From Lignipirellula cremea (GTDB lineage Bacteria; Planctomycetota; Planctomycetia; Pirellulales; Pirellulaceae), in assembly GCF_007751035.1 (NCBI RefSeq), contig NZ_CP036433.1, positions 496,001 through 560,000 of the forward strand: 64,000 nucleotides of DNA, in the 5' to 3' direction. Positions 1 through 64,000 of the stretch are shown here, piece by piece; within the stretch, counting starts at the first letter, position 1, and every line of letters begins with the position of its first letter. A model generated the notes under the pieces. The model searched no databases. It was not told where the DNA came from and saw only the letters and a list, made by a program, of their open reading frames with translations. Position numbers and translations under genes: made by a program.

Positions 1-1106
1 TGAAACCCCTGGAGCCGCATCGTGACCAGCTGACCGTGCTGGGCGGCATGTCGCATCCCAACGGCCGCCGCATGGGCGGCCACGATACGGGCGACACCTT
101 CCTGACCGGGGCCCTGCTGACCAGCCGCTTTTTGCGGAATACGGTTTCCGTCGATCAGATTGCGGCCCAGCAGTTCGCCGAAGAAACTCGCTTCCCTTCG
201 CTCGTCATGTCGACCGACGGCGGCGTCGGTGAACCGACCCGCTCCAGCACGCTTTCTTACAACGATAAAGGCCGGCCTGTCCCGGCGCTCAACCAGCCGC
301 AGCAGATCTTTGACCGCTTCTTCGGCGCCGGCGACGCCAACTCCCTCGCGCAGAAGCGACGCCTGACCAGCGCCTCGGGGATGCTCGATCGCGTGCTGGA
401 GAACTCCCGTTCGCTACGAGCAAAGCTGGGTCGCCAGGACCGCGAGAAGCTGGACGAATACCTTGCCTCGGTCCGGCAGATCGAAGAGCGCGTCGCCCAG
501 TCCCAGCGCTGGCTGGAAATCCCGCGGCCCGAACTTCGCGACGAAGAACGGAAAATGCTGCACCTGGATTCCGACGACCAGGCGCCGCAGAACTTTATCC
601 GCACCATGTACGACCTGATCTATCTGGCGTTCCGCACCGATTCCACGCGCGTGGCGACCTACCAGATCACCAACATGGCCGACGCCTCTTCCCGGGCAGG
701 CAAGTTCCCGCAACTGGAAGGTTTCAAGGGTTCGCTCCACAACCTGGCCCATGGCTGGAACAAGCCCGAAGGGGCCGAAGCGCTGGGCCGCTGGGATCGC
801 TTCATGGCCGGGCAATTCGCCCACTTTCTGGAGCGGCTATCCACCGCAGAAGAAGCCGGCGGCTCGATTCTGGATCATTCGGTCGTGCTCTACGGCAGCA
901 GCAACAGCACCACGCACAACAACCAGAACTACCCGCTTGTGCTGGCCGGCGGCCGCAAGCTGGGCCTGCAGCATGGTCGTTACCTGAAGTATGGCGACGA
1001 CGCGCCATTGTCGAATCTGTTTGTCACCATGCTCAATTGCATCGGCGTCCAGCAGCCGTCCTTCGCCGACAGCACCGGTCCGCTGAGCGAACTGTATTCG
1101 GCCTGA
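1..1106 (+). CDS. DUF1552 domain protein, 3' part (gene starts before the window)
   Basis: The frame is open from base 3 and the left edge cuts the gene; the first visible residues (KPLEPHRDQLTVLGG) match internal positions of the complete paralogue at 57936-59285 (LKPLEKHRKNLTVLGG), so about 100 N-terminal residues are missing. Shared blocks include SHPNGRRMGGHDTGDTF, STDGGVGEPTRSSTLSYN and the C-terminal SNLFVTMLNCIG...FADSTG. DUF1552 proteins are large secreted planctomycete proteins of unknown biochemistry, usually exported by a Tat-like signal and encoded next to DUF1592-type cytochromes. The partner is presumably upstream, outside the window. Family call is firm; function is unknown. 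Confidence 0.93.
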   Translation, partial: KPLEPHRDQLTVLGGMSHPNGRRMGGHDTGDTFLTGALLTSRFLRNTVSVDQIAAQQFAEETRFPSLVMSTDGGVGEPTRSSTLSYNDKGRPVPALNQPQQIFDRFFGAGDANSLAQKRRLTSASGMLDRVLENSRSLRAKLGRQDREKLDEYLASVRQIEERVAQSQRWLEIPRPELRDEERKMLHLDSDDQAPQNFIRTMYDLIYLAFRTDSTRVATYQITNMADASSRAGKFPQLEGFKGSLHNLAHGWNKPEGAEALGRWDRFMAGQFAHFLERLSTAEEAGGSILDHSVVLYGSSNSTTHNNQNYPLVLAGGRKLGLQHGRYLKYGDDAPLSNLFVTMLNCIGVQQPSFADSTGPLSELYSA

Positions 1107-1224
1107 TCGGCGCCAGGCAGTTTCCCCCACAAAGCAGCTCACGGGGCAGGCGTCCCGTGAGCCAAGGCTCGCATGGCAGCGGCCGTCGCCCTTGCCATCT
1201 CTCGACGTCTGCAGGCCTGATCTG

Positions 1225-2607
1225 ATGAAAATCGCCGCTCTTGTTGTCGCATTACTCCCTTTCCTGGTCGCCGCCGCCGGAGCCGCGGAGGGGCCGCGGA
1301 ACGTGGTCCTGATCATGGCCGACGACCTGGGGATCGAGGGGTTCGGGTGTTATGGCGGCGTCGACTATCAAACGCCCAACATCGACAAGCTGGCTGCCAC
1401 CGGGCTGCGTTTTACGCATGCCTATTCGCAACCGTTGTGTACGCCGACGCGGCTGGAGATCATGACGGGGCTGGAGAACCAGCGCAACTGGCGCTGCTTT
1501 GGGATCCTGCCGCCGGACCAGAAGACGTTCGGCCATCTGATGCAAGGATTCGGCTACGCCACCTGCATTGCCGGCAAGTGGCAGCTGCAGTCGTACGACC
1601 CGCCCGACTTCCCCGGCGCCGCTGAGCGTCGCGGCATTGGCATGCATCCGCGCGATGCGGCCTTCGACGCTTACAGTCTGTTCCACTCCCTGCATACGGA
1701 AGATAAAGGTTCGCGCTACGCCAACCCGACCTTCCTGCGTAACGGCAAGCTGCACCAGGCTGTTGAGGGAAAGTACGGCGAAGATCTGTCGGTCGACTTC
1801 CTTCTCGATTTCATGCAGGAGCACCGGGACGAGCGGATGTTCGTCTACTACCCGATGGCCCTGCCCCACTGGCCGATGACGCCGACTCCCCTTTCCCTCG
1901 CCTGGTCGGATCCGTCCCGTCGCCAGGAAGTCAGCCCCGCCCACTTCCCCGACATGGTCGCTTACATGGATCAGCTGGTCGGTCGCCTGGTGCAAGGGAT
2001 CGAAAAGCTGGGCCTGCGGGAAGACACGCTGATCCTGTTCTATTCCGACAACGGGACCGACCGGCGGATCACCTCCCGGTTCGACGGCGCCAAGGTGCAG
2101 GGCGGCAAAGCGACCCCCCAGCAGTCCGGGATTCGCGTCCCGCTGATTGCCAACTGGCCCGGTCGCATTCCGGCCAGCGTGAACTCCGACCTGATCGAAC
2201 CTTCTGACTTTCTGCCCACGCTCGCGGCGCTCGCTGGCAAGCAGCTGCCGGCGGCCTGGCGGACCGACGGCGTGAGCTTCGCCCCGCAACTGCTGGGCGA
2301 GAAAGCCTCGCCCCGCTCCTGGGCGTTCTTCTGGTACGACCCGCGGCCAGGCTGGGACAAAGAGAAATACGGACGTTCGATTTTCGCCCTTGATCACCAG
2401 TACAAGCTGTTTGAAGATGGCCGCCTGTACGACATCGCCGGGACCACCCTGCGGGAGACGCCTTTGGATCTGCAGCAACTGACGCCCGCCCAGCAGGCCG
2501 GCCGCGACAAGCTCCAGGCCGTCATCCGCCAGATGATGCAGCCGCCCCTGTCAGCCGCCGCCCAGACCGAAGTCAACGCCTTCGGCGAGCCCGTCTCCCA
2601 GGAATAA
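1225..2607 (+). CDS. Secreted sulfatase
   Basis: Type I sulfatase, a hydrolase of sulfate esters, probably on sulfated polysaccharides in periplasm or outside. An N-terminal signal peptide (MKIAALVVALLPFLVAAAGA) supports the ATG at 1225 rather than an upstream in-frame start at 1192. NVVLIMADDLGIEG gives the metal-binding Asp pair. The formylglycine motif is CTPTRLEIMTG, a C-x-P-x-R form with Cys as the residue to be oxidised. GKWQLQSYD and YSDNGTDRR are further active-site blocks. About 460 residues, a normal length. It follows the DUF1552 gene by about 120 bp on the same strand. Exact substrate cannot be told. Confidence 0.93.
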   Translation: MKIAALVVALLPFLVAAAGAAEGPRNVVLIMADDLGIEGFGCYGGVDYQTPNIDKLAATGLRFTHAYSQPLCTPTRLEIMTGLENQRNWRCFGILPPDQKTFGHLMQGFGYATCIAGKWQLQSYDPPDFPGAAERRGIGMHPRDAAFDAYSLFHSLHTEDKGSRYANPTFLRNGKLHQAVEGKYGEDLSVDFLLDFMQEHRDERMFVYYPMALPHWPMTPTPLSLAWSDPSRRQEVSPAHFPDMVAYMDQLVGRLVQGIEKLGLREDTLILFYSDNGTDRRITSRFDGAKVQGGKATPQQSGIRVPLIANWPGRIPASVNSDLIEPSDFLPTLAALAGKQLPAAWRTDGVSFAPQLLGEKASPRSWAFFWYDPRPGWDKEKYGRSIFALDHQYKLFEDGRLYDIAGTTLRETPLDLQQLTPAQQAGRDKLQAVIRQMMQPPLSAAAQTEVNAFGEPVSQE

Positions 2608-2666
2608 GCCGGGCCGCTTCCGCGTCCTCCGCAGCAAGCTACGCCCTGTCACGTCACGAGTTCTTT

Positions 2667-3254
2667 GTGCGAAAAATTGAGAAGACGTACGCCGATCCGG
2701 TGTCGCTGATCTGGATCCATGCCGCCGGGCGGATGGGGATGCGCATCGAACGCAGCGATGAGGTAAACGTCTCCTGGAACGGGGCCGGCGTCCTCACGAT
2801 CGGTACGCCGGAAACGCTCGATCCCGACGACTGCCTGGCGCAAATGATTCTGCACGAAGTCTGCCATGCGCTGTGCGAAGGTCCCGCCTGCCTGCAGCAG
2901 CCGGACTGGGGCCTGGAGAGTTTTGATCCCGCCAAGCGGTTCCACGAACACGCTTGCCTGCGGCTCCAGGCCGCGCTGGCCGACCAGGTCGGCATGCGAT
3001 CTTTTTTCGCCGCGACGACCATGTTCCGCGCGTACTACGATCAGCTCCCCGAGCATCCGCTGGCCGGCGACGACGACCCTTCTCTGCCGTTGGCGCAAGC
3101 CGCCTGGGAGCAGGCCCAGCACGGCCCCTGGTCCAAGCCGCTGCGTGAAGCGCTGCGCCGCACCGCCGCCATCGCGCAGGCCCTGCGGGGCGTCACGACT
3201 TCCGACTCCTTATGGCATATCGAAGCTGCCGCCGACCATTCGGCGGACGCCTGA
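2667..3254 (+). CDS. Putative zinc metalloprotease-like protein (HExxH)
   Basis: A 195-residue soluble protein with no signal peptide. HEVCH (about residues 67-71) fits a zincin HExxH motif, in the context LDPDDCLAQMILHEVCHALCEGP, and a later block RFHEHACLRLQAALADQ carries further candidate ligands. The start is uncertain: GTG at 2667 is used, there is no clear ribosome site, and the frame stays open upstream towards the sulfatase stop at 2607. Cys-rich around the motif (DDC, EVC, LCEG, PAC). I do not recognise a characterised member; protease activity is inferred only from the HExxH motif. Confidence 0.7.
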   Translation: MRKIEKTYADPVSLIWIHAAGRMGMRIERSDEVNVSWNGAGVLTIGTPETLDPDDCLAQMILHEVCHALCEGPACLQQPDWGLESFDPAKRFHEHACLRLQAALADQVGMRSFFAATTMFRAYYDQLPEHPLAGDDDPSLPLAQAAWEQAQHGPWSKPLREALRRTAAIAQALRGVTTSDSLWHIEAAADHSADA

Positions 3255-3298
3255 GGCGTCCACTCCAGGGCGCCAGGAGCGGCGATCACAGGCGTCGT

Positions 3299-3487
3299 TC
3301 AAAGCACGGCGAGTACGGTGAGTACGGTCAGCACGCATGCCAGCAGACCTCCCGTAACGATGGTGAGCAGGATAGTGATCACCGACCGCCATGCTTCGGA
3401 GTCTTCGGCGGCCAGTTGCGCCTGGGCTTCTTTTCCAAAATAAGGGCGCGTCGGAGGGACGAGTGACGAGGTGGCGAGAGTGGACAT
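3299..3487 (-). CDS. Small single-pass membrane protein
   Basis: Predicted 62-residue protein starting MSTLATSSLVPPTRPYF, with an acidic middle (AAEDSEAW) and one strong C-terminal membrane segment (ITILLTIVTGGLLACVLTVL) running to the end. The ATG at 3487 has an AGGAG about 9 bases upstream on the minus strand, which decides this start over longer readings. Function unknown. Convergent with the HExxH gene. The hydrophobic end and good ribosome site are the only support. Confidence 0.55.
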   Translation of the reverse strand: MSTLATSSLVPPTRPYFGKEAQAQLAAEDSEAWRSVITILLTIVTGGLLACVLTVLTVLAVL

Positions 3488-3964
3488 GCCGCGGACTCCT
3501 GGAAGACGAAGGGGGAACTGGCTAACCGCCTTCAGACTTTGCAACTCTCGTGCCCGCTCCTGGCGTCTTGTCTGCGTTCGCAAAAACCCCGCGTTTTCCG
3601 GCCTCGGAAAGAAAAAGTCGTCACCAGCACGGAGCAGCCGGGTGTGCCCGTTCGCTCAAGATTGTGCGATCGGGCACGGGAGAGCAGCCGACGTGCGCCG
3701 ATCTTTGCCCAGGAACCTCTTCCCGATGAGAAGAAGAAAAGAGGTACGCTCTACCAGAAAAAGGGGCAGGCAGGTTCGCCCGCGAGAGCAAGAAGGCATG
3801 CCTGTTTCCCCATGACGTTTCCCGGAAACTGACTCAAAAGAAGTTCCTGTGGCTGCCGGCCGGCGGCCTCGTCGGACAGGCGATTGTCGTAGCGGGCGAA
3901 GTCGGAAACATTCGTCAGGCGGTGGTTCCGGATCACGGCGCCATCGCTGGCAGTGGAAGAGGCT
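3488..3964. other. Intergenic stretch, no supported gene
   Basis: Upstream of the small membrane protein and downstream of the ATPase gene. Open frames here have Arg/Ser-rich composition typical of non-coding high-GC DNA and no motif. I see no RNA gene or clear hairpin. Confidence 0.4.
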
Positions 3965-5857
3965 CTATTTGGAGAGGGGAGAATCCGCATCGCCCCGCCG
4001 GCTTTCGGCCTGAAAGTCGGTGAGCGTGGCCGGCGCCCAGGCCGCCCGTAAGGCATTCAGCACGGCCAGTACGTCGATCGCTTCCTGGCTGATCGCACCG
4101 GCCACCGGCGGCAAATAGCCGGCCGCCGCGAAGAGCATCCCCACCATGCTCAGGGCCATGCCGCCGACCGCGCTCTGCAGGGCGATCCGCCGCATCCGCT
4201 GGCTGATGTGCATGAACTCGTCGATCTTTTTCAGCGTGGGATCCAGGATCACGGCGCCGGCCGCTTCCGTGGTGACGTCGCTGTTCTGGCCAAAGGCCAC
4301 GCCGACCGTGGCGGCCAGCAGAGCGGGGGCGTCGTTGATGCCGTCGCCGACAAACAGCGTGTTGGCTTTCGCCGTTTCAGCCCGCACAATCTCCACTTTC
4401 TCTTCGGGGCTTTTGCTCGCGTGAACCTCATGGACGCCGACCAGATCGGCCAGGTATTTGACTTCCGACAGGCGGTCGCCCGAGAGCAGCATCACCTTTT
4501 GAATCTGGTGCTTCGGTCCCAGGTGATGAATGAACGAAGCCCCGTCGCTGCGGGGCTGATCGCGGAAGCGGTACAACCCAGCGAAGACGCCGTCGACCAG
4601 GATCACGCACTCCAGTCCGCCGGCTGCCGCAGGAATCGGCGCCTGGGGTTGCTCGGCCAGCAGCTGTTTGCGGCTGGTGATGCGGAGCGTGCGGCCATCG
4701 ACAACGCCGCGCAGGCCAGCGCCGGGCTTCTCGCTGATTTCGTTTACCTGGTGCAGGGCGACTCCCTGGGTTTTGGCTGCCTGCAGAATGGCGTGCGACA
4801 ACGGGTGCTTGGAATACTGCTCCATGCTGGCCGTGAGCGATAACAACTCCAGCGCTTCGATACCGTCCGCGCACGCTTGCTCTGTCAGTTGCGGTTCGCC
4901 ATAGGTCAGCGTGCCCGTTTTATCAAAGATCACCGTGCGACAGGCCGCCAGATTTTCCAGCGTTGACGGGTCGCGTATGACAATCGCCCGCTTGGCGGCA
5001 AGCGAGATCGAGCCGATCACGGCCACCGGAATCGCTATCAACAACGGGCACGGCGTGGCCACGACCAGCACGGCCAGAAACCGCACCGGGTCCCCGCTGA
5101 ACCCCCAGGCGGCCACGCCCAGCGCCACGGCCAGCGGCGTGTAAATGGCCCCCAGTTGATCACCCAGGCGGCGAATCCGCGGTCGCTGCTGTTGCGAACT
5201 TTTCATCACCTGCATGATCTTTGCATACCGCGAATCGGCGGCAACCCGGGCGACGCGCAGGGTCAAGGCGGCTTCGCCGTTGATCGCGCCGGACAGCACG
5301 GCGGCGCCAGGCGTCTTGGAAATGCGATACGGTTCGCCGGTCAGGTACGATTCGTCCATGACCCCGTGCCCTTCCAGCACGATCCCGTCCACCGGGCAGA
5401 TTTCATGGGGCAGGACCAGCACCACGTCGCCGACGGCGATCTGGGCCAAAGGCGCATCCTGCAGTTGCGAGCCTGTCTTCAGATGGGCGATCGACGGCAT
5501 CCGTTTGGCCAGCGCTTCCAGCACCGACGATGCGCTACGGACCGCGTACGCCTCGAGCGCTTCGCCGCCCGACAGCATCAACACGACCAGCGTTCCGGCC
5601 AGATACTCTTCCAGCAGGACTGCGGTGATAATCGAAATACCCGCCAGCAGGTCCGACCCGAACTCCCGACGAGCCAGTTTGACAAGCAGCTCCCAGACCA
5701 GCGGCCCGCCTCCCAGCAACAAGGCAGCCAGCAGCGGAATCTGCGGGATCCGTCCCTCCTGCTGCAGGCCGTAAAGCAGGACCAGATGGATCACGATCGC
5801 CAGCACCGCAAGCACGGCGATGAGCGACTGTTTCCGGAACAACGGAGATGCCTTCAA
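3965..5857 (-). CDS. Heavy-metal P1B-type ATPase
   Basis: Membrane cation pump, 630 residues. Visible motifs in order: TGEP (about 175, actuator domain), [10 protein letters not shown] (about 268, metal-binding membrane helix), [11 protein letters not shown] (Asp about 313, phosphorylated), SKHPLSHA (His-Pro about 355, a P1B hallmark) and [13 protein letters not shown] (about 505). It lacks the N-terminal CxxC metal-binding domain; the first helix begins near residue 10. The helix motif is TPC rather than the CPC of copper pumps; TPC is the signature described for the P1B-5 subgroup (Ni/Fe transport), but the C-terminal hemerythrin domain of that subgroup is absent. Metal is therefore uncertain. 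No accessory metal genes lie beside it. Confidence 0.93.
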
Positions 5858-6210
5858 TTGAAACTCCCATAAGCCGCCTGGGAGGACGGCAGATCACTGG
5901 CGAGCAGCACGACCTGAACGAACAAAGCGACGTCATTCTACACCAAAACCCCCCAGCCCCCTGGTTGAGCGTACGCATCTCCGCCGGCGTTCGAAAACGA
6001 GCGCACCGCAGCCCACCGACGACCCGGCCCCCTGCGTGCAAACAGAAGCTGGGCGAAAGTAGAAAAAGGCGGGGGCTGGCCACGGCGATCGCATCAAATT
6101 CGCGGCCAATTATTCCCGAGGGTTTGCCTGAGGCAAGGGGCGGCGAATAATCGTCTGGCAGGGATTGGTGCGAAGGATTCGCGTTCGACTGACGCCTGGT
6201 TCGCAGTGGA
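5858..6210. other. Upstream region of the ATPase, no supported gene
   Basis: Between the ATPase start and the ISAs1 fragment. It must hold the ATPase promoter on the minus strand, but I see no convincing hexamers or operator palindrome. Confidence 0.35.
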
Positions 6211-6855
6211 ATGGATTGCAATATGGCTTCTCCCCAAGTGACCGCTTTTCAAGAGTGCTTTGAAGTCGTGACGGATCCTCGCGTCACGTCGCGGTGTGAT
6301 CACCCCCTGCATTCGATTCTCTTTCTCGTGGTCTCTGCGGTTATTTCCGGCGCCGATGGGCCGGCGGATATCGAAGATTTTGGCCTGGAAAAACAGGACG
6401 GGCTCGCGCAGTTTTTCGACCTTCCTGCTGGAGTGCCAGGTCATGACACCATCGGCAGGCTGCTGGCGATGCTCAAGCCGCGGCAGTTGCAAGCGGCGCT
6501 GCTGCAGTGGATTACTCGCCTGCGCAACGACCATCATCAGGCCGATAACGTGTTCGGTCGTTCGATGACGTACCGAGGGACGCAGGGGACTGCCATCCTG
6601 GGCTTCTTCGACCGCACGATAGCCATGACCGGGAATTCCGAAAAATGTCTACGGCGATTACAAGACGTACCAACTCTTTCAGCCCACTGGCGAGTGATGG
6701 GTTGGACATTCATGACTCTCACCCAGGGAATTCTGTTTGGATGCACCACCGTCGTCACGGTGGTCGTCCTCTTCGTCGGCTGGCGCTGGGCGAGTCGGTT
6801 CTGGTCGTTGCCGTGCCCATCCTTGGTCAGTTGGGCCTTGGAGTCGACCTTCTAA
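6211..6855 (+). pseudogene. ISAs1-family transposase, N-terminal fragment
   Basis: Residues from MASPQVTAF (ATG at 6223) through LLQWITRL (about 6525) match the N-terminal region of ISAs1/H-repeat transposases: FQECFEVVTDPR, HPLHSILFLVVSAVISGADG, DIEDFGLEKQDGLAQFF and PGHDTIGRLLAML. The family is usually about 370 residues; homology stops after about 100, before the catalytic residues. The rest of the frame (to 6855) is unrelated, with a hydrophobic run near its end. No terminal repeats or target duplication were seen. A dead remnant, one of several fragments packed between 6.2 and 10.9 kb. Confidence 0.8.
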
Positions 6856-7364
6856 CTGTTGGTTGACGATGGGCCGGGCGGGGTTCGTGATTGCGAAGGC
6901 GATTGGGTTGAGTCATCCACAGGAGTGAAGGTGTTCAAGCGAATTGTATGGATTGGAGTTGTGATCGTCATTGGTCTGATCGCCTGGACGACGGTAAACG
7001 ATGCGGTCTGGTCATGCAGCGAACGGTTTTCATACCGCGAGCGGAACAACCACTCGCCCACTTCGTCAGCGGGGAAAGGGACCTTCCACACGTTGCCGTC
7101 CAGCCCGCCACGGCCGTCGCCGTCGTAGAATCCGGGGACGGTAACCACCTTGCCGCCTGGTCCTGGGAAGACGCCATCGACCTCGATCCCAAAGGGATTG
7201 GGATCGCCTCCCCCTGCCAGGTCCGGCCCGGCCAGTTGGATCTCGATCTTCGCCCATTGGGCGAACGGTCCCAGTTCCGCTGGGTTCAAGCGGGAGGCGA
7301 CGACTCTTGCCTGGAGGAGGCAACACGTTGAAAGACGAAATGCGAAGAGCAGGAGTCGTTTCAT
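6852..7364 (-). pseudogene. DUF5060 protein, N-terminal fragment
   Basis: Begins with a signal peptide (MKRLLLFAFRLSTCCLLQA) followed by a DUF5060-like domain: ELGPFAQWAKIEIQLAGPD, GGGDPNPFGIEVDGVF, VPGFYDGDGRGGLDGNVW and DEVGEWLFRSRYENRSL. DUF5060 normally caps a larger secreted carbohydrate-active protein, but here homology stops near 7005 (ASFTV) and the frame runs into unrelated sequence. The junction coincides with the start of a plus-strand membrane protein at 6931, so a deletion joined two genes tail to head. Not expected to be functional. Confidence 0.75.
6931..7008 (+). pseudogene. Truncated start of a membrane protein
   Basis: A GTG at 6931 has an AGGAG 6 bases upstream and opens a frame with a membrane helix (RIVWIGVVIVIGLIAWTTV). 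The coding signal stops after about 25 residues, where the sequence becomes the antisense of the DUF5060 fragment. It looks like the 5' end of a gene lost in the same rearrangement. Original protein unknown. Confidence 0.45.
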
Positions 7365-7406
7365 GGAGGTTTAAATCCTGGGTGACCATCGCTTCTGACA
7401 ACCCTT

Positions 7407-7646
7407 TTGTTTTTGTGGGCCGCACTCCGCCCCAGTCGCGAGGTTCGCAAACAGGACATTTTCGAGATCTGGACTGTGCCTGCGGAACCAACACGCCTCG
7501 CCCCGCAGCACTTCCCGCTGCAGGCCATGAGAAAAGCAGTGGACGCCAGTGCAGTCGCGCCGAATCTCAACGACGGATATGCGGGCAACGCTCCCGATCC
7601 AGGCGCCTACGAATTGGGCCAACCGTTGCCACATTTCGGACCACGA
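7407..7646 (+). pseudogene. C-terminal fragment of a secreted beta-helix type protein
   Basis: The stretch at 7533-7646 reads AVDASAVAPNLNDGYAGNAP then DPGAYELGQPLPHFGPR. This resembles the C-terminal end of planctomycete right-handed parallel beta-helix proteins (pattern: AVDAG...NDGFxGxAPDLGAYELGQPLPxYGPR). No start, signal peptide or repeat body is present and the frame reads on past the usual GPR terminus. A decayed remnant; the family match is from memory. Confidence 0.55.
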
Positions 7647-7887
7647 AAGAAGTCTGCTCCGCCTGCGGCATATCGGAGATCGCGTCAAATCCAGCCTGTT
7701 GCGACCAAAAAACCCCGACTCCCGCGTTCGATCTCCGCGCGATCTGTGATAAGCGGCGTGGTGGGATGATCCACTTCCGGCATCATAATTATCATTTTTC
7801 TACCGCTCTCTTTCGTGGGCGACTAGAATGCCATTTATGTGATTGTGTCAAATCCCCGAGCGCCGCTAAAACCAATTGGATTTTGTT

Positions 7888-9348
7888 ATGAGATTGCGCC
7901 ACATTGGCCCCGTCGCCGTTTATGTATACACCCTTGCGTTTGCGATTTGCGCAACGGGGCAGCAACCTGAGGGCCGCACGGTGGTGCTGCCGGTCCACAG
8001 CTACCAGGCTCTGGAGTTATTGCAGCCAAAACTCGCCCCACTCGACGTCGAGTCGCAGCTGGCGATTGATAAATTGAAGTTGCTCGCCGGACCCAGTCGC
8101 GGACCCGGCGCGGTTGTTTTCCCCGAGGTAGCGCCGTCGACTGTCGTGGTCCGCTCGGGCGGCGGCCACGGTACAGGATTCATCGTCGACGCCGAGGGTT
8201 GGATTTTGACCAACAACCACGTGATCGCAGGCGCCAGCGTCCATCAGGGCACGAGCGCTCGTGTCGCTTTTATCCATTTTGGACATATGGAAGACGGCTT
8301 CATGGTGCTGGAGAAGGAGGGCCATCCGGCGTTCATTTACGCCGCCAGCCCCGAGAAAGATTTGGCGCTGCTCAAGCTGATTGCGATCCCCGCAGGCCGC
8401 GAGCTGACGCCGATCAAACTGGCCGAAAAGATTTCCCCGCCGGGCTCCGACTGCTTCACGATCGGCCATCCAACCAGCGGCCTTTTCTGGTCGCTTCGGA
8501 GCGGCGAGGTCGTCGGCATCGGCAAGTACCCGCATGACCTGATCGACAACATCATGCCGCAACTCACGCTCGCCGGCGCACCGAAGGAGGCGTTCGAACA
8601 ATCGCTTCGCCAGAGTACTCCGCGAAAGGCCCTGATTTCCAGTTGCGGCATCAATCCCGGCGACTCGGGAGGACCTCTGGTCAACACCGACGGCGAACTG
8701 ATCGCCGTGAACTTTGCGATCCCCAAACTCGACCAGAAACGCGGCGTTAATCTGGACAAGTTCAGCTACCACGTGCACCTCGACGAGGTGAAAGACTTCC
8801 TGGCCGTTAGGCCGGAAAGGCCGGAGGTCTTCGTCCCCAACGTCTGGCCAGCCGCCGCGGCCAGTCGACTGTTGGACTTCGATGGAGACGACAAAATGGA
8901 AACCTGGATGTTCGTTCCCGCGCAAGACGTCCCGCCGTCAGGATTGCTGTTCGATCTGGACGGCGACACGCCGGAGACGTTTGTCGAGGAGTTCAAAGCG
9001 GGAAAAGCGAAACGCGACCAATTCGAATTCGAATTCGTTCTGCAACTCGCGCCGGTACGGGCGTTCTATGATCGCGACGGTGACGGCCAAGTCGATTTAA
9101 TTCTGACAGACGCCAACGATGATGGCGTTAGCGACCTGACGATCTCGAAGACGGCCGAGGGCTGGAAACGCCTTGATCGCGACGATCAAGCGGTATATGA
9201 CCCGCGTTATTTTAATGACCAAGCGACGGGCGAACGTTTTCAAGCGATTGTTCTCGATCGGGTGCTCAAGAAAAAACCGTCAGAAAGCACGGACGACAAA
9301 AATACCTCGAACAACAAGGACGAAGCTCCGCCAGCAGTGGCGCCCTGA
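7888..9348 (+). CDS. Secreted trypsin-like serine protease
   Basis: About 486 residues with an N-terminal signal segment (VYTLAFAICATGQQ). The chymotrypsin-fold triad is visible: His in GWILTNNHVIAGA (about residue 112), Asp in PEKDLALLKL (about 158) and Ser in NPGDSGGPLVN (about 259). The C-terminal third carries Asp-rich loops (LDFDGDDKMETW, FDLDGDTPE, YDRDGDGQVDLI), like calcium-binding EF-hand or dockerin-type loops. No PDZ domain is evident, so it is not a typical DegP/HtrA. The ATG at 7888 fits the signal peptide better than the TTG at 7876. It stands alone among gene fragments and looks intact. Confidence 0.88.
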   Translation: MRLRHIGPVAVYVYTLAFAICATGQQPEGRTVVLPVHSYQALELLQPKLAPLDVESQLAIDKLKLLAGPSRGPGAVVFPEVAPSTVVVRSGGGHGTGFIVDAEGWILTNNHVIAGASVHQGTSARVAFIHFGHMEDGFMVLEKEGHPAFIYAASPEKDLALLKLIAIPAGRELTPIKLAEKISPPGSDCFTIGHPTSGLFWSLRSGEVVGIGKYPHDLIDNIMPQLTLAGAPKEAFEQSLRQSTPRKALISSCGINPGDSGGPLVNTDGELIAVNFAIPKLDQKRGVNLDKFSYHVHLDEVKDFLAVRPERPEVFVPNVWPAAAASRLLDFDGDDKMETWMFVPAQDVPPSGLLFDLDGDTPETFVEEFKAGKAKRDQFEFEFVLQLAPVRAFYDRDGDGQVDLILTDANDDGVSDLTISKTAEGWKRLDRDDQAVYDPRYFNDQATGERFQAIVLDRVLKKKPSESTDDKNTSNNKDEAPPAVAP

Positions 9349-9413
9349 CGTCGAGTATCCCGCGTCCCGGCCAAAATCGGCAACTTGCCTTCCCTAAGGA
9401 AAGAGAGCATCCC

Positions 9414-9869
9414 ATGAACCATCCTCCCGCCGCACGAATTGGGCTGATCGCGGGGTGGCTGGTTTCTGTGACCAGTCTCGGCCTGGCAGCGGAACCGTTC
9501 CCCGGCGGGCAGAATCCGATGCTCAAGTTTGTACCCGACGAAACCGTCGCACACCTCGCCGAACAGGAGCCAGCTCGCCTGGAACAACTTCGCGAACGAC
9601 TTGAATCCGCGTCGAAAAGTGACTCTGACGCGGTGGCGAAAGGCTCGGACCCAAGAGAAAGCAATAACGGAATCCCGCTTGCGATCGTGGCTTTTGCTTT
9701 CCTGGTCGTAGCACTTGCCACCGAGGTCGCGGAGCCGTCGGAAACGCCCAATATCGTCGTCGACATTGCAGCTGATCTCGGTTACGTCGATGTGGGATTC
9801 AAATTCTGCAAGGACATCTCGACGCCGAATTTCGACCGGCCACGAGAACGATCCGACCTTCTTGCCTAA
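9414..9869 (+). pseudogene. Chimeric frame ending in a sulfatase N-terminal fragment
   Basis: The first 85 residues have a signal-like start (IGLIAGWLVSVTSLGLAAEP) and a charged helix (LAEQEPARLEQLRERL). From about residue 86 the frame becomes the start of a sulfatase: a signal-like IVAFAFLVVALA, then PNIVVDIAADLGYVDVGF, CKDISTPNFDR. The usual metal-binding MADDLG is IAADLG here, so a ligand is lost, and the protein stops long before any formylglycine motif. I read this as two gene remnants fused by deletion. The first part might still be a small expressed protein. Confidence 0.6.
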
Positions 9870-9972
9870 CGACGAGCAAGTCGGCCTGCCTGGCTGATAG
9901 CGCCGAATCTGGCGCGGGTCGATTTCGCGAACCCATCGAACCTAGCAATTTGGCAGATGAACGCAGGGTGAG

Positions 9973-10955
9973 TTACGCCGCCCTTCGCTCAAACGATTTT
10001 ACCAAACCGCCGACGTACGACTTCACTTCGATCTGGTCCATCTTCAGCTTCTCCACCTCTTCCGGTTCTTCCCGGACTGGCGGCAGATGGTCGCTTTCCA
10101 TGTGAGCACGGCGAGTATTGTAATGGCTCGTAAACTCGGCAGTCAGGTAGTACAAATGCCGCTTGCCGGACACGATGAACCTGTTCAAGCACTGCAGCTT
10201 GATCGTTTCGATAAACCGCTCGCATCTGTCGTTGAGGTTGGGGCTCGCTTTGGGCAAGGGATTGGTCCTCAGCCCGCGTTCTTTGAGCTAGGACGTGAAC
10301 TCCTTGGTGAACTTCGTATCCAGGTCGTGCATGACGATGTCGGGTTTTTTGTCCCGGCCCGCTGTCTGATCGACGAAACAATCCGCTTGCTTCTCGACCC
10401 ACTCGGAGTTGGGATGCAGCGTCGATTCGGAAACGATCACTTCCCTCGTCGTCATGCACAGCCAGACGAGCACAAACATCTGTCGCAAGCCGGTTGCCGT
10501 GACCGAGTTGACGGAGAAAAAGTCGACGGCCCCAAGCGTCTCGGCGTGCCGGTGGTCTTGGCGATTTCGATCACCAGCTCGCGGATCTCTTTCGGCTTGC
10601 GCTGCCCGCCTTTGGGATTCTCAGTCTTCGGCTTGCCGCACTTCTCGTCGCGCTCCCAGCGGTAGAACGTCGCCGGCGAGACGAGCGTGATCAGTTCTTC
10701 GATGGCTTTGCCCAACGTGAGCAGCCGCTCCCGCTCCGCTGGCTAGGTGTGGATTTGCCCGGGAATCCGAGATCGCAGGATCTTGTTTTCCTCTTTTAGA
10801 AATTCGACATCCTTTGCCAGCTCGCTGTCGGTCGCGGAGGCGATGAGGGCCAGCAGAGGGTGGAAAATCTTGGCAGTCATGCTATGGTCATATTCTCTAA
10901 TCTGGGACGGGATTACACATTCGTTGTACAGGAGTACGTCCTCGATTTCGACCAA
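9973..10955 (-). pseudogene. Degenerate DDE integrase-core transposase
   Basis: Pieces of one rve-type transposase lie in different minus-strand frames, in gene order: MTAKIFHPLLALIASATDSE (near 10880), a helix-turn-helix part with SPATFYRWERDEK, then MFVLVWLCMTTREVIVSEST...IVMHDLDTKF (Asp region) and KASPNLNDRCERFIETIKLQ...YYLTAEFTSHYNTRRAH (Glu region). An in-frame stop near 10743 and frame changes near 10288 and 10480 break it. A second, shorter copy is at 41070-41550. No terminal inverted repeats were recognised. Confidence 0.82.
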
Positions 10956-11049
10956 GAAAGCGGCCCCAGAAACCGGCTTTTCAGAAGCGGGTTTTTGCGA
11001 CCGTTAGAGCCGGGAAAGTCAGCCAGATTAGTGCCTTGAAGAACCAACC

Positions 11050-12156
11050 ATGATCCGATCGTTTCTGATTCTCTGCTGCGTTTTCGCTTCCGCGCCGGCG
11101 CTTGGCGACGACGTCGCGTCGGTTGCTACAACCAGGATCTGCTTTCTCGTCTGCGGCGATCCTCAGTACCTGGCCGAGCACGCCGACAAGCCGATGAAGC
11201 TCGATCCGCTATCCGAGCAGGCCAACAGCGGTTTCGTAAAGCGAGTTCTCGCCCTGCCGGGGTCAAAGCTGCCCGAGACGATGGGCGGCGGTACGGTCGC
11301 GACTGATTTGCGTGGTCTGATCAATACGGGGGACCTGATCGACAGCCTCGATAAAAACGGCGGCCAGTACCCCGCGATGCAGCGTTTCGAGTGGCAACGG
11401 TTCCTGGCTGACTACGGTCTCACCGGGAAAGATGGGCGGATTCCACTGCCCGTTTATGAGATCCATGGCAACCATGACGGGCCGCAGGGCGACACCTTCG
11501 TTGTCGACGCCATCATCGCGCGGAACAAGATCCGATCAGGCGTCGTTAGCGTATCTTCCAACGGGCTGCACTACTCCTGGGACTGGGGGCCAGTGCATCT
11601 GATCAACCTGGGGATGTTCGTCGGCGAGGGCGAGCAGCGTCGTGAAGATCATCACTACGCACCCCGTGCGAGTCTGGAGTTCCTCAAGGCCGATCTCGTC
11701 AAACACGTGGGCGACAGTGGCCGGCCCGTTATCCTCTCCCACCACCTGCACCTGGACGCCCCAGAGTACGACTGGCCCGCCGAAGATCTCGCCGCGTATT
11801 ACGACGCGATCCAGGACTACAACGTCGTCGCCATCTTCAACGGTCACACGCACGGTTCTCCGCCAAAACACCGCCGCTGGGATGGCAAACGGATCGGCCC
11901 TGATGTCGAAGGCATCGACAACTACGACCCCGACGACGCGGGCGCATCCAAACTCCACAAGGGCATGCCTGTCGGCCTCGCCCACGGCCTGCTCTATGTC
12001 GAGATCATCGACCGCGCCGGCGCCGATCACGACCAGATGACGGTCCGATCGTATGTGACCCGCGACAACTGGGAGACGGCTCGATGGGACCGTCTCTGGC
12101 AGAAGCAGATCGAATCACCTGACCGCGAGCTGGACGAGCCGGCAACGGCGCCCTGA
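11050..12156 (+). CDS. Secreted calcineurin-like metallophosphoesterase
   Basis: Signal peptide (MIRSFLILCCVFASAPALG), then the metallophosphoesterase signature in order: CGDPQY (metal Asp), NTGDLIDSL, IHGNHDGPQG, LSHHLHL and FNGHTHGSPP. This is the order of the Asp/His/Asn metal ligands of the family; the first motif is D-x-Q instead of the common D-x-H. Length about 368, normal for a single-domain enzyme. Substrate unknown (phosphomonoester or diester). No operon partners: the preceding element is a transposon remnant and the next gene is over 300 bp away. Confidence 0.9.
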   Translation: MIRSFLILCCVFASAPALGDDVASVATTRICFLVCGDPQYLAEHADKPMKLDPLSEQANSGFVKRVLALPGSKLPETMGGGTVATDLRGLINTGDLIDSLDKNGGQYPAMQRFEWQRFLADYGLTGKDGRIPLPVYEIHGNHDGPQGDTFVVDAIIARNKIRSGVVSVSSNGLHYSWDWGPVHLINLGMFVGEGEQRREDHHYAPRASLEFLKADLVKHVGDSGRPVILSHHLHLDAPEYDWPAEDLAAYYDAIQDYNVVAIFNGHTHGSPPKHRRWDGKRIGPDVEGIDNYDPDDAGASKLHKGMPVGLAHGLLYVEIIDRAGADHDQMTVRSYVTRDNWETARWDRLWQKQIESPDRELDEPATAP

Positions 12157-12280
12157 CCCGTAATCGTCCTCTCGGGAGTGCCGAGCCGCGCTCATTCTTC
12201 TTCGATAGCAGTTCGCGATCGTGGGCCTCAGGCCGCCCAAAATCTCTACGGAAGATTACGGAGGAACGGCCCGATTACGG

Positions 12281-12410
12281 CTCCTGTACGCAAAGAATGC
12301 ATGGTTTCGCAACGCTTTGCAAAAGTGGCCGACACTTCGTAAACGAAGGAATCAACGCTACTTGAGACCGTTATTCGACTTTTGTTGCTGGCGGCTACGG
12401 AACCGAAGGC
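12281..12410. repeat. 130-bp dispersed repeat, copy 1
   Basis: Aligns without gaps to 43217-43346; by hand count 111 of 130 positions agree (about 85%). The most conserved blocks are CGCAACGCTTTGCAA, GTGGCCGACACTTCGTAAAC and CTGGCGGCTACGGAACCG. The minus strand is open in both copies and encodes similar residues (for example VYEVSAT, AKRCE, HSLR), so it may be an old coding fragment. It sits in the otherwise gene-free gap between the phosphoesterase and the tetR gene. Confidence 0.8.
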
Positions 12411-12458
12411 TGCTGCGCAGACTCGATCAAAAGGAAAGGAAATTCCGTCATGCCGAAC

Positions 12459-12486
12459 TTGACAAATACAGACAGGTCTGTACATT
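12459..12486 (+). promoter_or_regulatory. tetR promoter with embedded operator
   Basis: TTGACA at 12459-12464 and TACATT at 12481-12486 (16-base spacer) form a sigma-70-like promoter. Between and over them lies the palindrome TACAGACAGGTCTGTA (12467-12482), 7-base arms around a 2-base centre. A start about 7 bases past the -10 element falls on the ATG at 12493, so the tetR message is probably leaderless. A bound repressor would block polymerase: autoregulation. Confidence 0.65.
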
Positions 12487-12492
12487 GTAGTC

Positions 12493-13086
12493 ATGAGCAA
12501 GAAACGAACCAGGAAGACGGACGCCCGACAGCGGATGGTGGAGACAGCCGAGCGACTGTTCTACGCCGAGGGAATTCGGGCCGTAGGCATTGACCGCATC
12601 ATTGCCGAGGCGGAAGTCGCCAAAATGACGCTCTACAACCACTTTTCCTCCAAGGACGACTTGATTCTAGCGGTTCTCAAGTACCGGGAAGAGAAGTTCG
12701 ACAGCCTCTTCGAGAAGTGGATGGAACGGCACATCAAGGCAGGCATGGATCGCCTGGAAGCGTTCTTTGCGGCGCTCAAGGATTGGTTTGAAAGCCCCGG
12801 CTTTCGGGGCTGCATGTTCATCAACGCCTGTGTCGAGTTGGCGGACGCAGGGCACGAAGGCTCGCAGTTCTCTGCCCAGCATAAGGAACGATTCCATACA
12901 ATGTTGAGAGAGATCATTGACGAAACCGCTGGAGCAAAGGTAGCGGAAACGACAGCACCCGCCGTCTCACTCTTGGTCGAAGGAGCAATAGTGACCGCCG
13001 TGATGGAGCAGTCTTCGAAACCGGCTGACTTGGCGAGGGATGCTGCGCTGGCCCTCGTTTCAAAAACGTCGAGGAAGCGCAGGTAG
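12493..13086 (+). CDS. TetR family transcriptional repressor
   Basis: 197 residues. N-terminal TetR helix-turn-helix: RQRMVETAERLFYAEGIRAVGIDRIIAEAEVAKMTLYNHFSSKDDLI (about 14-60). The C-terminal part is the all-helical ligand-binding domain (FRGCMFINACVELAD, VSLLVEGAIVTAVM). Near-identical palindromes precede this gene (12467-12482) and the next gene (13112-13127), so it should repress both itself and the isochorismatase-azoreductase operon. The ligand is probably a toxic electrophile or quinone-like compound, judged only from the enzymes in the operon. Confidence 0.92.
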   Translation: MSKKRTRKTDARQRMVETAERLFYAEGIRAVGIDRIIAEAEVAKMTLYNHFSSKDDLILAVLKYREEKFDSLFEKWMERHIKAGMDRLEAFFAALKDWFESPGFRGCMFINACVELADAGHEGSQFSAQHKERFHTMLREIIDETAGAKVAETTAPAVSLLVEGAIVTAVMEQSSKPADLARDAALALVSKTSRKRR

Positions 13087-13111
13087 CTTTCTCTTTTTTT
13101 ACCCATTCCTA

Positions 13112-13127
13112 TACAGACCTGTCTGTA
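13112..13127 (+). promoter_or_regulatory. Second TetR operator
   Basis: TACAGACCTGTCTGTA has the same TACAGAC/GTCTGTA arms as the site before tetR, with the centre inverted (CT instead of AG). It is 18 bases before the isochorismatase ATG, so a bound protein would cover the promoter or the ribosome-loading region. Confidence 0.7.
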
Positions 13128-13145
13128 TTTATCAGGAGGATGGAA

Positions 13146-13889
13146 ATGTCGCAATCGACGCCAATCAATGCTGACCAACCCGCCATCGTTTACGGTTCTG
13201 GCCGCAAGCCGGACGCCGCCATCCCCCGCCCCGGTTTGGACCTTCGCAGGGGGCGTGTCGCCGTCGTCGTCACCGATCCGCAGATCGACTTTCTGAGTCC
13301 GCAGGGGGTCAGTTGGTCGGTCGTAGGCCAAAACGTAACGGACAACAACACCGTCGAAAACATTGGCAAATTGTTCGCCGCATCCAAGGACAGCGACGTG
13401 CCATTGTTCATTAGCCCCCACTACTACTACCCCCACGATCACAAGTGGCGGTTCGAGGGAGCGCTCGAACGGTTGATGCACGACATCCAGATGTTTGACC
13501 GGCCAGGTGCGCTTGATCTTAACGGATTCGAGGGATCGGGAGCCGATTGGTTGGAGCAGTACAAGCCATTCATCAACGATGGGGAGACGGTCGTTACCAG
13601 CCCGCACAAGGTTTACGGTCCTGAATCCAATGACCTGACTCTTCAACTCCGCAAACGAGGGATTGAGCAAGTCGTCCTTGCCGGGATGTCAGCCAATCTG
13701 TGCGTCGAATCTCACTTGCGTGAACTCTTGGAACAAGGCTTCGAAGTCGCCGTCGTCGGTGACGCCACCGCAGCCGCACAGATTCCTGGCTACGACGGGT
13801 ACGAAGCGGCAATCACCAACTTTCGCTTTCTCGCCAGCGACTTGTGGAGTACCGGCGAAGCCATCGAGCGACTGGCCCAACGCCCGTAA
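13146..13889 (+). CDS. Isochorismatase/cysteine hydrolase family protein
   Basis: About 247 residues with the alpha/beta cysteine-hydrolase triad: Asp in VVVTDPQIDFLSP, Lys in TSPHKVYGPES and Cys in GMSANLCVESHLRELLEQGF. Such enzymes hydrolyse isochorismate, nicotinamide-like amides or N-carbamoyl compounds; substrate cannot be assigned. Two ATGs occur, at 13140 and 13146; the AGGAGG at 13134-13139 sits 6 bases from the second, so 13146 is chosen. First gene of the operon behind the operator at 13112; the azoreductase begins 25 bases later. Confidence 0.9.
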   Translation: MSQSTPINADQPAIVYGSGRKPDAAIPRPGLDLRRGRVAVVVTDPQIDFLSPQGVSWSVVGQNVTDNNTVENIGKLFAASKDSDVPLFISPHYYYPHDHKWRFEGALERLMHDIQMFDRPGALDLNGFEGSGADWLEQYKPFINDGETVVTSPHKVYGPESNDLTLQLRKRGIEQVVLAGMSANLCVESHLRELLEQGFEVAVVGDATAAAQIPGYDGYEAAITNFRFLASDLWSTGEAIERLAQRP

Positions 13890-13914
13890 TCAGCATCTAC
13901 CAAAGGAGACGACG

Positions 13915-14316
13915 ATGATAAATCTGCTACACCTTGACGCCAGTCCACGAGGCGAGCGGTCGCACACACGACGCCTCACCGCCGAATTCGTTGGGGAGTG
14001 GCGGAAAGCCTATCCGCTTGATGCCGTCACCTACCGAGACATCGGACGAAACCCGATTCCTCATGTCACGGAGGATTGGATTGCTGGTGCATTTACGCCA
14101 TCGGAAAGACGCACAGGTAGCATGAGAGCCGCCCTTCGCCTCAGTGACGAATTGGTTGACGAGTTTCTCACGGCTGACCTCATCGTGGCGGGGATTCCAT
14201 TTTACAACTTCGGAATGCCCAGCGGATTCAAAGCGTACATCGACCAGATCGTTCGAGTGGGTCGCACCTTCTCGTTCAACCCTGACAACAAAAAGGCCCC
14301 GTTTCAACCTTTGTAA
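13915..14316 (+). pseudogene. NADH-dependent FMN azoreductase, 5' part (cut by IS66)
   Basis: Begins at an ATG with AAAGGAG upstream. Residues match flavodoxin-fold azoreductases: INLLHLDASPRGERSHTRRL (phosphate/FMN loop), FLTADLIVAGIPFYNFGMPS and GFKAYIDQIVRVGRTFSFNP. The family reduces quinones and azo dyes using NAD(P)H. At 14312 an IS66 element interrupts the gene and the frame ends at a stop inside the element. Removing the element and one target copy joins this piece in frame to 15831-16089 and restores a 218-residue protein, the normal family length. Confidence 0.9.
14305..14312 (+). repeat. IS66 target-site duplication, left
   Basis: CAACCTTT directly before the element; the same 8 bases follow it at 15823-15830. 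Eight bases is the usual IS66 duplication. Confidence 0.88.
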
Positions 14317-15822
14317 CCCTTCAGCCTTCTGAAATCGCTCTTGGCTGATTTCGACAAATTCGTTCTGTTTTGGGGATCATGGACGCTTCCCTTTCTAACG
14401 ACGATGGCCTGGTGGACGCCGCCTTTTTGGAGAAGGTGCTGCGTGGGCGGTTGAGTGAGGCTGAGGCTCGAACGTTTGCTGCGGCCGGGGCCGAGATTAT
14501 CGCCTTTACCATGCTGGCGCTTACGCAGCGGGTCGCTGGTCAGCAGGCGGCCGGGCCGAACACGCCGTCGGCCGCCGTTCCGCCGTACGCCAAGCCGACC
14601 GCTTCGCCCAGGAAAGGTCAGCGGCGACGCGGCGGACAAAAAGGACATCCCGGCGTCACCCGACCGCCGCTTCCTGAGCCGGATCGGCGCCGCGAACTCC
14701 AACTCGATTGTTGCCCTGAGTGCCAGGGCAAGCTGCAGCGAACAGGCGACACTCGCACTCGCCGCAGCGAAGACATTCCCGACGGCCTCAAGCCGGTCAT
14801 TACGGAAGACATCCTGCATCGCGACTATTGCCCGACCTGCAAAAAACGCGTCGAGCCCAAGCCGCCCGACGTCCTGCCGAACTGCACGCTCGGCAATCGC
14901 ACGCTGGTCCTGTCGGCCGTGCTCCATTACCTGCAGGGACTGACGATCAGCCAGATTGTCGACACCTTCAACTTCCATCTGCGAATGAAGGTCACGCCGG
15001 GCGGGCTCATGCAGATGTGGCATCGGCTGGCGACTCTGCTGTTCGCCTGGTACGTGCAGATTCAAGCCGAATGTCTCGACTCGGCCCGGCTCAACGCCGA
15101 CGAAACCGGCTGGCGAGTGCAAGGCAAGACGCATTGGCTGTGGTGCTTCGCCGGGCCGGATGCGACTTTCTATATGATCGATCGCAGTCGCGGTTCGCCG
15201 GCGTTACAAAAGTTTTTTACCAAAGCCTTCGAAGGCGTCCTCATTACCGACTTCTGGTCGCCGTACGATGCGATCGTCTGCGCCGACAAACAGAAGTGCT
15301 GGCCGCACCTGCTGCGCGACATGGCGAACGTCGACGAAAAACACGCCGGTGACAAGGTCTGGCAGTCGTTCGCGCGGCGAGTGATCAGCGTCTATCGCGA
15401 AGCGAAGAAACTGCACGCCGCCAAGGCGACAACGGTTGCGGTCGACTACGACATCGCCGCGATGCGTTTAGAAAGCCGACTGGCGACCATCGCCGGCGAA
15501 GCCTGGAACCACCCCGACGCGGCCCGCCTCGCCAAACGCCTGGCGAAGTACGGCGACCAGCTGCTGACCTTTTTATGGCACGACGACATCCCCTCGGACA
15601 ACAACCACGGCGAGCGTCAGATTCGTCCGGCGGTGATGATCCGCAAGAACAGTTACGGCAACCACAGCGACCGCGGCATGCTCACCCAATCGGTACTGAT
15701 GACGATCTTCCGCACCCTCAAACTGCGAAATCAACAACCGCTCGAAACGATCCTCGAAGCCCTCGCGAACTACGCAAAAACCGGAAAAATCCCGCCCCTG
15801 CCGCAGAAGGCTGAATAGTTAC
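14313..15822 (+). mobile_element. Complete IS66-family insertion sequence (1510 bp)
   Basis: Bounded by 19-base inverted repeats: GTAACCCTTCAGCCTTCTG at 14313-14331 and the complement of GTAACTATTCAGCCTTCTG at 15804-15822 (two mismatches). Flanked by the 8-base direct repeat CAACCTTT. It carries one transposase gene and no tnpA/tnpB accessory genes, as in the ISBst12-like subgroup. Intact ends, intact gene and exact duplication indicate recent insertion. It lies in the same direction as the operon it disrupts, so readthrough to the genes behind is possible. Confidence 0.93.
14379..15818 (+). CDS. IS66 transposase (TnpC-like)
   Basis: About 479 residues. In order: N-terminal helical region (LEKVLRGRLSEAEARTFAAA), a Pro/basic linker, a zinc-finger domain (CCPECQGK at about 111 and YCPTCKKR at about 147), then the DDE catalytic domain: NADETGW, VLITDFWSPYDAI and SDNNHGERQIRPAVMIRKNS (Glu). 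All acidic catalytic positions are present. ATG at 14379 is preferred to a TTG at 14370. The stop codon lies inside the right inverted repeat. Probably active. Confidence 0.95.
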   Translation: MDASLSNDDGLVDAAFLEKVLRGRLSEAEARTFAAAGAEIIAFTMLALTQRVAGQQAAGPNTPSAAVPPYAKPTASPRKGQRRRGGQKGHPGVTRPPLPEPDRRRELQLDCCPECQGKLQRTGDTRTRRSEDIPDGLKPVITEDILHRDYCPTCKKRVEPKPPDVLPNCTLGNRTLVLSAVLHYLQGLTISQIVDTFNFHLRMKVTPGGLMQMWHRLATLLFAWYVQIQAECLDSARLNADETGWRVQGKTHWLWCFAGPDATFYMIDRSRGSPALQKFFTKAFEGVLITDFWSPYDAIVCADKQKCWPHLLRDMANVDEKHAGDKVWQSFARRVISVYREAKKLHAAKATTVAVDYDIAAMRLESRLATIAGEAWNHPDAARLAKRLAKYGDQLLTFLWHDDIPSDNNHGERQIRPAVMIRKNSYGNHSDRGMLTQSVLMTIFRTLKLRNQQPLETILEALANYAKTGKIPPLPQKAE

Positions 15823-15830
15823 CAACCTTT
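15823..15830 (+). repeat. IS66 target-site duplication, right
   Basis: CAACCTTT, identical to 14305-14312. Confidence 0.88.
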
Positions 15831-16089
15831 GACCTTCGGAAAGCGACTGATTGCCGTCGTTTCTCGTGGTGACGGGGGCTACGGACCCGGAGGGAGAAAT
15901 GAAACACACAATCATCTCGATCCGCATTTACGAACGGCTTTCGACTTCATTGGCGTGTCGGATGTGACCATCGTGGCTGTCGAGAACGACGAACATGGCG
16001 GAACAGCCTTGGCGGAATCGCTGACCGCCGCCCGTGAGACACTTAGCAAGTTTGTAGGCTCGACCAGGTTGACGCCTTGTCTCGCTTGA
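15823..16089 (+). pseudogene. Azoreductase, 3' part (cut by IS66)
   Basis: Continues the azoreductase: TFGKRLIAVVSRGDGGYGPG, NHLDPHLRTAFDFIGVSDV and TIVAVENDEHGGTALAESL, the conserved C-terminal half that completes the FMN site (SRGG-type loop, here SRGDGG). It has no start or ribosome site of its own. No other lesion is visible, so the insertion is the only damage. Confidence 0.88.
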
Positions 16090-16143
16090 CGAGGCAGGCC
16101 GACGATCCCGTTCCATTCTTTGTTCTTTCCGAAAGAAGCTGCA

Positions 16144-16668
16144 ATGAAAAACAAAGCCACTTTTTCGCCGGCTGTCCCGTCTGTATCGCCGCCGAACAAA
16201 CCGTCGCCAACATCCATCCGACCACCCTTCACATTGGAATCCGCCATCGCCAAGGTTCGTGCCGCCGAAGATGCGTGGAACAGCCGTGACCCGCATCGAG
16301 TCTCGCTGGCCTACTCGGAAGACTCGCAGTGGAGAAACCGCAGCCAGTTCATCCGTGGCCGTGAGCAAATTCGAGAGTTCCTGACTGGCAAGTGGGAAAA
16401 GGAACTTGACTATCGGCTCACCAAGTCGCTCTGGAGCTTTACGGAGAATCGGATCGCCGTCCGCTTCCAGTACGAATACCACCACGCCGAGGGACAGTGG
16501 TTCCGAGCTTACGGCAACGAGCTTTGGGAATTCGACGATGAGGGTCTGATGCGGCGTCGAGAGGCCAGCATCAACGATGTTGCCATTGAGGAAGAGCAGC
16601 GCAAGTTCCATTGGTCGGCGCCCGGCCCAAGACCGCAAGATGACGCTGGCATTCCCGATGTCGCCTGA
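16144..16668 (+). CDS. NTF2-like protein (DUF1348)
   Basis: About 174 residues. After a Pro/Ser-rich start of about 30 residues comes a SnoaL/NTF2-like cone fold of the DUF1348 type: [74 protein letters not shown] and [17 protein letters not shown]. Members are single-domain binding proteins or small enzymes of unknown reaction. It begins 54 bp after the azoreductase end and belongs to the same transcription unit. The ribosome site is weak. Confidence 0.85.
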
Positions 16669-16708
16669 ACTGACAATTCAATCCACTCCACCGTAAAGGA
16701 ATCAGGAA

Positions 16709-17323
16709 ATGCACGAATACCCTAGCGACATCGCCTTCACGCCTGCCGTCAAAGCGATCCAAACGGCGAAGGGTTCTCGCGCTTCTTACGGCAAGATGGA
16801 GGAGCGAGGAAGTTGGCAAACGACCGTCACGCCTGAGCTTGAAGCGTTCCTTGCCGATCTGGATATGTTCTACCTCGGCACGGCCAACGGCCAAGCTCAG
16901 CCCTACATCCAATACCGGGGTGGTGCGCCCGGCTTCCTGAAAGCCATCGACGAGAAGACTCTGGGCTTCGCTGACTTCGGTGGCAACCAGCAGTACATCA
17001 GCTTGGGAAATCTATCGGAGAATCCCAAGGCGTTCATTTTCCTCATGGACTACGTGCATAGCCGTCGCATCAAGCTCTGGGGCAAGGCGAGGGTCGTCGA
17101 GGGAGATGCTCAACTGGAGAACAGACTTCGTGACCCGGAATACCCCGGCAAAGTTGAACGAGTCGTTCTCTTCGAGATTGAAGCATGGGACATCAACTGT
17201 CCGCAGCATATCCACAAACGGTTTCCGCAGCGGGAAGTTACTCCAGTCGTCGAGCAGCTTCACCAGCGAGTGCATGAACCCGAAGCACAACTGGCGACGT
17301 TGCGGCAGACCAATACGCTCTGA
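16709..17323 (+). CDS. Pyridoxamine 5'-phosphate oxidase-like FMN protein
   Basis: 204 residues with the split-barrel flavin-binding fold: FLADLDMFYLGTANGQAQPYIQYRGG, TLGFADFGGNQQYISLGNL, KAFIFLMDYVHSRRIKLWG and KARVVEGDAQL. The end, INCPQHIHKRF, is typical of general PNPOx-like proteins found beside oxidoreductases. Probably an FMN- or F420-dependent reductase of small electrophiles rather than the PLP enzyme PdxH. A helical tail after HKRFP may dimerise. An AAAGGAA-type ribosome site precedes the ATG. Fourth gene of the TetR operon. Confidence 0.87.
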   Translation: MHEYPSDIAFTPAVKAIQTAKGSRASYGKMEERGSWQTTVTPELEAFLADLDMFYLGTANGQAQPYIQYRGGAPGFLKAIDEKTLGFADFGGNQQYISLGNLSENPKAFIFLMDYVHSRRIKLWGKARVVEGDAQLENRLRDPEYPGKVERVVLFEIEAWDINCPQHIHKRFPQREVTPVVEQLHQRVHEPEAQLATLRQTNTL

Positions 17324-17422
17324 CGGCAAATCAAAGACTTTGATTTTGCGAAGTAAGAAATCCGTGCCTTACGGCGTCCAACAGTAACGACCCCCAATTA
17401 TTTTCATCACAAGGAGAACAAG

Positions 17423-17968
17423 ATGCCTCGAATTCAACCTGTCAATCGAACCACGGCTGACTCGAAGACCGCCAATCTACTCGGATCGGTCGAGAAAAAA
17501 ATGGGCCAAGTACCGAACATCATCGCTACGATGGCGACCTCCCCTGCCGTCGCCCAGGCATATCTCGGATTCAGCCAGTCGCTCTCCACCGGCCAGCTTC
17601 CCGCTCGCTTGCGGGAGCAGATTGCGTTGGTCGTGGGCGAGACGAACAACTGCGAATACTGCTTGGCAGCGCACACGGCGCTGGGCAAAGGAGCCGGTTT
17701 GACCGAAGGAGAAACCTGCGATGCCCGCCGTGCGGAAGCTAAAGATGACAAGGAACGAGCCGCTCTCCGGTTCGCTCGCACGATTGTCAACGAGCGTGGC
17801 CGGGTTTCCGACGAGGATGTTCAGGCCGTGCGACAAGCCGGCTACGACGACGGCGAGATCGCTGAGATTGTGGCGAATGTCGCTCTCAACATCTTCACCA
17901 ACTACTTCAATCATGTGGCAGGCACGGAAGTCGATTTTCCCGTCGCCCCAGAACTGACAGCAGCGTAA
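17423..17968 (+). CDS. Carboxymuconolactone decarboxylase / AhpD-like protein
   Basis: 181 residues, all-helical CMD fold: KMGQVPNIIATMATSPAVAQAYLGFSQ, LPARLREQIALVVGETNNC, then the redox motif CEYCLAAH (CxxC followed by the proton-relay His, about residues 75-82) and IVANVALNIFTNYFNHVAGTEVDFP. This is the peroxidase-related AhpD type, which uses the cysteine pair to reduce peroxides. An AAGGAG precedes the ATG. Last gene of the operon; the terminator starts 13 bases after the stop. Confidence 0.9.
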   Translation: MPRIQPVNRTTADSKTANLLGSVEKKMGQVPNIIATMATSPAVAQAYLGFSQSLSTGQLPARLREQIALVVGETNNCEYCLAAHTALGKGAGLTEGETCDARRAEAKDDKERAALRFARTIVNERGRVSDEDVQAVRQAGYDDGEIAEIVANVALNIFTNYFNHVAGTEVDFPVAPELTAA

Positions 17969-17980
17969 TCAGGCAGACAA

Positions 17981-18010
17981 GCACCCGGTCGGCATAAGCC
18001 GACCGGGTGC
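17981..18010 (+). terminator. Hairpin terminator of the TetR operon
   Basis: GCACCCGGTCGGC and GCCGACCGGGTGC form a perfect 13-base stem around ATAA. Only a short ATTTGC follows, so the U-tract is poor, but the stem is very strong and separates the operon from the sigma factor gene. Confidence 0.8.
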
Positions 18011-18049
18011 ATTTGCGATTGGTGTCCAAGGAGTCCAGCAGCCAACACC

Positions 18050-18661
18050 ATGAGCCAAGACAAAGAACCACTCTATGCGGCCTTGTTGCACGGCGACGAC
18101 CAACGGGACTCGGCTCTTTCCGAGTTGCGAGTGGTTCTCGTGCGCCATCTTCGCAAGGCATTGTCGAGTTACGCTCGTGCCGACGATCCATTTCTGGAAG
18201 ACGCCGTACAAGATTCACTCTTGCGAATTCTTGAGCGGCTCGATCAGTTTGAAGGCCGCAGTCGGTTTGTCACTTGGGCGACGACCATCGCAATACATGT
18301 CGCCATGTCGGAACTTCGACGATCTCGCTGGCGGGATGTGTCGCTCGACCAGGTGGTTGACGAAACATCGCCGCTTTCTCGGTTTGCGACCGATGATAGC
18401 TCGGGACCCGGCAACCAGGTAGAACGAAATACAATTCTTGAGAAGATGCAGGAAGTTATCGACACCCAACTCACGGAGAAGCAGCGAACGGCAATATTGG
18501 CCGAGATGAATGGGATGCCGCAGGAAGAAATTGCCCGGCAACTTGGGAGCAATCGAAACGCCGTTTATAAGCTGACGCACGACGCCCGCAAGAAGCTGAA
18601 GCAAGGGTTGGAGGCGACCGGATATGGCGCCGACGACATTCGTGCCGCCTTTGCCAAATAA
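18050..18661 (+). CDS. ECF-type sigma-70 factor
   Basis: 203 residues. Region 2 is at about 40-95 (DDPFLEDAVQDSLLRILERL, FEGRSRFVTWATTIAIHVAM) and region 4 at about 135-190 (LTEKQRTAILAEMNGMPQEE, IARQLGSNRNAVYKLTHDAR). Promoter target unknown. The following gene, 10 bases on, encodes a small zinc-finger protein, the usual anti-sigma arrangement. It lies directly behind the redox operon terminator and could take part in oxidative stress response, which is inference from position. Confidence 0.92.
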   Translation: MSQDKEPLYAALLHGDDQRDSALSELRVVLVRHLRKALSSYARADDPFLEDAVQDSLLRILERLDQFEGRSRFVTWATTIAIHVAMSELRRSRWRDVSLDQVVDETSPLSRFATDDSSGPGNQVERNTILEKMQEVIDTQLTEKQRTAILAEMNGMPQEEIARQLGSNRNAVYKLTHDARKKLKQGLEATGYGADDIRAAFAK

Positions 18662-18671
18662 GGACCGAACC

Positions 18672-18926
18672 ATGCCACTTTCCAATATAGAACTAGAAGC
18701 CTTGCTGCGGCTCGTCGGCCTCACCAATGACAAAGAGATCAACTGCGAGCAGTGTCTTGCGCTGGTCGCTGAGTTTGCCGAACTCGAACTGGCTGGGAAC
18801 TCGGTGCCAGAGGGCCTCAAGATGGTCGAGCAACATCTGTCTGTTTGCTCGGAGTGCCGGGAAGAGTACGAGGCTTTGCAACGGGTGTTGGGTGACCTGA
18901 ACAACGAACCGGGTAATTCGACGTAA
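18672..18926 (+). CDS. Putative zinc-finger anti-sigma factor
   Basis: 84 residues. INCEQCLALVAEFAE and VEQHLSVCSECREEY give the H-x3-C-x2-C pattern of zf-HC2 anti-sigma domains, with an N-terminal Cys pair in place of the usual first ligands. No membrane segment, so it would be a soluble regulator binding the sigma factor encoded just upstream. ATG at 18672 follows the sigma stop by 10 bases. Confidence 0.8.
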   Translation: MPLSNIELEALLRLVGLTNDKEINCEQCLALVAEFAELELAGNSVPEGLKMVEQHLSVCSECREEYEALQRVLGDLNNEPGNST

Positions 18927-19138
18927 GACCCGACCGCCCCACAGCGTTTCACAGGAAACGGTTATTTCCAGAACCACTCTTGTAAACGCCAGCCCAAAAG
19001 TGCAGCGCTTGGCAGGTGAAAAGTGTAGCGCTCGGGATGAAAGAAATCTGGGCTTAGGTTAGTCTCGGGATAGAGAGGGCGTCAAGCCAACCGTCCCTCC
19101 TCTGGAGGAGCGACGGATTGTGGCGATTGTCGCCGTCG

Positions 19139-19261
19139 TTAGGTTTGCGACGGTTTTGATGAGCGACGACGCCTGGCATCCTGCAGGCGGTAGCTCGCGC
19201 CGCCGGCCTCCAGGATGTGACAGCGATGGGGCAGTCGGTCCAGCGCAGCGCCGGTCAGGCG
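19139..19261 (-). pseudogene. IstB (IS21 ATPase) C-terminal fragment
   Basis: The minus strand reads RLTGAALDRLPHRCHILEAG then GASYRLQDAR before a stop, which matches the conserved end of IS21 IstB proteins (LTGALLDRLTHHCHILE...SYR). No Walker motifs or upstream part are present. A remnant of about 40 codons. Confidence 0.7.
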
Positions 19262-19294
19262 TTCGCTGCCTGCGGGCGATGGCGTGAATCGCCT

Positions 19295-19612
19295 TCACTT
19301 GCGACGCTGCGAGGCATAGCCGTTTTCGTGGTGGCCGTTGCCGTTGGCATGATCCGCGTGACCGTTTGACGGCGGATACGGGCCGTTGACTTGACCGTTG
19401 CTGTGACCATTGGAAGCCTGGGCGTTGCCTTCCAGTTCTTCATCGACCGACGCGCGGGCCATGCGGAAGAGTTGCCGCACCCGTTCCCGCAAGGCATCGG
19501 GTTCGCTCGCCAGGCCAGCTTCGACTTCCAGTTCCAAGTGGACGCTCGGACCTCGGGAGCCGTAGTTGGCTTCGCCGATCTTTCTCGACAAGCCGACATT
19601 GAGTTTCAGCAT
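19295..19612 (-). CDS. Conserved small protein with Asn/Gly/His-rich tail
   Basis: 105 residues. The N-terminal 60 form a compact domain: MLKLNVGLSRKIGEANYGSR, PSVHLELEVEAGLASEPDAL, RERVRQLFRMARASVDEEL. The tail is low complexity, with repeats of NGH, NGQ and NGNGH, and ends basic (SQRRK). Proteins with this start are, as I recall, widespread in planctomycetes, often near mobile DNA; function unknown. A GAGG lies upstream of the ATG. The IstB fragment lies just behind the 3' end, so the tail may have been altered by insertion. Confidence 0.7.
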   Translation of the reverse strand: MLKLNVGLSRKIGEANYGSRGPSVHLELEVEAGLASEPDALRERVRQLFRMARASVDEELEGNAQASNGHSNGQVNGPYPPSNGHADHANGNGHHENGYASQRRK

Positions 19613-19707
19613 AAGAATAACCTCGTTTGATCAGGTGTCGTTTGCGGCGTAACAGGCAAGTCTTCGCCAACACCCACATCTGGGGCAGTGCGAGTTTTCG
19701 TTGGGTC

Positions 19708-20811
19708 TCACCTGGGCGACTTCGTTGCGGTATCCACCGCTTCGCGAAATTGATCGCGCAGCTTCAGGCTCTCGTGCCCTTTTGTTTTGTAATCCTGGAT
19801 TTGACAAAACAGCGCACCGGCCACACCGGTATGAGGATTACCCCAGGTCAATGTTCCCGAAGAACCGGTGTGATAAAAGGAGCCGTCCTGGTTCAAAGCC
19901 CACCCCAGTCCCCAGCCGGAAGCTTGTTCTGTCAGCATCGTTCGGACGGACTCTTGGGACAGGACTTTGCCATCGTTACGGATAAACATTTGCGTAAACT
20001 TGACCACGTCCGCCGGCGTAGAGAACAAACCTCCGTCCGGCATCGCCATCTTGATTTGCCAGGCGGGATCGAAGCGAAAGAAAACCGTGTCGTCGCGATC
20101 GTCTTCCCGTCGCACAACCTCCGCCATGCGACTTGCGACCGAACGCGGCGGCGCGAAGTAGGTGTCTCGCATTTCAAGCGGATCGAGGATTGCGGTTTGC
20201 ACAAACCGGTCATACCGCATTCCCGCGCGCAGCTCGATGATGCGCGCTAACAGGTAAGGGGCTGCGTTAGAGTACGCCACCCGCGCGCCAGGTTCGAACA
20301 ACAAACGTGTTTTTGCCAACTCGTGGACAACCTCGTCAATGTCACGGGCGTACCAGTCGGCTTCAAAAAAGAATGCGGGCCTTAACGGCGGGTTGGATTG
20401 AATCCCCGAACTGTGGCTCATTAACTGACGGATCGTGATCGGATAGTGCTTGCCACCGGGCCCAGTCTGCTTTTTGAAGTCCGGCAGGTACTTTTCGACC
20501 GGATCGTCGAGAGCCAATTGGCCGGCGTCCACCAGCTTCATGGCAGCCGCCACGGTGACCGGTTTTGTGATCGAGGCAATCCAGCAAAGCGTACGTGGGG
20601 TCATGCGTCGCTGGAGACGCGTGTCGGAATGACCGTGCGCCTCTTCTCGCAGAATTCGTCCATGCTGAGATACCAGGCCGATCGCCCCCGGCACTTTTTT
20701 GTCAGCTACTGCTGCCTTGATGACTCCGAACGCGACATCAAGATCCGTTGCCTGCCCGACACACGGCAAGCAGCCAGGCATCAGGATCAGAATCAGAATG
20801 CACCTGAACAT
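19708..20811 (-). CDS. Secreted serine hydrolase, beta-lactamase/transpeptidase fold
   Basis: 367 residues with a signal peptide (MFRCILILILMPGCLPCVG). Class C-like motifs: SITK (S-x-x-K nucleophile, in IASITKPVTVAAAMKLVDAG), AYSNAAPYLLARI (Y-x-N) and HTGSSGTLTW (in place of K-T-G). This is the PF00144 esterase/DD-peptidase family; true beta-lactamase activity is not implied. It is transcribed away from the HTTM cluster and has no operon partner. Confidence 0.9.
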   Translation of the reverse strand: MFRCILILILMPGCLPCVGQATDLDVAFGVIKAAVADKKVPGAIGLVSQHGRILREEAHGHSDTRLQRRMTPRTLCWIASITKPVTVAAAMKLVDAGQLALDDPVEKYLPDFKKQTGPGGKHYPITIRQLMSHSSGIQSNPPLRPAFFFEADWYARDIDEVVHELAKTRLLFEPGARVAYSNAAPYLLARIIELRAGMRYDRFVQTAILDPLEMRDTYFAPPRSVASRMAEVVRREDDRDDTVFFRFDPAWQIKMAMPDGGLFSTPADVVKFTQMFIRNDGKVLSQESVRTMLTEQASGWGLGWALNQDGSFYHTGSSGTLTWGNPHTGVAGALFCQIQDYKTKGHESLKLRDQFREAVDTATKSPR

Positions 20812-21214
20812 GCGAAGCCTCTCCAGACGACCGGTTCACGTAAGACGAATGCCGCATGTGCGAAGTCTAAAGGTCCCTCGTGACGTTCGCAAGGAACGTG
20901 ACAGCATGCGATTTCATTCGGCGGAAGGCTCGGCCGGACCACAAGGCACGGCCGCAGAGCGGAGTCACCTTTGGCGTCGTGCAGACGCCGCCAGATCGCT
21001 TCTGAGCGTTCGACTTCCCCTTCTCGGCAGTCGCTTCGACGGTCGCCGCCTGATCCAACTGCAACCTCGAATTCGTATCCGTTCGTTTGGCAAGTCCCTC
21101 CACTAATCAACGAAATGGAACTTTGATCCATGGGAAGTCGAAGCCCGGGCGAAGTCTCCGACCCAAAAAAACCGGGGTTTGTCTGCAGAACCGAAGGGGC
21201 GAAGATGTAGAATG
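20812..21214. other. Intergenic stretch, no supported gene
   Basis: Between the beta-lactamase-fold gene and the end of the HTTM gene, both minus strand. It must hold the hydrolase promoter. The minus strand reads RSEAIWRRLHDAKGDSALRP near 20960, which may be a decayed coding fragment, but I cannot assign it. Confidence 0.3.
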
Positions 21215-22234
21215 TCAACCGCCAATTTGCAAGAGACCAACCCGTCGGGCTGTCGTCGCCAATCGTTCGGGCGCCGTGAATTTCCCGAAAGGTCCCAGAA
21301 CCTGGTCGCCGCCGTAATATTCCTCGAGGATCAACGGCACATAGGCCGCCAGCAGATACAAGGGGAAGCCGCCTAGTTCCATGGTGATAAGAATGCCGAC
21401 GTGCATCGACACGCCAAACCATAGCGAGGCGACGCGTGTACGGCGATTCCAGACCAACAGCGGAAAAAGCGTTTCCCAGGCTAACACCGACCAGGTCGCA
21501 ATCTGGGTCAACCAAATCGGCAACTCGAGTTGTTGTGGCGAAAAACGCGTTAATGTTAGATCCTGCATCACATAATAGAGGCTGTCGCCGTGCGTCCAGC
21601 TCTCTCCGGAGAGCTTGCAAATGCCGCTCGCGGAGTACATAAAGCTGAGTTGCACCAGCAACAAACGGAGCGCCCAAGGGTGAACAAAGATTTGCGGAAC
21701 TGCGCCGAGCATTCGCCGGCGGCGCCAGGCGTCGATTGACCAGGCCGCTCCGCAGGGAGTAAGCATCAGATACATCAGCAGGATGCCGCGGATGTGATCG
21801 CCAGCGTTGATGGAATTGACGTTCAAGTTCGTGAACGAGACGGAAAGCACCCACACAACAATCGCAACGGCGCGCGTATTCCAGCCGAGCAACAGACAGA
21901 TCGTCGCGCCCATCCAGACCCACATCGCTAGCTGCAGGGCCTGGCCATCGCCGATCCCTTGCAGCAGCGACCAGTTCCAATTCGACTGTTGAAACATCCA
22001 ACTGAAGAAGTGCGGCGCGCCGGTGCTCCTTTCACCATAAAGGGCCGTCATCTGAGGAAGCATCGTCAACAGTTGGTCGAGCAACAGCACGGCGGCTACG
22101 CCAATTCGTAATGCGGCCAGCAGTTCACCGCGGACCGGCGCCGTAAACCAACGACCGCCAAGCCAGCGGGGCAGCCAGGGTTCAACGCCAACGACTTCCT
22201 TTTCTGGCGATTCTGTTTCTCGTGTGGAGCTCAT
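21215..22234 (-). CDS. HTTM domain membrane protein (VKD carboxylase-like)
   Basis: 339 residues with many membrane helices. The pattern fits HTTM, the membrane domain shared with vitamin-K-dependent gamma-carboxylase: RIGVAAVLLLDQLLTMLPQM, VWMGATICLLLGWNTRAVAI, NAGDHIRGILLMYLMLTPCG, LVQLSFMYSASGICKLSGES, WETLFPLLVWNRRTR and SMHVGILITMELGGFPL. Bacterial members act in unknown membrane reactions. Its ATG overlaps the stop of the preceding gene (22231-23067) by 4 bases, so the two are translationally coupled. Confidence 0.87.
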   Translation of the reverse strand: MSSTRETESPEKEVVGVEPWLPRWLGGRWFTAPVRGELLAALRIGVAAVLLLDQLLTMLPQMTALYGERSTGAPHFFSWMFQQSNWNWSLLQGIGDGQALQLAMWVWMGATICLLLGWNTRAVAIVVWVLSVSFTNLNVNSINAGDHIRGILLMYLMLTPCGAAWSIDAWRRRRMLGAVPQIFVHPWALRLLLVQLSFMYSASGICKLSGESWTHGDSLYYVMQDLTLTRFSPQQLELPIWLTQIATWSVLAWETLFPLLVWNRRTRVASLWFGVSMHVGILITMELGGFPLYLLAAYVPLILEEYYGGDQVLGPFGKFTAPERLATTARRVGLLQIGG

Positions 22235-23067
22235 TGGTCGGTCTCCGCGTTCGCGGCGAGTAGGTCAAACGGTTGTAAAACGAATACGTTCATCACGGGG
22301 TCGTATGCTTCCAGCGGCAGATAGTCATCGGGAGGCTCGGCGCTGGGAACCCAGCGGGCCAATGCAACACAGTACGGCGCGGCCGGGCGATCCTGTCTTT
22401 TTGCGTACGGAGCGGGAATCTCATATCCACGAACGTGAACAATGACTTCGCTGGGCGCTGGCGCGTCCGAGTGAAGGTCGAGAAAGGCTTCGACTCGTAG
22501 CGCGACCCACGCTTGCAGAATGTCGTATTCCCGCGCCAGCTTGTCCTGAATCTGTTGGCCCCAACGCGTCTGCGCGTCAAGTTCTGATTCACCGGCGCGC
22601 CAGGAGAATCCCGGCGCCAGGTTCTGCTCAATGCTCCGCAGGCGATTGCCTCCAAAGCGAAGGTAAGAGTCGGGGTTCGACGGCTCATTCTCCGACAACA
22701 ACCAGACCGACTCTTCTATGCCTTCCCAACGCAGTTCGCACGCCAGAAAACAGGATTGATCGGCCACGTTCGGTGCGAACAACGACCACCTTTGCGGCTG
22801 CTCGGTGATCTGGCCGTACTTGTCGATCAAAAAAATCAAGGACGACGCGCCGGCCAGGGCGGTCGGATTGGCGCCGCGCCGACTATCGTCGAGGGCGGCG
22901 GTGTACTTCTCTGAAATGGCGGGGAATCGATGCATTACGACCTCCAGAGTCTCCAATCCGTTGGCCAGCGTGAGATAGAAAAGTTGCCAGATGATGAACG
23001 CGCCCAGCCCGACGCCGGCAGCACGCCGGAAAACGGAACTGCGGCGATCGTTGCAGGGCGTCGCCAT
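22231..23067 (-). CDS. Membrane-anchored partner of the HTTM protein
   Basis: About 278 residues. One N-terminal membrane helix (VGLGAFIIWQLFYLTLANGL), then a soluble domain with FLIDKYGQITEQPQRWSLFAPNV, WLLSENEPSNPDSYLRFGGN and AYDPVMNVFVLQPFDLL. The phrase QRWSLFAP recalls planctomycete proteins paired with HTTM genes. The ATG at 23067 has AGGA upstream and the N-terminal region MATPCNDRR, preferred over a longer start at 23160. Function unknown; it overlaps the HTTM gene by 4 bases. Confidence 0.75.
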   Translation of the reverse strand: MATPCNDRRSSVFRRAAGVGLGAFIIWQLFYLTLANGLETLEVVMHRFPAISEKYTAALDDSRRGANPTALAGASSLIFLIDKYGQITEQPQRWSLFAPNVADQSCFLACELRWEGIEESVWLLSENEPSNPDSYLRFGGNRLRSIEQNLAPGFSWRAGESELDAQTRWGQQIQDKLAREYDILQAWVALRVEAFLDLHSDAPAPSEVIVHVRGYEIPAPYAKRQDRPAAPYCVALARWVPSAEPPDDYLPLEAYDPVMNVFVLQPFDLLAANAETDQ

Positions 23068-23116
23068 GGGATTCCTCCTTCTAAAAAGCGAACGAAAAAA
23101 AACAGCGAACAAAGAA

Positions 23117-23145
23117 AACGCCCCGCCCAGAGCAGGCGGGGCGTT
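23117..23145 (-). terminator. Rho-independent terminator of the repeat-protein gene
   Basis: AACGCCCCGCC and GGCGGGGCGTT form a perfect 11-base stem with a 7-base loop. On the minus strand it is followed by TTTTCTTTG. It lies between the proline-rich gene and the HTTM pair. Confidence 0.8.
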
Positions 23146-23172
23146 GAAAAAAGGGACCAAGGAAAACCAAGA

Positions 23173-23793
23173 CTACTTCGGAAACTTCGGCGGCTTCAGA
23201 TCACGCGGCGGGTGTACATAAGGCGCCCTGATGTCGCGGGGAAACGTCGGAGGAGTCTTTTGTCGCGGCGAAGGCTTCGACTGCGGCGGGGGAAAGCCTT
23301 GCATGCCGCCCGGCCGTCGCCACACTCCGTCGTAGTAATCCGGGTTCACCTGCGACTTGGGTCGGATCGGCGGCGTCTTGATTTTCTTGTCGTGGACAAA
23401 GTCGCGCCACGTGCTTGGAGGCGCCGAGGGCGGCGGAGCATCTTTCGCTCGCGGAGCGTTGGAAGCGCCCAGACCTTGGAATTGAGGGCCAACCTGCGAT
23501 TTGGGTCGGATCGGCGGTGTTTTGATTTTCTTGTCGTGGACATAGTCGCGCCAGGTGCTCGGAGGCGCCGAGGGCGGCGGAGCATCTTTCGCTCGCGGAG
23601 CGTTGGAACTGCCCAGACCAAACGTTCGAGAGGTCGGCCGGGGCAACATTCGGGAAGGCAGTTGTCGGGCGCCGGGATTCACCGACGCGCCGCGGCCGCC
23701 GAAAGGAAACTGCGCCGAAGCGACTTGCGTGGAAGCCGCAAACGACCCAATCAGGGTGAGAACGCCTAAGACATTGATCCATGAAAGTCTCAT
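23173..23793 (-). CDS. Secreted proline-rich protein with two 48-residue repeats
   Basis: About 206 residues. Signal peptide MRLSWINVLGVLTLIGSFAA...ASAQ; the ATG at 23793 has GGAG upstream. The body is Pro/Lys/Arg-rich and unstructured-looking, with two tandem units starting at residues 60 and 108. Each contains SNAPRAKDAPPPSAPPSTWR, a linker of D-Y/F-V, then HDKKIKTPPIRPKSQV. The tail (SKPSPRQKTPPTFPRD, PRDLKPPKFPK) is similar in style. No known domain. Probably a basic extracytoplasmic or cell-surface protein; function unknown. Confidence 0.75.
   Translation of the reverse strand: MRLSWINVLGVLTLIGSFAASTQVASAQFPFGGRGASVNPGARQLPSRMLPRPTSRTFGLGSSNAPRAKDAPPPSAPPSTWRDYVHDKKIKTPPIRPKSQVGPQFQGLGASNAPRAKDAPPPSAPPSTWRDFVHDKKIKTPPIRPKSQVNPDYYDGVWRRPGGMQGFPPPQSKPSPRQKTPPTFPRDIRAPYVHPPRDLKPPKFPK
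23329..23616 (-). repeat. In-gene tandem duplication, 144-bp unit x 2
   Basis: Two adjacent 144-bp units (23473-23616 and 23329-23472) that differ little at DNA level; the shared text CGGCGGAGCATCTTTCGCTC recurs exactly 144 bases apart. Frame is kept, which suggests a recent duplication retained by the protein. Confidence 0.85.
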
Positions 23794-24073
23794 AATATGT
23801 TTCTCCAGTGAGAGTTCTTGTTGATGACACACACAGCGTGTGTCGCCTCGCCCTAGGGATTGCCGTCGTCCGGGTGCAACCGGACAACCGTTTCAGAAAA
23901 ATGAAGATTCGAGCCTGACCGAGGGCGCAAGTCGCCGAATCGCGACCCTCGACAGCTTGGCGGCCTGCACTGGTTGTGAGACATTAAATTTTCTTGTCCG
24001 GCCGATGCCGCCTACGGCAATCTCTCCAGGGGCGCGCGTTTTCCAGGCGCCCCGCACTCGAGGAGATAATCAG

Positions 24074-24691
24074 GTGAACGAACAACTAGCATGGCCGAGC
24101 GATCAGTGGATGGCGGCGTTGGCGGCGGGCGATTCCGCGGTCCAGCAGGAATTTTGGAATCGTTACGCGGGGCCGTTACACCGCATCGCCGACCGACAGC
24201 TCTCTCAAAAACTCAAACGCCGCGTTGATCCCGAAGATGTGGTTCAATCGGCCTGTCGCACGTTCTTTCGTCGTGTAGGAGAAGGGGAATTCGACCTGGC
24301 CGATCAGAACGATGTCTGGCGGCTGATGCTCACGATCACCCTGAACAAGGCGCGCATGCAGGCCCGGTTTCATGGGCGAGATCGTCGTCGCATGGATCGC
24401 GAACAGGCCCTGCCCGAAGATCCCGGCCAAGGGATCTCTTTCTACGAAGAAGGATTAGCGGAGGTGGATTTTTCCGACTTTCTCGACGCGCTGTTGCGGC
24501 GATTGAGTGAAGAGCAGCAAGCCATCTTGAAACGCACCTTGGAAAGCCAGACGCAGGATGAAATCGCGGCAGCGATCGGCTGCAGTCAACGTACGGTACG
24601 CCGGATGCAGGGTCGCATCCGCGAACTGTTGCGCGAGATTCTTCAGCAAGACCTGGAGCTCGGAGAATCAGAATCGCCGAGTCCATCATGA
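24074..24691 (+). CDS. ECF sigma factor paired with a Ser/Thr kinase
   Basis: About 205 residues. Region 2: AVQQEFWNRYAGPLHRIADR, RRVDPEDVVQSACRTFFRRV, DVWRLMLTITLNKARMQARF. Region 4: LSEEQQAILKRTLESQTQDE, IAAAIGCSQRTVRRMQGRIR. GTG at 24074 is chosen for its GAGGAG 8 bases upstream; longer readings begin in Arg/Pro-rich non-coding-like sequence. The stop overlaps the kinase start by 4 bases. Planctomycetes commonly place such sigma factors before kinases with TPR tails; the kinase may control the factor. Confidence 0.9.
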   Translation: MNEQLAWPSDQWMAALAAGDSAVQQEFWNRYAGPLHRIADRQLSQKLKRRVDPEDVVQSACRTFFRRVGEGEFDLADQNDVWRLMLTITLNKARMQARFHGRDRRRMDREQALPEDPGQGISFYEEGLAEVDFSDFLDALLRRLSEEQQAILKRTLESQTQDEIAAAIGCSQRTVRRMQGRIRELLREILQQDLELGESESPSPS

Positions 24692-27375
24692 CCGATCTCG
24701 ATGAAAAAGCCCGCCAGGAGTTCGAATCCGATTGGCTCAAGGGAAGCCAAAGCGATATCGCCGACTATCTTCCCCGCTGTGAATCGCCGGCGTATCTCCC
24801 CACGCTGGAAGAGCTGATCTGTATCGATCTGGAGTTCCGCTGGCGTCAGCCGTGGAGGATTCGCACCACCGCGGAAGTCTCCCAGCCGACGTCGGCGAGG
24901 GAGCCCTGCCTGCTGGAAGATTATCTGGACCGCTTCCCCAAACTGCGTGAGCCGGCAATCCTGCAGCGACTGATCGAGCAAGAGGTTTGGGTGCGCAAGC
25001 GCTCGTCGAGTCCGCCCACGGCGGAAGAGTACCAGCGACGCTTTCCGGAACTGCAGTTGATGCCCTCTACCTGGCGACGCGCACTCGGCGACGCGCCCAC
25101 GGCCCCGCTCCACTCGACAAGCGGCGCGCCCGTGGCAAAGCGACCGGACGGCGCCGGGCCGTTCGGTCCCTATCAGCTGCTCAAAATACTGGGTCGCGGA
25201 GGCATGGGAAGCGTTTATCTAGCGCATCATTCCCCGACCAACCGCGAGGTGGCGATCAAGATTGCCAAGATTGAAGGCTTCTCAGCCAACATGCAGGAGG
25301 AAATCGCCAGGCGATTTCAAACGGAGGTTCGGGCCGCCGCGCAAATTTCGCATGCGAATGTCACGCCCATCTACGACGCCGGCGAAATTGACGGCGAGTT
25401 GTACTACACGATGCCGGTTATCGCTGGCGATCTGGCGGCGGAGACGCGCCGCCAACCGCTTACCAATGAGCGCGCGGCGCACGTGATCGCTCAGGCTGCG
25501 CGGGGCGTTGCTGCAGCGCACGCGTGCGGCCTGCTACACCGCGATCTGAAGCCTGCCAACCTGCTTTACGACGTCCAAAGCGACCGTGTGTTGATCGCCG
25601 ATTTTGGATTGGCCCGCATCCACGCCGCCCAAGAGCAGTTGACGCGGACCAACCAGCATCTCGGTACGCCGCCTTATATGTCGCCTGAGCAAATCCGCCA
25701 ACCCAAGGAATGCGACGCTCGGTCCGATATCTATTCCCTCGGCGCCACGCTGTATCATCTGCTTACGGGCAGGCCTCCCTTTCAAGCATCAACCCCCGTG
25801 GAAACGCTGCGACAGGTCGCCGAGGACGATCCGGTTTCGCCGCGTTTGCTCAATCCGCAAGTCGATCGCGACCTGGAAACGATCTGCATGCGATGTCTGC
25901 AGAAAGAACCGGCGTTGCGATTTCAAACGGCAGGCGAACTGGCTGATGATCTTGAGCGGCGTCAACGGGGCGAGCCCATTCGCTCCCGTCCACTGGGTTT
26001 CGCCCGTCGGCTGCTGCGGTGGCGACGCCGTAATCCCGTGCCCGCGGCTCTCTCGGCGGCGCTTGCCGCTGCGCTGCTCCTCGCGGCGGTCACGGCGGGC
26101 ATCGGATGGCGCTCGACCAACCGCCAATTGAGCCGCGTCGTCGCCAACAACCGACAGGGCCAGGCGGCGCTCAATGAGTTGTTCGCATTCGTCCGCACGG
26201 AACCCCTTTTTTCCCAGCCGGGGCAAGAGTTGGTGCGGGAAAAATTGCTCGAGCGCGGACTAGAGCATTACACCTTGTTGCTCGAACTTGCCGAGGAGAA
26301 CGAAAGCCTGCCGATCGACGTCGTCGCAGCACGCACGGCGAGGGCGTTGCTTGCGCTCGAATTGCACGGCGCGGAACCGGCAATCGCGCAGTTGGAGGCG
26401 GCCATTTCTAGCGGGAAAAAGTCGCCTCCCGCGCTGCAGCAAACGGCCGAGCTGCAGGAAGTGCTGGGCGACGCCTATAACGGGCTCGGTCAGGCCCGGC
26501 ATCGCCTGGGCGAATATCGACAGGCGGCGGTCGCTTTCGACCAGGCGATCGCCTTGCGCACCAAGGCTGCCAGGCATCCGACCGCAGAGTCGCAACGCAA
26601 ACTGGCGAACGCGCGGATGAACCGCGGTCTCACCGCTGCTGCAGAGGGCGACATTGTCGGAGCCAAACGCTTTCAAGAAGCAGCGCAACAGATGCGTCAA
26701 ACGTTACTTGCCCATACTGATCACGACGCCAGGCTGCAACGCGACTTCGCGCAGGGGCAATTTAATCTGGCCCGCCTGGAGCTGCAGCAAGGCGAGCCGG
26801 GCAGCGCCGAAGAACTGCTTGGTCAGGCGACGCTTCAATTCGAATCGCTTTCTCAACAGCACCCGACCGACGCCATGATCTGGCAACGTTACATCGAGTG
26901 CTTGTTGATGCAAGCCATCCTTGACCATCAACACGCCGCTCCTGCCGCCCCGCCCGTTTCCCCGTCGCTAAGCAAGGCCATCGAGCTTCTTCAGCCGTTG
27001 GTGATGCTTGCCCCCCATAATCGCACCTATCGACTCCGGCTGATTGAATTGCACCAACAAGCGATTGAGCAACTGCTCGCAGGCGGCCGCGGCGCTCAGG
27101 CGGAGCCTGTGTGGCAAGTCGTTGACGCCAGATTACTCGCGCGAATCGACTCTACGGATCAACAACCCGACGTGATTCGCCTGCGACTGGAAAACTTGCG
27201 ACAACGGGGTTTGATCTCCCTTGCCCAAGGCGACCGCACTCGAGCGAAAACGGAATTGATGGCCGCTGTGGCGGCATGGCGCAACGCAACGACACAATCA
27301 ACAAACGAACAACTGAAATCGGCGTCATCGATCGAAGAGTGGACCACACTGCAACAGTTGGCGGATTCGTTGTAG
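24688..27375 (+). CDS. Membrane Ser/Thr protein kinase with TPR region
   Basis: 895 residues. An N-terminal 150-residue region (FESDWLKGSQSDIADYLPRC...) precedes the kinase domain (about 159-430): GRGGMGSVYLA (glycine loop), VAIKIAK (ATP lysine), LLHRDLKPANLLYD (catalytic loop), IADFGLARI (DFG) and GTPPYMSPEQIR (APE-like). All catalytic residues are present. A juxtamembrane basic stretch (RRLLRWRRRNPVP) leads to one membrane helix (about 450-470), then a long helical region with TPR-like units (GDAYNGLGQARHRLGEYRQA). Coupled with the sigma gene before it by an ATGA overlap. Confidence 0.94.
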   Translation: MTDLDEKARQEFESDWLKGSQSDIADYLPRCESPAYLPTLEELICIDLEFRWRQPWRIRTTAEVSQPTSAREPCLLEDYLDRFPKLREPAILQRLIEQEVWVRKRSSSPPTAEEYQRRFPELQLMPSTWRRALGDAPTAPLHSTSGAPVAKRPDGAGPFGPYQLLKILGRGGMGSVYLAHHSPTNREVAIKIAKIEGFSANMQEEIARRFQTEVRAAAQISHANVTPIYDAGEIDGELYYTMPVIAGDLAAETRRQPLTNERAAHVIAQAARGVAAAHACGLLHRDLKPANLLYDVQSDRVLIADFGLARIHAAQEQLTRTNQHLGTPPYMSPEQIRQPKECDARSDIYSLGATLYHLLTGRPPFQASTPVETLRQVAEDDPVSPRLLNPQVDRDLETICMRCLQKEPALRFQTAGELADDLERRQRGEPIRSRPLGFARRLLRWRRRNPVPAALSAALAAALLLAAVTAGIGWRSTNRQLSRVVANNRQGQAALNELFAFVRTEPLFSQPGQELVREKLLERGLEHYTLLLELAEENESLPIDVVAARTARALLALELHGAEPAIAQLEAAISSGKKSPPALQQTAELQEVLGDAYNGLGQARHRLGEYRQAAVAFDQAIALRTKAARHPTAESQRKLANARMNRGLTAAAEGDIVGAKRFQEAAQQMRQTLLAHTDHDARLQRDFAQGQFNLARLELQQGEPGSAEELLGQATLQFESLSQQHPTDAMIWQRYIECLLMQAILDHQHAAPAAPPVSPSLSKAIELLQPLVMLAPHNRTYRLRLIELHQQAIEQLLAGGRGAQAEPVWQVVDARLLARIDSTDQQPDVIRLRLENLRQRGLISLAQGDRTRAKTELMAAVAAWRNATTQSTNEQLKSASSIEEWTTLQQLADSL

Positions 27376-27485
27376 CCCCGGAAAGAGAGCGGGTCGGATT
27401 GAGACAAGTTTCCGTCGCCGACGGTCGATAAATAGATTACTCAAAAGTTTTTTAAAAACTCCGCCCCCCAACCACTCATCGATTC

Positions 27486-28787
27486 ATGGCCAGACGGATT
27501 TGGCTTTGCTGGCTCGCAGCCGCATGCATTGCGGCGGCGCCTTTGGTTGGTTCTGCGCAAGATTTCGACGAGTCACCGAGCGCCCCTGCGGAATCGCAAC
27601 GCCCCCTGGCGGTGAACCCGTTCCCCGGTTCAAGTGCTGCGTCGCTGGTAGCTGAGACCGATTTCCTCAGTCCCTTCGCCAGTTTTTTTTCTCCGGCGCG
27701 GCAAGCTTCCACAACGATTGATCTGCAGTCGTACTACCGGTCCCCTTCGCGATCGCAGTTACTCGCCGTGCCGGAGATGTTCGGCGATTACCGCCGGGCC
27801 GGGCCAACGCTGGTGATTACTCCCGCCTCGGGCTTGCTGCCGGCTCTGGCAACCGAAATCCCCGTCGGCGCCGCGATTTCCGGTTTGCGCGCGGCCGAGA
27901 ACAATCACGCATTGCCGGCCGACCGGGTTTGGGCTTCTTTTAACTATTTTTCGAACGCGTACGACGTACAAACCGACGGCAGTTTCGGACTCACGCCGAC
28001 CAGCCGTTCGCAGTCGCTGTATCGTTCGGTCATCGCTGTAGAAAAACTGCTGGATTGCGGCCAAACATCGCTGGAAGTACGCATGCCTTTTGGTTCCGCG
28101 CTCAATACAACCGGCGTCGCTGGCGCCGGTGCGAACGTCGCGGGGTTTGGGGTCGAATCCAATAGTCTGGGGAATTTGAATCTGTTGCTGAAGCGACTGA
28201 TGTATGCTGATGAGTGTCGCGCGTTTTCGGTTGGCGTGGGACTGGAACTGCCAACGGGCTCCTCTGGAGCAATTACCTACGGCGCGCTGCATGCTACTGT
28301 GGATTCCCAGGCGGTGCATGTCGTGCCGTATGCGGCCTACACGGAACGCTCTGGTCGCTGGTTCGGACATGCCTTCGCCCAACTCGATATCGCGGCCGGC
28401 AGCGACCCCTTCCAGGCGACGCTTAACGGGGCGACGCCAGAGCTTGCCGGCAAGATTGACCAACCCGTTCTGCTGGGGATGGACGCCGGTCTCGGCTACT
28501 GGTTGCTGCAGCCTTGTTGCCCGCAAGGTCGAGGCTTAGCGCTGTTGTCGGAGATTCATTCGACGCTCCCGATCCATGATGACGACGACGATTTTGTCGC
28601 CGCCGGCGCCTTGGGAACGTTTGCGATCAACTCGCCGCCGCCGGCCTACGAGGTGCTGCATCTTACGGCCGGAATACACGCCGAACTGGGCCAAGGCTGG
28701 TCGCTTCGTTCCGGCGTTGTCTTTCCCATGCGCAAGGAACGAGTGTTCGACGCCGAGTATGTGCTGCAGATCAATCGCACTCGATAG
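27486..28787 (+). CDS. Putative outer-membrane beta-barrel protein
   Basis: 433 residues with a signal peptide (MARRIWLCWLAAACIAAAPL...SAQ). The rest lacks membrane helices and alternates polar and aromatic residues as in barrel strands: RVWASFNYFSNAYDV, QTSLEVRMPFGSALN, AFSVGVGLELPTGSSG, YAAYTERSGRWFGHAFAQLD, HLTAGIHAELGQGWSLRSGV. It ends YVLQINRTR. Resembles uncharacterised planctomycete barrel proteins. It lies 110 bp behind the kinase and could be part of the same unit; the spacer contains no clear terminator. Confidence 0.65.
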   Translation: MARRIWLCWLAAACIAAAPLVGSAQDFDESPSAPAESQRPLAVNPFPGSSAASLVAETDFLSPFASFFSPARQASTTIDLQSYYRSPSRSQLLAVPEMFGDYRRAGPTLVITPASGLLPALATEIPVGAAISGLRAAENNHALPADRVWASFNYFSNAYDVQTDGSFGLTPTSRSQSLYRSVIAVEKLLDCGQTSLEVRMPFGSALNTTGVAGAGANVAGFGVESNSLGNLNLLLKRLMYADECRAFSVGVGLELPTGSSGAITYGALHATVDSQAVHVVPYAAYTERSGRWFGHAFAQLDIAAGSDPFQATLNGATPELAGKIDQPVLLGMDAGLGYWLLQPCCPQGRGLALLSEIHSTLPIHDDDDDFVAAGALGTFAINSPPPAYEVLHLTAGIHAELGQGWSLRSGVVFPMRKERVFDAEYVLQINRTR

Positions 28788-28958
28788 CCGACGAAGGCGC
28801 TGTCCTCTCAAAGTTGGTAGCTCAGAAAACCGTTATGAGCGCCCTTGCCAAGGCGAAGCTTCGACTCGCCGGGAACCCCCATGGGAACGTTTTCATCGCG
28901 TGTTTCATGCGGAGCCTCAAATCCGAAACGCTGTCGCGCATGATCTGCCAAGGAACGA

Positions 28959-29046
28959 GGGGAAAATAACTTCGGTTTTTATATAGTGAGCCGAACGCGC
29001 TAGCGTCGGGCGGTTCTACTCCTGTGAGCCGAAGTTATTCTTCCCC
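28959..29046. repeat. 88-bp inverted-repeat element, copy 1
   Basis: Arms GGGGAAAATAACTTCGG (28959-28975) and CCGAAGTTATTCTTCCCC (29029-29046) are complementary apart from one extra base. Between them lies CCGAACGCGCTAGCGTCGGG (28991-29010), itself partly palindromic. The same core and arms recur at 40598-40982. It sits between the barrel gene and a decayed hydrolase. Confidence 0.75.
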
Positions 29047-29057
29047 AGTTCCCAAGG

Positions 29058-29753
29058 TCAGAAGTCGCCGTGGCGCAGCGGAAGGTGCTGCGGGAGTGTC
29101 AAATAGTACGTTCCTTTGGGATGGACCTCGATCGCCTTCTGGAGCTTCTCGGTTATCTCTTCTTCCTCCGGCAGACACCACTGCTTGCACCACATGCAAA
29201 TGGGTTGGCTATTCCTGTTGTACGTAGCGAGGATCACGTGCTCCTTGCCATAGGCCTGTTCTACGGCGTCCTGGAAAGCAACGACTGATTCACGCCTCAT
29301 GTTGGACTGTCCTGACAGAATGGAAAGATGCTTCGGGTTTTCGTCGGCTTGTTCACGATCGGAGGGGACGTTTGCCGGTTCCAGGGCCGCATGGTCGTCG
29401 GACGCCCTGGACTGAATCGCGCTCGTAATAACTTCGGCGACCTGCCTGGCCATTTTGCCGTACGCCGCGTCGGTAAAGGGGGCGGGCGAGAGCCTTTCTA
29501 ACTCGGGCAGGACCAGGGCATGAAGGTCATTGACTTGAATCTGATGCTTCTTCATTACGTGCTGGGCCGCGTCGAGATACTCCCTCTCGATCTCAGGCGT
29601 GATCTTGAACTCGGTCTTGCATCGGTTGAGCATCGTCGCCTCGGCCTCGGGGCACATGGATGCCCCAGTCCTGGCGTGGGGGACTGGTTTCGTCCGTTTC
29701 AATTGGAGTCGCGGCATTAGATTTGCATGTAACAGGCCGAAGTGTGATTGCAT
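29058..29753 (-). pseudogene. Fused fragments of two SGNH hydrolases
   Basis: The first half resembles the C-terminal end of a planctomycete SGNH hydrolase: KPVPHARTGAS, EYLDAAQHVMKKHQIQVNDL, HALVLPELERL. The second half begins like the N-terminal of a sialate-O-acetylesterase-type SGNH protein: KHLSILSGQSNMRRESVVAF, VEQAYGKEHVILATYNRNSQP. The order is reversed relative to a normal protein, so two gene ends were joined, and neither half has a full catalytic set. The frame is open, but I treat it as a remnant. The inverted-repeat element lies at its 3' end. Confidence 0.6.
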
Positions 29754-30052
29754 TGGCGGCTTGGAGATGACAATAGCGATTCGACGCTCCGGCTCGGCGG
29801 ATCTGGCAAGAGTGAATGATGCTTACGGATGAGGGCCTGTCGCCATGAACGTACGTCCATTCGACGGTTCAGGCCTGGCGCTGAAAATTGCTGGCTTGTA
29901 ATTTCTCGATTCGCTGGGAGGAGAGATTGCGGGCGTTTTGCTCAAGCGATTGGCCTGGTCGGAAGAGCCGAGCTAATACCCGCGGAGTGCTCGCGCCTTG
30001 GGACTTGCCGCGGTAGAATGATCCAATCTTTAGCCTGGGGGAGAGAATCGAC

Positions 30053-31582
30053 GTGACCATGAGTTCTGATGACCACAGCGCGCGCGATTTTGAATCGCTT
30101 TCCGATCGTGAGGCACGCTTGCGCGCTATCCTGGAAACGTCGGTCGAAGGAATTATTACGATTGACGAACGTGGCCTCATTGAATCCATGAACCTGAGCG
30201 CGGAACAAATGTTTGGTTATTCCGAGGCGGCAGTCCTGGGCAAGAATGTCACCCTGTTAATGCCGCCGCCTTATAGCGAGGATCATGACGCCTATATAGC
30301 CAAATACCTGCAAACGGGTGAGAAAAAGATCATCGGCATTGGGCGGAATGTGCTAGGCCGCCGCAGCGATGGCGCTACCTTTCCGATGCATCTTTCCGTG
30401 AGCGAGGTGCGGCTTTCCAGAGGGCGTTTTTTTACGGGGTTTGTGTACGACCTGAGCGAGCACGTCGCGACGGAGACCAAGGCGCTTCGCCTGGGGCGGA
30501 TTCTCGAAGATTCCCTGAACGAAATTTACATGTTCGACGCGCGCACGCTTAAGTTGTTGACCGTGAATCGGGGCGCCCGGGAGAATCTGGGCTATTCGAT
30601 GGAAGAGCTTTTGGAAATGACACCGCTCCATTTCAAAACGGAATTCACTCCCGAACAGTTCGACGCGATCCTTCTTCCGCTGCGAGATCGCCAGGTCCGC
30701 GTGGTGGAATTCGAAACCATCCACCAGCGCAAAGACGGCAGCCGCTACCCGGTTGAAGTACGCTTGCAATTGGATCCGCGTTCCGACGATCCTGTGTTTG
30801 TGGCAATCGTTTCCGACATTTCCGAACGGAAGAAATTCCAGCAGGAACTCGAAGGCCTGGTGGGCGAACGCACCCGTCAACTGGAAGCGGCCCAGGAAGA
30901 GTTGATTCGCAAAGAGCGACTGGCTACCCTTGGCAAGCTGGCCGGGGGCGTGGCGCATGAGATCCGCAATCCGCTGGGCGTGATTCGCAACGCGGCTTAC
31001 TTTCTTCAGCAGGCGTCCAACGACACCGACGAAGACGTACGCGAATCTTTTAACGAAATTGAACGGGCGCTGAATTCCTCCAATCATATCGTGGGAGAGT
31101 TGCTCGACTATGCACGGGATCCGCAGCCGAACCACACGGCGTTTTCAGCCGACGAGGCGCTCGCGAATGCGCTCGCCGCGTTTCGTGTGCCGCAGTCGAT
31201 TCATCTGGTGAAGGAGTCCCAGCCGGGACTGGACTGCATCGGCGATCAAGGCCAGATTGAGCGAATTTTGTTTAACCTGCTGAACAACGCCATTCAGGCA
31301 ATGCCGCATGGGGGGACCCTTGCCATCGATTGCCGTGGCGCTGAGAATACGGTTGTGTTTGAAATTGCCGACACGGGAGTCGGTATTCCTTCCGAGCAAT
31401 TGAGTCAAATCTTTGATCCGCTATTCACGCGGAAAGCAAAGGGAATCGGTCTGGGCCTGGCGATTTCGCAGCGCTACGCGGATTTGAACCGGGCAGCCAT
31501 TCATGTTGAGAGCGCGCCCGGTCAGGGGTCGACCTTTCGGCTGACGTTGCCTCGCGTTCTCGAGCCCGGAAAAGCCGACTAA
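30053..31582 (+). CDS. PAS-domain sensor histidine kinase
   Basis: 509 residues, no membrane segment, hence a cytoplasmic sensor. PAS 1 at about 20-130 (LRAILETSVEGIITIDERGL, SAEQMFGYSEAAVLGKNV: FixL-like), PAS 2 at about 150-265, a short coiled coil, then HisKA with LAGGVAHEIRNPLGVI (His about 301) and the ATPase domain (NLLNNAIQAM, DTGVGIPSEQL, GIGLGLAIS). A GTG at 30053 with GGGGGAG 9 bases upstream is preferred over the ATG at 30059. Seven bases precede the next kinase gene. The FixL-like PAS suggests oxygen or redox sensing; whether it binds heme is not known. Confidence 0.92.
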   Translation: MTMSSDDHSARDFESLSDREARLRAILETSVEGIITIDERGLIESMNLSAEQMFGYSEAAVLGKNVTLLMPPPYSEDHDAYIAKYLQTGEKKIIGIGRNVLGRRSDGATFPMHLSVSEVRLSRGRFFTGFVYDLSEHVATETKALRLGRILEDSLNEIYMFDARTLKLLTVNRGARENLGYSMEELLEMTPLHFKTEFTPEQFDAILLPLRDRQVRVVEFETIHQRKDGSRYPVEVRLQLDPRSDDPVFVAIVSDISERKKFQQELEGLVGERTRQLEAAQEELIRKERLATLGKLAGGVAHEIRNPLGVIRNAAYFLQQASNDTDEDVRESFNEIERALNSSNHIVGELLDYARDPQPNHTAFSADEALANALAAFRVPQSIHLVKESQPGLDCIGDQGQIERILFNLLNNAIQAMPHGGTLAIDCRGAENTVVFEIADTGVGIPSEQLSQIFDPLFTRKAKGIGLGLAISQRYADLNRAAIHVESAPGQGSTFRLTLPRVLEPGKAD

Positions 31583-31589
31583 TTACGCC

Positions 31590-33053
31590 ATGAATTCAGA
31601 CCTTTGCATCCTGATCGTGGATGATGAGCCCGACCTGGCCAACAGCGTCCGCCGAATTCTCCGTTTGGACGGGTACCAGGTGGAAATCGCAACGTCGCTC
31701 GCGGAATTGCTGGATCGCGATAACTGGTCGGATTACTTCGCCATTTTGCTGGACCGTCGGCTGCCCGATGGCAACGCGGATCAGATTCTGCCTGTGCTGA
31801 ACGAATTGGCGCGCGACACGGCGGTGATCATGATCACCGCCTATGCGGATCTGGAAGGGGCGTTAATCGCGCTGCGTCATGGCGCGGAAGATTTCTTCCT
31901 GAAGCCCGTCGACCCAGAGCATTTGCGGGCCCGCCTGAAGCGTCTGGCGGATCTGCGACGGGTGGAAAGCGAACTGAAGCGGGAACGAGCATTCGCACAG
32001 ATTGTTCTCGACACAACCCAGGCGCTGATCCTGGTGCTCAATGGCGAAGGCCGGGTGCTGCGTCTCAACCGTTACTTTGAAAGCTTGAGCGGCTACCGCC
32101 AGGAGGAACTCGTAGGCAAGTCGGTCGACTCCATTCTTCGTCCTGATCCGAAGGAACTGCCTGGCGAGTCTCCCGAGCAGGCGCCTTCGCTTCCGAGGCT
32201 GCATCCAGGCTCGTTACATAAGCTGCGTTTCAAGTCCGGGCAGGAATGCGATGTCGCCTGGTGGACCGCCCCGCTGAAAAACGAGCAAGGTCAAATCACC
32301 GAATTAATTTGCGCCGGCATGAATATGACGGAGTATAACCGTCTGCAGGAAAAGCTTATTCAATCCGAGCGACTGGCGGCGATCGGCGAAGCAATGGCCG
32401 GCTTGACCCATGAAAGCCGGAACGCTTTGCAACGCAGCCAGGCCTGCCTGGACCTGTTAGCAGATCGGCTCGACGATCAGCCTGGTTCGCTTGAGTTGCT
32501 CGAATCGATCCAGCGTGCGCAGGACGATCTCTATCGCCTTTACGAAGAGGTACGCGCCTATGCCGCTCCGATCCACGTGCGGCCGCAACGCTGCGACGTC
32601 GGCGAAATCCTGCGCAAAGCATGGTGCGACACCGCCGTCATGCGCGAGGGTCGAGACGCCAGCCTGGAAGAACACACCACAGAGGTCGATCTTCACTGTG
32701 AGGTCGATGCGTTTGCGCTAGGACAGGTGTTCCGCAACATTCTCGAGAACGCCGTGCAGGCGTGCAGTGATCCTGTACGCATCGAAGTGGAGTACGCCGC
32801 CACGACCGGAACGGCGGCGCCCTCGCTGTCGATTACGATTGGCGACAATGGCCCCGGCCTGCCTCCCCAGCATGTGGATCGGGTATTCGATTCGTTCTTC
32901 ACGACCAAGACCGAAGGAGCCGGTCTGGGCATGGCGATCGCCCGCCGCATTTTGCAAGCCCACGACGGTCAGATTATCGCCCGTTCGTCCCGCGGCGGCG
33001 GAGCCGAGTTTGTTACAACGTTGCCCAGAAAATCAGGAGAGTCATTGCACTAA
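31590..33053 (+). CDS. Receiver-PAS-histidine kinase hybrid
   Basis: 487 residues. Receiver at 1-120: ILIVDDEPDLANSVRRIL, phospho-Asp in ILLDRRLPDG (about 52), Thr/Lys positions in VIMITAYADLE and FFLKPVDPEHL. PAS at about 130-250. HisKA with GLTHESRNALQRS (His about 272, a variant of HExRNPL), ATPase at about 370-480 (NILENAVQACSD, GDNGPGLP, GAGLGMAIARRIL). The receiver is at the N-terminus, so a phosphate from another kinase may set its activity. Cotranscribed with the PAS kinase upstream. Confidence 0.92.
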   Translation: MNSDLCILIVDDEPDLANSVRRILRLDGYQVEIATSLAELLDRDNWSDYFAILLDRRLPDGNADQILPVLNELARDTAVIMITAYADLEGALIALRHGAEDFFLKPVDPEHLRARLKRLADLRRVESELKRERAFAQIVLDTTQALILVLNGEGRVLRLNRYFESLSGYRQEELVGKSVDSILRPDPKELPGESPEQAPSLPRLHPGSLHKLRFKSGQECDVAWWTAPLKNEQGQITELICAGMNMTEYNRLQEKLIQSERLAAIGEAMAGLTHESRNALQRSQACLDLLADRLDDQPGSLELLESIQRAQDDLYRLYEEVRAYAAPIHVRPQRCDVGEILRKAWCDTAVMREGRDASLEEHTTEVDLHCEVDAFALGQVFRNILENAVQACSDPVRIEVEYAATTGTAAPSLSITIGDNGPGLPPQHVDRVFDSFFTTKTEGAGLGMAIARRILQAHDGQIIARSSRGGGAEFVTTLPRKSGESLH

Positions 33054-33109
33054 CCGAGCGTCCGCACACGGTGCTGCAGGCAGTGAGCTTGTGTTAGTCG
33101 GTGTACTTT

Positions 33110-34468
33110 TTAGTCGATGTACTCGGCCTGGTCGATTTCGTACTTTTCCAACAGGCGGTACAGGCTGCGACGGCTTACGCCAAGGACTTTGGCGGCTTGC
33201 ATTTTGTTGCCGCGTTCTCGTCGCATCGCCTGCACGACCAGACTCCGATTGACGGTTGCCAGGTCGGCTTCGGGCTGAAGCGTTTTGGGAAGACCGTGGC
33301 TGTGCGGGACGAGCACCTCTTGCGGCAGGTTGCGCAAGCAGATCCATTCCTCGTCGGCTAACAACTTGGCCCTTTCAATGGCGTTCATCAGCTGCCGCAC
33401 ATTGCCGGGCCAGTCATATTTTTGCATCGCCTCCAGGGCGGCGGGCTCCCATTCCCAGCCGGGGCCGGTAAACTTGTCGGCCAGCAGCCGCACATCGTCG
33501 CCGCGTTCCCGCAAAGGCGGCAAAGGAATCGTCAGAACGTTAATCCGGTAATAAAGGTCTTCGCGGAATCGTTTGGCCGCGACTTCGTCGGCCAGGTTGC
33601 GGTTGGTGGCGGCCAGAATTCGCACCTGCACGCGGCAATCCTTGACCGATCCCACGCGGCGCATCCAGCCGTCTTCCAGAACGCGTAACAGTTTCGGCTG
33701 CAGGGTTGGCGACAACTCGCCGATTTCGTCGATGAAAAGCGTGCCGCCGTCGGCAATCTCAAACAGGCCTTCTTTGGCCGTAACGGCGCCGGTAAACGAA
33801 CCTTTCTCGTGGCCGAACAACTCACTTTCCAGCAGGGCTTCCGGCAGAGCCGCGCAGTTAATGACGACCAGCGGCTGCCTCGCCAAGGGGCCGGCCTGAT
33901 GAATCGCTTTGGCGACCAGCTCCTTGCCGGTTCCGCTTTCGCCTTGAATCAGAATCGGTTTGTCGGTCGGACCCACCCGTTCGATCAGACGAAAAACCTC
34001 GCGCATGGCGGGAGACTCGCCGACCATCCCTTCCGTCCTCGCTTGCGTTCGCTCGATCACGGCCCGCAGCTGGCGATTTTCTTTGCGAATGCGGCCCGCT
34101 TCCGCTGCTTTGTCGACAACCGCCGCCAGATGCTTGAAACGCACCGGTTTGGTGAGAAAGTCATGAGCGCCGAGCTTCATCGCCTCGACGGCGATTTCAA
34201 TGGTGCCATGTCCGGTGAGCATCACCACTTCGATTTCGGGATTGCTTTCCCGCAACTTCGTCAGGAGCTCGATACCCGACATGCCCGGCATCGACATGTC
34301 GAGAATGGCGACTTGAAAAGCCTGCTTCTGAACCTGTTCCAGCGCCTCTGCTCCGCTGGCGGCTGCGGCCGTATGGTAGCCGTGTTCTTGAAAGTACTGG
34401 GCTGACCGCTTACGAATTTCGTCGTCGTCGTCGACGATTAGCAAGTCGACAGGGCGTTCGTTATCCAT
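33110..34468 (-). CDS. NtrC-family sigma-54-dependent response regulator
   Basis: 452 residues. Receiver (about 8-120; phospho-Asp in AILDMSMPGMSGIELL), AAA+ domain (about 135-375) with Walker A GESGTGKELVAKA, and the sigma-54 contact loop GSFTGA in place of the canonical GAFTGA, then GTLFIDEIGELSP (Walker B). C-terminal Fis-type helix-turn-helix: NKMQAAKVLGVSRRSLYRLL. ATG at 34468 (MDNERPVDLLIVDD) is chosen because the receiver begins directly. Convergent with the two kinases and upstream of the stress genes, its likely partners and targets. Confidence 0.94.
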   Translation of the reverse strand: MDNERPVDLLIVDDDDEIRKRSAQYFQEHGYHTAAAASGAEALEQVQKQAFQVAILDMSMPGMSGIELLTKLRESNPEIEVVMLTGHGTIEIAVEAMKLGAHDFLTKPVRFKHLAAVVDKAAEAGRIRKENRQLRAVIERTQARTEGMVGESPAMREVFRLIERVGPTDKPILIQGESGTGKELVAKAIHQAGPLARQPLVVINCAALPEALLESELFGHEKGSFTGAVTAKEGLFEIADGGTLFIDEIGELSPTLQPKLLRVLEDGWMRRVGSVKDCRVQVRILAATNRNLADEVAAKRFREDLYYRINVLTIPLPPLRERGDDVRLLADKFTGPGWEWEPAALEAMQKYDWPGNVRQLMNAIERAKLLADEEWICLRNLPQEVLVPHSHGLPKTLQPEADLATVNRSLVVQAMRRERGNKMQAAKVLGVSRRSLYRLLEKYEIDQAEYID

Positions 34469-34662
34469 GAAAAAGGTCCGTCTTGAAGAACAAAAAATCG
34501 GGGCGCCCGCCCCAGCTTCAGCCATTGGAATTGTCATAACAAGCCTGCGGCTTCCGGTTTTCTGGTGGGACATTGGCCAGCAGGCCGCATCGCAAAACCC
34601 AAGGGCTGAACCACTCCAGCATTGCGATCAAACGCCTGCTTGCACCGAAGTAACGACCATCT

Positions 34663-35091
34663 TCACTTCCGGCTCCTGTTACCAGGCCCCGAAGGCGGTT
34701 TGGCGACGGTTAGCATCAGGTCGATGCCTGGCTGCATCGCGTTTCGCCAGGCCTGTTCCAGGTCAGCCGAAAACTCAGGATCGTGCAGCGCCAGAGCCTC
34801 GCACAAAGCATCCACCCACATGGCGTACATTTCCGGCTTCACTTTCAATTCCGTATGCCTCCTGCCGATTCGCTGGATGACCTCACACTCGGCCGGACAC
34901 TCCGCAAAGAGCAACAGTTCTAACAGCGACTCTTTTAGCATTAATTTCTGATGCGGAAAGTCCGTATGGACAAACATCAATTGTATTTCGGGAGACTTGC
35001 GCAGAAAGATTCCGTAGAAGGTATCAAAGAACTGATCCGTATGGCGGGCGCGATGGTAGCTGGCGATAACCGCCCCGTAAATCGATTTCAT
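34663..35091 (-). CDS. Single-domain globin
   Basis: 142 residues that fit a bacterial globin: FFDTFYGIFLRKSPEIQLMF (B-C region), VHTDFPHQKLMLKESLLELL (E helix, candidate distal residues around PHQ), IGRRHTELKVKPEMYAMWVD (proximal His in RRH, F/G region) and EFSADLEQAWRNAMQPGIDL (H helix). It probably binds heme and senses or detoxifies O2 or NO. No reductase domain, so not a flavohemoglobin. It follows the universal stress gene at 35132-35560 by 40 bases on the same strand, one operon. Confidence 0.8.
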   Translation of the reverse strand: MKSIYGAVIASYHRARHTDQFFDTFYGIFLRKSPEIQLMFVHTDFPHQKLMLKESLLELLLFAECPAECEVIQRIGRRHTELKVKPEMYAMWVDALCEALALHDPEFSADLEQAWRNAMQPGIDLMLTVAKPPSGPGNRSRK

Positions 35092-35131
35092 GGTTTTCGC
35101 GCCTTTCTCTGGAAAAGTAGTCGGCCGCAGA

Positions 35132-35560
35132 TTAGCGGCGGATCACCAACACCGGGCAATGCGCCAGCCGCACAACTCTTTCGGCAACCGAACCTAGAAG
35201 CAGTCGGTTGAAACCGGTTCGCCCATGAGAGGGAAGCATGATCAGATCCATGTTTTCCTCGGCAGCGAATTCCGCGATGCAATGGCCAGGGTCGCCCACA
35301 ACCACGTGTCTGTGGAGGCCTTGGTATCTGGGGTCCGCAAGCCGCTGCTGCAGCGCTTCTTCGGTGTGTTGGATTCGCACGCCGTCGTCGATCACTTGCC
35401 AGACTACTCCAGGTTCCACCGAAGAGATCGAACCCAGCACATGGATGACCCAGATGTTCTCAGGGGATTGAACCACCTCCAGCGCAGAATCCACAGCTTG
35501 AATAGATTCCTCAGAAAAATCCACCGGGACGAGAACTCGATCGGGCGAAGTAAAAGACAT
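35132..35560 (-). CDS. Universal stress protein (UspA fold)
   Basis: 142 residues, single Usp domain: DRVLVPVDFSEESIQAVDSA, VIHVLGSISSVEPG and the ATP-binding signature SHGRTGFNRLLLGSVAERVV (G-x2-G-x9-G-S/T type), ending CPVLVIRR. The ATG at 35560 fits the domain start; longer readings are not domain-like. First gene of a two-gene minus-strand operon with the globin; a candidate sigma-54 promoter lies about 70 bases upstream. Confidence 0.9.
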   Translation of the reverse strand: MSFTSPDRVLVPVDFSEESIQAVDSALEVVQSPENIWVIHVLGSISSVEPGVVWQVIDDGVRIQHTEEALQQRLADPRYQGLHRHVVVGDPGHCIAEFAAEENMDLIMLPSHGRTGFNRLLLGSVAERVVRLAHCPVLVIRR

Positions 35561-35629
35561 CTTATTACTCAACAGCAAACGAGGAGACAGGACAGCCGAG
35601 CCGGGCATCGCCCTTTCCTGAATATCATT

Positions 35630-35645
35630 TGCACATTCCGCGCCG
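35630..35645 (-). promoter_or_regulatory. Candidate sigma-54 promoter of the usp-globin operon
   Basis: On the minus strand CGGCGCGGAATGTGCA keeps GG-N10-GC, with three mismatches to TGGCACG-N4-TTGCW. Start would be near 35619, about 60 bases before the ATG. Weak by itself; supported by the adjacent sigma-54 activator gene. Confidence 0.35.
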
Positions 35646-35707
35646 TCGAAGGAGGCGACTCGCAACCCTTGCCAGGCTGCCCCCGGATCGGGCGGAAACA
35701 ACAATCA

Positions 35708-35719
35708 GGCCCCTGATTT
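35708..35719 (+). repeat. 12-bp direct repeat in the divergent region
   Basis: GGCCCCTGATTT occurs here and again at 35830-35841, 122 bases apart. The second copy is the body of a candidate sigma-54 promoter; the first differs after the TTT (TTTCCC) and lacks the GC at -12. Confidence 0.5.
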
Positions 35720-35730
35720 CCCTCGCCGAC

Positions 35731-35746
35731 TGTGCGGCTTCGCACA
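35731..35746. promoter_or_regulatory. Palindrome, possible activator site
   Basis: TGTGCGGCTTCGCACA: 6-base perfect arms around GCTT, between the two divergent operons and about 98 bases before one candidate sigma-54 promoter, a usual distance for NtrC-type enhancer sites. It could also just be a small hairpin. Confidence 0.35.
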
Positions 35747-35828
35747 ACTCACGGCGAAATCGCACGCCAGAAGCCTCTGCCGCACAGTCATCACGGGGAG
35801 AAATCGCAAAATTCGCAAGTGCGCACTC

Positions 35829-35844
35829 CGGCCCCTGATTTGCT
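35829..35844 (+). promoter_or_regulatory. Candidate sigma-54 promoter of the heme-protein operon
   Basis: CGGCCCCTGATTTGCT has GG-N10-GC and a perfect TTGCT -12 half; the -24 half has three mismatches. The start would be near 35855, about 78 bases before the ATG at 35933. Confidence 0.42.
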
Positions 35845-35932
35845 TCTGCTGTGACGGTGATGGAAGAGTAAGTTTCGAATCATTGGAGGCGAATACTCGG
35901 TCATCACTTGTCACTTTTTGAGGAAACGCTTT

Positions 35933-36337
35933 ATGAAACTTCATCCCCATCTCTGGCAAATCGGCGTCCTTCTTCTCTGTGCGACGGCGTTCACTTCGGC
36001 GCTCGTTTACAGCCAGGAGCAAGCGGACACCCCGACAACGAAGGTGTTCATGCAGGTAAAGCTGGTTCACGCCCAGGAGGTTCTGGAGGGGTTAGTCACC
36101 GAAGATTACGACATGATCGCCAAGAGCGCGAACCAGTTGGCGCTCTTGAGCCAGGACGCCCAGTGGCACGTTCTGCAGACGCCTGAGTACACCCGGCGCA
36201 GCGAGGAATTTCGCCGGGAGATTGATCTGCTGACGGAAGCGGCCCGCGAGAAAAACCTGGATCGTGCGACTCTGGCCTATGTCAAAGTCACCTTCCACTG
36301 CGTCGATTGCCATAAGTATGTTCGGAAATCGCCGTAG
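35933..36337 (+). CDS. Small exported c-type heme protein
   Basis: 134 residues. Signal peptide (HLWQIGVLLLCATAFTSALV, then YSQEQ). The mature part is helical (LVHAQEVLEGLVTEDYDMIA, REIDLLTEAAREKNLDRATL) and ends with FHCVDCHKYVRKSP: one CxxCH heme-attachment site at the C-terminus, the layout of cytochrome c-prime-like four-helix proteins. Such proteins bind NO or act in electron transfer. TGAGGAAA precedes the ATG at 35933. The double Usp gene follows 52 bases later. Confidence 0.82.
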   Translation: MKLHPHLWQIGVLLLCATAFTSALVYSQEQADTPTTKVFMQVKLVHAQEVLEGLVTEDYDMIAKSANQLALLSQDAQWHVLQTPEYTRRSEEFRREIDLLTEAAREKNLDRATLAYVKVTFHCVDCHKYVRKSP

Positions 36338-36389
36338 TCCGCCCGGCAGTATTCCAACACGAACAAACGAAACAGCCGAAGGCCGCGCG

Positions 36390-37322
36390 ATGAACATTTT
36401 TAAAAATATCCTCGTATCCCTCGATACTCGCGATGAAACACACCCCGCGCTGAACTGGGCGGAGCCGCTGGCAAAACAGGCGAACGCCCAATTGACGCTT
36501 GTCGATGTGCTGCCGGAACATCCGTGGCATGTGCGCGTGGCGGTCAATGACTATCCGCAGGTGCGGGAGACCTTGTTAAAAGAGAAGCGTGAACGGGCGG
36601 CAAAGATCGTCGATCAACTTCAAACGCGCGGCTTCGAGGCTTCGTACGTCGTGCTTGAGGGGAAGACCTCGACCGAAGTGATTCGGCAAGCCATGCGAAG
36701 CGCGCACGACCTGGTCGTGCGCGTCGCGAAAGGTCCCCATAGTCGACGGCCCGGGCGCATGGGGAACACCAGTTTCAGCCTGCTGAGAAAATGTCCCACG
36801 GCGGTGCTTGTCGTCCCAGCCGACGTGCCTCCGCGGTACGAAAGGATTCTGGGAGCAGTCGATCCCGTTGTTCCCGATGCAGAGCATGAGGGACTGAACC
36901 GTCAAATTCTCGAGACAACGAGCGAACTGGCTGCATTGCATCGGGCTCAGTTCTCTATCCTTCATGCGTGGAATATCTGGGGCGCCGAACTACTGATGCC
37001 GCGACATCAGCATGAGGATTTTCGCGAGTGGGACAAACGGCCGCGACAATGGGTCGAAAACGCCATGCAGAAGCTGCTTGCCCCCTTTGATCTGGGGTGC
37101 GACGACGATCGCGTCAGCCTGGAAATGGGAGATCCGGTCGAAGTTATTCCTCGGTTCGTCGCCCGCGAGGATATTGACCTGCTGGTTCTGGGCGCCGTTG
37201 GACGTTCGGGCCTGTCAGGATGGGTGATGGGCAACACCGCGGAGATCATTCTGCATCACGTGCGCTGCGGCGTCCTCGCGCTCAAGCCGTCTTCCTTCCG
37301 GTCTCCTGTACCCGACCATTAG
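36390..37322 (+). CDS. Tandem universal stress protein (two Usp domains)
   Basis: 310 residues. Domain 1 (about 1-145): IFKNILVSLDTRDETHPALN, DLVVRVAKGPHSRRPGRMGN, CPTAVLVVPAD. Domain 2 (about 150-310): RILGAVDPVVPDAEHEGLN, LLVLGAVGRSGLSGWVMGNT, CGVLALKPSSF. The second domain keeps a full nucleotide-binding glycine pattern; the first is altered (GPHSRRPGRMGNTSFS). The architecture resembles E. coli UspE. Close paralogue of 38750-39685. ATG at 36390 opens directly into the domain. Second gene of the operon behind the heme protein. Confidence 0.9.
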   Translation: MNIFKNILVSLDTRDETHPALNWAEPLAKQANAQLTLVDVLPEHPWHVRVAVNDYPQVRETLLKEKRERAAKIVDQLQTRGFEASYVVLEGKTSTEVIRQAMRSAHDLVVRVAKGPHSRRPGRMGNTSFSLLRKCPTAVLVVPADVPPRYERILGAVDPVVPDAEHEGLNRQILETTSELAALHRAQFSILHAWNIWGAELLMPRHQHEDFREWDKRPRQWVENAMQKLLAPFDLGCDDDRVSLEMGDPVEVIPRFVAREDIDLLVLGAVGRSGLSGWVMGNTAEIILHHVRCGVLALKPSSFRSPVPDH

Positions 37323-37515
37323 AACGCGTCTCGCCTGATTCGTTGGGCGGGCTGCGATGGACTTGCCGGAAAGGACTTCGCGCGAACAAAGGCGGCGACA
37401 AATGGCCCAACCAGGCGTGCTGAATCTTCCCGAAGTGTGCGGTACAGCCCGCAGAGATTCCGCTCGTCGCTGGGCCAGGCTCGTTGAATACCGTGTGGGC
37501 GATAAAAATTCTTTT

Positions 37516-37531
37516 TGGCGCGCGGTCTGCA
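37516..37531 (+). promoter_or_regulatory. Best candidate sigma-54 promoter (usp-hemerythrin unit)
   Basis: TGGCGCGCGGTCTGCA agrees with TGGCACG-N4-TTGCW at all but two defined positions and keeps GG-N10-GC. It lies 97 bases before the Usp ATG at 37628, in a gap without other promoter-like sequence. Confidence 0.5.
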
Positions 37532-37627
37532 CTGGAATAAAGCAGAGTGACCGCCGCCGTCACCCCGACGCCCGGCAGAAAGACCCCTGGCGGCAAATGC
37601 GGCCCCGCAACATGAAAGGAGTACGAA

Positions 37628-38071
37628 ATGAAATTTAACAAGATCGTATTTCCCACGGATTTCTCTCACACAGGCGACGCGGCTCTGTCGTTCGCGACCG
37701 CGTTAGCCCGGGACACGGGGGCGGTCTTGCTGATCGTCCATGTCGAAGAGACGCCGCTGGCGTATGGATCCGGCGACATGTACTACGGCCCGCCCAGCCC
37801 GGACCCGGAACAGCTGCAGGCGATGTTAATGAAGGTTGTGCCGGACGACCCCGCCGTGGCCTGTCAGCATCATCTCATCACAGGTCATCCGCCCGAAGCG
37901 CTGGCGCGTCTGGTCGAAGAGGAAAACGCTGACCTGATTGTGATGGGCACGCACGGACGGTCCGGTCTCACGCGACTGCTGATGGGCAGCGTCGCGGAGC
38001 AAGTCGTACGCCGAGCGCCCTGTCCCGTTTTAACCTACAAAAAACCGGCGACGAAGCTCGCCACGGATTAG
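37628..38071 (+). CDS. Universal stress protein, single domain
   Basis: 147 residues: FNKIVFPTDFSHTGDAALSF, LLIVHVEETPLAYGSGD, ADLIVMGTHGRSGLTRLLMG and SVAEQVVRRAPCPVLTYK. The complete ATP-binding signature (GTHGRSG...GS) is present. A strong ribosome site (AAAGGAG) precedes the ATG. The hemerythrin gene starts two bases after the stop, so both are surely cotranscribed. Confidence 0.93.
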   Translation: MKFNKIVFPTDFSHTGDAALSFATALARDTGAVLLIVHVEETPLAYGSGDMYYGPPSPDPEQLQAMLMKVVPDDPAVACQHHLITGHPPEALARLVEEENADLIVMGTHGRSGLTRLLMGSVAEQVVRRAPCPVLTYKKPATKLATD

Positions 38072-38073
38072 CC

Positions 38074-38529
38074 ATGTTTACTTCAGACGACTCCCATACC
38101 TGGCTGCGCCATCTGCAGATTCAACATCGCAGCATTAACGATCGCTTGCTCCGCCTGGAAAACGAGCGGATTCCGTCGCTAGAAGCGCTAGTGGGACGAC
38201 CCCCTTCCCTGCTCCTGGAGGACCTGCAGGAACTGCGAACCGAGTTGGTGCAGCATTTCCAGCAGGAGGAAGAAGGCGGCTGCCTTGAGGAAGCGTTGTC
38301 TCGTTGTCCCAGTCTGTGCGAAGAGGTGCGGCGGATCGAAGGCGAACATCCGCAACTGCTCCAGGATCTGGACCAAATCATGGATTCGACCCAGAAGCAG
38401 TGGGATTGCGAGGAAGCCTCTCGCGTCAAGGAAGCGTTCCAGAATCTGGCCCACCGCATCCGCGCCCATGAAGCGGCCGAGAGTCGCATCCTGATCCAAG
38501 GATTCGGTACGCATGCGGATACGGCCTGA
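38074..38529 (+). CDS. Hemerythrin-like (HHE) protein
   Basis: 151 residues, four-helix arrangement with candidate iron ligands in order: LQIQHRSINDRL (His), LVQHFQQEEEGGCLEEAL (His and Glu), IEGEHPQLLQDL (His) and IRAHEAAESRILIQGF (His, Glu). This is the HHE cation-binding pattern for a diiron site that binds O2 or NO. Starts two bases after the Usp stop. Its position among globin, heme protein and Usp genes supports an oxygen- or NO-related role. Confidence 0.85.
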   Translation: MFTSDDSHTWLRHLQIQHRSINDRLLRLENERIPSLEALVGRPPSLLLEDLQELRTELVQHFQQEEEGGCLEEALSRCPSLCEEVRRIEGEHPQLLQDLDQIMDSTQKQWDCEEASRVKEAFQNLAHRIRAHEAAESRILIQGFGTHADTA

Positions 38530-38749
38530 GGTGAAACGTTCCGTCCCTGAACGGCAGGTCGCCGTCCGCTGCGACCATTACGATTCCCGCAAGATTGCGG
38601 CCAACGCAGCGGCGCCCTGCCCCGATCGATCATCTGACTTCGCTAGCCCGACGCGAGGATTGCGAAGAAAGCTCACAGAGAAAATCGTTTCCTGATTCAC
38701 GCAAACTGCAGCATTGTGCGATTTTCTTCGCCAAGGAGCACCCCTGAAA

Positions 38750-39685
38750 ATGAAACGCTTCAAAAAGATTCTTGTGGCCACCGATACGCGATTTGCGGAT
38801 CACCCGATCGTCCAGCAAGCAGCGGAAATCGCTCTTCGCAACAACGCTTCGCTGAAGATTGTCGATGTGGTGCCGGAGTTTCCCTGGACGGTCCGAATGA
38901 CCCTGGCGAATCATGAGCACATGCGGGAGCTCATCGCCCAAGAGAAGAAGACGGCGCTCGAAGCACTCGCGGAACCGATCCGTCAGACAGGCGTCGAGGT
39001 AGAAACCCAGGCGTTGCTGGGCAAAACGTCGATCGAAATTATTCGCGAGGTGATACGCGGCGGTTACGATCTCGTGCTGCGCGTGGCCAAGGGCCGCGAG
39101 AGCACGCATCAGGGGTTCTTTGGCAACACCGGCAAAAGATTGTTGCGGAAGTGTCCCTGCGCCGTATGGCTGGTGGCGGCCGCCGCGCCGGCGAAGTTCC
39201 AGCAAGTGCTGGGCTGTGTCGACACTTCATCTGGAAGCGAGATCGACGCGGAACTGAACGATCAGGTCTACGAACTGGCGTCCTCGATCGGCGCGTTTTA
39301 TGGCGCCCGATTCTCCCTGCTTCATGCCTGGTCGATCTGGAATGAACAGATGATCAGGACCCGGATGAAGCCAGCGGAATTCGAAGTCCTGGAGAAAACG
39401 AACCACGATCAGATTGCAGCGCTGCTGGACAAGTTTCTGGAAACGCACGGGACCAACATCCGGGCGGACAACATCCAGATGGTCAAAGGCGACCCGCCGG
39501 CGGCGATTGCAGAATTCGTTTGCGACAACCACGTCGACCTGGTCGTCATGGGCACCGTGGCTCGATCCGGCGTGACGGGGATGTTCATGGGCAACACGGC
39601 TGAGCAGATACTGGACCGCATTGAATGCTCGGTGCTCGCGTTAAAACCCTCCAGCTTCGTTTCCCCCATTCGCCTGGACGATTGA
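38750..39685 (+). CDS. Tandem universal stress protein (UspE-like)
   Basis: 311 residues with two Usp domains: FKKILVATDTRFADHPIVQQ...DLVLRVAKGRESTHQGFFGN, CPCAVWLVAAA, then QVLGCVDTSSGSEIDAEL...LVVMGTVARSGVTGMFMGNT, CSVLALKPSSFVSPI. Very like 36390-37322 in layout and phrases (VVPEFPWTVR versus VLPEHPWHVR; LALKPSSF in both), so a duplication. AAGGAG lies before the ATG at 38750. It follows the hemerythrin gene after 220 bases, so may have its own promoter; none was clear. Confidence 0.92.
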   Translation: MKRFKKILVATDTRFADHPIVQQAAEIALRNNASLKIVDVVPEFPWTVRMTLANHEHMRELIAQEKKTALEALAEPIRQTGVEVETQALLGKTSIEIIREVIRGGYDLVLRVAKGRESTHQGFFGNTGKRLLRKCPCAVWLVAAAAPAKFQQVLGCVDTSSGSEIDAELNDQVYELASSIGAFYGARFSLLHAWSIWNEQMIRTRMKPAEFEVLEKTNHDQIAALLDKFLETHGTNIRADNIQMVKGDPPAAIAEFVCDNHVDLVVMGTVARSGVTGMFMGNTAEQILDRIECSVLALKPSSFVSPIRLDD

Positions 39686-39884
39686 ACGGGGATGTCGGGC
39701 AGGTTCTGACCCAGGCTGCTGAAAGTCCACCACATCAGCAGCGAACCGAGTGCGCCGCTAACAACGCCGTTCCACTGAAGCCAAACCGGATTCAGCCCCT
39801 CCTTCCACCCTGTCGGCGGCTGGTGCTTTTAGAAAGCCCCAACTGCAGGACGGCGGGTGTCAAGTTTGGTTTTCACCAGGACGT

Positions 39885-40556
39885 TTACTTTATCTGCTGT
39901 TCGCGGAGGATGCATTCTGCAATCGGGGGATGAAGCGAGAGTCCCTTGAAATCGAAGGGAGTGCGATCACTCTTGTTCTCTATCAGGTCCATGCTCGCAA
40001 GCACGCAGGCGTGCATGTCGTTGATCGAGATCTTTTGCTCGTTCATGACCCTGGCGCTGATGGCGTTAAATTCGATCTCTGATCCGGGGTCGTGCAGATT
40101 GTCGTAAGAAGCATGCGGGATCGGCGTGGTGCTCGCCCAGATTAGTTTGGCTCCCGTTGATTTGAGTTGCTGGACAATCGCCCTCAGGTTCTTTTCGTAC
40201 TGCTGTGGCGTGGCAACACGCACCCCGCCGGCGAGTTTGCTCATCGCGCGAATGGCTTTCGTGTTGGGGTCTTTGTAGTGCGAGTCCGCGAAGCCGAAGT
40301 TGAAGTAGATCACGTCCCACTTCTCGCCAGCGAGCATTCCACCAGGCTGCGAGATGGCGAAGCCGGAGTCGCCGACCGGCATCCTGGGAATCACCAAAGT
40401 GACTTTCCCCTCCAACTCACTGGCGGCGGATCGAGCCATATTGCGATGCGCGTTATCGCCAAGAACCCGCACGCGCGGCAAGGGTTCTGCGGCTCTTGCC
40501 GGCGACCCGAGCAGGAGCACCAGCAGCAGGAGAATGACCAGCTTCAATACCCTCAT
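39885..40556 (-). CDS. SGNH-hydrolase-like protein lacking the GDS serine
   Basis: 223 residues, signal peptide (LKLVILLLLVLLLGSPARA). The order of motifs follows planctomycete SGNH hydrolases: PRVRVLGDNAHRNMARSAAS, KWDVIYFNFGFADSHYKDP, YEKNLRAIVQQLKSTGAKLI, WASTTPIPHASYD, FNAISARVMNEQKISINDMH. The nucleophile motif, normally GDS, is GDN here, so the catalytic serine seems lost, while the ending GLSLHPP keeps a His. Either a decayed enzyme or a binding protein. The inverted-repeat region starts 41 bases from its start codon. Confidence 0.72.
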   Translation of the reverse strand: MRVLKLVILLLLVLLLGSPARAAEPLPRVRVLGDNAHRNMARSAASELEGKVTLVIPRMPVGDSGFAISQPGGMLAGEKWDVIYFNFGFADSHYKDPNTKAIRAMSKLAGGVRVATPQQYEKNLRAIVQQLKSTGAKLIWASTTPIPHASYDNLHDPGSEIEFNAISARVMNEQKISINDMHACVLASMDLIENKSDRTPFDFKGLSLHPPIAECILREQQIK

Positions 40557-40597
40557 GGATCAGCCCATCACTTCGGTCATTTCGCCCGTGGGAACGC

Positions 40598-40982
40598 GGG
40601 AAAAAAACTTCGGTATTTTTCTCGACAGGAACCACGAAACCTGAGCAGCCCAAGCCGGCTGATCCTGTGGGCCGAACGCGCTAGCGTCGGGCCGTTCTTC
40701 GGAATGAGGGAAAAAAACTTCTTCGGTTTTTGTATAACAGCGAGGACGTTCAACTTTTACTTATGCTTCACCTGGTGATCAAACCGCCAATCTCTCCTGC
40801 AACGGCTGGAAGATAAAATGAGCGGGTTGAAAAATCGGCATCGCGGAAAAGGGGAACTCACGCAAAGGCGCGAAGGCGCAAAGAAGGAGGAAGAGGTGTG
40901 AGAAGGAATTCGCCACGACCCTTGTGGATGTCGCGTTTCCGATTCCTGCCAAACGGGAAAAATCGCCGAAGTTATTTTCCCC
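40598..40982. repeat. Inverted-repeat element, copy 2 (expanded or rearranged)
   Basis: Contains GGGAAAAAAACTTCGG (40598-40613), the core CCGAACGCGCTAGCGTCGGG (40672-40691, identical to the core at 28991-29010), GGGAAAAAAACTTCTTCGG (40708-40726), and CCGAAGTTATTTTCCCC (40966-40982), the exact complement of the left arm at 28959-28975. About 240 bases without a recognised gene separate the last two. Confidence 0.65.
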
Positions 40983-41063
40983 CGATTCCGTGCTATCGGC
41001 GAACTTTTTGGTCGGCGCATCGACAGCGTTCAGCATCGAGACAAACAGGTTGGCCAGCGGCTT
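40983..41063 (-). pseudogene. DUF1552 C-terminal scrap
   Basis: The minus strand reads KPLANLFVSMLNAVDAPTKK then FADSTES, matching the DUF1552 ending (SNLFVTMLNCIG...FADSTG) seen at 1018-1080 and in 57936-59285. Only about 27 codons remain, between transposase and repeat sequence. Gene-free apart from this and its neighbours from 40557 to 41734. Confidence 0.7.
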
Positions 41064-41069
41064 CTTCCT

Positions 41070-41550
41070 TTCCAAGACATCCTGGTTCATCGCCGCGTGG
41101 CGACTCGTCCGGTTCTTCGCGGACCGGCGGCAGTTGGTCTCGCTCCATGTGGGTGCGGCGAGTATTGTAATAGTCGGTGAGCTCGGCCGTGAGGTAGTCC
41201 AGGTGGCCGCCTTTGGGATTCTCGTTATTTGGCTTGCCGCCCTTCTTGTCGCGAATCCCGTGTTAGAACGTCGCCGGCGAGACGAACGTGATCAGTTCTT
41301 TGATCGCTCGTCCCACGGCCTTGCCTGGCTGCGACAGTCGCTCCCGCTCGGCTGGCCTGGTGTAGATGCGAGACCGCAGGATCTTGTTTTCCTCTTACAG
41401 ATACTCGACATACTTTGCCAGCTCGCTGTCGGTCGCCGAGGAGCAGCAGAGGGTGGAAAATCCAGGCGGTCATGGTGTGGTCCTGTTCTCTCATCTGGAA
41501 CGGGATTATACATTCGTTGTACAGGGACAGGTCCTCGATTTGGACCAGGT
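41070..41550 (-). pseudogene. Second degenerate integrase-type transposase (internal deletion)
   Basis: Homologous to 9973-10955. The leader (MTAWIFHPLL, preceded by YNECIIPFQMREQDH versus YNECVIPSQIREYDH) and the end (YLTAELTDYYNTRRTHMERD, QLPPVREEPDE) are both present, but about 400 bases between the helix-turn-helix and the last catalytic part are missing, with the join near 41207. Frames are also broken. An unassigned 180-base stretch follows to the next gene. Confidence 0.75.
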
Positions 41551-41734
41551 AGAACGCCCCAGTATCCGGCTTTTCGGAATCGTTTTCAGCGGTCCTTACA
41601 GGCCGAAAATTCGCCGCAGATTCACGCAGCAGCGGCGCTGCTGAAGGCCGGTTTGGAAGCTCGCAGACGTCGAGCAGTGGGAGAATCGAAGTGAACAACG
41701 ACGACGAGATTGGCCGAGCTGAAGGGGAGCTGCG

Positions 41735-43213
41735 ATGACTCTTGCTACGCGACTTGAGACGATGGCGACCGGACCGGCCGCGCACCAGCCCGCTGCCCTG
41801 GATGCAATCCGCGAGATCGAGGAGGAGCTTGGCTTCGACCTTCCGGCGGACTACACCGCCTTCCTCCAGCGATCCAACGGCTTTGACATCGACGTCGATC
41901 CTGTTGTCGAGAGTCGCTTTCGGCTCCACCAGATCGAGACGATCATCGACAAGTCGCACGGTTACGGATTCGATGTGCGAGATCAGCAGATCGTTGTCAT
42001 CGGGGACGACGGCGGCGAACACGCCTATGCCATCGACTTCCGCTTCGACCCCGTGCAGTTCGTCCGCGTGAGCTACTACGACCACGACCGAAGGAGCTTC
42101 GAGTATCTCGGCGACTCGCTGGAAGTGTTTGTACGGAATGTGTTGGAAGATACGAAGCTGAAAAAGCCGAAGGGACTTGCGAAGCGGAAGAAGAAGACCG
42201 AACTGCCGAACAAGGTGGACCGGAAGCGGAAGCCGGAGGATCCCGGTCTCGCTCTGATCTTGAAAGACCACCACAGCGAGGTCGCCGAGCCCGCGATCTT
42301 CGTCAAAGAACTCGGCCAGTTCGTGTTCCGAGGTCAAAATGGGAGCCATGTTCTCGACCCGGACGACGGAAATCCCCATCCACTGCCTGGAGAGGCTCGC
42401 CGCAGCTATCCCCCGTTCGCCTACAATCCGCCGAGGAACTCGCTGATCGGCAAGGTCTATGAGCCAGAGCAACACAAGTGGTTCGTAGGTGAGTTCGACA
42501 TCGAATCCGGCGAGAGGATCGGGACGTTCCCTGACGAGCCACACGTGCATAGTCAGCTAATGCAGATCAGTCCCGACGGAGGCTCCCTCGTGGCGGCGGG
42601 ACGCGATTTCTATCTTGGGTTGCACGACACCGAAGGGGCGTTCGGCGGTCTTGCTCTCTTTGACACGGCAACCCGCGAACTCCGGCGCCGTTTCTTCTCG
42701 TGGCAGGACGGTACGCCTGGTCTTACGATCAACGCTGACGGGTTACTCGTTCACGTGAGCACGCGACGGGAAGGTGATCGTGCTCCGTTTCGCTCGTACC
42801 GCGAGATTCTGTTTCGCTCGCTTGAGACCGGGGATGTCGTACGCAAGATCGAACTCAAGGAAAGCTTCCCCCGCTACTACTGGCTGAGAACAACTTCCAG
42901 CGGTCGACTGCTGGCCGTCAATGGCGACCACATCGTCTGTGAGATTCACGACGATGGCGGGGTCACGCAACCCATCGGTCCGCGGCGGCTCGCCGAAACG
43001 AACAGCCTCGCACTTGTCGGCGACGATCGCCTGTTGATCGGCACGGGGGCCGGTTCTCTGCACCTGCTCGACCTGGCGACGGGCGAGCAACTGTGGAGCG
43101 CGCGGCACCGACGCGGATGCTGCGGGTGTCTTTGTGTTTCGGCTGACAATCGCTGGGTGCTGACTGGCGGTTTAGACGCCGGACCCACCCGACTGTGGCG
43201 GCTGCCGGATTGA
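41735..43213 (+). CDS. SMI1/KNR4 domain fused to a beta-propeller
   Basis: 492 residues, no signal peptide. The N-terminal 130 residues fit SMI1/KNR4 (IEEELGFDLPADYTAFLQRS, NGFDIDVDPVVESRFRLHQI, YDHDRRSFEYLGDSLEVF). A basic linker follows (KKPKGLAKRKKKTELPNKVD), then a region with WD/PQQ-like blades (QISPDGGSLVAAGRDFYLGL, GSLHLLDLATGEQLWSARHR, CVSADNRWVLTGGLDAGPTR, LWRLPD). SMI1/KNR4 proteins in bacteria are often immunity proteins to polymorphic toxins; no toxin gene is nearby. The ATG lacks a strong ribosome site. Confidence 0.78.
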   Translation: MTLATRLETMATGPAAHQPAALDAIREIEEELGFDLPADYTAFLQRSNGFDIDVDPVVESRFRLHQIETIIDKSHGYGFDVRDQQIVVIGDDGGEHAYAIDFRFDPVQFVRVSYYDHDRRSFEYLGDSLEVFVRNVLEDTKLKKPKGLAKRKKKTELPNKVDRKRKPEDPGLALILKDHHSEVAEPAIFVKELGQFVFRGQNGSHVLDPDDGNPHPLPGEARRSYPPFAYNPPRNSLIGKVYEPEQHKWFVGEFDIESGERIGTFPDEPHVHSQLMQISPDGGSLVAAGRDFYLGLHDTEGAFGGLALFDTATRELRRRFFSWQDGTPGLTINADGLLVHVSTRREGDRAPFRSYREILFRSLETGDVVRKIELKESFPRYYWLRTTSSGRLLAVNGDHIVCEIHDDGGVTQPIGPRRLAETNSLALVGDDRLLIGTGAGSLHLLDLATGEQLWSARHRRGCCGCLCVSADNRWVLTGGLDAGPTRLWRLPD

Positions 43214-43216
43214 CGA

Positions 43217-43346
43217 CTCCTGCACGTAAAGAATGGGTCGCTTCGCAACGCTTTGCAATAGTGGCCGACACTTCGTAAACTGAGTAGTCAAAGCAACTTG
43301 AGGCCGCTATTCGGCTTTGATAGCTGGCGGCTACGGAACCGAAGGC
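43217..43346. repeat. 130-bp dispersed repeat, copy 2
   Basis: Gap-free match to 12281-12410 (about 85% by hand). It begins 4 bases after the SMI1-propeller stop codon and ends 27 bases before the next small gene. Confidence 0.8.
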
Positions 43347-43372
43347 GCTTCAAAAGCAGGGAGTACCGACCC

Positions 43373-43555
43373 ATGGAACCCCAGACGGTCGAAAGACTCG
43401 AAGAGAAGATTGAAGAGGCGCTCGCCGAGATCTTCGTAAAGAGGGGAATCAAGAAGCTGCCGCTACTGCCCGACCGACGCACGATGCACCTCATGGCAAA
43501 GGCGGCGGTGACGGTCTATGAGGCGGCGATCGAGAACCGGCAAACAGAGAATTGA
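43373..43555 (+). CDS. Small conserved-looking helical protein
   Basis: 60 residues: MEPQTVERLEEKIEEALAEI, FVKRGIKKLPLLPDRRTMHL, MAKAAVTVYEAAIENRQ. Two amphipathic helices joined by a basic, Pro-containing turn. No family recognised. The stop lies two bases before the ATG of the esterase gene, so the two are probably cotranscribed. The 130-bp repeat lies immediately upstream. Confidence 0.55.
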   Translation: MEPQTVERLEEKIEEALAEIFVKRGIKKLPLLPDRRTMHLMAKAAVTVYEAAIENRQTEN

Positions 43556-43557
43556 CC

Positions 43558-44520
43558 ATGAAAACATCGTTGCTGCTCATTCTGCTCCTCATCGGGCTGA
43601 TGTCCCCGTGTTCGTTCTGCCAGGAGGGACCGCCGAAAGAATCGCCGCCCAAAGACCAACTCGAAGCCATCAGCCCTGGCGATCACACCCGCAGCCTGAT
43701 GATGGGCGAGCTGAAACGGAAATACCTGGTCCATGTCCCCCAGGACTACGATCCGACGAAGCCTGCGCCGGTCGTGCTGGCCCTGCACGGAGCGGCGATG
43801 GATGGCTCGATGATGGTGTGGTTCTCCGGCCTTAACAAAAAGTCCGATGAGTCCGGTTTCATCGTCGTCTATCCCAGCGGTACGGGCGTGGGGCCATTCC
43901 GCACGTGGAACGCGGGCGGTTTCAAGGGCAAGATGGCCGAGGGAAAGGCCGACGATGTCACCTTTATCCGTAGTTTGCTGGACGATCTCGCCGCCGTGGT
44001 CAACGTCGACGAGAAACGGGTTTACGCCTGTGGCATGAGCAATGGCGGCATGATGTGTTATCGGCTTGCCGCCGAACTCTCCGACCGAATCGCCGCCATC
44101 GCACCCGTGGCTGGGACCATCGCCATCGAGGAGAGTAAACCGCAGCGGCCTGTACCGGTCATTCACTTCCACGGCGACAAAGACAACCTTGTTCCCTTCG
44201 GGAAGGCGCAGGGGAAAGCGTCTACGTTCATCAGGTTCAAGACCGTGGAGGAATCGCTCCAGACCTGGATGAAGCTGAACGCTTGCGAAGAGAAGCCGAC
44301 GACCGACACGCTTTCCCAGGATGGCGACGAGATGAAAGTGACGCGACGGCGTTACCAGGGCGGCAAGGACGGGTCCGAGGTGGTCCTGATCCTGATCGAA
44401 GGAGGCGGTCACACCTGGCCGGGACAGCAGCCCCCCGTGGGTTTCATCGGCAAGTCGGCCAGGAATATCTCAGCCAACGACCTGCTGTGGGAATTCTTCC
44501 AGCAGCATCCCATGAAGTGA
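43558..44520 (+). CDS. Secreted esterase, PHB depolymerase/LpqC-like
   Basis: 320 residues, signal peptide (MKTSLLLILLLIGLMSPCSF). Alpha/beta hydrolase: PAPVVLALHGAAMDG (oxyanion region), YACGMSNGGMMCYRLAAEL (Ser in G-x-S-x-G), HFHGDKDNLVPF (Asp) and EGGGHTWPGQQPP (His). HGDxD and GGGHTWPG are typical of the poly-hydroxybutyrate depolymerase/feruloyl-esterase-like group. Substrate unknown. The ATG at 43558 is preferred over a TTG two codons before. The cupin gene follows after 11 bases. Confidence 0.88.
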   Translation: MKTSLLLILLLIGLMSPCSFCQEGPPKESPPKDQLEAISPGDHTRSLMMGELKRKYLVHVPQDYDPTKPAPVVLALHGAAMDGSMMVWFSGLNKKSDESGFIVVYPSGTGVGPFRTWNAGGFKGKMAEGKADDVTFIRSLLDDLAAVVNVDEKRVYACGMSNGGMMCYRLAAELSDRIAAIAPVAGTIAIEESKPQRPVPVIHFHGDKDNLVPFGKAQGKASTFIRFKTVEESLQTWMKLNACEEKPTTDTLSQDGDEMKVTRRRYQGGKDGSEVVLILIEGGGHTWPGQQPPVGFIGKSARNISANDLLWEFFQQHPMK

Positions 44521-44531
44521 GCCATTCAACG

Positions 44532-45008
44532 ATGACCGAACCAACCTTCCGCAAGCCTCACGAAGGCCGCACTATCGCCGTCGTCGGCGATGTGTACCGA
44601 TTTCTGGCGACCGGCGACGACACCAACGGCAAGTACGCCATGTGGGAAGCGATCGTTCCTCCGGGCGGCGGTCCGCCTCCGCACATCCACAGCCGGGAGG
44701 AAGAGTCGTTCTACATCCTCGAAGGCGAGATCACCTTCACGGTCGGCGAGCAGAAGATCGTCGCCACCGCGGGCGCCTTCGCCAACATGCCGGTGGGCAG
44801 TCTACACAGCTTCAAGAACGAAACCGATAAGACCGCACGTATGATTCTCTCAGTGGCTCCTGCTGGCTTGGAGAAGATGTTTTTCGAGGTCGGCGTGCCG
44901 CTGGAAGAAGGTTCAAAAGATGCCCTGCCTCCGACGAAGGAAGAGATCGAAAAGTTGTTAGCCGTTGCGCCAAACTATGGGGTCGAGATCAGGGCGCCCG
45001 GGCATTGA
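44532..45008 (+). CDS. Cupin domain protein
   Basis: 158 residues, one conserved cupin barrel: GGGPPPHIHSREEESFYILEGE (motif 1, G-x5-H-x-H-x3-4-E-x6-G; His, His and Glu bind metal) and AGAFANMPVGSLHSFKNET (motif 2, His). No signal peptide. The C-terminal part (LPPTKEEIEKLLAVAPNYGV) is a small helix typical of quercetinase-like or sugar-binding cupins. It follows the esterase by 11 bases and may act on the product. Confidence 0.88.
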   Translation: MTEPTFRKPHEGRTIAVVGDVYRFLATGDDTNGKYAMWEAIVPPGGGPPPHIHSREEESFYILEGEITFTVGEQKIVATAGAFANMPVGSLHSFKNETDKTARMILSVAPAGLEKMFFEVGVPLEEGSKDALPPTKEEIEKLLAVAPNYGVEIRAPGH

Positions 45009-45025
45009 AAAAACGGGAGATCGAA

Positions 45026-45844
45026 ATGACAGTCTGTTTCAAAGTTCTTGCGTATGTACTTCTGCTGGTTGCGTTCCACCACTGCGCCGCTGCGCAGGAA
45101 CGACCGCCGCTGATCGTCGCTCACCGTGGGCTGCTCCAGCATGCGCCCGAAAACACCCTGGCAAATTTCCGAGCATGCTTTGAACTGCGTTTGGGTTTTG
45201 AGTTCGACGTCCAGCGAACCAAGGATGGGAGCCTGGTCTGTATTCACGATAAAACGGTAAATCGAACCACCAATGGAACAGGCAACGTGGCGGAATTGAC
45301 GCTGGAGGAGATTCGCCAGCTGGATGCGGGTAGCTGGTTTGACCCAAAGTTCGCTGGCGAAAAGGTTCCGACTGTCGAAGAGGTCTTGAAGTTGATAGCC
45401 GATCATGGCCAGACAGAAGTCCTCATCGCCGTTGATTTGAAAGCTGATGCGGTTCAAGAGGAGGTTGTGCGCATGGCTTCGCAGCACAAAATACTTCACC
45501 GACTGCTCTTCATCGGCACGACGATCTCCGATTCTTTCGTGCGGCAAGACATCAGAGCCGCTTCCCAAGCGGCCCAAACTGCTGTCGTCGCCAACAAGGC
45601 GGGCGAGTTTGCGGATGCGCTGGGAACGACGGAGGGTGATTGGGTCTACTTTCGTTTTTTGCCAACGGGAAAGCAGATCGAAGCCGTCCACCAGGCAGGC
45701 AAGAGGGCGTTCATCGCCGGGGCGACCGTGAGCGGTAACATTCCTGAAAACTGGCAGCAGGCCGCAGAGGCAGGGATTGATGGTATTTTGACCGACTACC
45801 CCATGGAATTGGCGGCGTTGCTGAGGAGAGACCGAAGCCAATAG
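45026..45844 (+). CDS. Secreted glycerophosphodiester phosphodiesterase
   Basis: 272 residues with a signal peptide (MTVCFKVLAYVLLLVAFHHC...AQE). GDPD signature: LIVAHRGLLQHAPENTLANF (His, Arg, Glu, Asn), LGFEFDVQRTKDGSLVCIHD (Glu, Asp, His), TNGTGNVAELTLEEIRQLDA. It ends with GIDGILTDYPMEL. It splits glycerophosphodiesters into glycerol-3-phosphate and alcohol. An upstream TTG at 45005 overlaps the cupin stop, but GGGAG before the ATG at 45026 and the signal peptide favour that start. Last gene of the run 43373-45844. Confidence 0.9.
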   Translation: MTVCFKVLAYVLLLVAFHHCAAAQERPPLIVAHRGLLQHAPENTLANFRACFELRLGFEFDVQRTKDGSLVCIHDKTVNRTTNGTGNVAELTLEEIRQLDAGSWFDPKFAGEKVPTVEEVLKLIADHGQTEVLIAVDLKADAVQEEVVRMASQHKILHRLLFIGTTISDSFVRQDIRAASQAAQTAVVANKAGEFADALGTTEGDWVYFRFLPTGKQIEAVHQAGKRAFIAGATVSGNIPENWQQAAEAGIDGILTDYPMELAALLRRDRSQ

Positions 45845-46039
45845 AACTGGCCAAGGCGCGAGGGTTCGACCAGCGACGACTTCACAAGCACAACGAGGAG
45901 CGAGACTTCCCTTACCGAGGGTTCAGAGTTTCAAAAGCAGGACACTCCGTGTTTGGCGGCAACCTAGGTTGTTTCATCCCTTGTGGGCGTTCATCTTAAG
46001 CGATGGCGTCGGCAAATTGAATTTTGGTTTCCGGAGCTA

Positions 46040-49000
46040 TCATGTCGTGGTTCCGTACTTCGCAATCATTTCCAGCAGCGATCGCTTGTCGAGCGGCTTG
46101 GTCAGGAAATCCGTGCAGCCAGCTTCCAGGCACTTCTCGCGATCTTCCGACATCGCATTTGCCGTGAGCGCGATGATGGGAAGGTTGATTCCCTGATTAC
46201 GAACGGTTCGGGACGCTGTGTATCCGTCCATGATCGGCATTTGCATATCCATCAGCACCACGGAAATGCGCTCGCCGTTGCTTTGCGATTGCATGATCCG
46301 GTCAACGCCTTCCTGGCCATTGCCGGCAGTGATGACGGTCGCCCCTGCTTGTTCGATGAAATTCTGAGCGAGGAAAAGGATATCGCGGCGATCATCAACA
46401 ATCAGCACTCGGCCCGTCAGTGCGATTTCAGCACCTGGTTCGTTCGGAGTTGAATCGACAATATTCGGGATGCGGAATTTTACATTCTCAACGGATCCGG
46501 GATCCAGCGTAACCGTGAAAGAACTACCGCGTCCCAGCTCACTTTTGGCGTAAATATCGCCGCCAAGCATCTGGGCGAGTCGACGACTGATTGCCAGGCC
46601 GAGGCCGGTCCCGCCAAAGGATCGCGTGTTGGAAGCGTCAATCTGGGTGAACGGCTCGAACAGTCCTTCAAGCCTGTCCGGCTCGATTCCGATGCCTGTG
46701 TCGGTTACTTCAAACTCCAGCTGACCGGTTCCCTGATTGAATCGCGAGCGAATGCTGACGCTTCCTTCGGAAGTGAACTTGATGGCGTTGCCAACCAGGT
46801 TCAGCAGGATTTGGCGCAGACGCGTGCCGTCGGTTTCGATGGTTTCCGGCACTTCGCCGTGGAACTCAGCGGCCAGGTGGATCTGTTTCTCTTCCGCCCG
46901 CACGTTCATCAGGGAAATGACATCCGCCAGAATAGACTGCGGAGAAATTCGCTCGCGATCCAGCTCCATCTTGCCGGCGTCAATTTTGGACAGGTCAAGG
47001 ATGTCGTTAAGAATGTCCAGCAGGAACCGACCGTTGCGTTGAATCGTGTTAACACATTGCTTGTTGTCGGGGTCTTTCAGGTGTTCTCCCAGCATGTCCG
47101 CGTAACCGAGGATCGCCGTCATTGGCGTGCGGATTTCGTGACTCATGTTTGCGAGAAACTCGCCGCGCGCCCGGTTGGCCGCTTCGGCCTGCTTGCGCGC
47201 GGTCTGCAGCTTCTCTTCGTATTCCTTCCGATCGGTGATATCGACCACCACCTCGATCGAGTGGGTCGCCGTTGGAGAAGTGTCCGTGGGCGATTCGCTA
47301 AAGTAAACTCGCTTGCGGAGATCCAGCCATTTTGTCGAACCATCTTCGTGAACGATGCGATGCGCCGTAGAAACGAGTCCGGAATTGGCGCCGCGACACG
47401 CCGATTGAATCTTGCTGAGCAGCAATTCGCGATCGTCGGGATGGACTCGATCGTAGATTGCTGAACGCGGAACCGGCAGGTCGGGCGGGAGGTTAAAAAT
47501 TGCAGCGGCGGTGGAATCAAGAGTGGCTTCATCGCTTTGATAATCGACCTTGATGACGCCAAATTTTGCCAGGTCGACTGCCAGTCGCAATTGCCCTTCG
47601 CTTTCTCGCAGCGCGAACTCGGCGTTTTTGATCGGCGTCAAATCGTAGAAGTAGCATACGACGCCGTGCTGCTCATCAGGCAAACTGATTCGCTGAAGTT
47701 GCCAATGATAGGATTCGACATCGTTGATGTCATCTCGCTGTTCGGTCGTTTCCGTCGTTTCATATGGTTCACCTGTTTCCAGAGTATGGCGGAATCGGGC
47801 GATCACTTCTTCGGCGAAATCGGCGGGCCAGATTGCGTGCATGACTTCCATCAAAGTGCGACCGATGACCGGCCGGACACTCTCGAAAGCCTTCTCGGCT
47901 CCTCGACTGACTTCTCGCATTGTCAGTTCACTGTCGACCAGATAGACGCCAAACGGCGAATCGTGAACCACGCCGACCAGTGTCCTCTGGCTCTTTTCCA
48001 GCTCTATTTCCGCCCGAACCCTCTGGGTATCGTCAATGAACACATAGCAAAAACGCTCACGTCCGTCGTCGCCCGGCCCGAGATGGCAGACCGTCGCGTT
48101 GAGCCAGCGTTTTTTCCCCGGATCCGCGTCGCGCTCGCCTGGATCGTCGTAATCCACGATAAAGTGCAGCGGCTCCCCGATCTTCTGCGATTCACGATAT
48201 CTGGCGATCCAGGCGTCACGGGTTTTTTGCGGAACCCCTAAATCACTTGCCCATTTTCCGGCGGTGTCGCCGACGTCAAAGTTGAGGAAGTCTTCGGTGG
48301 CGCGATTGTCCAGAACGTGTAGCACGTCCGAGTTGTCTGTCGGTAGTTCGATCATCCCCATCATTACCGGCGCGCTATTAAGGAATGCCCGCAGATGAAC
48401 TTCGGCCTGCTCGATCTTGTTCGCCGCTTCAATGGACTCGGTGATATCTCGAGCAATCCCGGCGACGCGCCGGAGCGCGCCATCCTCGTCGTGGATCGCA
48501 TTGCCGCGATCGCCGATCCAGCGGATAGCGCCATCGCCGCGCACGATGCGATATTCGATATCAAACTCCTGGTTGTCCGGATCAGCCACCCAGCGCTCGA
48601 AAGCTTCCCGTACTCGCAGGGCATCGTCCTGGTGAATTGCCTGGGTCCAAAGGCGCGGGTCCCGGCGTAATGCTTCGGGCGCGAGTCCCCACACTTTCTC
48701 AAACGCCGGGCTGACGTACAGCACTTCTTCTGGTTCCAGCTGGGTGACCCAGAAAACGTAGTCCGTCGTATCGGCGATCTGCCTGAGCCGCTCTTCGCTG
48801 GTGCGCAGGTTCAGGTCGATGCGTTTACGATCTGTCACATCTTCGACGACGGAATTAATGCCAACAATCTCTCCTAAGCCGGATCTGACCGGATGGCAGC
48901 TGACGTTGAAATATCGCAGTTCATCGGAAGCAGTCGTACGGCCTGTGACTTCGATATGGTCAATAGGCTCACCGGTGTCAAAGACCTGTTGATATAACTG

Positions 49001-51766
49001 CTGCACTTCCGTAAGCAGCGGATCGGGCAGGATATCGCTTAGTTTTCGGCCTAGCGTATCCTCGACCGAAACACCGTTTACGTCGGCAAGGTGACGATTG
49101 ATACTTCGATAGCGGAAGTCTTTATCGATGAACGACAAACCAATCGGAGTCGACTCGTAAATCGTCTTCAGCTCCGCCAGACGCGACTGAGCCAGTCGCT
49201 CGCTCTTGCGCAGTTCCGTCACGTCGGCGAATGTCATCACCACGCCGCGGATGTGATTGTCTTCGCTGCGGTAAGGCTGCAGTCGCCCGATGTAGCTCTT
49301 TCCTGAGGTCGTCTCGACAGAGCATTGCTGAGGCTGCAGGGATTCAAGAACCTCACGCGCAAGAGCAAAGACTTCGTCGGTTTCAAAAGTGGCGCGAATG
49401 TCCGACAGCAGACGCCCCGTGTCGGATGCAATCAGGTGAAACAGGTCCGTTGATGAAGGGGTAAAGCGTCGAATGCGATAATGTGTGTCGACGAAGATGG
49501 TGGGCAGATGGCTGCCAAGCAGAAGGTTGTTCAGGTCATCGGTCGTCTCCTGCAACTGGTGAAGTTTCAGTTCCAGCTGATTGTTGAGCGTCACGAGCTC
49601 CTCGTTGAGTGACTGCAGCTCCTCTTTGGAAGTCTCCAGTTCCTCATTGCCGGCCTGCAGCTCCTCATTGACGGCCATCGACTCTTCATTCAAGGCCTTT
49701 AATTCTTCGTTGGCGGTCTCCAGGTCCTCGATCGTCGTCGACAGTTGTTGACGCATCGCCGCCAGTTCGTGTTCCAGCTCCCGGTTTTGCGACTGCAGGT
49801 CGTCAGTGGACGAGAGGACGACGTCATCATCCAAGTCCGCGGACGTTTCGTTCAAGTGGGAGGATTCCGAGGCGGAAACAGTCGGCGCAGTTGGCGTCGC
49901 GGGCAGAAACGACAAGAGGATTGCGTCGTCCTCTCCCCGTAAAGGACGTGCGATCACGCGAACCCTGTGGTCGCGACCATCGCGGCGAACCTGCCCCTCC
50001 ACTTCTTCAGTCTTGTGCGACTTGCGAACGCTCCGCAGCACTTCACGCAACTTGCCGCGCAGACCCTCGCGAACCAGACCAAGGATGCCTGGAGGCTGGC
50101 CGCCGAGTTCGCCCACCGCTACCTGGAGATACTGATCGACGGGGCCTTGCAGGTACACCGCCTGATCATCCCCATTAACGACCGCCACTCCCATTTCCAG
50201 CTCGCGAACAAATTGCCGCTGAACCAGCGCAGCTAAAGAACCCCGGCGGGAATCCTTCGTCTGGGACTTCATCTCCCCGGACGTCGCCATCCGATTCGGC
50301 TCGGCGTCGCGATTGACAGGAGGCGTCGAGGCGGTCGCCGTGCGCCGGAACAACCGCCAGCGTTTGTCGATGGAAGAGAAGTGTCGGGACGAATCGCCGG
50401 TGGATTCACTGCTGCCGAGAAACAGTCCGCCGCCTTCCTTGAGCGCGAATTGAAAGACGTCCAGAACCCTTTGCTGAGCGGATCGCTCCAGATAGATCAG
50501 CAGGTTCCGGCATACGATCAGATCAAGCTGCGAAAACGGCGGGTGCGCCAGTACGTTCTGCTCGGCAAAGACGATCGATTCCCGCAGCTGTCGAGTGATT
50601 TGGAAATAGTGTCCTTCTTTGTGGAAGAACTGCTGCAGGCGCGGTTTCGAAACATCGGCGACAACGGATTCCGGATAGAGTCCCGCGCGCGCCGTCTCTA
50701 ATGCTTCGTGAGAAACATCCGACGCAAAAATTTGAAAGGCGGCCCGTTTGCCATGGTGCAGCGAGTTCTCCTGACACAGCATGGCAAGCGAGTAAACTTC
50801 TTCGCCCGTCGCACATCCGGCGCACCAGATCCGAATCGGTTTGTCCGGTCGGCTGTTGACGACCAGCGGTTGGAGGATGCGTTTTTCGAGCAGCTCCCAT
50901 GCTTCCGGGTTGCGGAAGAATCGCGTCACGCCGATCAGGAGATCCGACTTGAGCGCCGCCGATTCCTGGGGGTTGTCTCGCAAGTAAAGCAGGTAGTCCT
51001 GCATCGAAGTTAGTTGCGCCAGCCCCATGCGTCGATGGATACGCCGGTTCATGGTGTTCTTGCGATACCGGCGGAAGTCGGTTTTGGTTTGCTCGCGCAG
51101 GTGATCCACGATCATCTGCAGCTGATCGTGATGCTGAATCGAATCCTGTGCAGCCAGCAGGCTATGTTTGCGAGCATGATTGACATAGTTAACGAGTTTT
51201 TGCCCGATCTCGTTAGCCGGCAGTTTGTAGTCGATGGCGACGGAATCGATCGCGCTTTGCAACATGCCCGTGTGTTCGGCGTCACTCGGGTCCTGGACAA
51301 CAGTCAAGCCGCCGCATTGTTTGATCTCTTTCAGGCCCGCTGTGCCGTCCGTGCCGGTACCCGACAGCACGACGCCAATCGCGTATTCACAGGCGTCTTC
51401 CGCCAGCGAACGGAAGAAATAATCAATCGCCATGCGCGCACCGCGCGGTTCTGACGGTTCGCTCAACTTCAGGTTGCATCCGTCAATTGACAGGTATTTG
51501 CCGGGCGGGATTACGAAGACATTCCCGTTCTCAATCAGCACCTCATCGGTGACTTCCTGCACGTTGAGTGAAGTCTTGCGTTGCAGGATTGTTGACAACG
51601 CACTTTCATGGGTCGGGTCGAGATGCTGGATGACCACAAAGCACATCGGCGGATGTTTCGGCATGTCGCCAAACATCCGCATCAGCGCGTCAAGCCCACC
51701 GGCTGAGGCTCCGATACCGACAACAACAGGACGATCGCACGACTCTTTGGAGAGGTCGTCACTCAT
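46040..51766 (-). CDS. Giant CheB-CheR-PAS hybrid histidine kinase
   Basis: 1908 residues. CheB-like methylesterase (Ser21 in GASAGG, His48 in IQHLDP, Asp in GTGTDGT). CheR methyltransferase (about 215-480): MNRRIHRRMGL, IGVTRFFRNPEAWE, IWCAGCATGEEVYSLAM (SAM site), LDLIVCRNLLIYLE. A long coiled coil (about 655-760: ETANEELKALNEESMAVNEE). About six PAS domains (760-1510). HisKA (NMSHEIRTPMTAILG, His about 1540), ATPase (LVGNAIKFTSEG, GGTGLGLAIS) and a C-terminal receiver (phospho-Asp in VVLMDMQMPIMDG, about 1836). No membrane helix. It overlaps the HTH gene upstream by 8 bases. Confidence 0.95.
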   Translation of the reverse strand: MSDDLSKESCDRPVVVGIGASAGGLDALMRMFGDMPKHPPMCFVVIQHLDPTHESALSTILQRKTSLNVQEVTDEVLIENGNVFVIPPGKYLSIDGCNLKLSEPSEPRGARMAIDYFFRSLAEDACEYAIGVVLSGTGTDGTAGLKEIKQCGGLTVVQDPSDAEHTGMLQSAIDSVAIDYKLPANEIGQKLVNYVNHARKHSLLAAQDSIQHHDQLQMIVDHLREQTKTDFRRYRKNTMNRRIHRRMGLAQLTSMQDYLLYLRDNPQESAALKSDLLIGVTRFFRNPEAWELLEKRILQPLVVNSRPDKPIRIWCAGCATGEEVYSLAMLCQENSLHHGKRAAFQIFASDVSHEALETARAGLYPESVVADVSKPRLQQFFHKEGHYFQITRQLRESIVFAEQNVLAHPPFSQLDLIVCRNLLIYLERSAQQRVLDVFQFALKEGGGLFLGSSESTGDSSRHFSSIDKRWRLFRRTATASTPPVNRDAEPNRMATSGEMKSQTKDSRRGSLAALVQRQFVRELEMGVAVVNGDDQAVYLQGPVDQYLQVAVGELGGQPPGILGLVREGLRGKLREVLRSVRKSHKTEEVEGQVRRDGRDHRVRVIARPLRGEDDAILLSFLPATPTAPTVSASESSHLNETSADLDDDVVLSSTDDLQSQNRELEHELAAMRQQLSTTIEDLETANEELKALNEESMAVNEELQAGNEELETSKEELQSLNEELVTLNNQLELKLHQLQETTDDLNNLLLGSHLPTIFVDTHYRIRRFTPSSTDLFHLIASDTGRLLSDIRATFETDEVFALAREVLESLQPQQCSVETTSGKSYIGRLQPYRSEDNHIRGVVMTFADVTELRKSERLAQSRLAELKTIYESTPIGLSFIDKDFRYRSINRHLADVNGVSVEDTLGRKLSDILPDPLLTEVQQLYQQVFDTGEPIDHIEVTGRTTASDELRYFNVSCHPVRSGLGEIVGINSVVEDVTDRKRIDLNLRTSEERLRQIADTTDYVFWVTQLEPEEVLYVSPAFEKVWGLAPEALRRDPRLWTQAIHQDDALRVREAFERWVADPDNQEFDIEYRIVRGDGAIRWIGDRGNAIHDEDGALRRVAGIARDITESIEAANKIEQAEVHLRAFLNSAPVMMGMIELPTDNSDVLHVLDNRATEDFLNFDVGDTAGKWASDLGVPQKTRDAWIARYRESQKIGEPLHFIVDYDDPGERDADPGKKRWLNATVCHLGPGDDGRERFCYVFIDDTQRVRAEIELEKSQRTLVGVVHDSPFGVYLVDSELTMREVSRGAEKAFESVRPVIGRTLMEVMHAIWPADFAEEVIARFRHTLETGEPYETTETTEQRDDINDVESYHWQLQRISLPDEQHGVVCYFYDLTPIKNAEFALRESEGQLRLAVDLAKFGVIKVDYQSDEATLDSTAAAIFNLPPDLPVPRSAIYDRVHPDDRELLLSKIQSACRGANSGLVSTAHRIVHEDGSTKWLDLRKRVYFSESPTDTSPTATHSIEVVVDITDRKEYEEKLQTARKQAEAANRARGEFLANMSHEIRTPMTAILGYADMLGEHLKDPDNKQCVNTIQRNGRFLLDILNDILDLSKIDAGKMELDRERISPQSILADVISLMNVRAEEKQIHLAAEFHGEVPETIETDGTRLRQILLNLVGNAIKFTSEGSVSIRSRFNQGTGQLEFEVTDTGIGIEPDRLEGLFEPFTQIDASNTRSFGGTGLGLAISRRLAQMLGGDIYAKSELGRGSSFTVTLDPGSVENVKFRIPNIVDSTPNEPGAEIALTGRVLIVDDRRDILFLAQNFIEQAGATVITAGNGQEGVDRIMQSQSNGERISVVLMDMQMPIMDGYTASRTVRNQGINLPIIALTANAMSEDREKCLEAGCTDFLTKPLDKRSLLEMIAKYGTTT

Positions 51767-51986
51767 TGGTTACGGCCTTCCGTTCGGCAACCACCTTTAG
51801 CAAAAACCGTTCGAGCTCGCTTTCCCGGTAGTAGCGATAGCCAGTAACCGGATGACGAGTTGCGACGAGCCGCCCTGATTTGTCCCAGTTGCGCAGCGTT
51901 TCGGAGGTCACGCCAAGGAGTTTTGCCGCCTCGCCGACGCGCAACATGTCCTGCACTTGTTCTGTAAAGTGCTTCAGGTTTTCCAC
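51759..51986 (-). CDS. Small MerR/BldC-like helix-turn-helix protein
   Basis: 75 residues: MLRVGEAAKLLGVTSETLRN, WDKSGRLVATRHPVTGYRYY, RESELERFLLKVVAERK, a winged helix-turn-helix of the MerR/BldC/excisionase group with no effector domain. GTG at 51986 is chosen because AAGGAGGG lies 5 bases upstream; longer readings are not domain-like. It overlaps the giant kinase gene by 8 bases, so both are translated from one message, and it may be an output of that signalling protein or its autoregulator. Confidence 0.85.
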   Translation of the reverse strand: MENLKHFTEQVQDMLRVGEAAKLLGVTSETLRNWDKSGRLVATRHPVTGYRYYRESELERFLLKVVAERKAVTNE

Positions 51987-52456
51987 GTGACCCTCCTTCC
52001 AAACCTTACAAAGTCCAAAACAGCGCATTGAATCCGATCGGTCTGCCCTGGTCAACTCCCTCGAGAGAATCGAATCTCGTACATGAGGAGAAACACCCCC
52101 CCTGCTAGATGTCTCGCAGGTGTCCGGAAAGGGCGCAGCGATGGCGTCGAATCGGAGGGATCGGCGTGACCGCAAGTGGCCGGCGGAACTGTGTTACGGA
52201 AGCGTCGCCAGTCCCATGACAGGAAGCTTACGGGCGCAGCCAGAAAACGCGTTCCCAGGGGACCAGCAATAATCGATCGCGGTTGACGGGCCAGCGCGTA
52301 GATTTAGTAACGGTCTCAGGACCGACCCGCCTGGCCGATGCCGTCCACACGGCGCGGAGCATTGGTAGTATGGCGCCAAACACGGTGGGCGATTCGCCTT
52401 GGGGGTGATGCCAGGCAGGGTCGCTACGCAATCCTTTGAACCAAGAGCATCATTCC
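51987..52456. other. Divergent intergenic region
   Basis: Between the HTH gene (minus) and an unknown gene (plus). It must carry promoters for both. A minus-strand open frame at 52228-52431 reads protein-like at its end (LLVPWERVFWLRP), but has no ribosome site or family and is not called. Confidence 0.3.
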
Positions 52457-53026
52457 ATGAACGAGAAGCATTGGCCCATTCTGGGCGTCCAGCATGTTGC
52501 GCGTCATGCGTTTGTAGGCTTCTGGGAGCGGTTGTATACCGGCTACGACGAGGAGTTTTACCAGACGAACATCGGTCAACCGCTCACACCCGAACGGATC
52601 GCCGACTGGTTCGCCTGGAAGAACGGACGTCCGCTGTCCGCGAAGAAGATCAGGACCATCCGCCGTTACCTTTCCCTTGACGAACGCATCGACCGCGACG
52701 CCGGAACCGAAGCCTTGCAGAAGTTTTTGAACCGCCCCGGAGGTGCAATCTGGCGCATCTTCTGGCTGCACCTGCAGCATCCCGAGCACTTCCCCATTTA
52801 CGACCAGCACGTGCACCGGGCAATGGCGTATCTGCAGGGGTGGCCCCGCCTGGAGATCCCCCGCCAGAACCCGGCGAAAGTTCGCGCCTACCTGGAGAAC
52901 TATCGGGCGTTTTTCGCCAGCTTCAAGGACGGCAACCCCCGGCGAGCGGATCGGGCCCTGTGGAGCTTCGGGAAATTCCTGCGAACGGAATATGCCCACG
53001 TCTTCCGTGAACCTTTCCGCCTGTAG
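52457..53026 (+). CDS. Conserved-looking protein of unknown function
   Basis: 189 residues, no signal peptide or membrane helix. Distinctive parts are WPILGVQHVARHAFVGFWER, IRTIRRYLSLDERIDRDAGT, AIWRIFWLHLQHPEHFPIYD (followed by QHVHRAMAYLQGWP) and ADRALWSFGKFLRTEY. The block P-x2-FPIYDQHVHRAM looks like a functional motif. The mostly helical composition slightly recalls HhH-type DNA glycosylases, but I see no catalytic Lys/Asp pair to support that. ATG at 52457 has only a weak AAGAG upstream; a TTG at 52436 is possible. Confidence 0.7.
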   Translation: MNEKHWPILGVQHVARHAFVGFWERLYTGYDEEFYQTNIGQPLTPERIADWFAWKNGRPLSAKKIRTIRRYLSLDERIDRDAGTEALQKFLNRPGGAIWRIFWLHLQHPEHFPIYDQHVHRAMAYLQGWPRLEIPRQNPAKVRAYLENYRAFFASFKDGNPRRADRALWSFGKFLRTEYAHVFREPFRL

Positions 53027-53120
53027 CGGGCGACCGCAGGGTTCGGTTCCCTTGGCGGATTCCGGCAAGTAAAATAGGGAGTTTCACTTTTCCTTGAGAC
53101 CTCCATCCAGAAAAAGTCCT

Positions 53121-55379
53121 GTGATCTCACTTACTTTGCGAATTGCCTCTGGCATCGTTTTCTCATTGTGGACCTCCGTGTTACTGGCGGAACCGGCGAC
53201 GCTTCAGCTCCCTCGCCTGGACTGGGAGCCGCGCTCGGATTGGCAGAGTGTGCGCGATCAGGGAGCCAAAGGGGACGGCAAGACCGACGACACGGCGGCG
53301 ATCCAAAAGGTACTGGATGAAGTAACCAATGGAACCACCGTCTACTTTCCGCCTGGCAAGTATCGGATTACGCAGAAGCTGAGCATCACCGGGCCGGCGA
53401 TCGGGGTCCTGGTGATTGGACATGGCCGCGATACGACGCTGGTCTGGGACGGGGCGGACGAAGGGGTCCTGTTCCAGGACGATGGGGTCTCTGCTTCCCG
53501 CTACATTGGCCTGACCTTTGAAGGGGGCGGCAAAGCGGCGGTCGGATTCAACCATTACTCGACCAAACGCTTTGAGACCGAGGTGCTGCATCGCCACCTG
53601 GCTTTCCGCAATTTTACCACGGCCGGACTGCTGGCCGTCAAGCAGGATCGCTACGCCCTGGCTGAAACGACGTTCGACAATTGCCTGTTCGAGAACTGCG
53701 CCGTGGGCGCCTCGTTTACCAGCTTCAATGATTACAACTGGACTTTTGACGGTTGTGAATTCCGCGACTGCGGCGTGGGGCTCGATTGTCATCACGGCAA
53801 CTTCTATGCACGCAATTCCCATTTCCAGAACAGCAAGGTCGTCGATATGCGCGCCCTGCCTGAACATGGCTGCTCGCTGCGTCGTTGCACATCGCTTGGC
53901 TCGCAGCAGTTTCTGTTTTTCCAGAACTCGGTCTCCCCCTTCACCATCCAAGACTGCCACGTTTCGGGTTGGAAAAATCCCCAGGGCGCCATTCAGCTGG
54001 ATGGGGCTCCGGTCGTGCTGTTCGATTGCAGTTTTGTCGATCCGCCGAGCGCCGCCGCACCCGTGCAGGCCATGCGGCAGACGCAGCGAATTATCGCTTC
54101 CGAAAATACCGCACCCGGGTGTGACGAGCTGATTCGCGGAGGCAATCCCCAGTTCCGCTACGTGCTGCCGGCCGGCAAAAGCAAAGGGAGTCTCGCTTCG
54201 GCCGAGCGCAGCTTCTTCCGCACCACGGTCGCCGTGCCTGGCAAGGTGTTCGACGCCCGGCGGGACTTCCACGCCCAGGCGGACGGACGCACCGACGATA
54301 CGGCCGCCGTGCAAGCGTGTATCGACGCCGCCCGCGCCCACGGCAAAGGGGCGATCGCCTACCTTCCCACAGGCGTGTACGTCATTAAAGAGACGCTGCG
54401 AATTACGGGCCAGGATTACTATGTGGGGGGCAGTGGCTTTCTGAGCAAACTGTTCTGGAAAGGGGCCGAAGGCGGCGTGCTGGTCGAGGTCGAAAAGCCC
54501 GACCACCTTACGCTGCAGGCGCTGGCGATTGGCAACCACGATGTGGGGAAAATGAACAACGGCATCGACGTGCTGCAGCAGGGATCGGGCAAAGCCACCC
54601 ACGTGACCTACGACCATGTGTTCGCTTACGGCATGTATCAGCGGCAGCCTTTCGTCAAAGGGATGCAGTTCCGCAATCTGGGGCCGAACGAGGTCGTCAA
54701 GATTGACGGCGTGCAGGGAAATCTCCGCTTTGAGAATTGCGCCCAGGCGACGATACTGGCCGGCACCTCGTTTGAAGGTTCGGTCGTGGTGGAAGGCGCC
54801 GGCAAAAATCGCGACGGCTTCCTGGGTTTTCTGACGCGTCTCTCGACCCAGACCACTCATGGCCTGTATGTGCGTGATAACCACAGCGTGGTGATGAGCG
54901 ATTTCTATATTGAACAGGCCAACAACGGGTTTGTCTTTCAAGGAAGTTCCGAGCTGCCTCCGGGACAGGTGACGCTGCAGGGAGGGAAGCTGGATTTCAC
55001 CGTGCCCAAGGATAAACCCAAAGAAGGGACGGCCATGACGATTGACGATTATCAGGGGCAGATCTTTTTCGGCCCCAACCAGTTCTACGTCAATCCGCCC
55101 AACGTGCGCATCACGTACAAAGGCCAGGGCGGCGCCGAGCTGACGGTTTGGGCGTCGCTGTTTTACAAGACCTCGCTCGATCTGCAGGGCGACAAGTCAC
55201 TCCTGATTCGCCTGATCGGCAACGAAGGGGTCGACAATGTCACGGGCGAAGGGGAGGTAACATATCTCTATTCGGCAGATAAAGATGCGGAAGCGGCCGC
55301 TGAGAAGCTGACTGCCGCCCTGGATCACCTGCGCGAGCTCGGCCGCTGGGACCTGCAGTTGAATCACCCGCAAGAGTAG
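53121..55379 (+). CDS. Secreted double beta-helix protein (pectate-lyase-3 type)
   Basis: About 752 residues. Signal peptide (ISLTLRIASGIVFSLWTSVL). Two pectate-lyase-3-like units: VRDQGAKGDGKTDDTAAIQK...VYFPPGKYRITQKL (about 45-100) and DARRDFHAQADGRTDDTAAV...IAYLPTGVYVIKETLRITG (about 375-430). Each begins a right-handed beta-helix, with many Asn/Gly turns between. Such proteins cut or bind polysaccharides; active residues cannot be read safely. GTG at 53121 is preferred for the signal peptide, but TTG at 53094 is open in frame. The DUF6807 gene follows after about 240 bases. Confidence 0.85.
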   Translation: MISLTLRIASGIVFSLWTSVLLAEPATLQLPRLDWEPRSDWQSVRDQGAKGDGKTDDTAAIQKVLDEVTNGTTVYFPPGKYRITQKLSITGPAIGVLVIGHGRDTTLVWDGADEGVLFQDDGVSASRYIGLTFEGGGKAAVGFNHYSTKRFETEVLHRHLAFRNFTTAGLLAVKQDRYALAETTFDNCLFENCAVGASFTSFNDYNWTFDGCEFRDCGVGLDCHHGNFYARNSHFQNSKVVDMRALPEHGCSLRRCTSLGSQQFLFFQNSVSPFTIQDCHVSGWKNPQGAIQLDGAPVVLFDCSFVDPPSAAAPVQAMRQTQRIIASENTAPGCDELIRGGNPQFRYVLPAGKSKGSLASAERSFFRTTVAVPGKVFDARRDFHAQADGRTDDTAAVQACIDAARAHGKGAIAYLPTGVYVIKETLRITGQDYYVGGSGFLSKLFWKGAEGGVLVEVEKPDHLTLQALAIGNHDVGKMNNGIDVLQQGSGKATHVTYDHVFAYGMYQRQPFVKGMQFRNLGPNEVVKIDGVQGNLRFENCAQATILAGTSFEGSVVVEGAGKNRDGFLGFLTRLSTQTTHGLYVRDNHSVVMSDFYIEQANNGFVFQGSSELPPGQVTLQGGKLDFTVPKDKPKEGTAMTIDDYQGQIFFGPNQFYVNPPNVRITYKGQGGAELTVWASLFYKTSLDLQGDKSLLIRLIGNEGVDNVTGEGEVTYLYSADKDAEAAAEKLTAALDHLRELGRWDLQLNHPQE

Positions 55380-55620
55380 TTCCCCCAGGCGGTCAAAGGC
55401 GATCGCAACCTGGTCGCCAGGGAGGCTGTTGATGCGATCTTCCCTTGGTCGTGCTTTCAGCCCAGCGTTTGGCGCCGTGAACTTTCCCTGCCTGGAGCTG
55501 GCGCCATGGGCTCTTTCTATTCATTGGTAGCCATCGCCCAGGACAGGAATCAAGGTTGCAGGTCCGGCGGCCGTGGGTTCCAATGAGGCGGCGAAACTGA
55601 AGACCCCGGGAGCCAAACGA

Positions 55621-56580
55621 ATGATGCGATTTGTTTTCTCTGCCCTTCTGTTGTCATGCACCTTGGCGACGGCGGCGGCCGATGAGTCGCGAGCGATTGT
55701 CGCGACGCGCACCGACCAGGGCATTCGCTTTGCCGAGCAGGGCGGCGACGGCATTCTGTTTTATCAACGCGTTGCCAAATCCCAGGAGGGAAAGTTCGCC
55801 AGGGCCAACTATCTCCATCCGCTTTACGATCTCGACGGCGCCGTATTGACGGAAGATTTTCCGGCCGACCATTTGCATCAGCGGGGCGTCTATTGGGCCT
55901 GGCATCAGTTGCGTGTGAATGGCAAAAACGCCGGCGACGGCTGGGCCCTGAAGGGGTTGCGCTGGCAAGTTGAGGAAGCACAGATCGAACCCGATGACGG
56001 CCATTCGGCAAGCCTGCGACTGCGCGTCACCTGGCTTTCGGAACTGCTCGCAGACAAGGCGGGCGAGTCGTTGCCGGTCGTCGAAGAGACTACCACCATC
56101 CGCGTGTATCGGCAGGAAAACGATGCGCGAAGGATCGACTTTGAAATTGGCCTGCGAGCGCTGCATCCGCAAGTCGAGATTGGCGGCTCCGAAGATCCAA
56201 AAGGATACAGCGGTTTCAGCGTTCGCGCCCGACTTCCGCAGGAGGTGCAATTCGTCGGCGTCGAGGGGCCCGTCGAACCGGAGAAGACGGCGCTGGAGGC
56301 GGGCCCGGTGATCGATCTCTCGGCGCGCTTCGACAAGGCGACCAGCGGCGTCGCCATCCTGCAGCACCCTTCATTGCCGAAGTATCCGCAAACCTGGATC
56401 TTGCGCCGCCAGAAGAGCATGCAAAACCCCGTCTATCCCGGCCGAAATGCGGTCGTTCTGCCAACCGACGCGCCGCAGGTGCTGCGTTACCGGCTGGTCG
56501 TGCATCGCGGCGCCGGGGAACCGCAGTTGCTGCGGAAATGGCAGGCGGATTACGCCGCCGACCAGGCAGTTTCCCCCTGA
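55621..56580 (+). CDS. DUF6807/PmoA-like secreted protein
   Basis: About 319 residues, signal peptide (MMRFVFSALLLSCTLATAAA). Landmarks: NYLHPLYDLDGAVLTEDFPA, DHLHQRGVYWAWHQLRVNGK (a conserved DHxHHRG-type block), GFSVRARLPQEVQFV. This is the PmoA-like (DUF6807) family of planctomycetes and Bacteroidetes, probably involved in carbohydrate breakdown rather than methane oxidation; the old PmoA name comes from database labelling. Two ATGs at 55621 and 55624; the first is used. Confidence 0.82.
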   Translation: MMRFVFSALLLSCTLATAAADESRAIVATRTDQGIRFAEQGGDGILFYQRVAKSQEGKFARANYLHPLYDLDGAVLTEDFPADHLHQRGVYWAWHQLRVNGKNAGDGWALKGLRWQVEEAQIEPDDGHSASLRLRVTWLSELLADKAGESLPVVEETTTIRVYRQENDARRIDFEIGLRALHPQVEIGGSEDPKGYSGFSVRARLPQEVQFVGVEGPVEPEKTALEAGPVIDLSARFDKATSGVAILQHPSLPKYPQTWILRRQKSMQNPVYPGRNAVVLPTDAPQVLRYRLVVHRGAGEPQLLRKWQADYAADQAVSP

Positions 56581-57201
56581 GCCCATTTGCTAATCTCCTG
56601 GCGAATCTCTTCGAGGGGGATGGTGGTTCATTGCGAGATTCAAACGATTCGACCAGGGCGAGCGAATCTCGTCCCATGCCGCTCGGCGAAAGCCGCTTTC
56701 AAAAGACGGACCGCTGCTGATGTGCAAGGCGTCAACGCAAGGCGCCGTGCAAAGGCATAAGGATTTCGTAAAGAACACCGGAGATCTGCGTGCCGAATCG
56801 GGCCTTGGCTTGCACGATCAACGACGAGCTCGCTGATATCGAGGCCCCGGCGATTACCAGGTCGGGGACGCATTTCACGCGCCCGATCCATTGCGGCGCT
56901 TTCTGACGCGCAAGCCCGACAAGGACAAAAGCAGCTGGTCGCCCGCAATTTGATCCAGCACCCAAGAGCAACGAGCGAGGTCTCCGGGGCGATCTGTGCG
57001 GTGTTTTCCTGCATCGCTCTCACCGACACGGCGGACGTTTAGTGGATCGCTGACGCCTTCAGGGTACAATAGAAGATCACGCTGGCGGCCTGTGTTCCCG
57101 ACGTTGTGAAAATAGATTTCCGGTATGCGATTGGTTCCTTCGTTGCGACGACCAGCGAGGAAATACTTGCACCGTGCGGCGTCGTCGTCCGCGCCCAGTG
57201 C
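56581..57201. other. Gene-poor region, probable decayed coding DNA
   Basis: Open frames on the minus strand change from one to another (for example FGTQISGVLYEILMPLHGAL near 56740, WVLDQIAGDQLLLSLSGLRV near 56930), suggesting an old gene broken by frameshifts, but I cannot name a family. No RNA gene or repeat seen. Confidence 0.35.
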
Positions 57202-57624
57202 GGCCTGGTTGGCGGGGCGGTCAAGCTGATCGTCTGCTCCCTGGCGCCGATGCTGATCATGGCTGTCCCTTCCTACCTGCTGCTGAGTCAACTGGCGCTG
57301 TAGTACGAAGCGCGTCCGTTCACCGTGGGAGAAAAAGCCGTGCTGGCCGCGTATCTGTCCCCCGGCGCAAGCCAGGATCCGGGGCGACTGGCGCTGGTCC
57401 CTTCGAGCGAAGTAACGCTGCTCGCCGGTCCGGTGCGTGTGCCGGCCCAGCGGATGGCCTGCTGGAAGGTGCGACTGGAAACGACCGACTGCCGGCCGCT
57501 GGAGCTTACGCTGGACCGGCAGTCGTTTGAGAAAGAGCTGGCGGCCGGGAACCGCTACCAGCCCGTCAGCACGACGCGATCTCCCTTGGAATGGAATCCC
57601 GTACCAACCGACTTTGGGACGTAA
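57202..57624 (+). pseudogene. Membrane-anchored protein remnant with in-frame TAG
   Basis: One frame reads GGAVKLIVCSLAPMLIMAVP then SYLLLSQLAL, a stop (TAG at 57301-57303), then YEARPFTVGEKAVLAAYLSP, VPAQRMACWKVRLETTDCRP, LELTLDRQSFEKELAAGNRY and PVSTTRSPLEWNPVPTDFGT before TAA. The composition is protein-like on both sides of the TAG, so this is probably one gene with a nonsense mutation and a lost 5' end. No family recognised. From 57625 to 57935 nothing is supported. Confidence 0.45.
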
Positions 57625-57935
57625 GGCCGTTACGTCGATACGATCCAGGGATGGCGCCGCCCGATCGCTTGAGTACGCGATCGCGTTGCGTTTCGCTTCA
57701 CGGCCTGCAGACGAGCGAGCCGCTGCGCGATGACTTCCCGTTAGCCGTCGGATATCGCCCTGGCCTTGATTCTGAGAGTGCATTCCAGAAGGCCGCTCCG
57801 TAAAACACAGATACCCTGAATCGGAGTTTCGCGTCTTCGAGAGTTACTAGTGAAATCGACATGGCCCCAATCAGTCCGTCCTGGGAAACGTCGGGTCTGC
57901 AGTTGGATTTTTTGCCAGTCGATCCGGGCGGGTGC

Positions 57936-59285
57936 TTACGCCGGGAACAGTTCTGTCATGCTGCCGGTGCTGTCGGCGAAGGTTTGCTGTGGCGCGCCCA
58001 GGCACTGGAGCATGGTCACAAACAGGTTGGACATGGGCGTGTCCGGACCGAATTTTCGATACTGGCCGTGCTGCATGCCGAGCCTGCTTCCGCCGGCCAG
58101 GACTAAGGGGTAGTTGGTGTTGTTGTGGGTCTGGCTGTTGCTGCTGCCGTAGAGGATGAGCGAGCTGTCGAGCAGGGAGCCGTGTTCGTCCTGGGCGGAC
58201 GCCAGACGGTCCAGGAAGTAGACGAGCTGCTCCGCCATGCAGCGGTCCCACTCGCCCAGGTTCTTGGCGCCTTCGGGCTTGTTCCAGTCGTGGGCCAGCG
58301 TGTGCAGGGAGCCTTTGAATCCTTCCAGTTGCGGGAACTTGCCGGCCTTGGAAGAGAAGTCGGCCATGTTGCCAATCTGATACGTGGCGACCCGGGTGGA
58401 GTCCGTGCGGAAGGCGAGGTAGATCAAATCGTACATGGTGCGCATGTAGAGTTTTGGCGCTTCGTCGTCGGCGTCCAGGTGCAGCAGCTTTCGCTCTTCG
58501 TCCCGGAGTTCGGGCCGGGGGACTTCCAGCCAGCGCTGCGTGAGTTCCACCCGCTGTTCGATCTGCCGCACCGAGTCCAGGTACTCGTCGAACTTCTCGC
58601 GATCTACGCTGCCCAGCCGGGTGCGCAAGGAACGGGAGTCTTCGAGCACGCTGTCGAGCATGGCCGAGGCGCTGGTCAACTTCCGCCGCCTGGCCGCCAG
58701 GTTCGCTTCGCCGGCGCCGAACAATCGCTCGAAGATCTGCTGCGGCTGGTTCAACGCAGGGAGAGGCCGGCCGAGTTCGTTGTAAGAGAGCGTGCTCGAC
58801 CGGGTCGGTTCACCGACGCCGCCATCGGTGGAGAGCACCATCGACGGGAAGCGGGTCTGTTCCCCGACAAACTGCGAGACAACCTGGTCCACGCTGACCG
58901 TGTTCCGTACGGACTCGCTCGTCACCAGGCCGCCGGTCAGGAAGGTGTCGGCCGTGTCGTGGCCGCCCATCTGGCGCCCTTGCGGATGGGACAGGCCGCC
59001 CAGGACCGTGAGATTCTTCCGGTGTTTTTCCAGCGGTTTGAGGCTGTCGTTGAACGTGTAGTTCAGTCCTTCGCCATTGGGGAACCAGCTCCAGCGAGCG
59101 TGCTCGCTTTCGGGATCCGGCGCGCTCACGCCAAAGGGAAAGTAGATGGCGCCAAAACGACGAGGCGCCGTCGCCGCCTGGCCCGCGGGAGTCGCGCCCA
59201 TGCATTCCAGATAAGGCAACGCCAGCGATACGCCCGTTCCAAACAGGAAAGCCCGACGATCAAGCTGCCAGGATTTTTGCGCCAT
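57936..59285 (-). CDS. DUF1552 domain protein
   Basis: 449 residues. Tat-like leader: LDRRAFLFGTGVSLALPYLE (twin Arg, hydrophobic core). Conserved parts: RRFGAIYFPFGVSAPDPESE, KPLEKHRKNLTVLGGLSHPQ, GRQMGGHDTADTFLTGG, SVDQVVSQFVGEQTRFPSMV, STDGGVGEPTRSSTLSYN and a C-terminal SNLFVTMLQCLGAPQQTFAD. The ATG at 59285 has AAGGA upstream; an ATG at 59342 overlaps the previous stop but begins with non-signal sequence. Function unknown. It forms an operon with the DUF1592 gene upstream and is highly similar to the partial gene at 1-1106. Confidence 0.93.
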   Translation of the reverse strand: MAQKSWQLDRRAFLFGTGVSLALPYLECMGATPAGQAATAPRRFGAIYFPFGVSAPDPESEHARWSWFPNGEGLNYTFNDSLKPLEKHRKNLTVLGGLSHPQGRQMGGHDTADTFLTGGLVTSESVRNTVSVDQVVSQFVGEQTRFPSMVLSTDGGVGEPTRSSTLSYNELGRPLPALNQPQQIFERLFGAGEANLAARRRKLTSASAMLDSVLEDSRSLRTRLGSVDREKFDEYLDSVRQIEQRVELTQRWLEVPRPELRDEERKLLHLDADDEAPKLYMRTMYDLIYLAFRTDSTRVATYQIGNMADFSSKAGKFPQLEGFKGSLHTLAHDWNKPEGAKNLGEWDRCMAEQLVYFLDRLASAQDEHGSLLDSSLILYGSSNSQTHNNTNYPLVLAGGSRLGMQHGQYRKFGPDTPMSNLFVTMLQCLGAPQQTFADSTGSMTELFPA

Positions 59286-59338
59286 GATGTGTTTTCCTTC
59301 GTGTCGGGATCCTGGTGGGGTTCCGATTTCTCGGCCGC

Positions 59339-61735
59339 TCATTTTGTCAGAAAAGGTTCGCTGGCCGCAATAGCACGGACCAGCGATCCCAGCCGATAAT
59401 CGTTCTGGATCATCTCCTGCGTCAGCTTGTCCACCATCTCCTGGTCGCCCAGTTCCAGCCGCCGGCCCAGGGCGTAAGTTAGCAGACGTTCCACCAGGGC
59501 TTGCGCAAACGCATCCTTCCGGTTGGTCGCCAGGTATTCCCGGAGCGCGTCGGCGCCGGCGATTTCCTGGCCATCGGGCATCTGGTCGCTGGCGAGGACC
59601 GGCAGGGTTTCAAAGCCGTCGTCGACCTTGCGGCGGACTTCGTCCCGCCAGAGGCCAACAGCGTCGAAGTTCTCCAGGGCGATGCCCCAGGGGTCAATGT
59701 CGCGATGGCAGCTGGCGCAGGCCGCGTTGCCTCGATGGATCTTCAGCTGCTCTCGGATCGAAAGTTTGTGGAACTCGGGATCGGCTTCTTCCAGCGAGGG
59801 GACGTCGGCAGGCGGCGGGGCCGGAGGATCGTTGAGCAGTCGGTCCCGGATCCAAACGGCCCGGCGTACGGCATGGGCGTCTTCCCCGGTCGAATTGCTG
59901 AGCAGCACGCTCGCATGTCCCAGCAGTCCGCCCCGGTGCTGATCGGCAGGCAGGGGCACGCGGCGAAACTGGTTGCCCAGGACTCCCGGGATGCCGTAAT
60001 GCCGGGCCAGCCGTTCGTTGAGTATGGTGAAGTCGGACTGGAGCAGGTTTAGCGCGCTGCCGTCGGTGCGGAGCAGTTCCGCAAAAAAGTGCTGCGTCTC
60101 CGCCTGCATCTCGGCTTTGAGGGTTTCGTCAAACTGCGGGTAATAGTCCTTGCTGACCGCTACTCGTTCGACGCCGTCCAGGTGCAGCCATTGCTGGGTG
60201 AACTGTTCGACAAAGTTCCAGGACCGCGGGTCCGCCAGCATCCGTTCGACCTGCTCTTCCAGGACGCTGGGCTGCTGCAGCTTGCCGGCCGCCGCCAGGT
60301 CCCGCAGCTCGTCGTCGGGCATGGTGCTCCATAAGAAGTACGACAGCCGCGACGCCAGCTCCCAGTCCTGCAGGGGACGTTTCTCCTCGCCTGCCGGTTC
60401 AATCAAATAGAGGAAGTCAGGACGTATGAGCACCATGGCCAGCGTTTCGCGCAGGGCGTCTTCGAAGGTGGGGAACTCCTCGCGAATGGCAGTGAAGAAC
60501 TGCTGCATCTTCTCCACTTCGGCCGGTTGCACTGGACGACGATACGCCCGCTGCATGAACGGCTGCAGCACTTTGGCGACATAGGCCGCCTCGTCGGTTT
60601 CGCGCAGGTCCGAATCCAACAGGATCCGCCGATGCAACTGCGGCGGCCATTGCTCGAACACGCGGCCCTGGAACTCCACGGACTCCACGTTGATGGTGGG
60701 CAGGCCGTCGTCTTCGTACGGCTGGTTCTGCTTGTTCTTTCTTTTCTTGTCGGCCTTGGGCAGCGGCGAGCCGTCGTCGTACAAATTGCGGACGCGAATC
60801 ACCAGGCCCGGGAACTTGACCTGCTCGCGGACCGGCATGGGATAGTCCTCCAGATAGCCGGTGAACTCCAGCACCTGCGGCTCGTCCGAATCGATCTCGA
60901 TTAGCCCCATTGTTTTGAACAGCGGGAACTTGGGAAGCACACGATACCCGATCGAAACTTCCAGCAGGGGATTGCCATACTCGGGCTTCAGCTCGGCGCT
61001 GAATTTCAGGCGAAGGCGAAACCGGCCCGACTCCGGATATTCATCGAGCATGGTCCCCAGAAACTCCTGCTTGCGCCCCAGGCGATTGGCGCGTTCGATC
61101 CCGGGCAGCCAGGATGCGACGTTGCTCTCGGTAAAGGTGCGTTCATAGGTTTCCGGCGCCGGGCCGCTGACAATCACCCGTTCCAAAGCGCGGCGGGCCG
61201 TTTCCAGGTAGTACTCCAGTTGCAGAGCCGACATCTGCAGCGACTGGCCATTGTTACGGAAGCCGTCGCCAGAGACGCCGTCGGGCGGCAGATCGCGGGC
61301 GTAGTCCATCTCGAGGCCCAGCAGATCCTGCATGGTGTTCTGATATTCCACGCGGTTCAATCTTCGCAGCACCACACGGCCGTGGGTCTGCCGCTGGGCT
61401 GCGATCGCCTGCTCCAGCGAACTCGTCACCCAGCGGGTGAGCGTCTGGAACTCTTTCTCCGTGAGGGCCGGTTCGCCCTCCGGCGGCATCTCCGCCGCAT
61501 GCAGCACGTTGCGCACTTCGTTCCAGGTTTCCGCCGCCGGGCGATTGCCGATCAGGTCCGGAGAAAGCTGGTCCAGTCGGATGCGGGCTTCCTGCACTTC
61601 CGGCCCATGGCACCGCACGCACCGCGCCTGCAGGATCGGCGTGACCTCTTTCTGGAAATCCGGCAGCTCCGCGGCGTACGTACTGGCGAGCATCGACAGC
61701 GCTACCCCAATCGTGAGCAGGATTCTGTGCGTCAT
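59339..61735 (-). CDS. DUF1592-type multi-domain planctomycete cytochrome
   Basis: 798 residues, signal peptide (MTHRILLTIGVALSMLASTY). N-terminal heme-binding motif CVRCHG (about 39-44), then planctomycete domains in their usual order: DUF1587 (RRLNRVEYQNTMQDLLGLEM), DUF1595 (FMQRAYRRPVQPAEVEKMQQ), DUF1592 (ALRETLAMVLIRPDFLYLIE, LASRLSYFLWSTMPDDELRD), DUF1588 (DRLLNDPPAPPPADVPSLEE, CASCHRDIDPWGIALENFDA: second CxxCH at about 674) and DUF1585 (LVERLLTYALGRRLELGDQE). Two CxxCH sites suggest periplasmic electron transfer. First gene of the DUF1592-DUF1552 operon. Confidence 0.93.
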   Translation of the reverse strand: MTHRILLTIGVALSMLASTYAAELPDFQKEVTPILQARCVRCHGPEVQEARIRLDQLSPDLIGNRPAAETWNEVRNVLHAAEMPPEGEPALTEKEFQTLTRWVTSSLEQAIAAQRQTHGRVVLRRLNRVEYQNTMQDLLGLEMDYARDLPPDGVSGDGFRNNGQSLQMSALQLEYYLETARRALERVIVSGPAPETYERTFTESNVASWLPGIERANRLGRKQEFLGTMLDEYPESGRFRLRLKFSAELKPEYGNPLLEVSIGYRVLPKFPLFKTMGLIEIDSDEPQVLEFTGYLEDYPMPVREQVKFPGLVIRVRNLYDDGSPLPKADKKRKNKQNQPYEDDGLPTINVESVEFQGRVFEQWPPQLHRRILLDSDLRETDEAAYVAKVLQPFMQRAYRRPVQPAEVEKMQQFFTAIREEFPTFEDALRETLAMVLIRPDFLYLIEPAGEEKRPLQDWELASRLSYFLWSTMPDDELRDLAAAGKLQQPSVLEEQVERMLADPRSWNFVEQFTQQWLHLDGVERVAVSKDYYPQFDETLKAEMQAETQHFFAELLRTDGSALNLLQSDFTILNERLARHYGIPGVLGNQFRRVPLPADQHRGGLLGHASVLLSNSTGEDAHAVRRAVWIRDRLLNDPPAPPPADVPSLEEADPEFHKLSIREQLKIHRGNAACASCHRDIDPWGIALENFDAVGLWRDEVRRKVDDGFETLPVLASDQMPDGQEIAGADALREYLATNRKDAFAQALVERLLTYALGRRLELGDQEMVDKLTQEMIQNDYRLGSLVRAIAASEPFLTK

Positions 61736-62052
61736 AGGAAGGGATCATCAGGCAGGAAAGATGCGGAAGGTGACGCCCCACGGCGCCCCCATATCGTACT
61801 GGCCGCCACGAGGGGAATCAAATCGAAAAGCCCAGCAGCCAGGGCAGGATCCGTCCCCCCGGAGTCGCGCCTCGGGCTGATCCCGCCGCGGCTTTTCCGG
61901 GCTTCGATTTAACTTGCCGGATTACCGGGACTAATGTTAAGGTCTGTCTGGCCCACTCTCGTCTTGTGGCTTCGGGCGAACGAATAATCGGCCTTAGGTG
62001 ATCGAAGGCGCAACGAGGCAATTTCGATATTACCTCGGAAGGACTTCAGCAA
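61736..62052. other. Divergent intergenic region, no gene seen
   Basis: Separates the minus-strand DUF1592 operon from a plus-strand unknown gene. Both promoters must be here; none is clear. No repeat or RNA seen. Confidence 0.35.
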
Positions 62053-62778
62053 ATGAAGCACAGGCTCGACCTCGATTTTCTGTCGTTGCTCGCCGCTGCA
62101 ACGAGAGAGGGTGGAATTAGCTGGCGTCATGTCGGTGGAGACGGTTACCGCTCTACTTCGGAGGTGTATAATCTAAGCTGGCTGTACTGGTACAGGGTTG
62201 ATGGGATCACGATAGGAAGAATGGGTCTTATTGTTGCTATTCAAGACCAGAGTCTGGCATTTCCCTGGGGAACGGAAGGGATGGAGGTAGCCAAGCAGCT
62301 TCTAAACGAAATCGATGGCAAATGGATATCTTACCATTTTGGTCTAGTTAAAGGATGCAAGGAAATGCTGCCGAATGACTTGCCATCAACCCCAGTCGTC
62401 CGCATGCAACAACCCTGCATCATGGTTCTTTCGTTGTTACGACAAGCCACCCAGGCCGGCGAGATCCTATGGAGACAGGATCGCGACAATCCGAACTCCT
62501 TCTATTCCCACTTCAACCACAAAAAGATGGAAATCACGTTCCGGCAGCCAGCGGACTATGACGAAAATCCGATTGGGAATCTCGTCGTGGAGCTTTTGCT
62601 GGAAGGCGCCAACATCCCCTTCGCCTGTGGGACGGACGGCTATTTTTTAATCGAAGAAATACTGTCCTTTTCCATTCCTGACTACCAGCGAGCGATTCGT
62701 GATCGTGAAGCTGCATTGGCAAGGGAGATTGAATCCCTGAGGCGAATGATCCGTCAGTCGCCCGCGGAAGAAAAATAA
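62053..62778 (+). CDS. Unknown protein with internal duplication
   Basis: 241 residues, no signal peptide. Two halves align by eye: LSLLAAATREGGISWRHVGGD with LSLLRQATQAGEILWRQDRDN, and LAFPWGTEGMEVAKQLLNEI with IPFACGTDGYFLIEEILSFS, about 119 residues apart. The ending is a charged helix (REAALAREIESLRRMIRQSP). No known family. GGAAGGA lies before the ATG. AT content here is higher than in flanking genes, which may suggest acquisition. Confidence 0.72.
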   Translation: MKHRLDLDFLSLLAAATREGGISWRHVGGDGYRSTSEVYNLSWLYWYRVDGITIGRMGLIVAIQDQSLAFPWGTEGMEVAKQLLNEIDGKWISYHFGLVKGCKEMLPNDLPSTPVVRMQQPCIMVLSLLRQATQAGEILWRQDRDNPNSFYSHFNHKKMEITFRQPADYDENPIGNLVVELLLEGANIPFACGTDGYFLIEEILSFSIPDYQRAIRDREAALAREIESLRRMIRQSPAEEK

Positions 62779-63002
62779 CGCCTGCTTCAGACGGTTGAGA
62801 CCCGGCAGCAATGGCGTCGCCCGTTTCCCACAGATTAGGATGTCCCCCACGCCTGACTGCCAACGCTTCAAGTGGGGCAAGTCGGGCCAGTCCGTTTTGT
62901 GAATCGCAAGCAGCAGTCGGCGATTCCTGGCTGGCCCCTACGTTCGCTGCGTAAGGGCAAGCGAAGTGTCGGTCTCCATGTAACTCGATCGGCGGATCTA
63001 CG

Positions 63003-63416
63003 ATGACACATCCTCGAAGACCTGATAGATTTCGCAGCACTTTCGATGAACTCAATTTTCTGAGTGATTCCATTCAAATCGCGATGACGCGAAATGAATC
63101 TGTTGATGCGATTGTCGCCTTGAGGTTTGAGTCGCTGCTTGAGTCATGTGGGTTTGACAACGGAAGTATCGTGCTTCAAGAGCACTGGGTAACCTTCTAT
63201 CAAATGAAGCAAGACGATGAGAAGATAATCGAACATTGTCGTCGGCAAATTGAACTGACGGAGATGCTTTTTGCTTTGGGCGGCCCCGTGGGGAGTGTTG
63301 ACAATAGCTACCTGGCGTCAGCCTTGTACACATTAGCAGACAGCTTGAGAAAGATCGGCAGAGTCGCGGAAGGGGATCAGGCAAGGAGGCGCGCCGAAGA
63401 ACTCGATCGACGGTGA
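63003..63416 (+). CDS. Small helical unknown protein
   Basis: 137 residues: FRSTFDELNFLSDSIQIAMT, VALRFESLLESCGFDNGSIV, HCRRQIELTEMLFALGGPVG, YLASALYTLADSLRKIGRVA, EGDQARRRAEELDRR. The C-terminal part is TPR-like. Lower GC than neighbouring genes, like 62053-62778. The ribosome site is not clear. No family recognised. Confidence 0.62.
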   Translation: MTHPRRPDRFRSTFDELNFLSDSIQIAMTRNESVDAIVALRFESLLESCGFDNGSIVLQEHWVTFYQMKQDDEKIIEHCRRQIELTEMLFALGGPVGSVDNSYLASALYTLADSLRKIGRVAEGDQARRRAEELDRR

Positions 63417-63570
63417 AGGAGCAGGTTTGCAGGGCTGTCCAGACGTCGACTCGAACCCGGGCGTCTCCGCATTCTCCCCTTCCTGCAGAGGGACGGTTAT
63501 GGCGGGCTGCGGTTGACGGTTACCTGGGGGTTAGAACCCTGGAAACCCTTTCCCCTGTCGCGGTGCTGTG

Positions 63571-64000
63571 ATGTTGACGCCTCCTGTTTGGCTGCTGCAG
63601 TGTCTGGGAATTGCTCAGATCGTGCTGGCGGTTGTGAGCGTGGCCATTCTGCGCGTGTTGCGTTGGGGGGAAGAAACGCGGAAGCTGAATCCGCTGACGC
63701 GGCAAGTGTTCTGGACGTACGCCGGGTATATCTGCGTCAGTAACTTGTGCTTCGGTCTGCTGACGGCGATCCTGCCGGGGGCGCTGCTGGAGGGGACGTC
63801 GCTGGCGGCTGCCGTCACGGGCTTTATTGCCCTGTGGTGGGCCGCGCGGATCGTGATTCAGTTCACATACTTTGATCGCTCCCAGGCGCCGGAGGGAAGG
63901 ATTTATGTGGCGGCGGAAGTCGCACTTGTCGTTCTGTTTCTGGTGTTGACGTTGACCTATGGACTGGCCGCCCTGGCGAATCTGCGGGCGATCGTTGGAT
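63571..64000 (+). CDS. Multi-pass membrane protein, partial at window end
   Basis: Open from ATG 63571 (or GTG 63568) to the last base, about 143 residues visible: MLTPPVWLLQCLGIAQIVLA, VFWTYAGYICVSNLCFGLLT, SLAAAVTGFIALWWAARIVI, EVALVVLFLVLTLTYGLAAL. Four membrane helices, so an integral membrane protein of about 145 or more residues. No function can be assigned. The conserved-looking WxxRIxIQFTYFDRS block after helix 3 could be useful for matching. Confidence 0.7.
   Translation, partial: MLTPPVWLLQCLGIAQIVLAVVSVAILRVLRWGEETRKLNPLTRQVFWTYAGYICVSNLCFGLLTAILPGALLEGTSLAAAVTGFIALWWAARIVIQFTYFDRSQAPEGRIYVAAEVALVVLFLVLTLTYGLAALANLRAIVG

Follow-up and report, generated by a model that had tools for sequence, protein, structure and literature searches.

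A dispersed repeat in Lignipirellula cremea that probably derives from the attachment-site arms of decayed tRNA-targeting integrative elements

Genomic islands are usually traced through an integrase and a displaced tRNA fragment. Lambda-like tyrosine integrases use arm-type sites, and in lambda itself the arms lie on both sides. In marine bacteria, tycheposons and other tRNA-carrying islands use different tRNA genes, carry parts of tRNAs, and have a tyrosine recombinase. Among the systems closest to the locus described here are the islands of the Islander collection, in which the tRNA gene and its displaced fragment mark the island ends and tandem arrays occur (PMC4383910). In that collection, 3760 of 3919 islands are counted as having 3' fragments and 2083 as having anticodon-centred sites (PMC4383910).

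Here we analyze a pair of repeats, copies A and B, in a stretch of 64,000 nucleotides from L. cremea (the window; C1:496001-560000 of the genome), and we consider it very likely that they are decayed attachment-site arms of tRNA-targeting integrative elements lying in a low-G+C region. As in the Islander class “A,” the core falls within the anticodon loop and on the 3' side of its arm (PMC4383910). As in those islands too, the tRNA 3' half found beside the relatives of A and B would restore the gene, and in one related genome (G057) tRNA and fragment bracket an island. Unlike the Islander islands described there, A and B lack the tRNA 3' half and the integrase, and it is a long arm, not the fragment, that is conserved; a tDNA-fragment search that requires an integrase would therefore miss them. 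The arms resemble lambda-type arm sites in having short direct repeats beside a tRNA core, at helical-turn spacing and with element-specific sequence; they differ from lambda in that one conserved arm is seen here, and its binding by an integrase is predicted from sequence. The likeness to tycheposons lies in the use of various tRNA genes and the carriage of tRNA parts; the arm itself was searched for in the organism's own order and in 80 viral loci.

The original prediction, made from the letters of the window, described a gap-free 130-bp repeat of about 85% identity, and this is borne out: 12281-12410 and 43217-43346 agree at 111 of 130 positions (85.4%) with no gap. Within the window a longer alignment (12269-12410 with 43204-43346) is 84.6% identical over 143 columns (E 3e-38). 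The copies share one orientation (+/+) and are exactly two in the single-contig genome of 9,565,229 bases, where a search at E <= 10 gave 16 matches, namely, A, B, and 14 pieces of 15-21 bp with E >= 0.6. Homology of A with other genomes (aligned with G220 and G470) reaches upstream to about 12236, and the left end first given to the repeat was accordingly too short. The prediction also placed both copies in gaps before short transcription units, which holds for A, between a metallophosphoesterase gene (end 12156) and a TetR gene (start 12493), but only partly for B, whose alignment starts at the 3' end of a SMI1/KNR4-WD gene (stop codon 43211-43213). B is truncated, in that its first two direct repeats are missing and the end of the SMI1/KNR4-WD gene stands at their expected place. 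The protein encoded by this gene has no ortholog in 117 relatives at E <= 1e-30, which makes an empty-site comparison at B impossible. The features of the two copies are as follows.

12236..12410, + strand: copy A, putative near full-length attachment-site arm with a 15-bp core (arm-only profile 1.2e-7; alignment with G220 and G470)
12247..12252, + strand: direct repeat 1, TACGGA, putative arm-type integrase site, found at the corresponding position of other arms, about -71 relative to the TTGCAA anchor
12257..12262, + strand: direct repeat 2, TACGGA, 10 bp past repeat 1
12276..12281, + strand: direct repeat 3, TACGGC, 19 bp past repeat 2
12306..12312, + strand: phased motif TTCGCAA in A, in a region conserved among arms
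12316..12322, + strand: phased motif TTTGCAA in A, 10 bp past TTCGCAA, the most conserved part of the arm
12395..12409, + strand: core CTACGGAACCGAAGG in A, equal to the 3' side of the anticodon arm of the organism's own tRNA-Arg(ACG)
12411..43203, no strand: DNA between the two sites, candidate element body inside the low-G+C stretch
43204..43346, + strand: copy B, putative truncated arm with core (alignment with A; arm-only profile 2e-5)
43242..43248, + strand: phased motif TTCGCAA in B
43252..43258, + strand: phased motif TTTGCAA in B
43331..43345, + strand: core CTACGGAACCGAAGG in B

Two further repeats were observed in the window. A 23-bp sequence at 12460-12482, near the start of the TetR gene, recurs inverted at 13112-13134, just before an isochorismatase gene, and this pair is probably a TetR operator. 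A near-tandem duplication of 128 bp, 94% identical, occupies 23348-23475 and 23492-23619.

Both copies terminate in CTACGGAACCGAAGG, which matches the organism's own tRNA-Arg(ACG) gene at 15 of 15 bp, on the 3' side of its anticodon arm; the gene lies at 680603-680677 on the minus strand, and ARAGORN calls it as Arg(acg). Base composition predicts about 0.02 exact occurrences of this 15-mer genome-wide; there are four in the 9.57-Mb genome, in A, in B, at 666669 (-), and in the tRNA-Arg gene at 680630 (-), and all four fall within 172 kb. The 666669 site and the tRNA gene lie on the same strand 14 kb apart, with an open reading frame for a PF00589 tyrosine integrase (433 aa, 678049-679350) between them, and they nearly coincide with the second-lowest G+C segment (666501-683500). 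C1:666669-680677 is a probable 14-kb island in tRNA-Arg(ACG), bracketed by the 15-bp core, and at the 666669 site no arm is detectable.

Upstream of the core, TAC-type repeats lie at about -71, -61, and -41 relative to the TTGCAA anchor. Among 15 tabulated arms, all three repeats, spaced by about 10 and about 20 bp, are present in 8, the inner two in 4, and the outer two in 1, with L241 having only the third position and B none; L256 was without the TTGCAA anchor in this tabulation. The two letters that follow TAC are equal in 25 of 52 within-arm pairs versus 110 of 851 pairs between arms, and the within-arm agreement was reached by 0 of 5000 permutations. Most of the arms show the regularly spaced direct repeats expected of integrase arm-type sites. 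That these repeats are alike within but different between elements suggests binding sites for some protein, most likely the integrase, that has evolved together with its element.

An RNA is a very improbable source of the conservation. On this alternative the repeat would be a small or cis-regulatory RNA, possibly with a tRNA-like 3' domain, as could be read from relatives that fuse the conserved stretch to a tRNA 3' half and from the position of the window copies ahead of genes. A covariance-model search of the window with Rfam at the gathering score, however, gave no match, and ARAGORN called no tRNA there. Folding was no better than that of shuffled sequences on either strand (z -1.45, -0.48, -1.14, and -0.51), and in the RNAalifold consensus of the two-sequence alignment both partners change in only 3 of 34 pairs. 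A DNA site bound by a protein would better explain why the direct repeats of one arm vary in concert, and a regulatory or structural RNA is not supported.

To a minus-strand protein-coding remnant, the other origin that was put forward for the repeat, we give next to no weight. The minus strand is indeed open in both copies (A, 12560-12248; B, 43349-42965), and 31 of 43 residues are identical between them. Nevertheless, the codon differences are 3 synonymous versus 12 nonsynonymous, which indicates no protein constraint, the frames differ outside the repeat, and relatives join the same stretch to pieces of tRNA.

Plain DNA searches gave no relatives of the repeat above chance. A search of 296 genomes of the order with B matched 1 of 296, which is the organism's own genome. 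A search of 241 genomes of the family with A matched 24 at E <= 0.05, and every match outside the own genome was a piece of <=33 bp. No relatives above chance were found in plasmid DNA. A 17-mer scan of genome_contigs returned 52 stretches that were set aside as chance, their similarity stopping by about 39 bp, and the similarity around a single 20-mer match in viral_contigs extends no further.

Profile searches were more productive. A profile of the sequences of A and B found G220 (E 6.4e-6) and G470 (E 1.1e-4), each match covering most of the model. In these two genomes the conserved stretch directly joins an intact tRNA 3' half lying outside the model, with anticodon loop, variable loop, T arm, and acceptor strand. 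A third match, L128, lies inside an open frame and was dropped as chance. A four-sequence profile (A, B, G220, and G470, core included), run on 396 genomes of the order, matched 41 of them at E <= 0.05, with about 20 expected by chance, so that the weak matches are mostly not arms. We examined 30 matches, comprising 28 of the 30 loci returned (two already known were left out) together with L126 and L127. The model's 3' end is reached in 16 of the 30, and a T arm comes next in 11 of these 16 but in 0 of the 14 that stop short; the background is 55 of 12000 random 38-base windows from the same loci. Among the 11, L247 proved to be an intact tRNA, and L256 has a tRNA 3' half, with its arm unrecovered by a profile that includes L256 itself; neither it nor L259 and L251, which reach the model end and have no T arm, was counted. 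ARAGORN called no complete tRNA at the other T-arm matches.

Arm-only profiles, which dispense with the core, recover the same family. One built from eight loci of other genera, with A, B, G220, and G470 also left out, was run against 1.17 Mb and scored A at 1.2e-7 (508248-508378, or 12248-12378 of the window), G220 at 1.5e-7, G470 at 1.7e-6, and B at 2e-5, whereas the background went no lower than E 0.11. Two other versions separated the arms less well. A six-arm version (h2) gave 1e-10 for A and only 0.055 for B, and in a version made from A, B, G220, and G470 alone (h1), L237 and L243 did not stand out from the background loci, whose own selection had relied on a 17-mer of the repeat. Because resemblance to A, B, G220, and G470 had guided the initial choice of outside loci, the profile tests are in this respect not fully independent; the tRNA 3' halves and L250 (genome G052) are evidence free of that choice. 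L250, which is outside the 15-arm profile, scores 8.4e-9 against it, making it the best single control, and has a tRNA-Lys-like 3' half 10 bases after the arm, with no whole tRNA called. Altogether, supported arms are found in 13 other genomes (G220, G470, G057, G005, G042, G246, G080, G226, G313, G365, G016, G513, and G052), all scoring <=8.4e-9 and all but that of G052 inside the profile. An unbroken T arm follows the core in 10 of these 13 outside arms (9 by script and L250 by eye), a decayed one in 2 (G057 and G080), and none in 1 (G513).

In every relative whose end is readable, the repeat finishes on one side in a tRNA anticodon-arm core. This bears on the non-autonomous mobile element of the original prediction, if that is taken as a transposon or an element of the MITE type. 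The presence of two dispersed copies, gap-free and with unrelated flanks, would suit such an element. Against it, there are exactly two copies, no terminal inverted repeats or target-site duplications were seen by eye in the flanks of A and B, and the tRNA core recurs at one end of the relatives; we regard this reading as highly improbable. The prediction pointed in the right direction with a mobile element, but not in the form proposed.

The anticodons of the adjoining half genes were read by counting back from the T stem in the standard tRNA numbering. So read, most would be ACG (Arg), with CCG (Arg) in G016, TCG (Arg) in G226, CGG (Pro) in G313, and TTT (Lys) in G052. By these half-gene assignments, one and the same arm adjoins 3' halves of five tRNA types, three for Arg and one each for Pro and Lys. 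We give an even chance to the proposal that a planctomycete-type island family shares a recombination module whose constant portion is the arm, whereas the tRNA core and its 3' half are swapped and the direct repeats vary jointly within each arm.

The surroundings of the relatives indicate how such elements may be laid out. In G057, an intact tRNA-Arg(acg) at 9568-9642 is followed 9,073 bp on, on the same strand, by the arm and a decayed 3' half, a layout that places the arm at the element end far from the tRNA. The interval (L265, 9568-18687) encodes a PD-(D/E)XK nuclease, an HNH nuclease, and an 1802-aa protein with helicase and methyltransferase domains, which together look like defence cargo; no integrase was recognised within it. 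An integrase is the next long open frame past the tRNA 3' half in G365, G246, and G005, where the match is strong, while in G220, G313, and G226 the adjacent integrase is weak or fragmentary. Searches of viral_contigs and plasmids for relatives of the integrase found none. The succession of arm, core, 3' half, and then integrase is the order that stacked elements would give, with the arm closing one element and the 3' half and integrase opening the next; on this reasoning A and B would each close an element.

The base composition is likewise that of foreign DNA, as would befit an island: G+C is 58.3% between A and B (12411-43203) versus 61.9% for the surrounding 324 kb, and the lowest-G+C segment of those 324 kb (502001-559500, or 6001-63500 of the window, at 58.4%) includes both copies. 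This stretch of about 57 kb is probably island DNA.

Taking these observations together, we propose that each copy represents one half of an old attachment site, namely, about 160 bp of arm on the element side and then the crossover core in tRNA-Arg(ACG). The integrase of a live element would bind the direct repeats of the arm (TACGGA, spaced by about one and two helical turns) and the core and would recombine the element circle into the tRNA gene; the element-borne 3' half would restore the tRNA on integration, and the arm with the displaced tRNA 3' half would mark the other end of the element. Two related elements may have been stacked head to tail, such that A closes the left one and B closes an element of about 31 kb between A and B, with later losses of the integrase, of the tRNA 3' halves beside A and B, and of the distal arm of B.

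Several features of the window weigh against this explanation. No integrase relic was found in it (best tblastn E 0.038), and none of the 36 PF00589 matches of the genome falls inside it. The small open reading frame after B has no match in the other loci compared. Beyond A there is no detectable tRNA 3' half (shuffle p 0.99), and that beyond B is doubtful (shuffle p 0.05, random-window p 0.15); with the displaced fragment missing in the one case and doubtful in the other, we file A and B as remnants and not as intact sites. Lacking the integrase, the 3' halves, and, in B, the distal arm, both are probably now dead as integration sites. Fragment and tRNA have the same orientation at the 666669 site and in G057, but A and B lie on the plus strand and tRNA-Arg on the minus. 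As this is the only tRNA-Arg(ACG) seen beside the core, the explanation requires either an inversion or the loss of a tRNA copy. As a separate observation, related long genes, which we take to be DUF1552-like, flank A and B in inverted orientation at 3-1106 (+) and 57936-59342 (-), with about 75% identity over 1.07 kb, and were considered candidate inversion breakpoints.

Decayed insertion sequences (IS) accompany both copies at corresponding positions:

10057..10989, - strand: decayed IS (transposase, rve_3) upstream of A, a companion outside the arm
41104..41582, - strand: decayed relative of the same IS upstream of B, in the same orientation

These relics lie 1.3-1.6 kb inside the arm end at both A and B, with one gene between IS relic and repeat in each case. 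This common arrangement could be taken to mean that A and B are pieces of one ancient duplication comprising a decayed IS, a gene, and the 130 bp, with the tRNA 15-mer incidental. Yet the intervening genes are unrelated (metallophosphoesterase versus SMI1/KNR4-WD), nothing else aligns between the two 6-kb regions, other genomes have the arm without the IS and with tRNA 3' halves next to it, and the chance expectation for an exact 15-mer is only about 0.02 genome-wide. We therefore hold such a duplication to be unlikely, and duplication of one element bearing an attachment site would still be compatible with the arms being attachment sites. Of the two circumstances that the original prediction named as speaking against it, only two copies and a larger duplicated gene explaining both, the first is found here, but no duplicated gene contains A and B.

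The IS is IS3/IS481-like, and further pieces of it occur at C1:186322, 191628, 5495926, and 8933499. It was also considered as the owner of the repeat and rejected, since its intact relatives, of about 1.15 kb, do not contain the repeat. In G220, an intact relative of the IS ends 273 bp before a possible second core (3198135), at which no arm is detectable. At L117, the 3' end of the IS at 2061-2178 recurs at 4237-4355, beyond a complete gene, and L122 and L124 have a common 276-bp piece near IS remnants; capture of passengers by the IS is possible in these three loci.

Viral sequences provided a control for the generality of the arm. The pattern of tRNA-Arg core plus T arm occurs in at least 120 stretches of viral_contigs. 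The 80 examined (L281-L360) divide into 16 with a complete tRNA at the site and 64 with a tRNA-Arg(ACG) 3' half at which no complete tRNA was called, at least two of the latter (L298 and L335) being cut near an end. The arm is found in 0 of the 80. This tRNA end is hence a common phage attachment site, and the arm is not general to such sites. A literature search of limited coverage did not find such arms described in planctomycetes.

Copies A and B file under the known logic of anticodon-centred tDNA islands, in a decayed state, and their reading as attachment arms accounts for a dispersed repeat that would otherwise be hard to explain. Since the conserved arm persists after the integrase and the tRNA fragment are gone, it makes dead or stripped islands mappable, and its occurrence next to tRNAs of five types, with repeats differing by element, offers material for studies of how integrases change their targets. 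If the proposal of a fixed arm with exchangeable tRNA parts is true, the arm module would be a natural retargetable integration system, and the arm would serve to locate the ends of islands, including dead ends such as A and B from which tRNA fragment and integrase have been lost.
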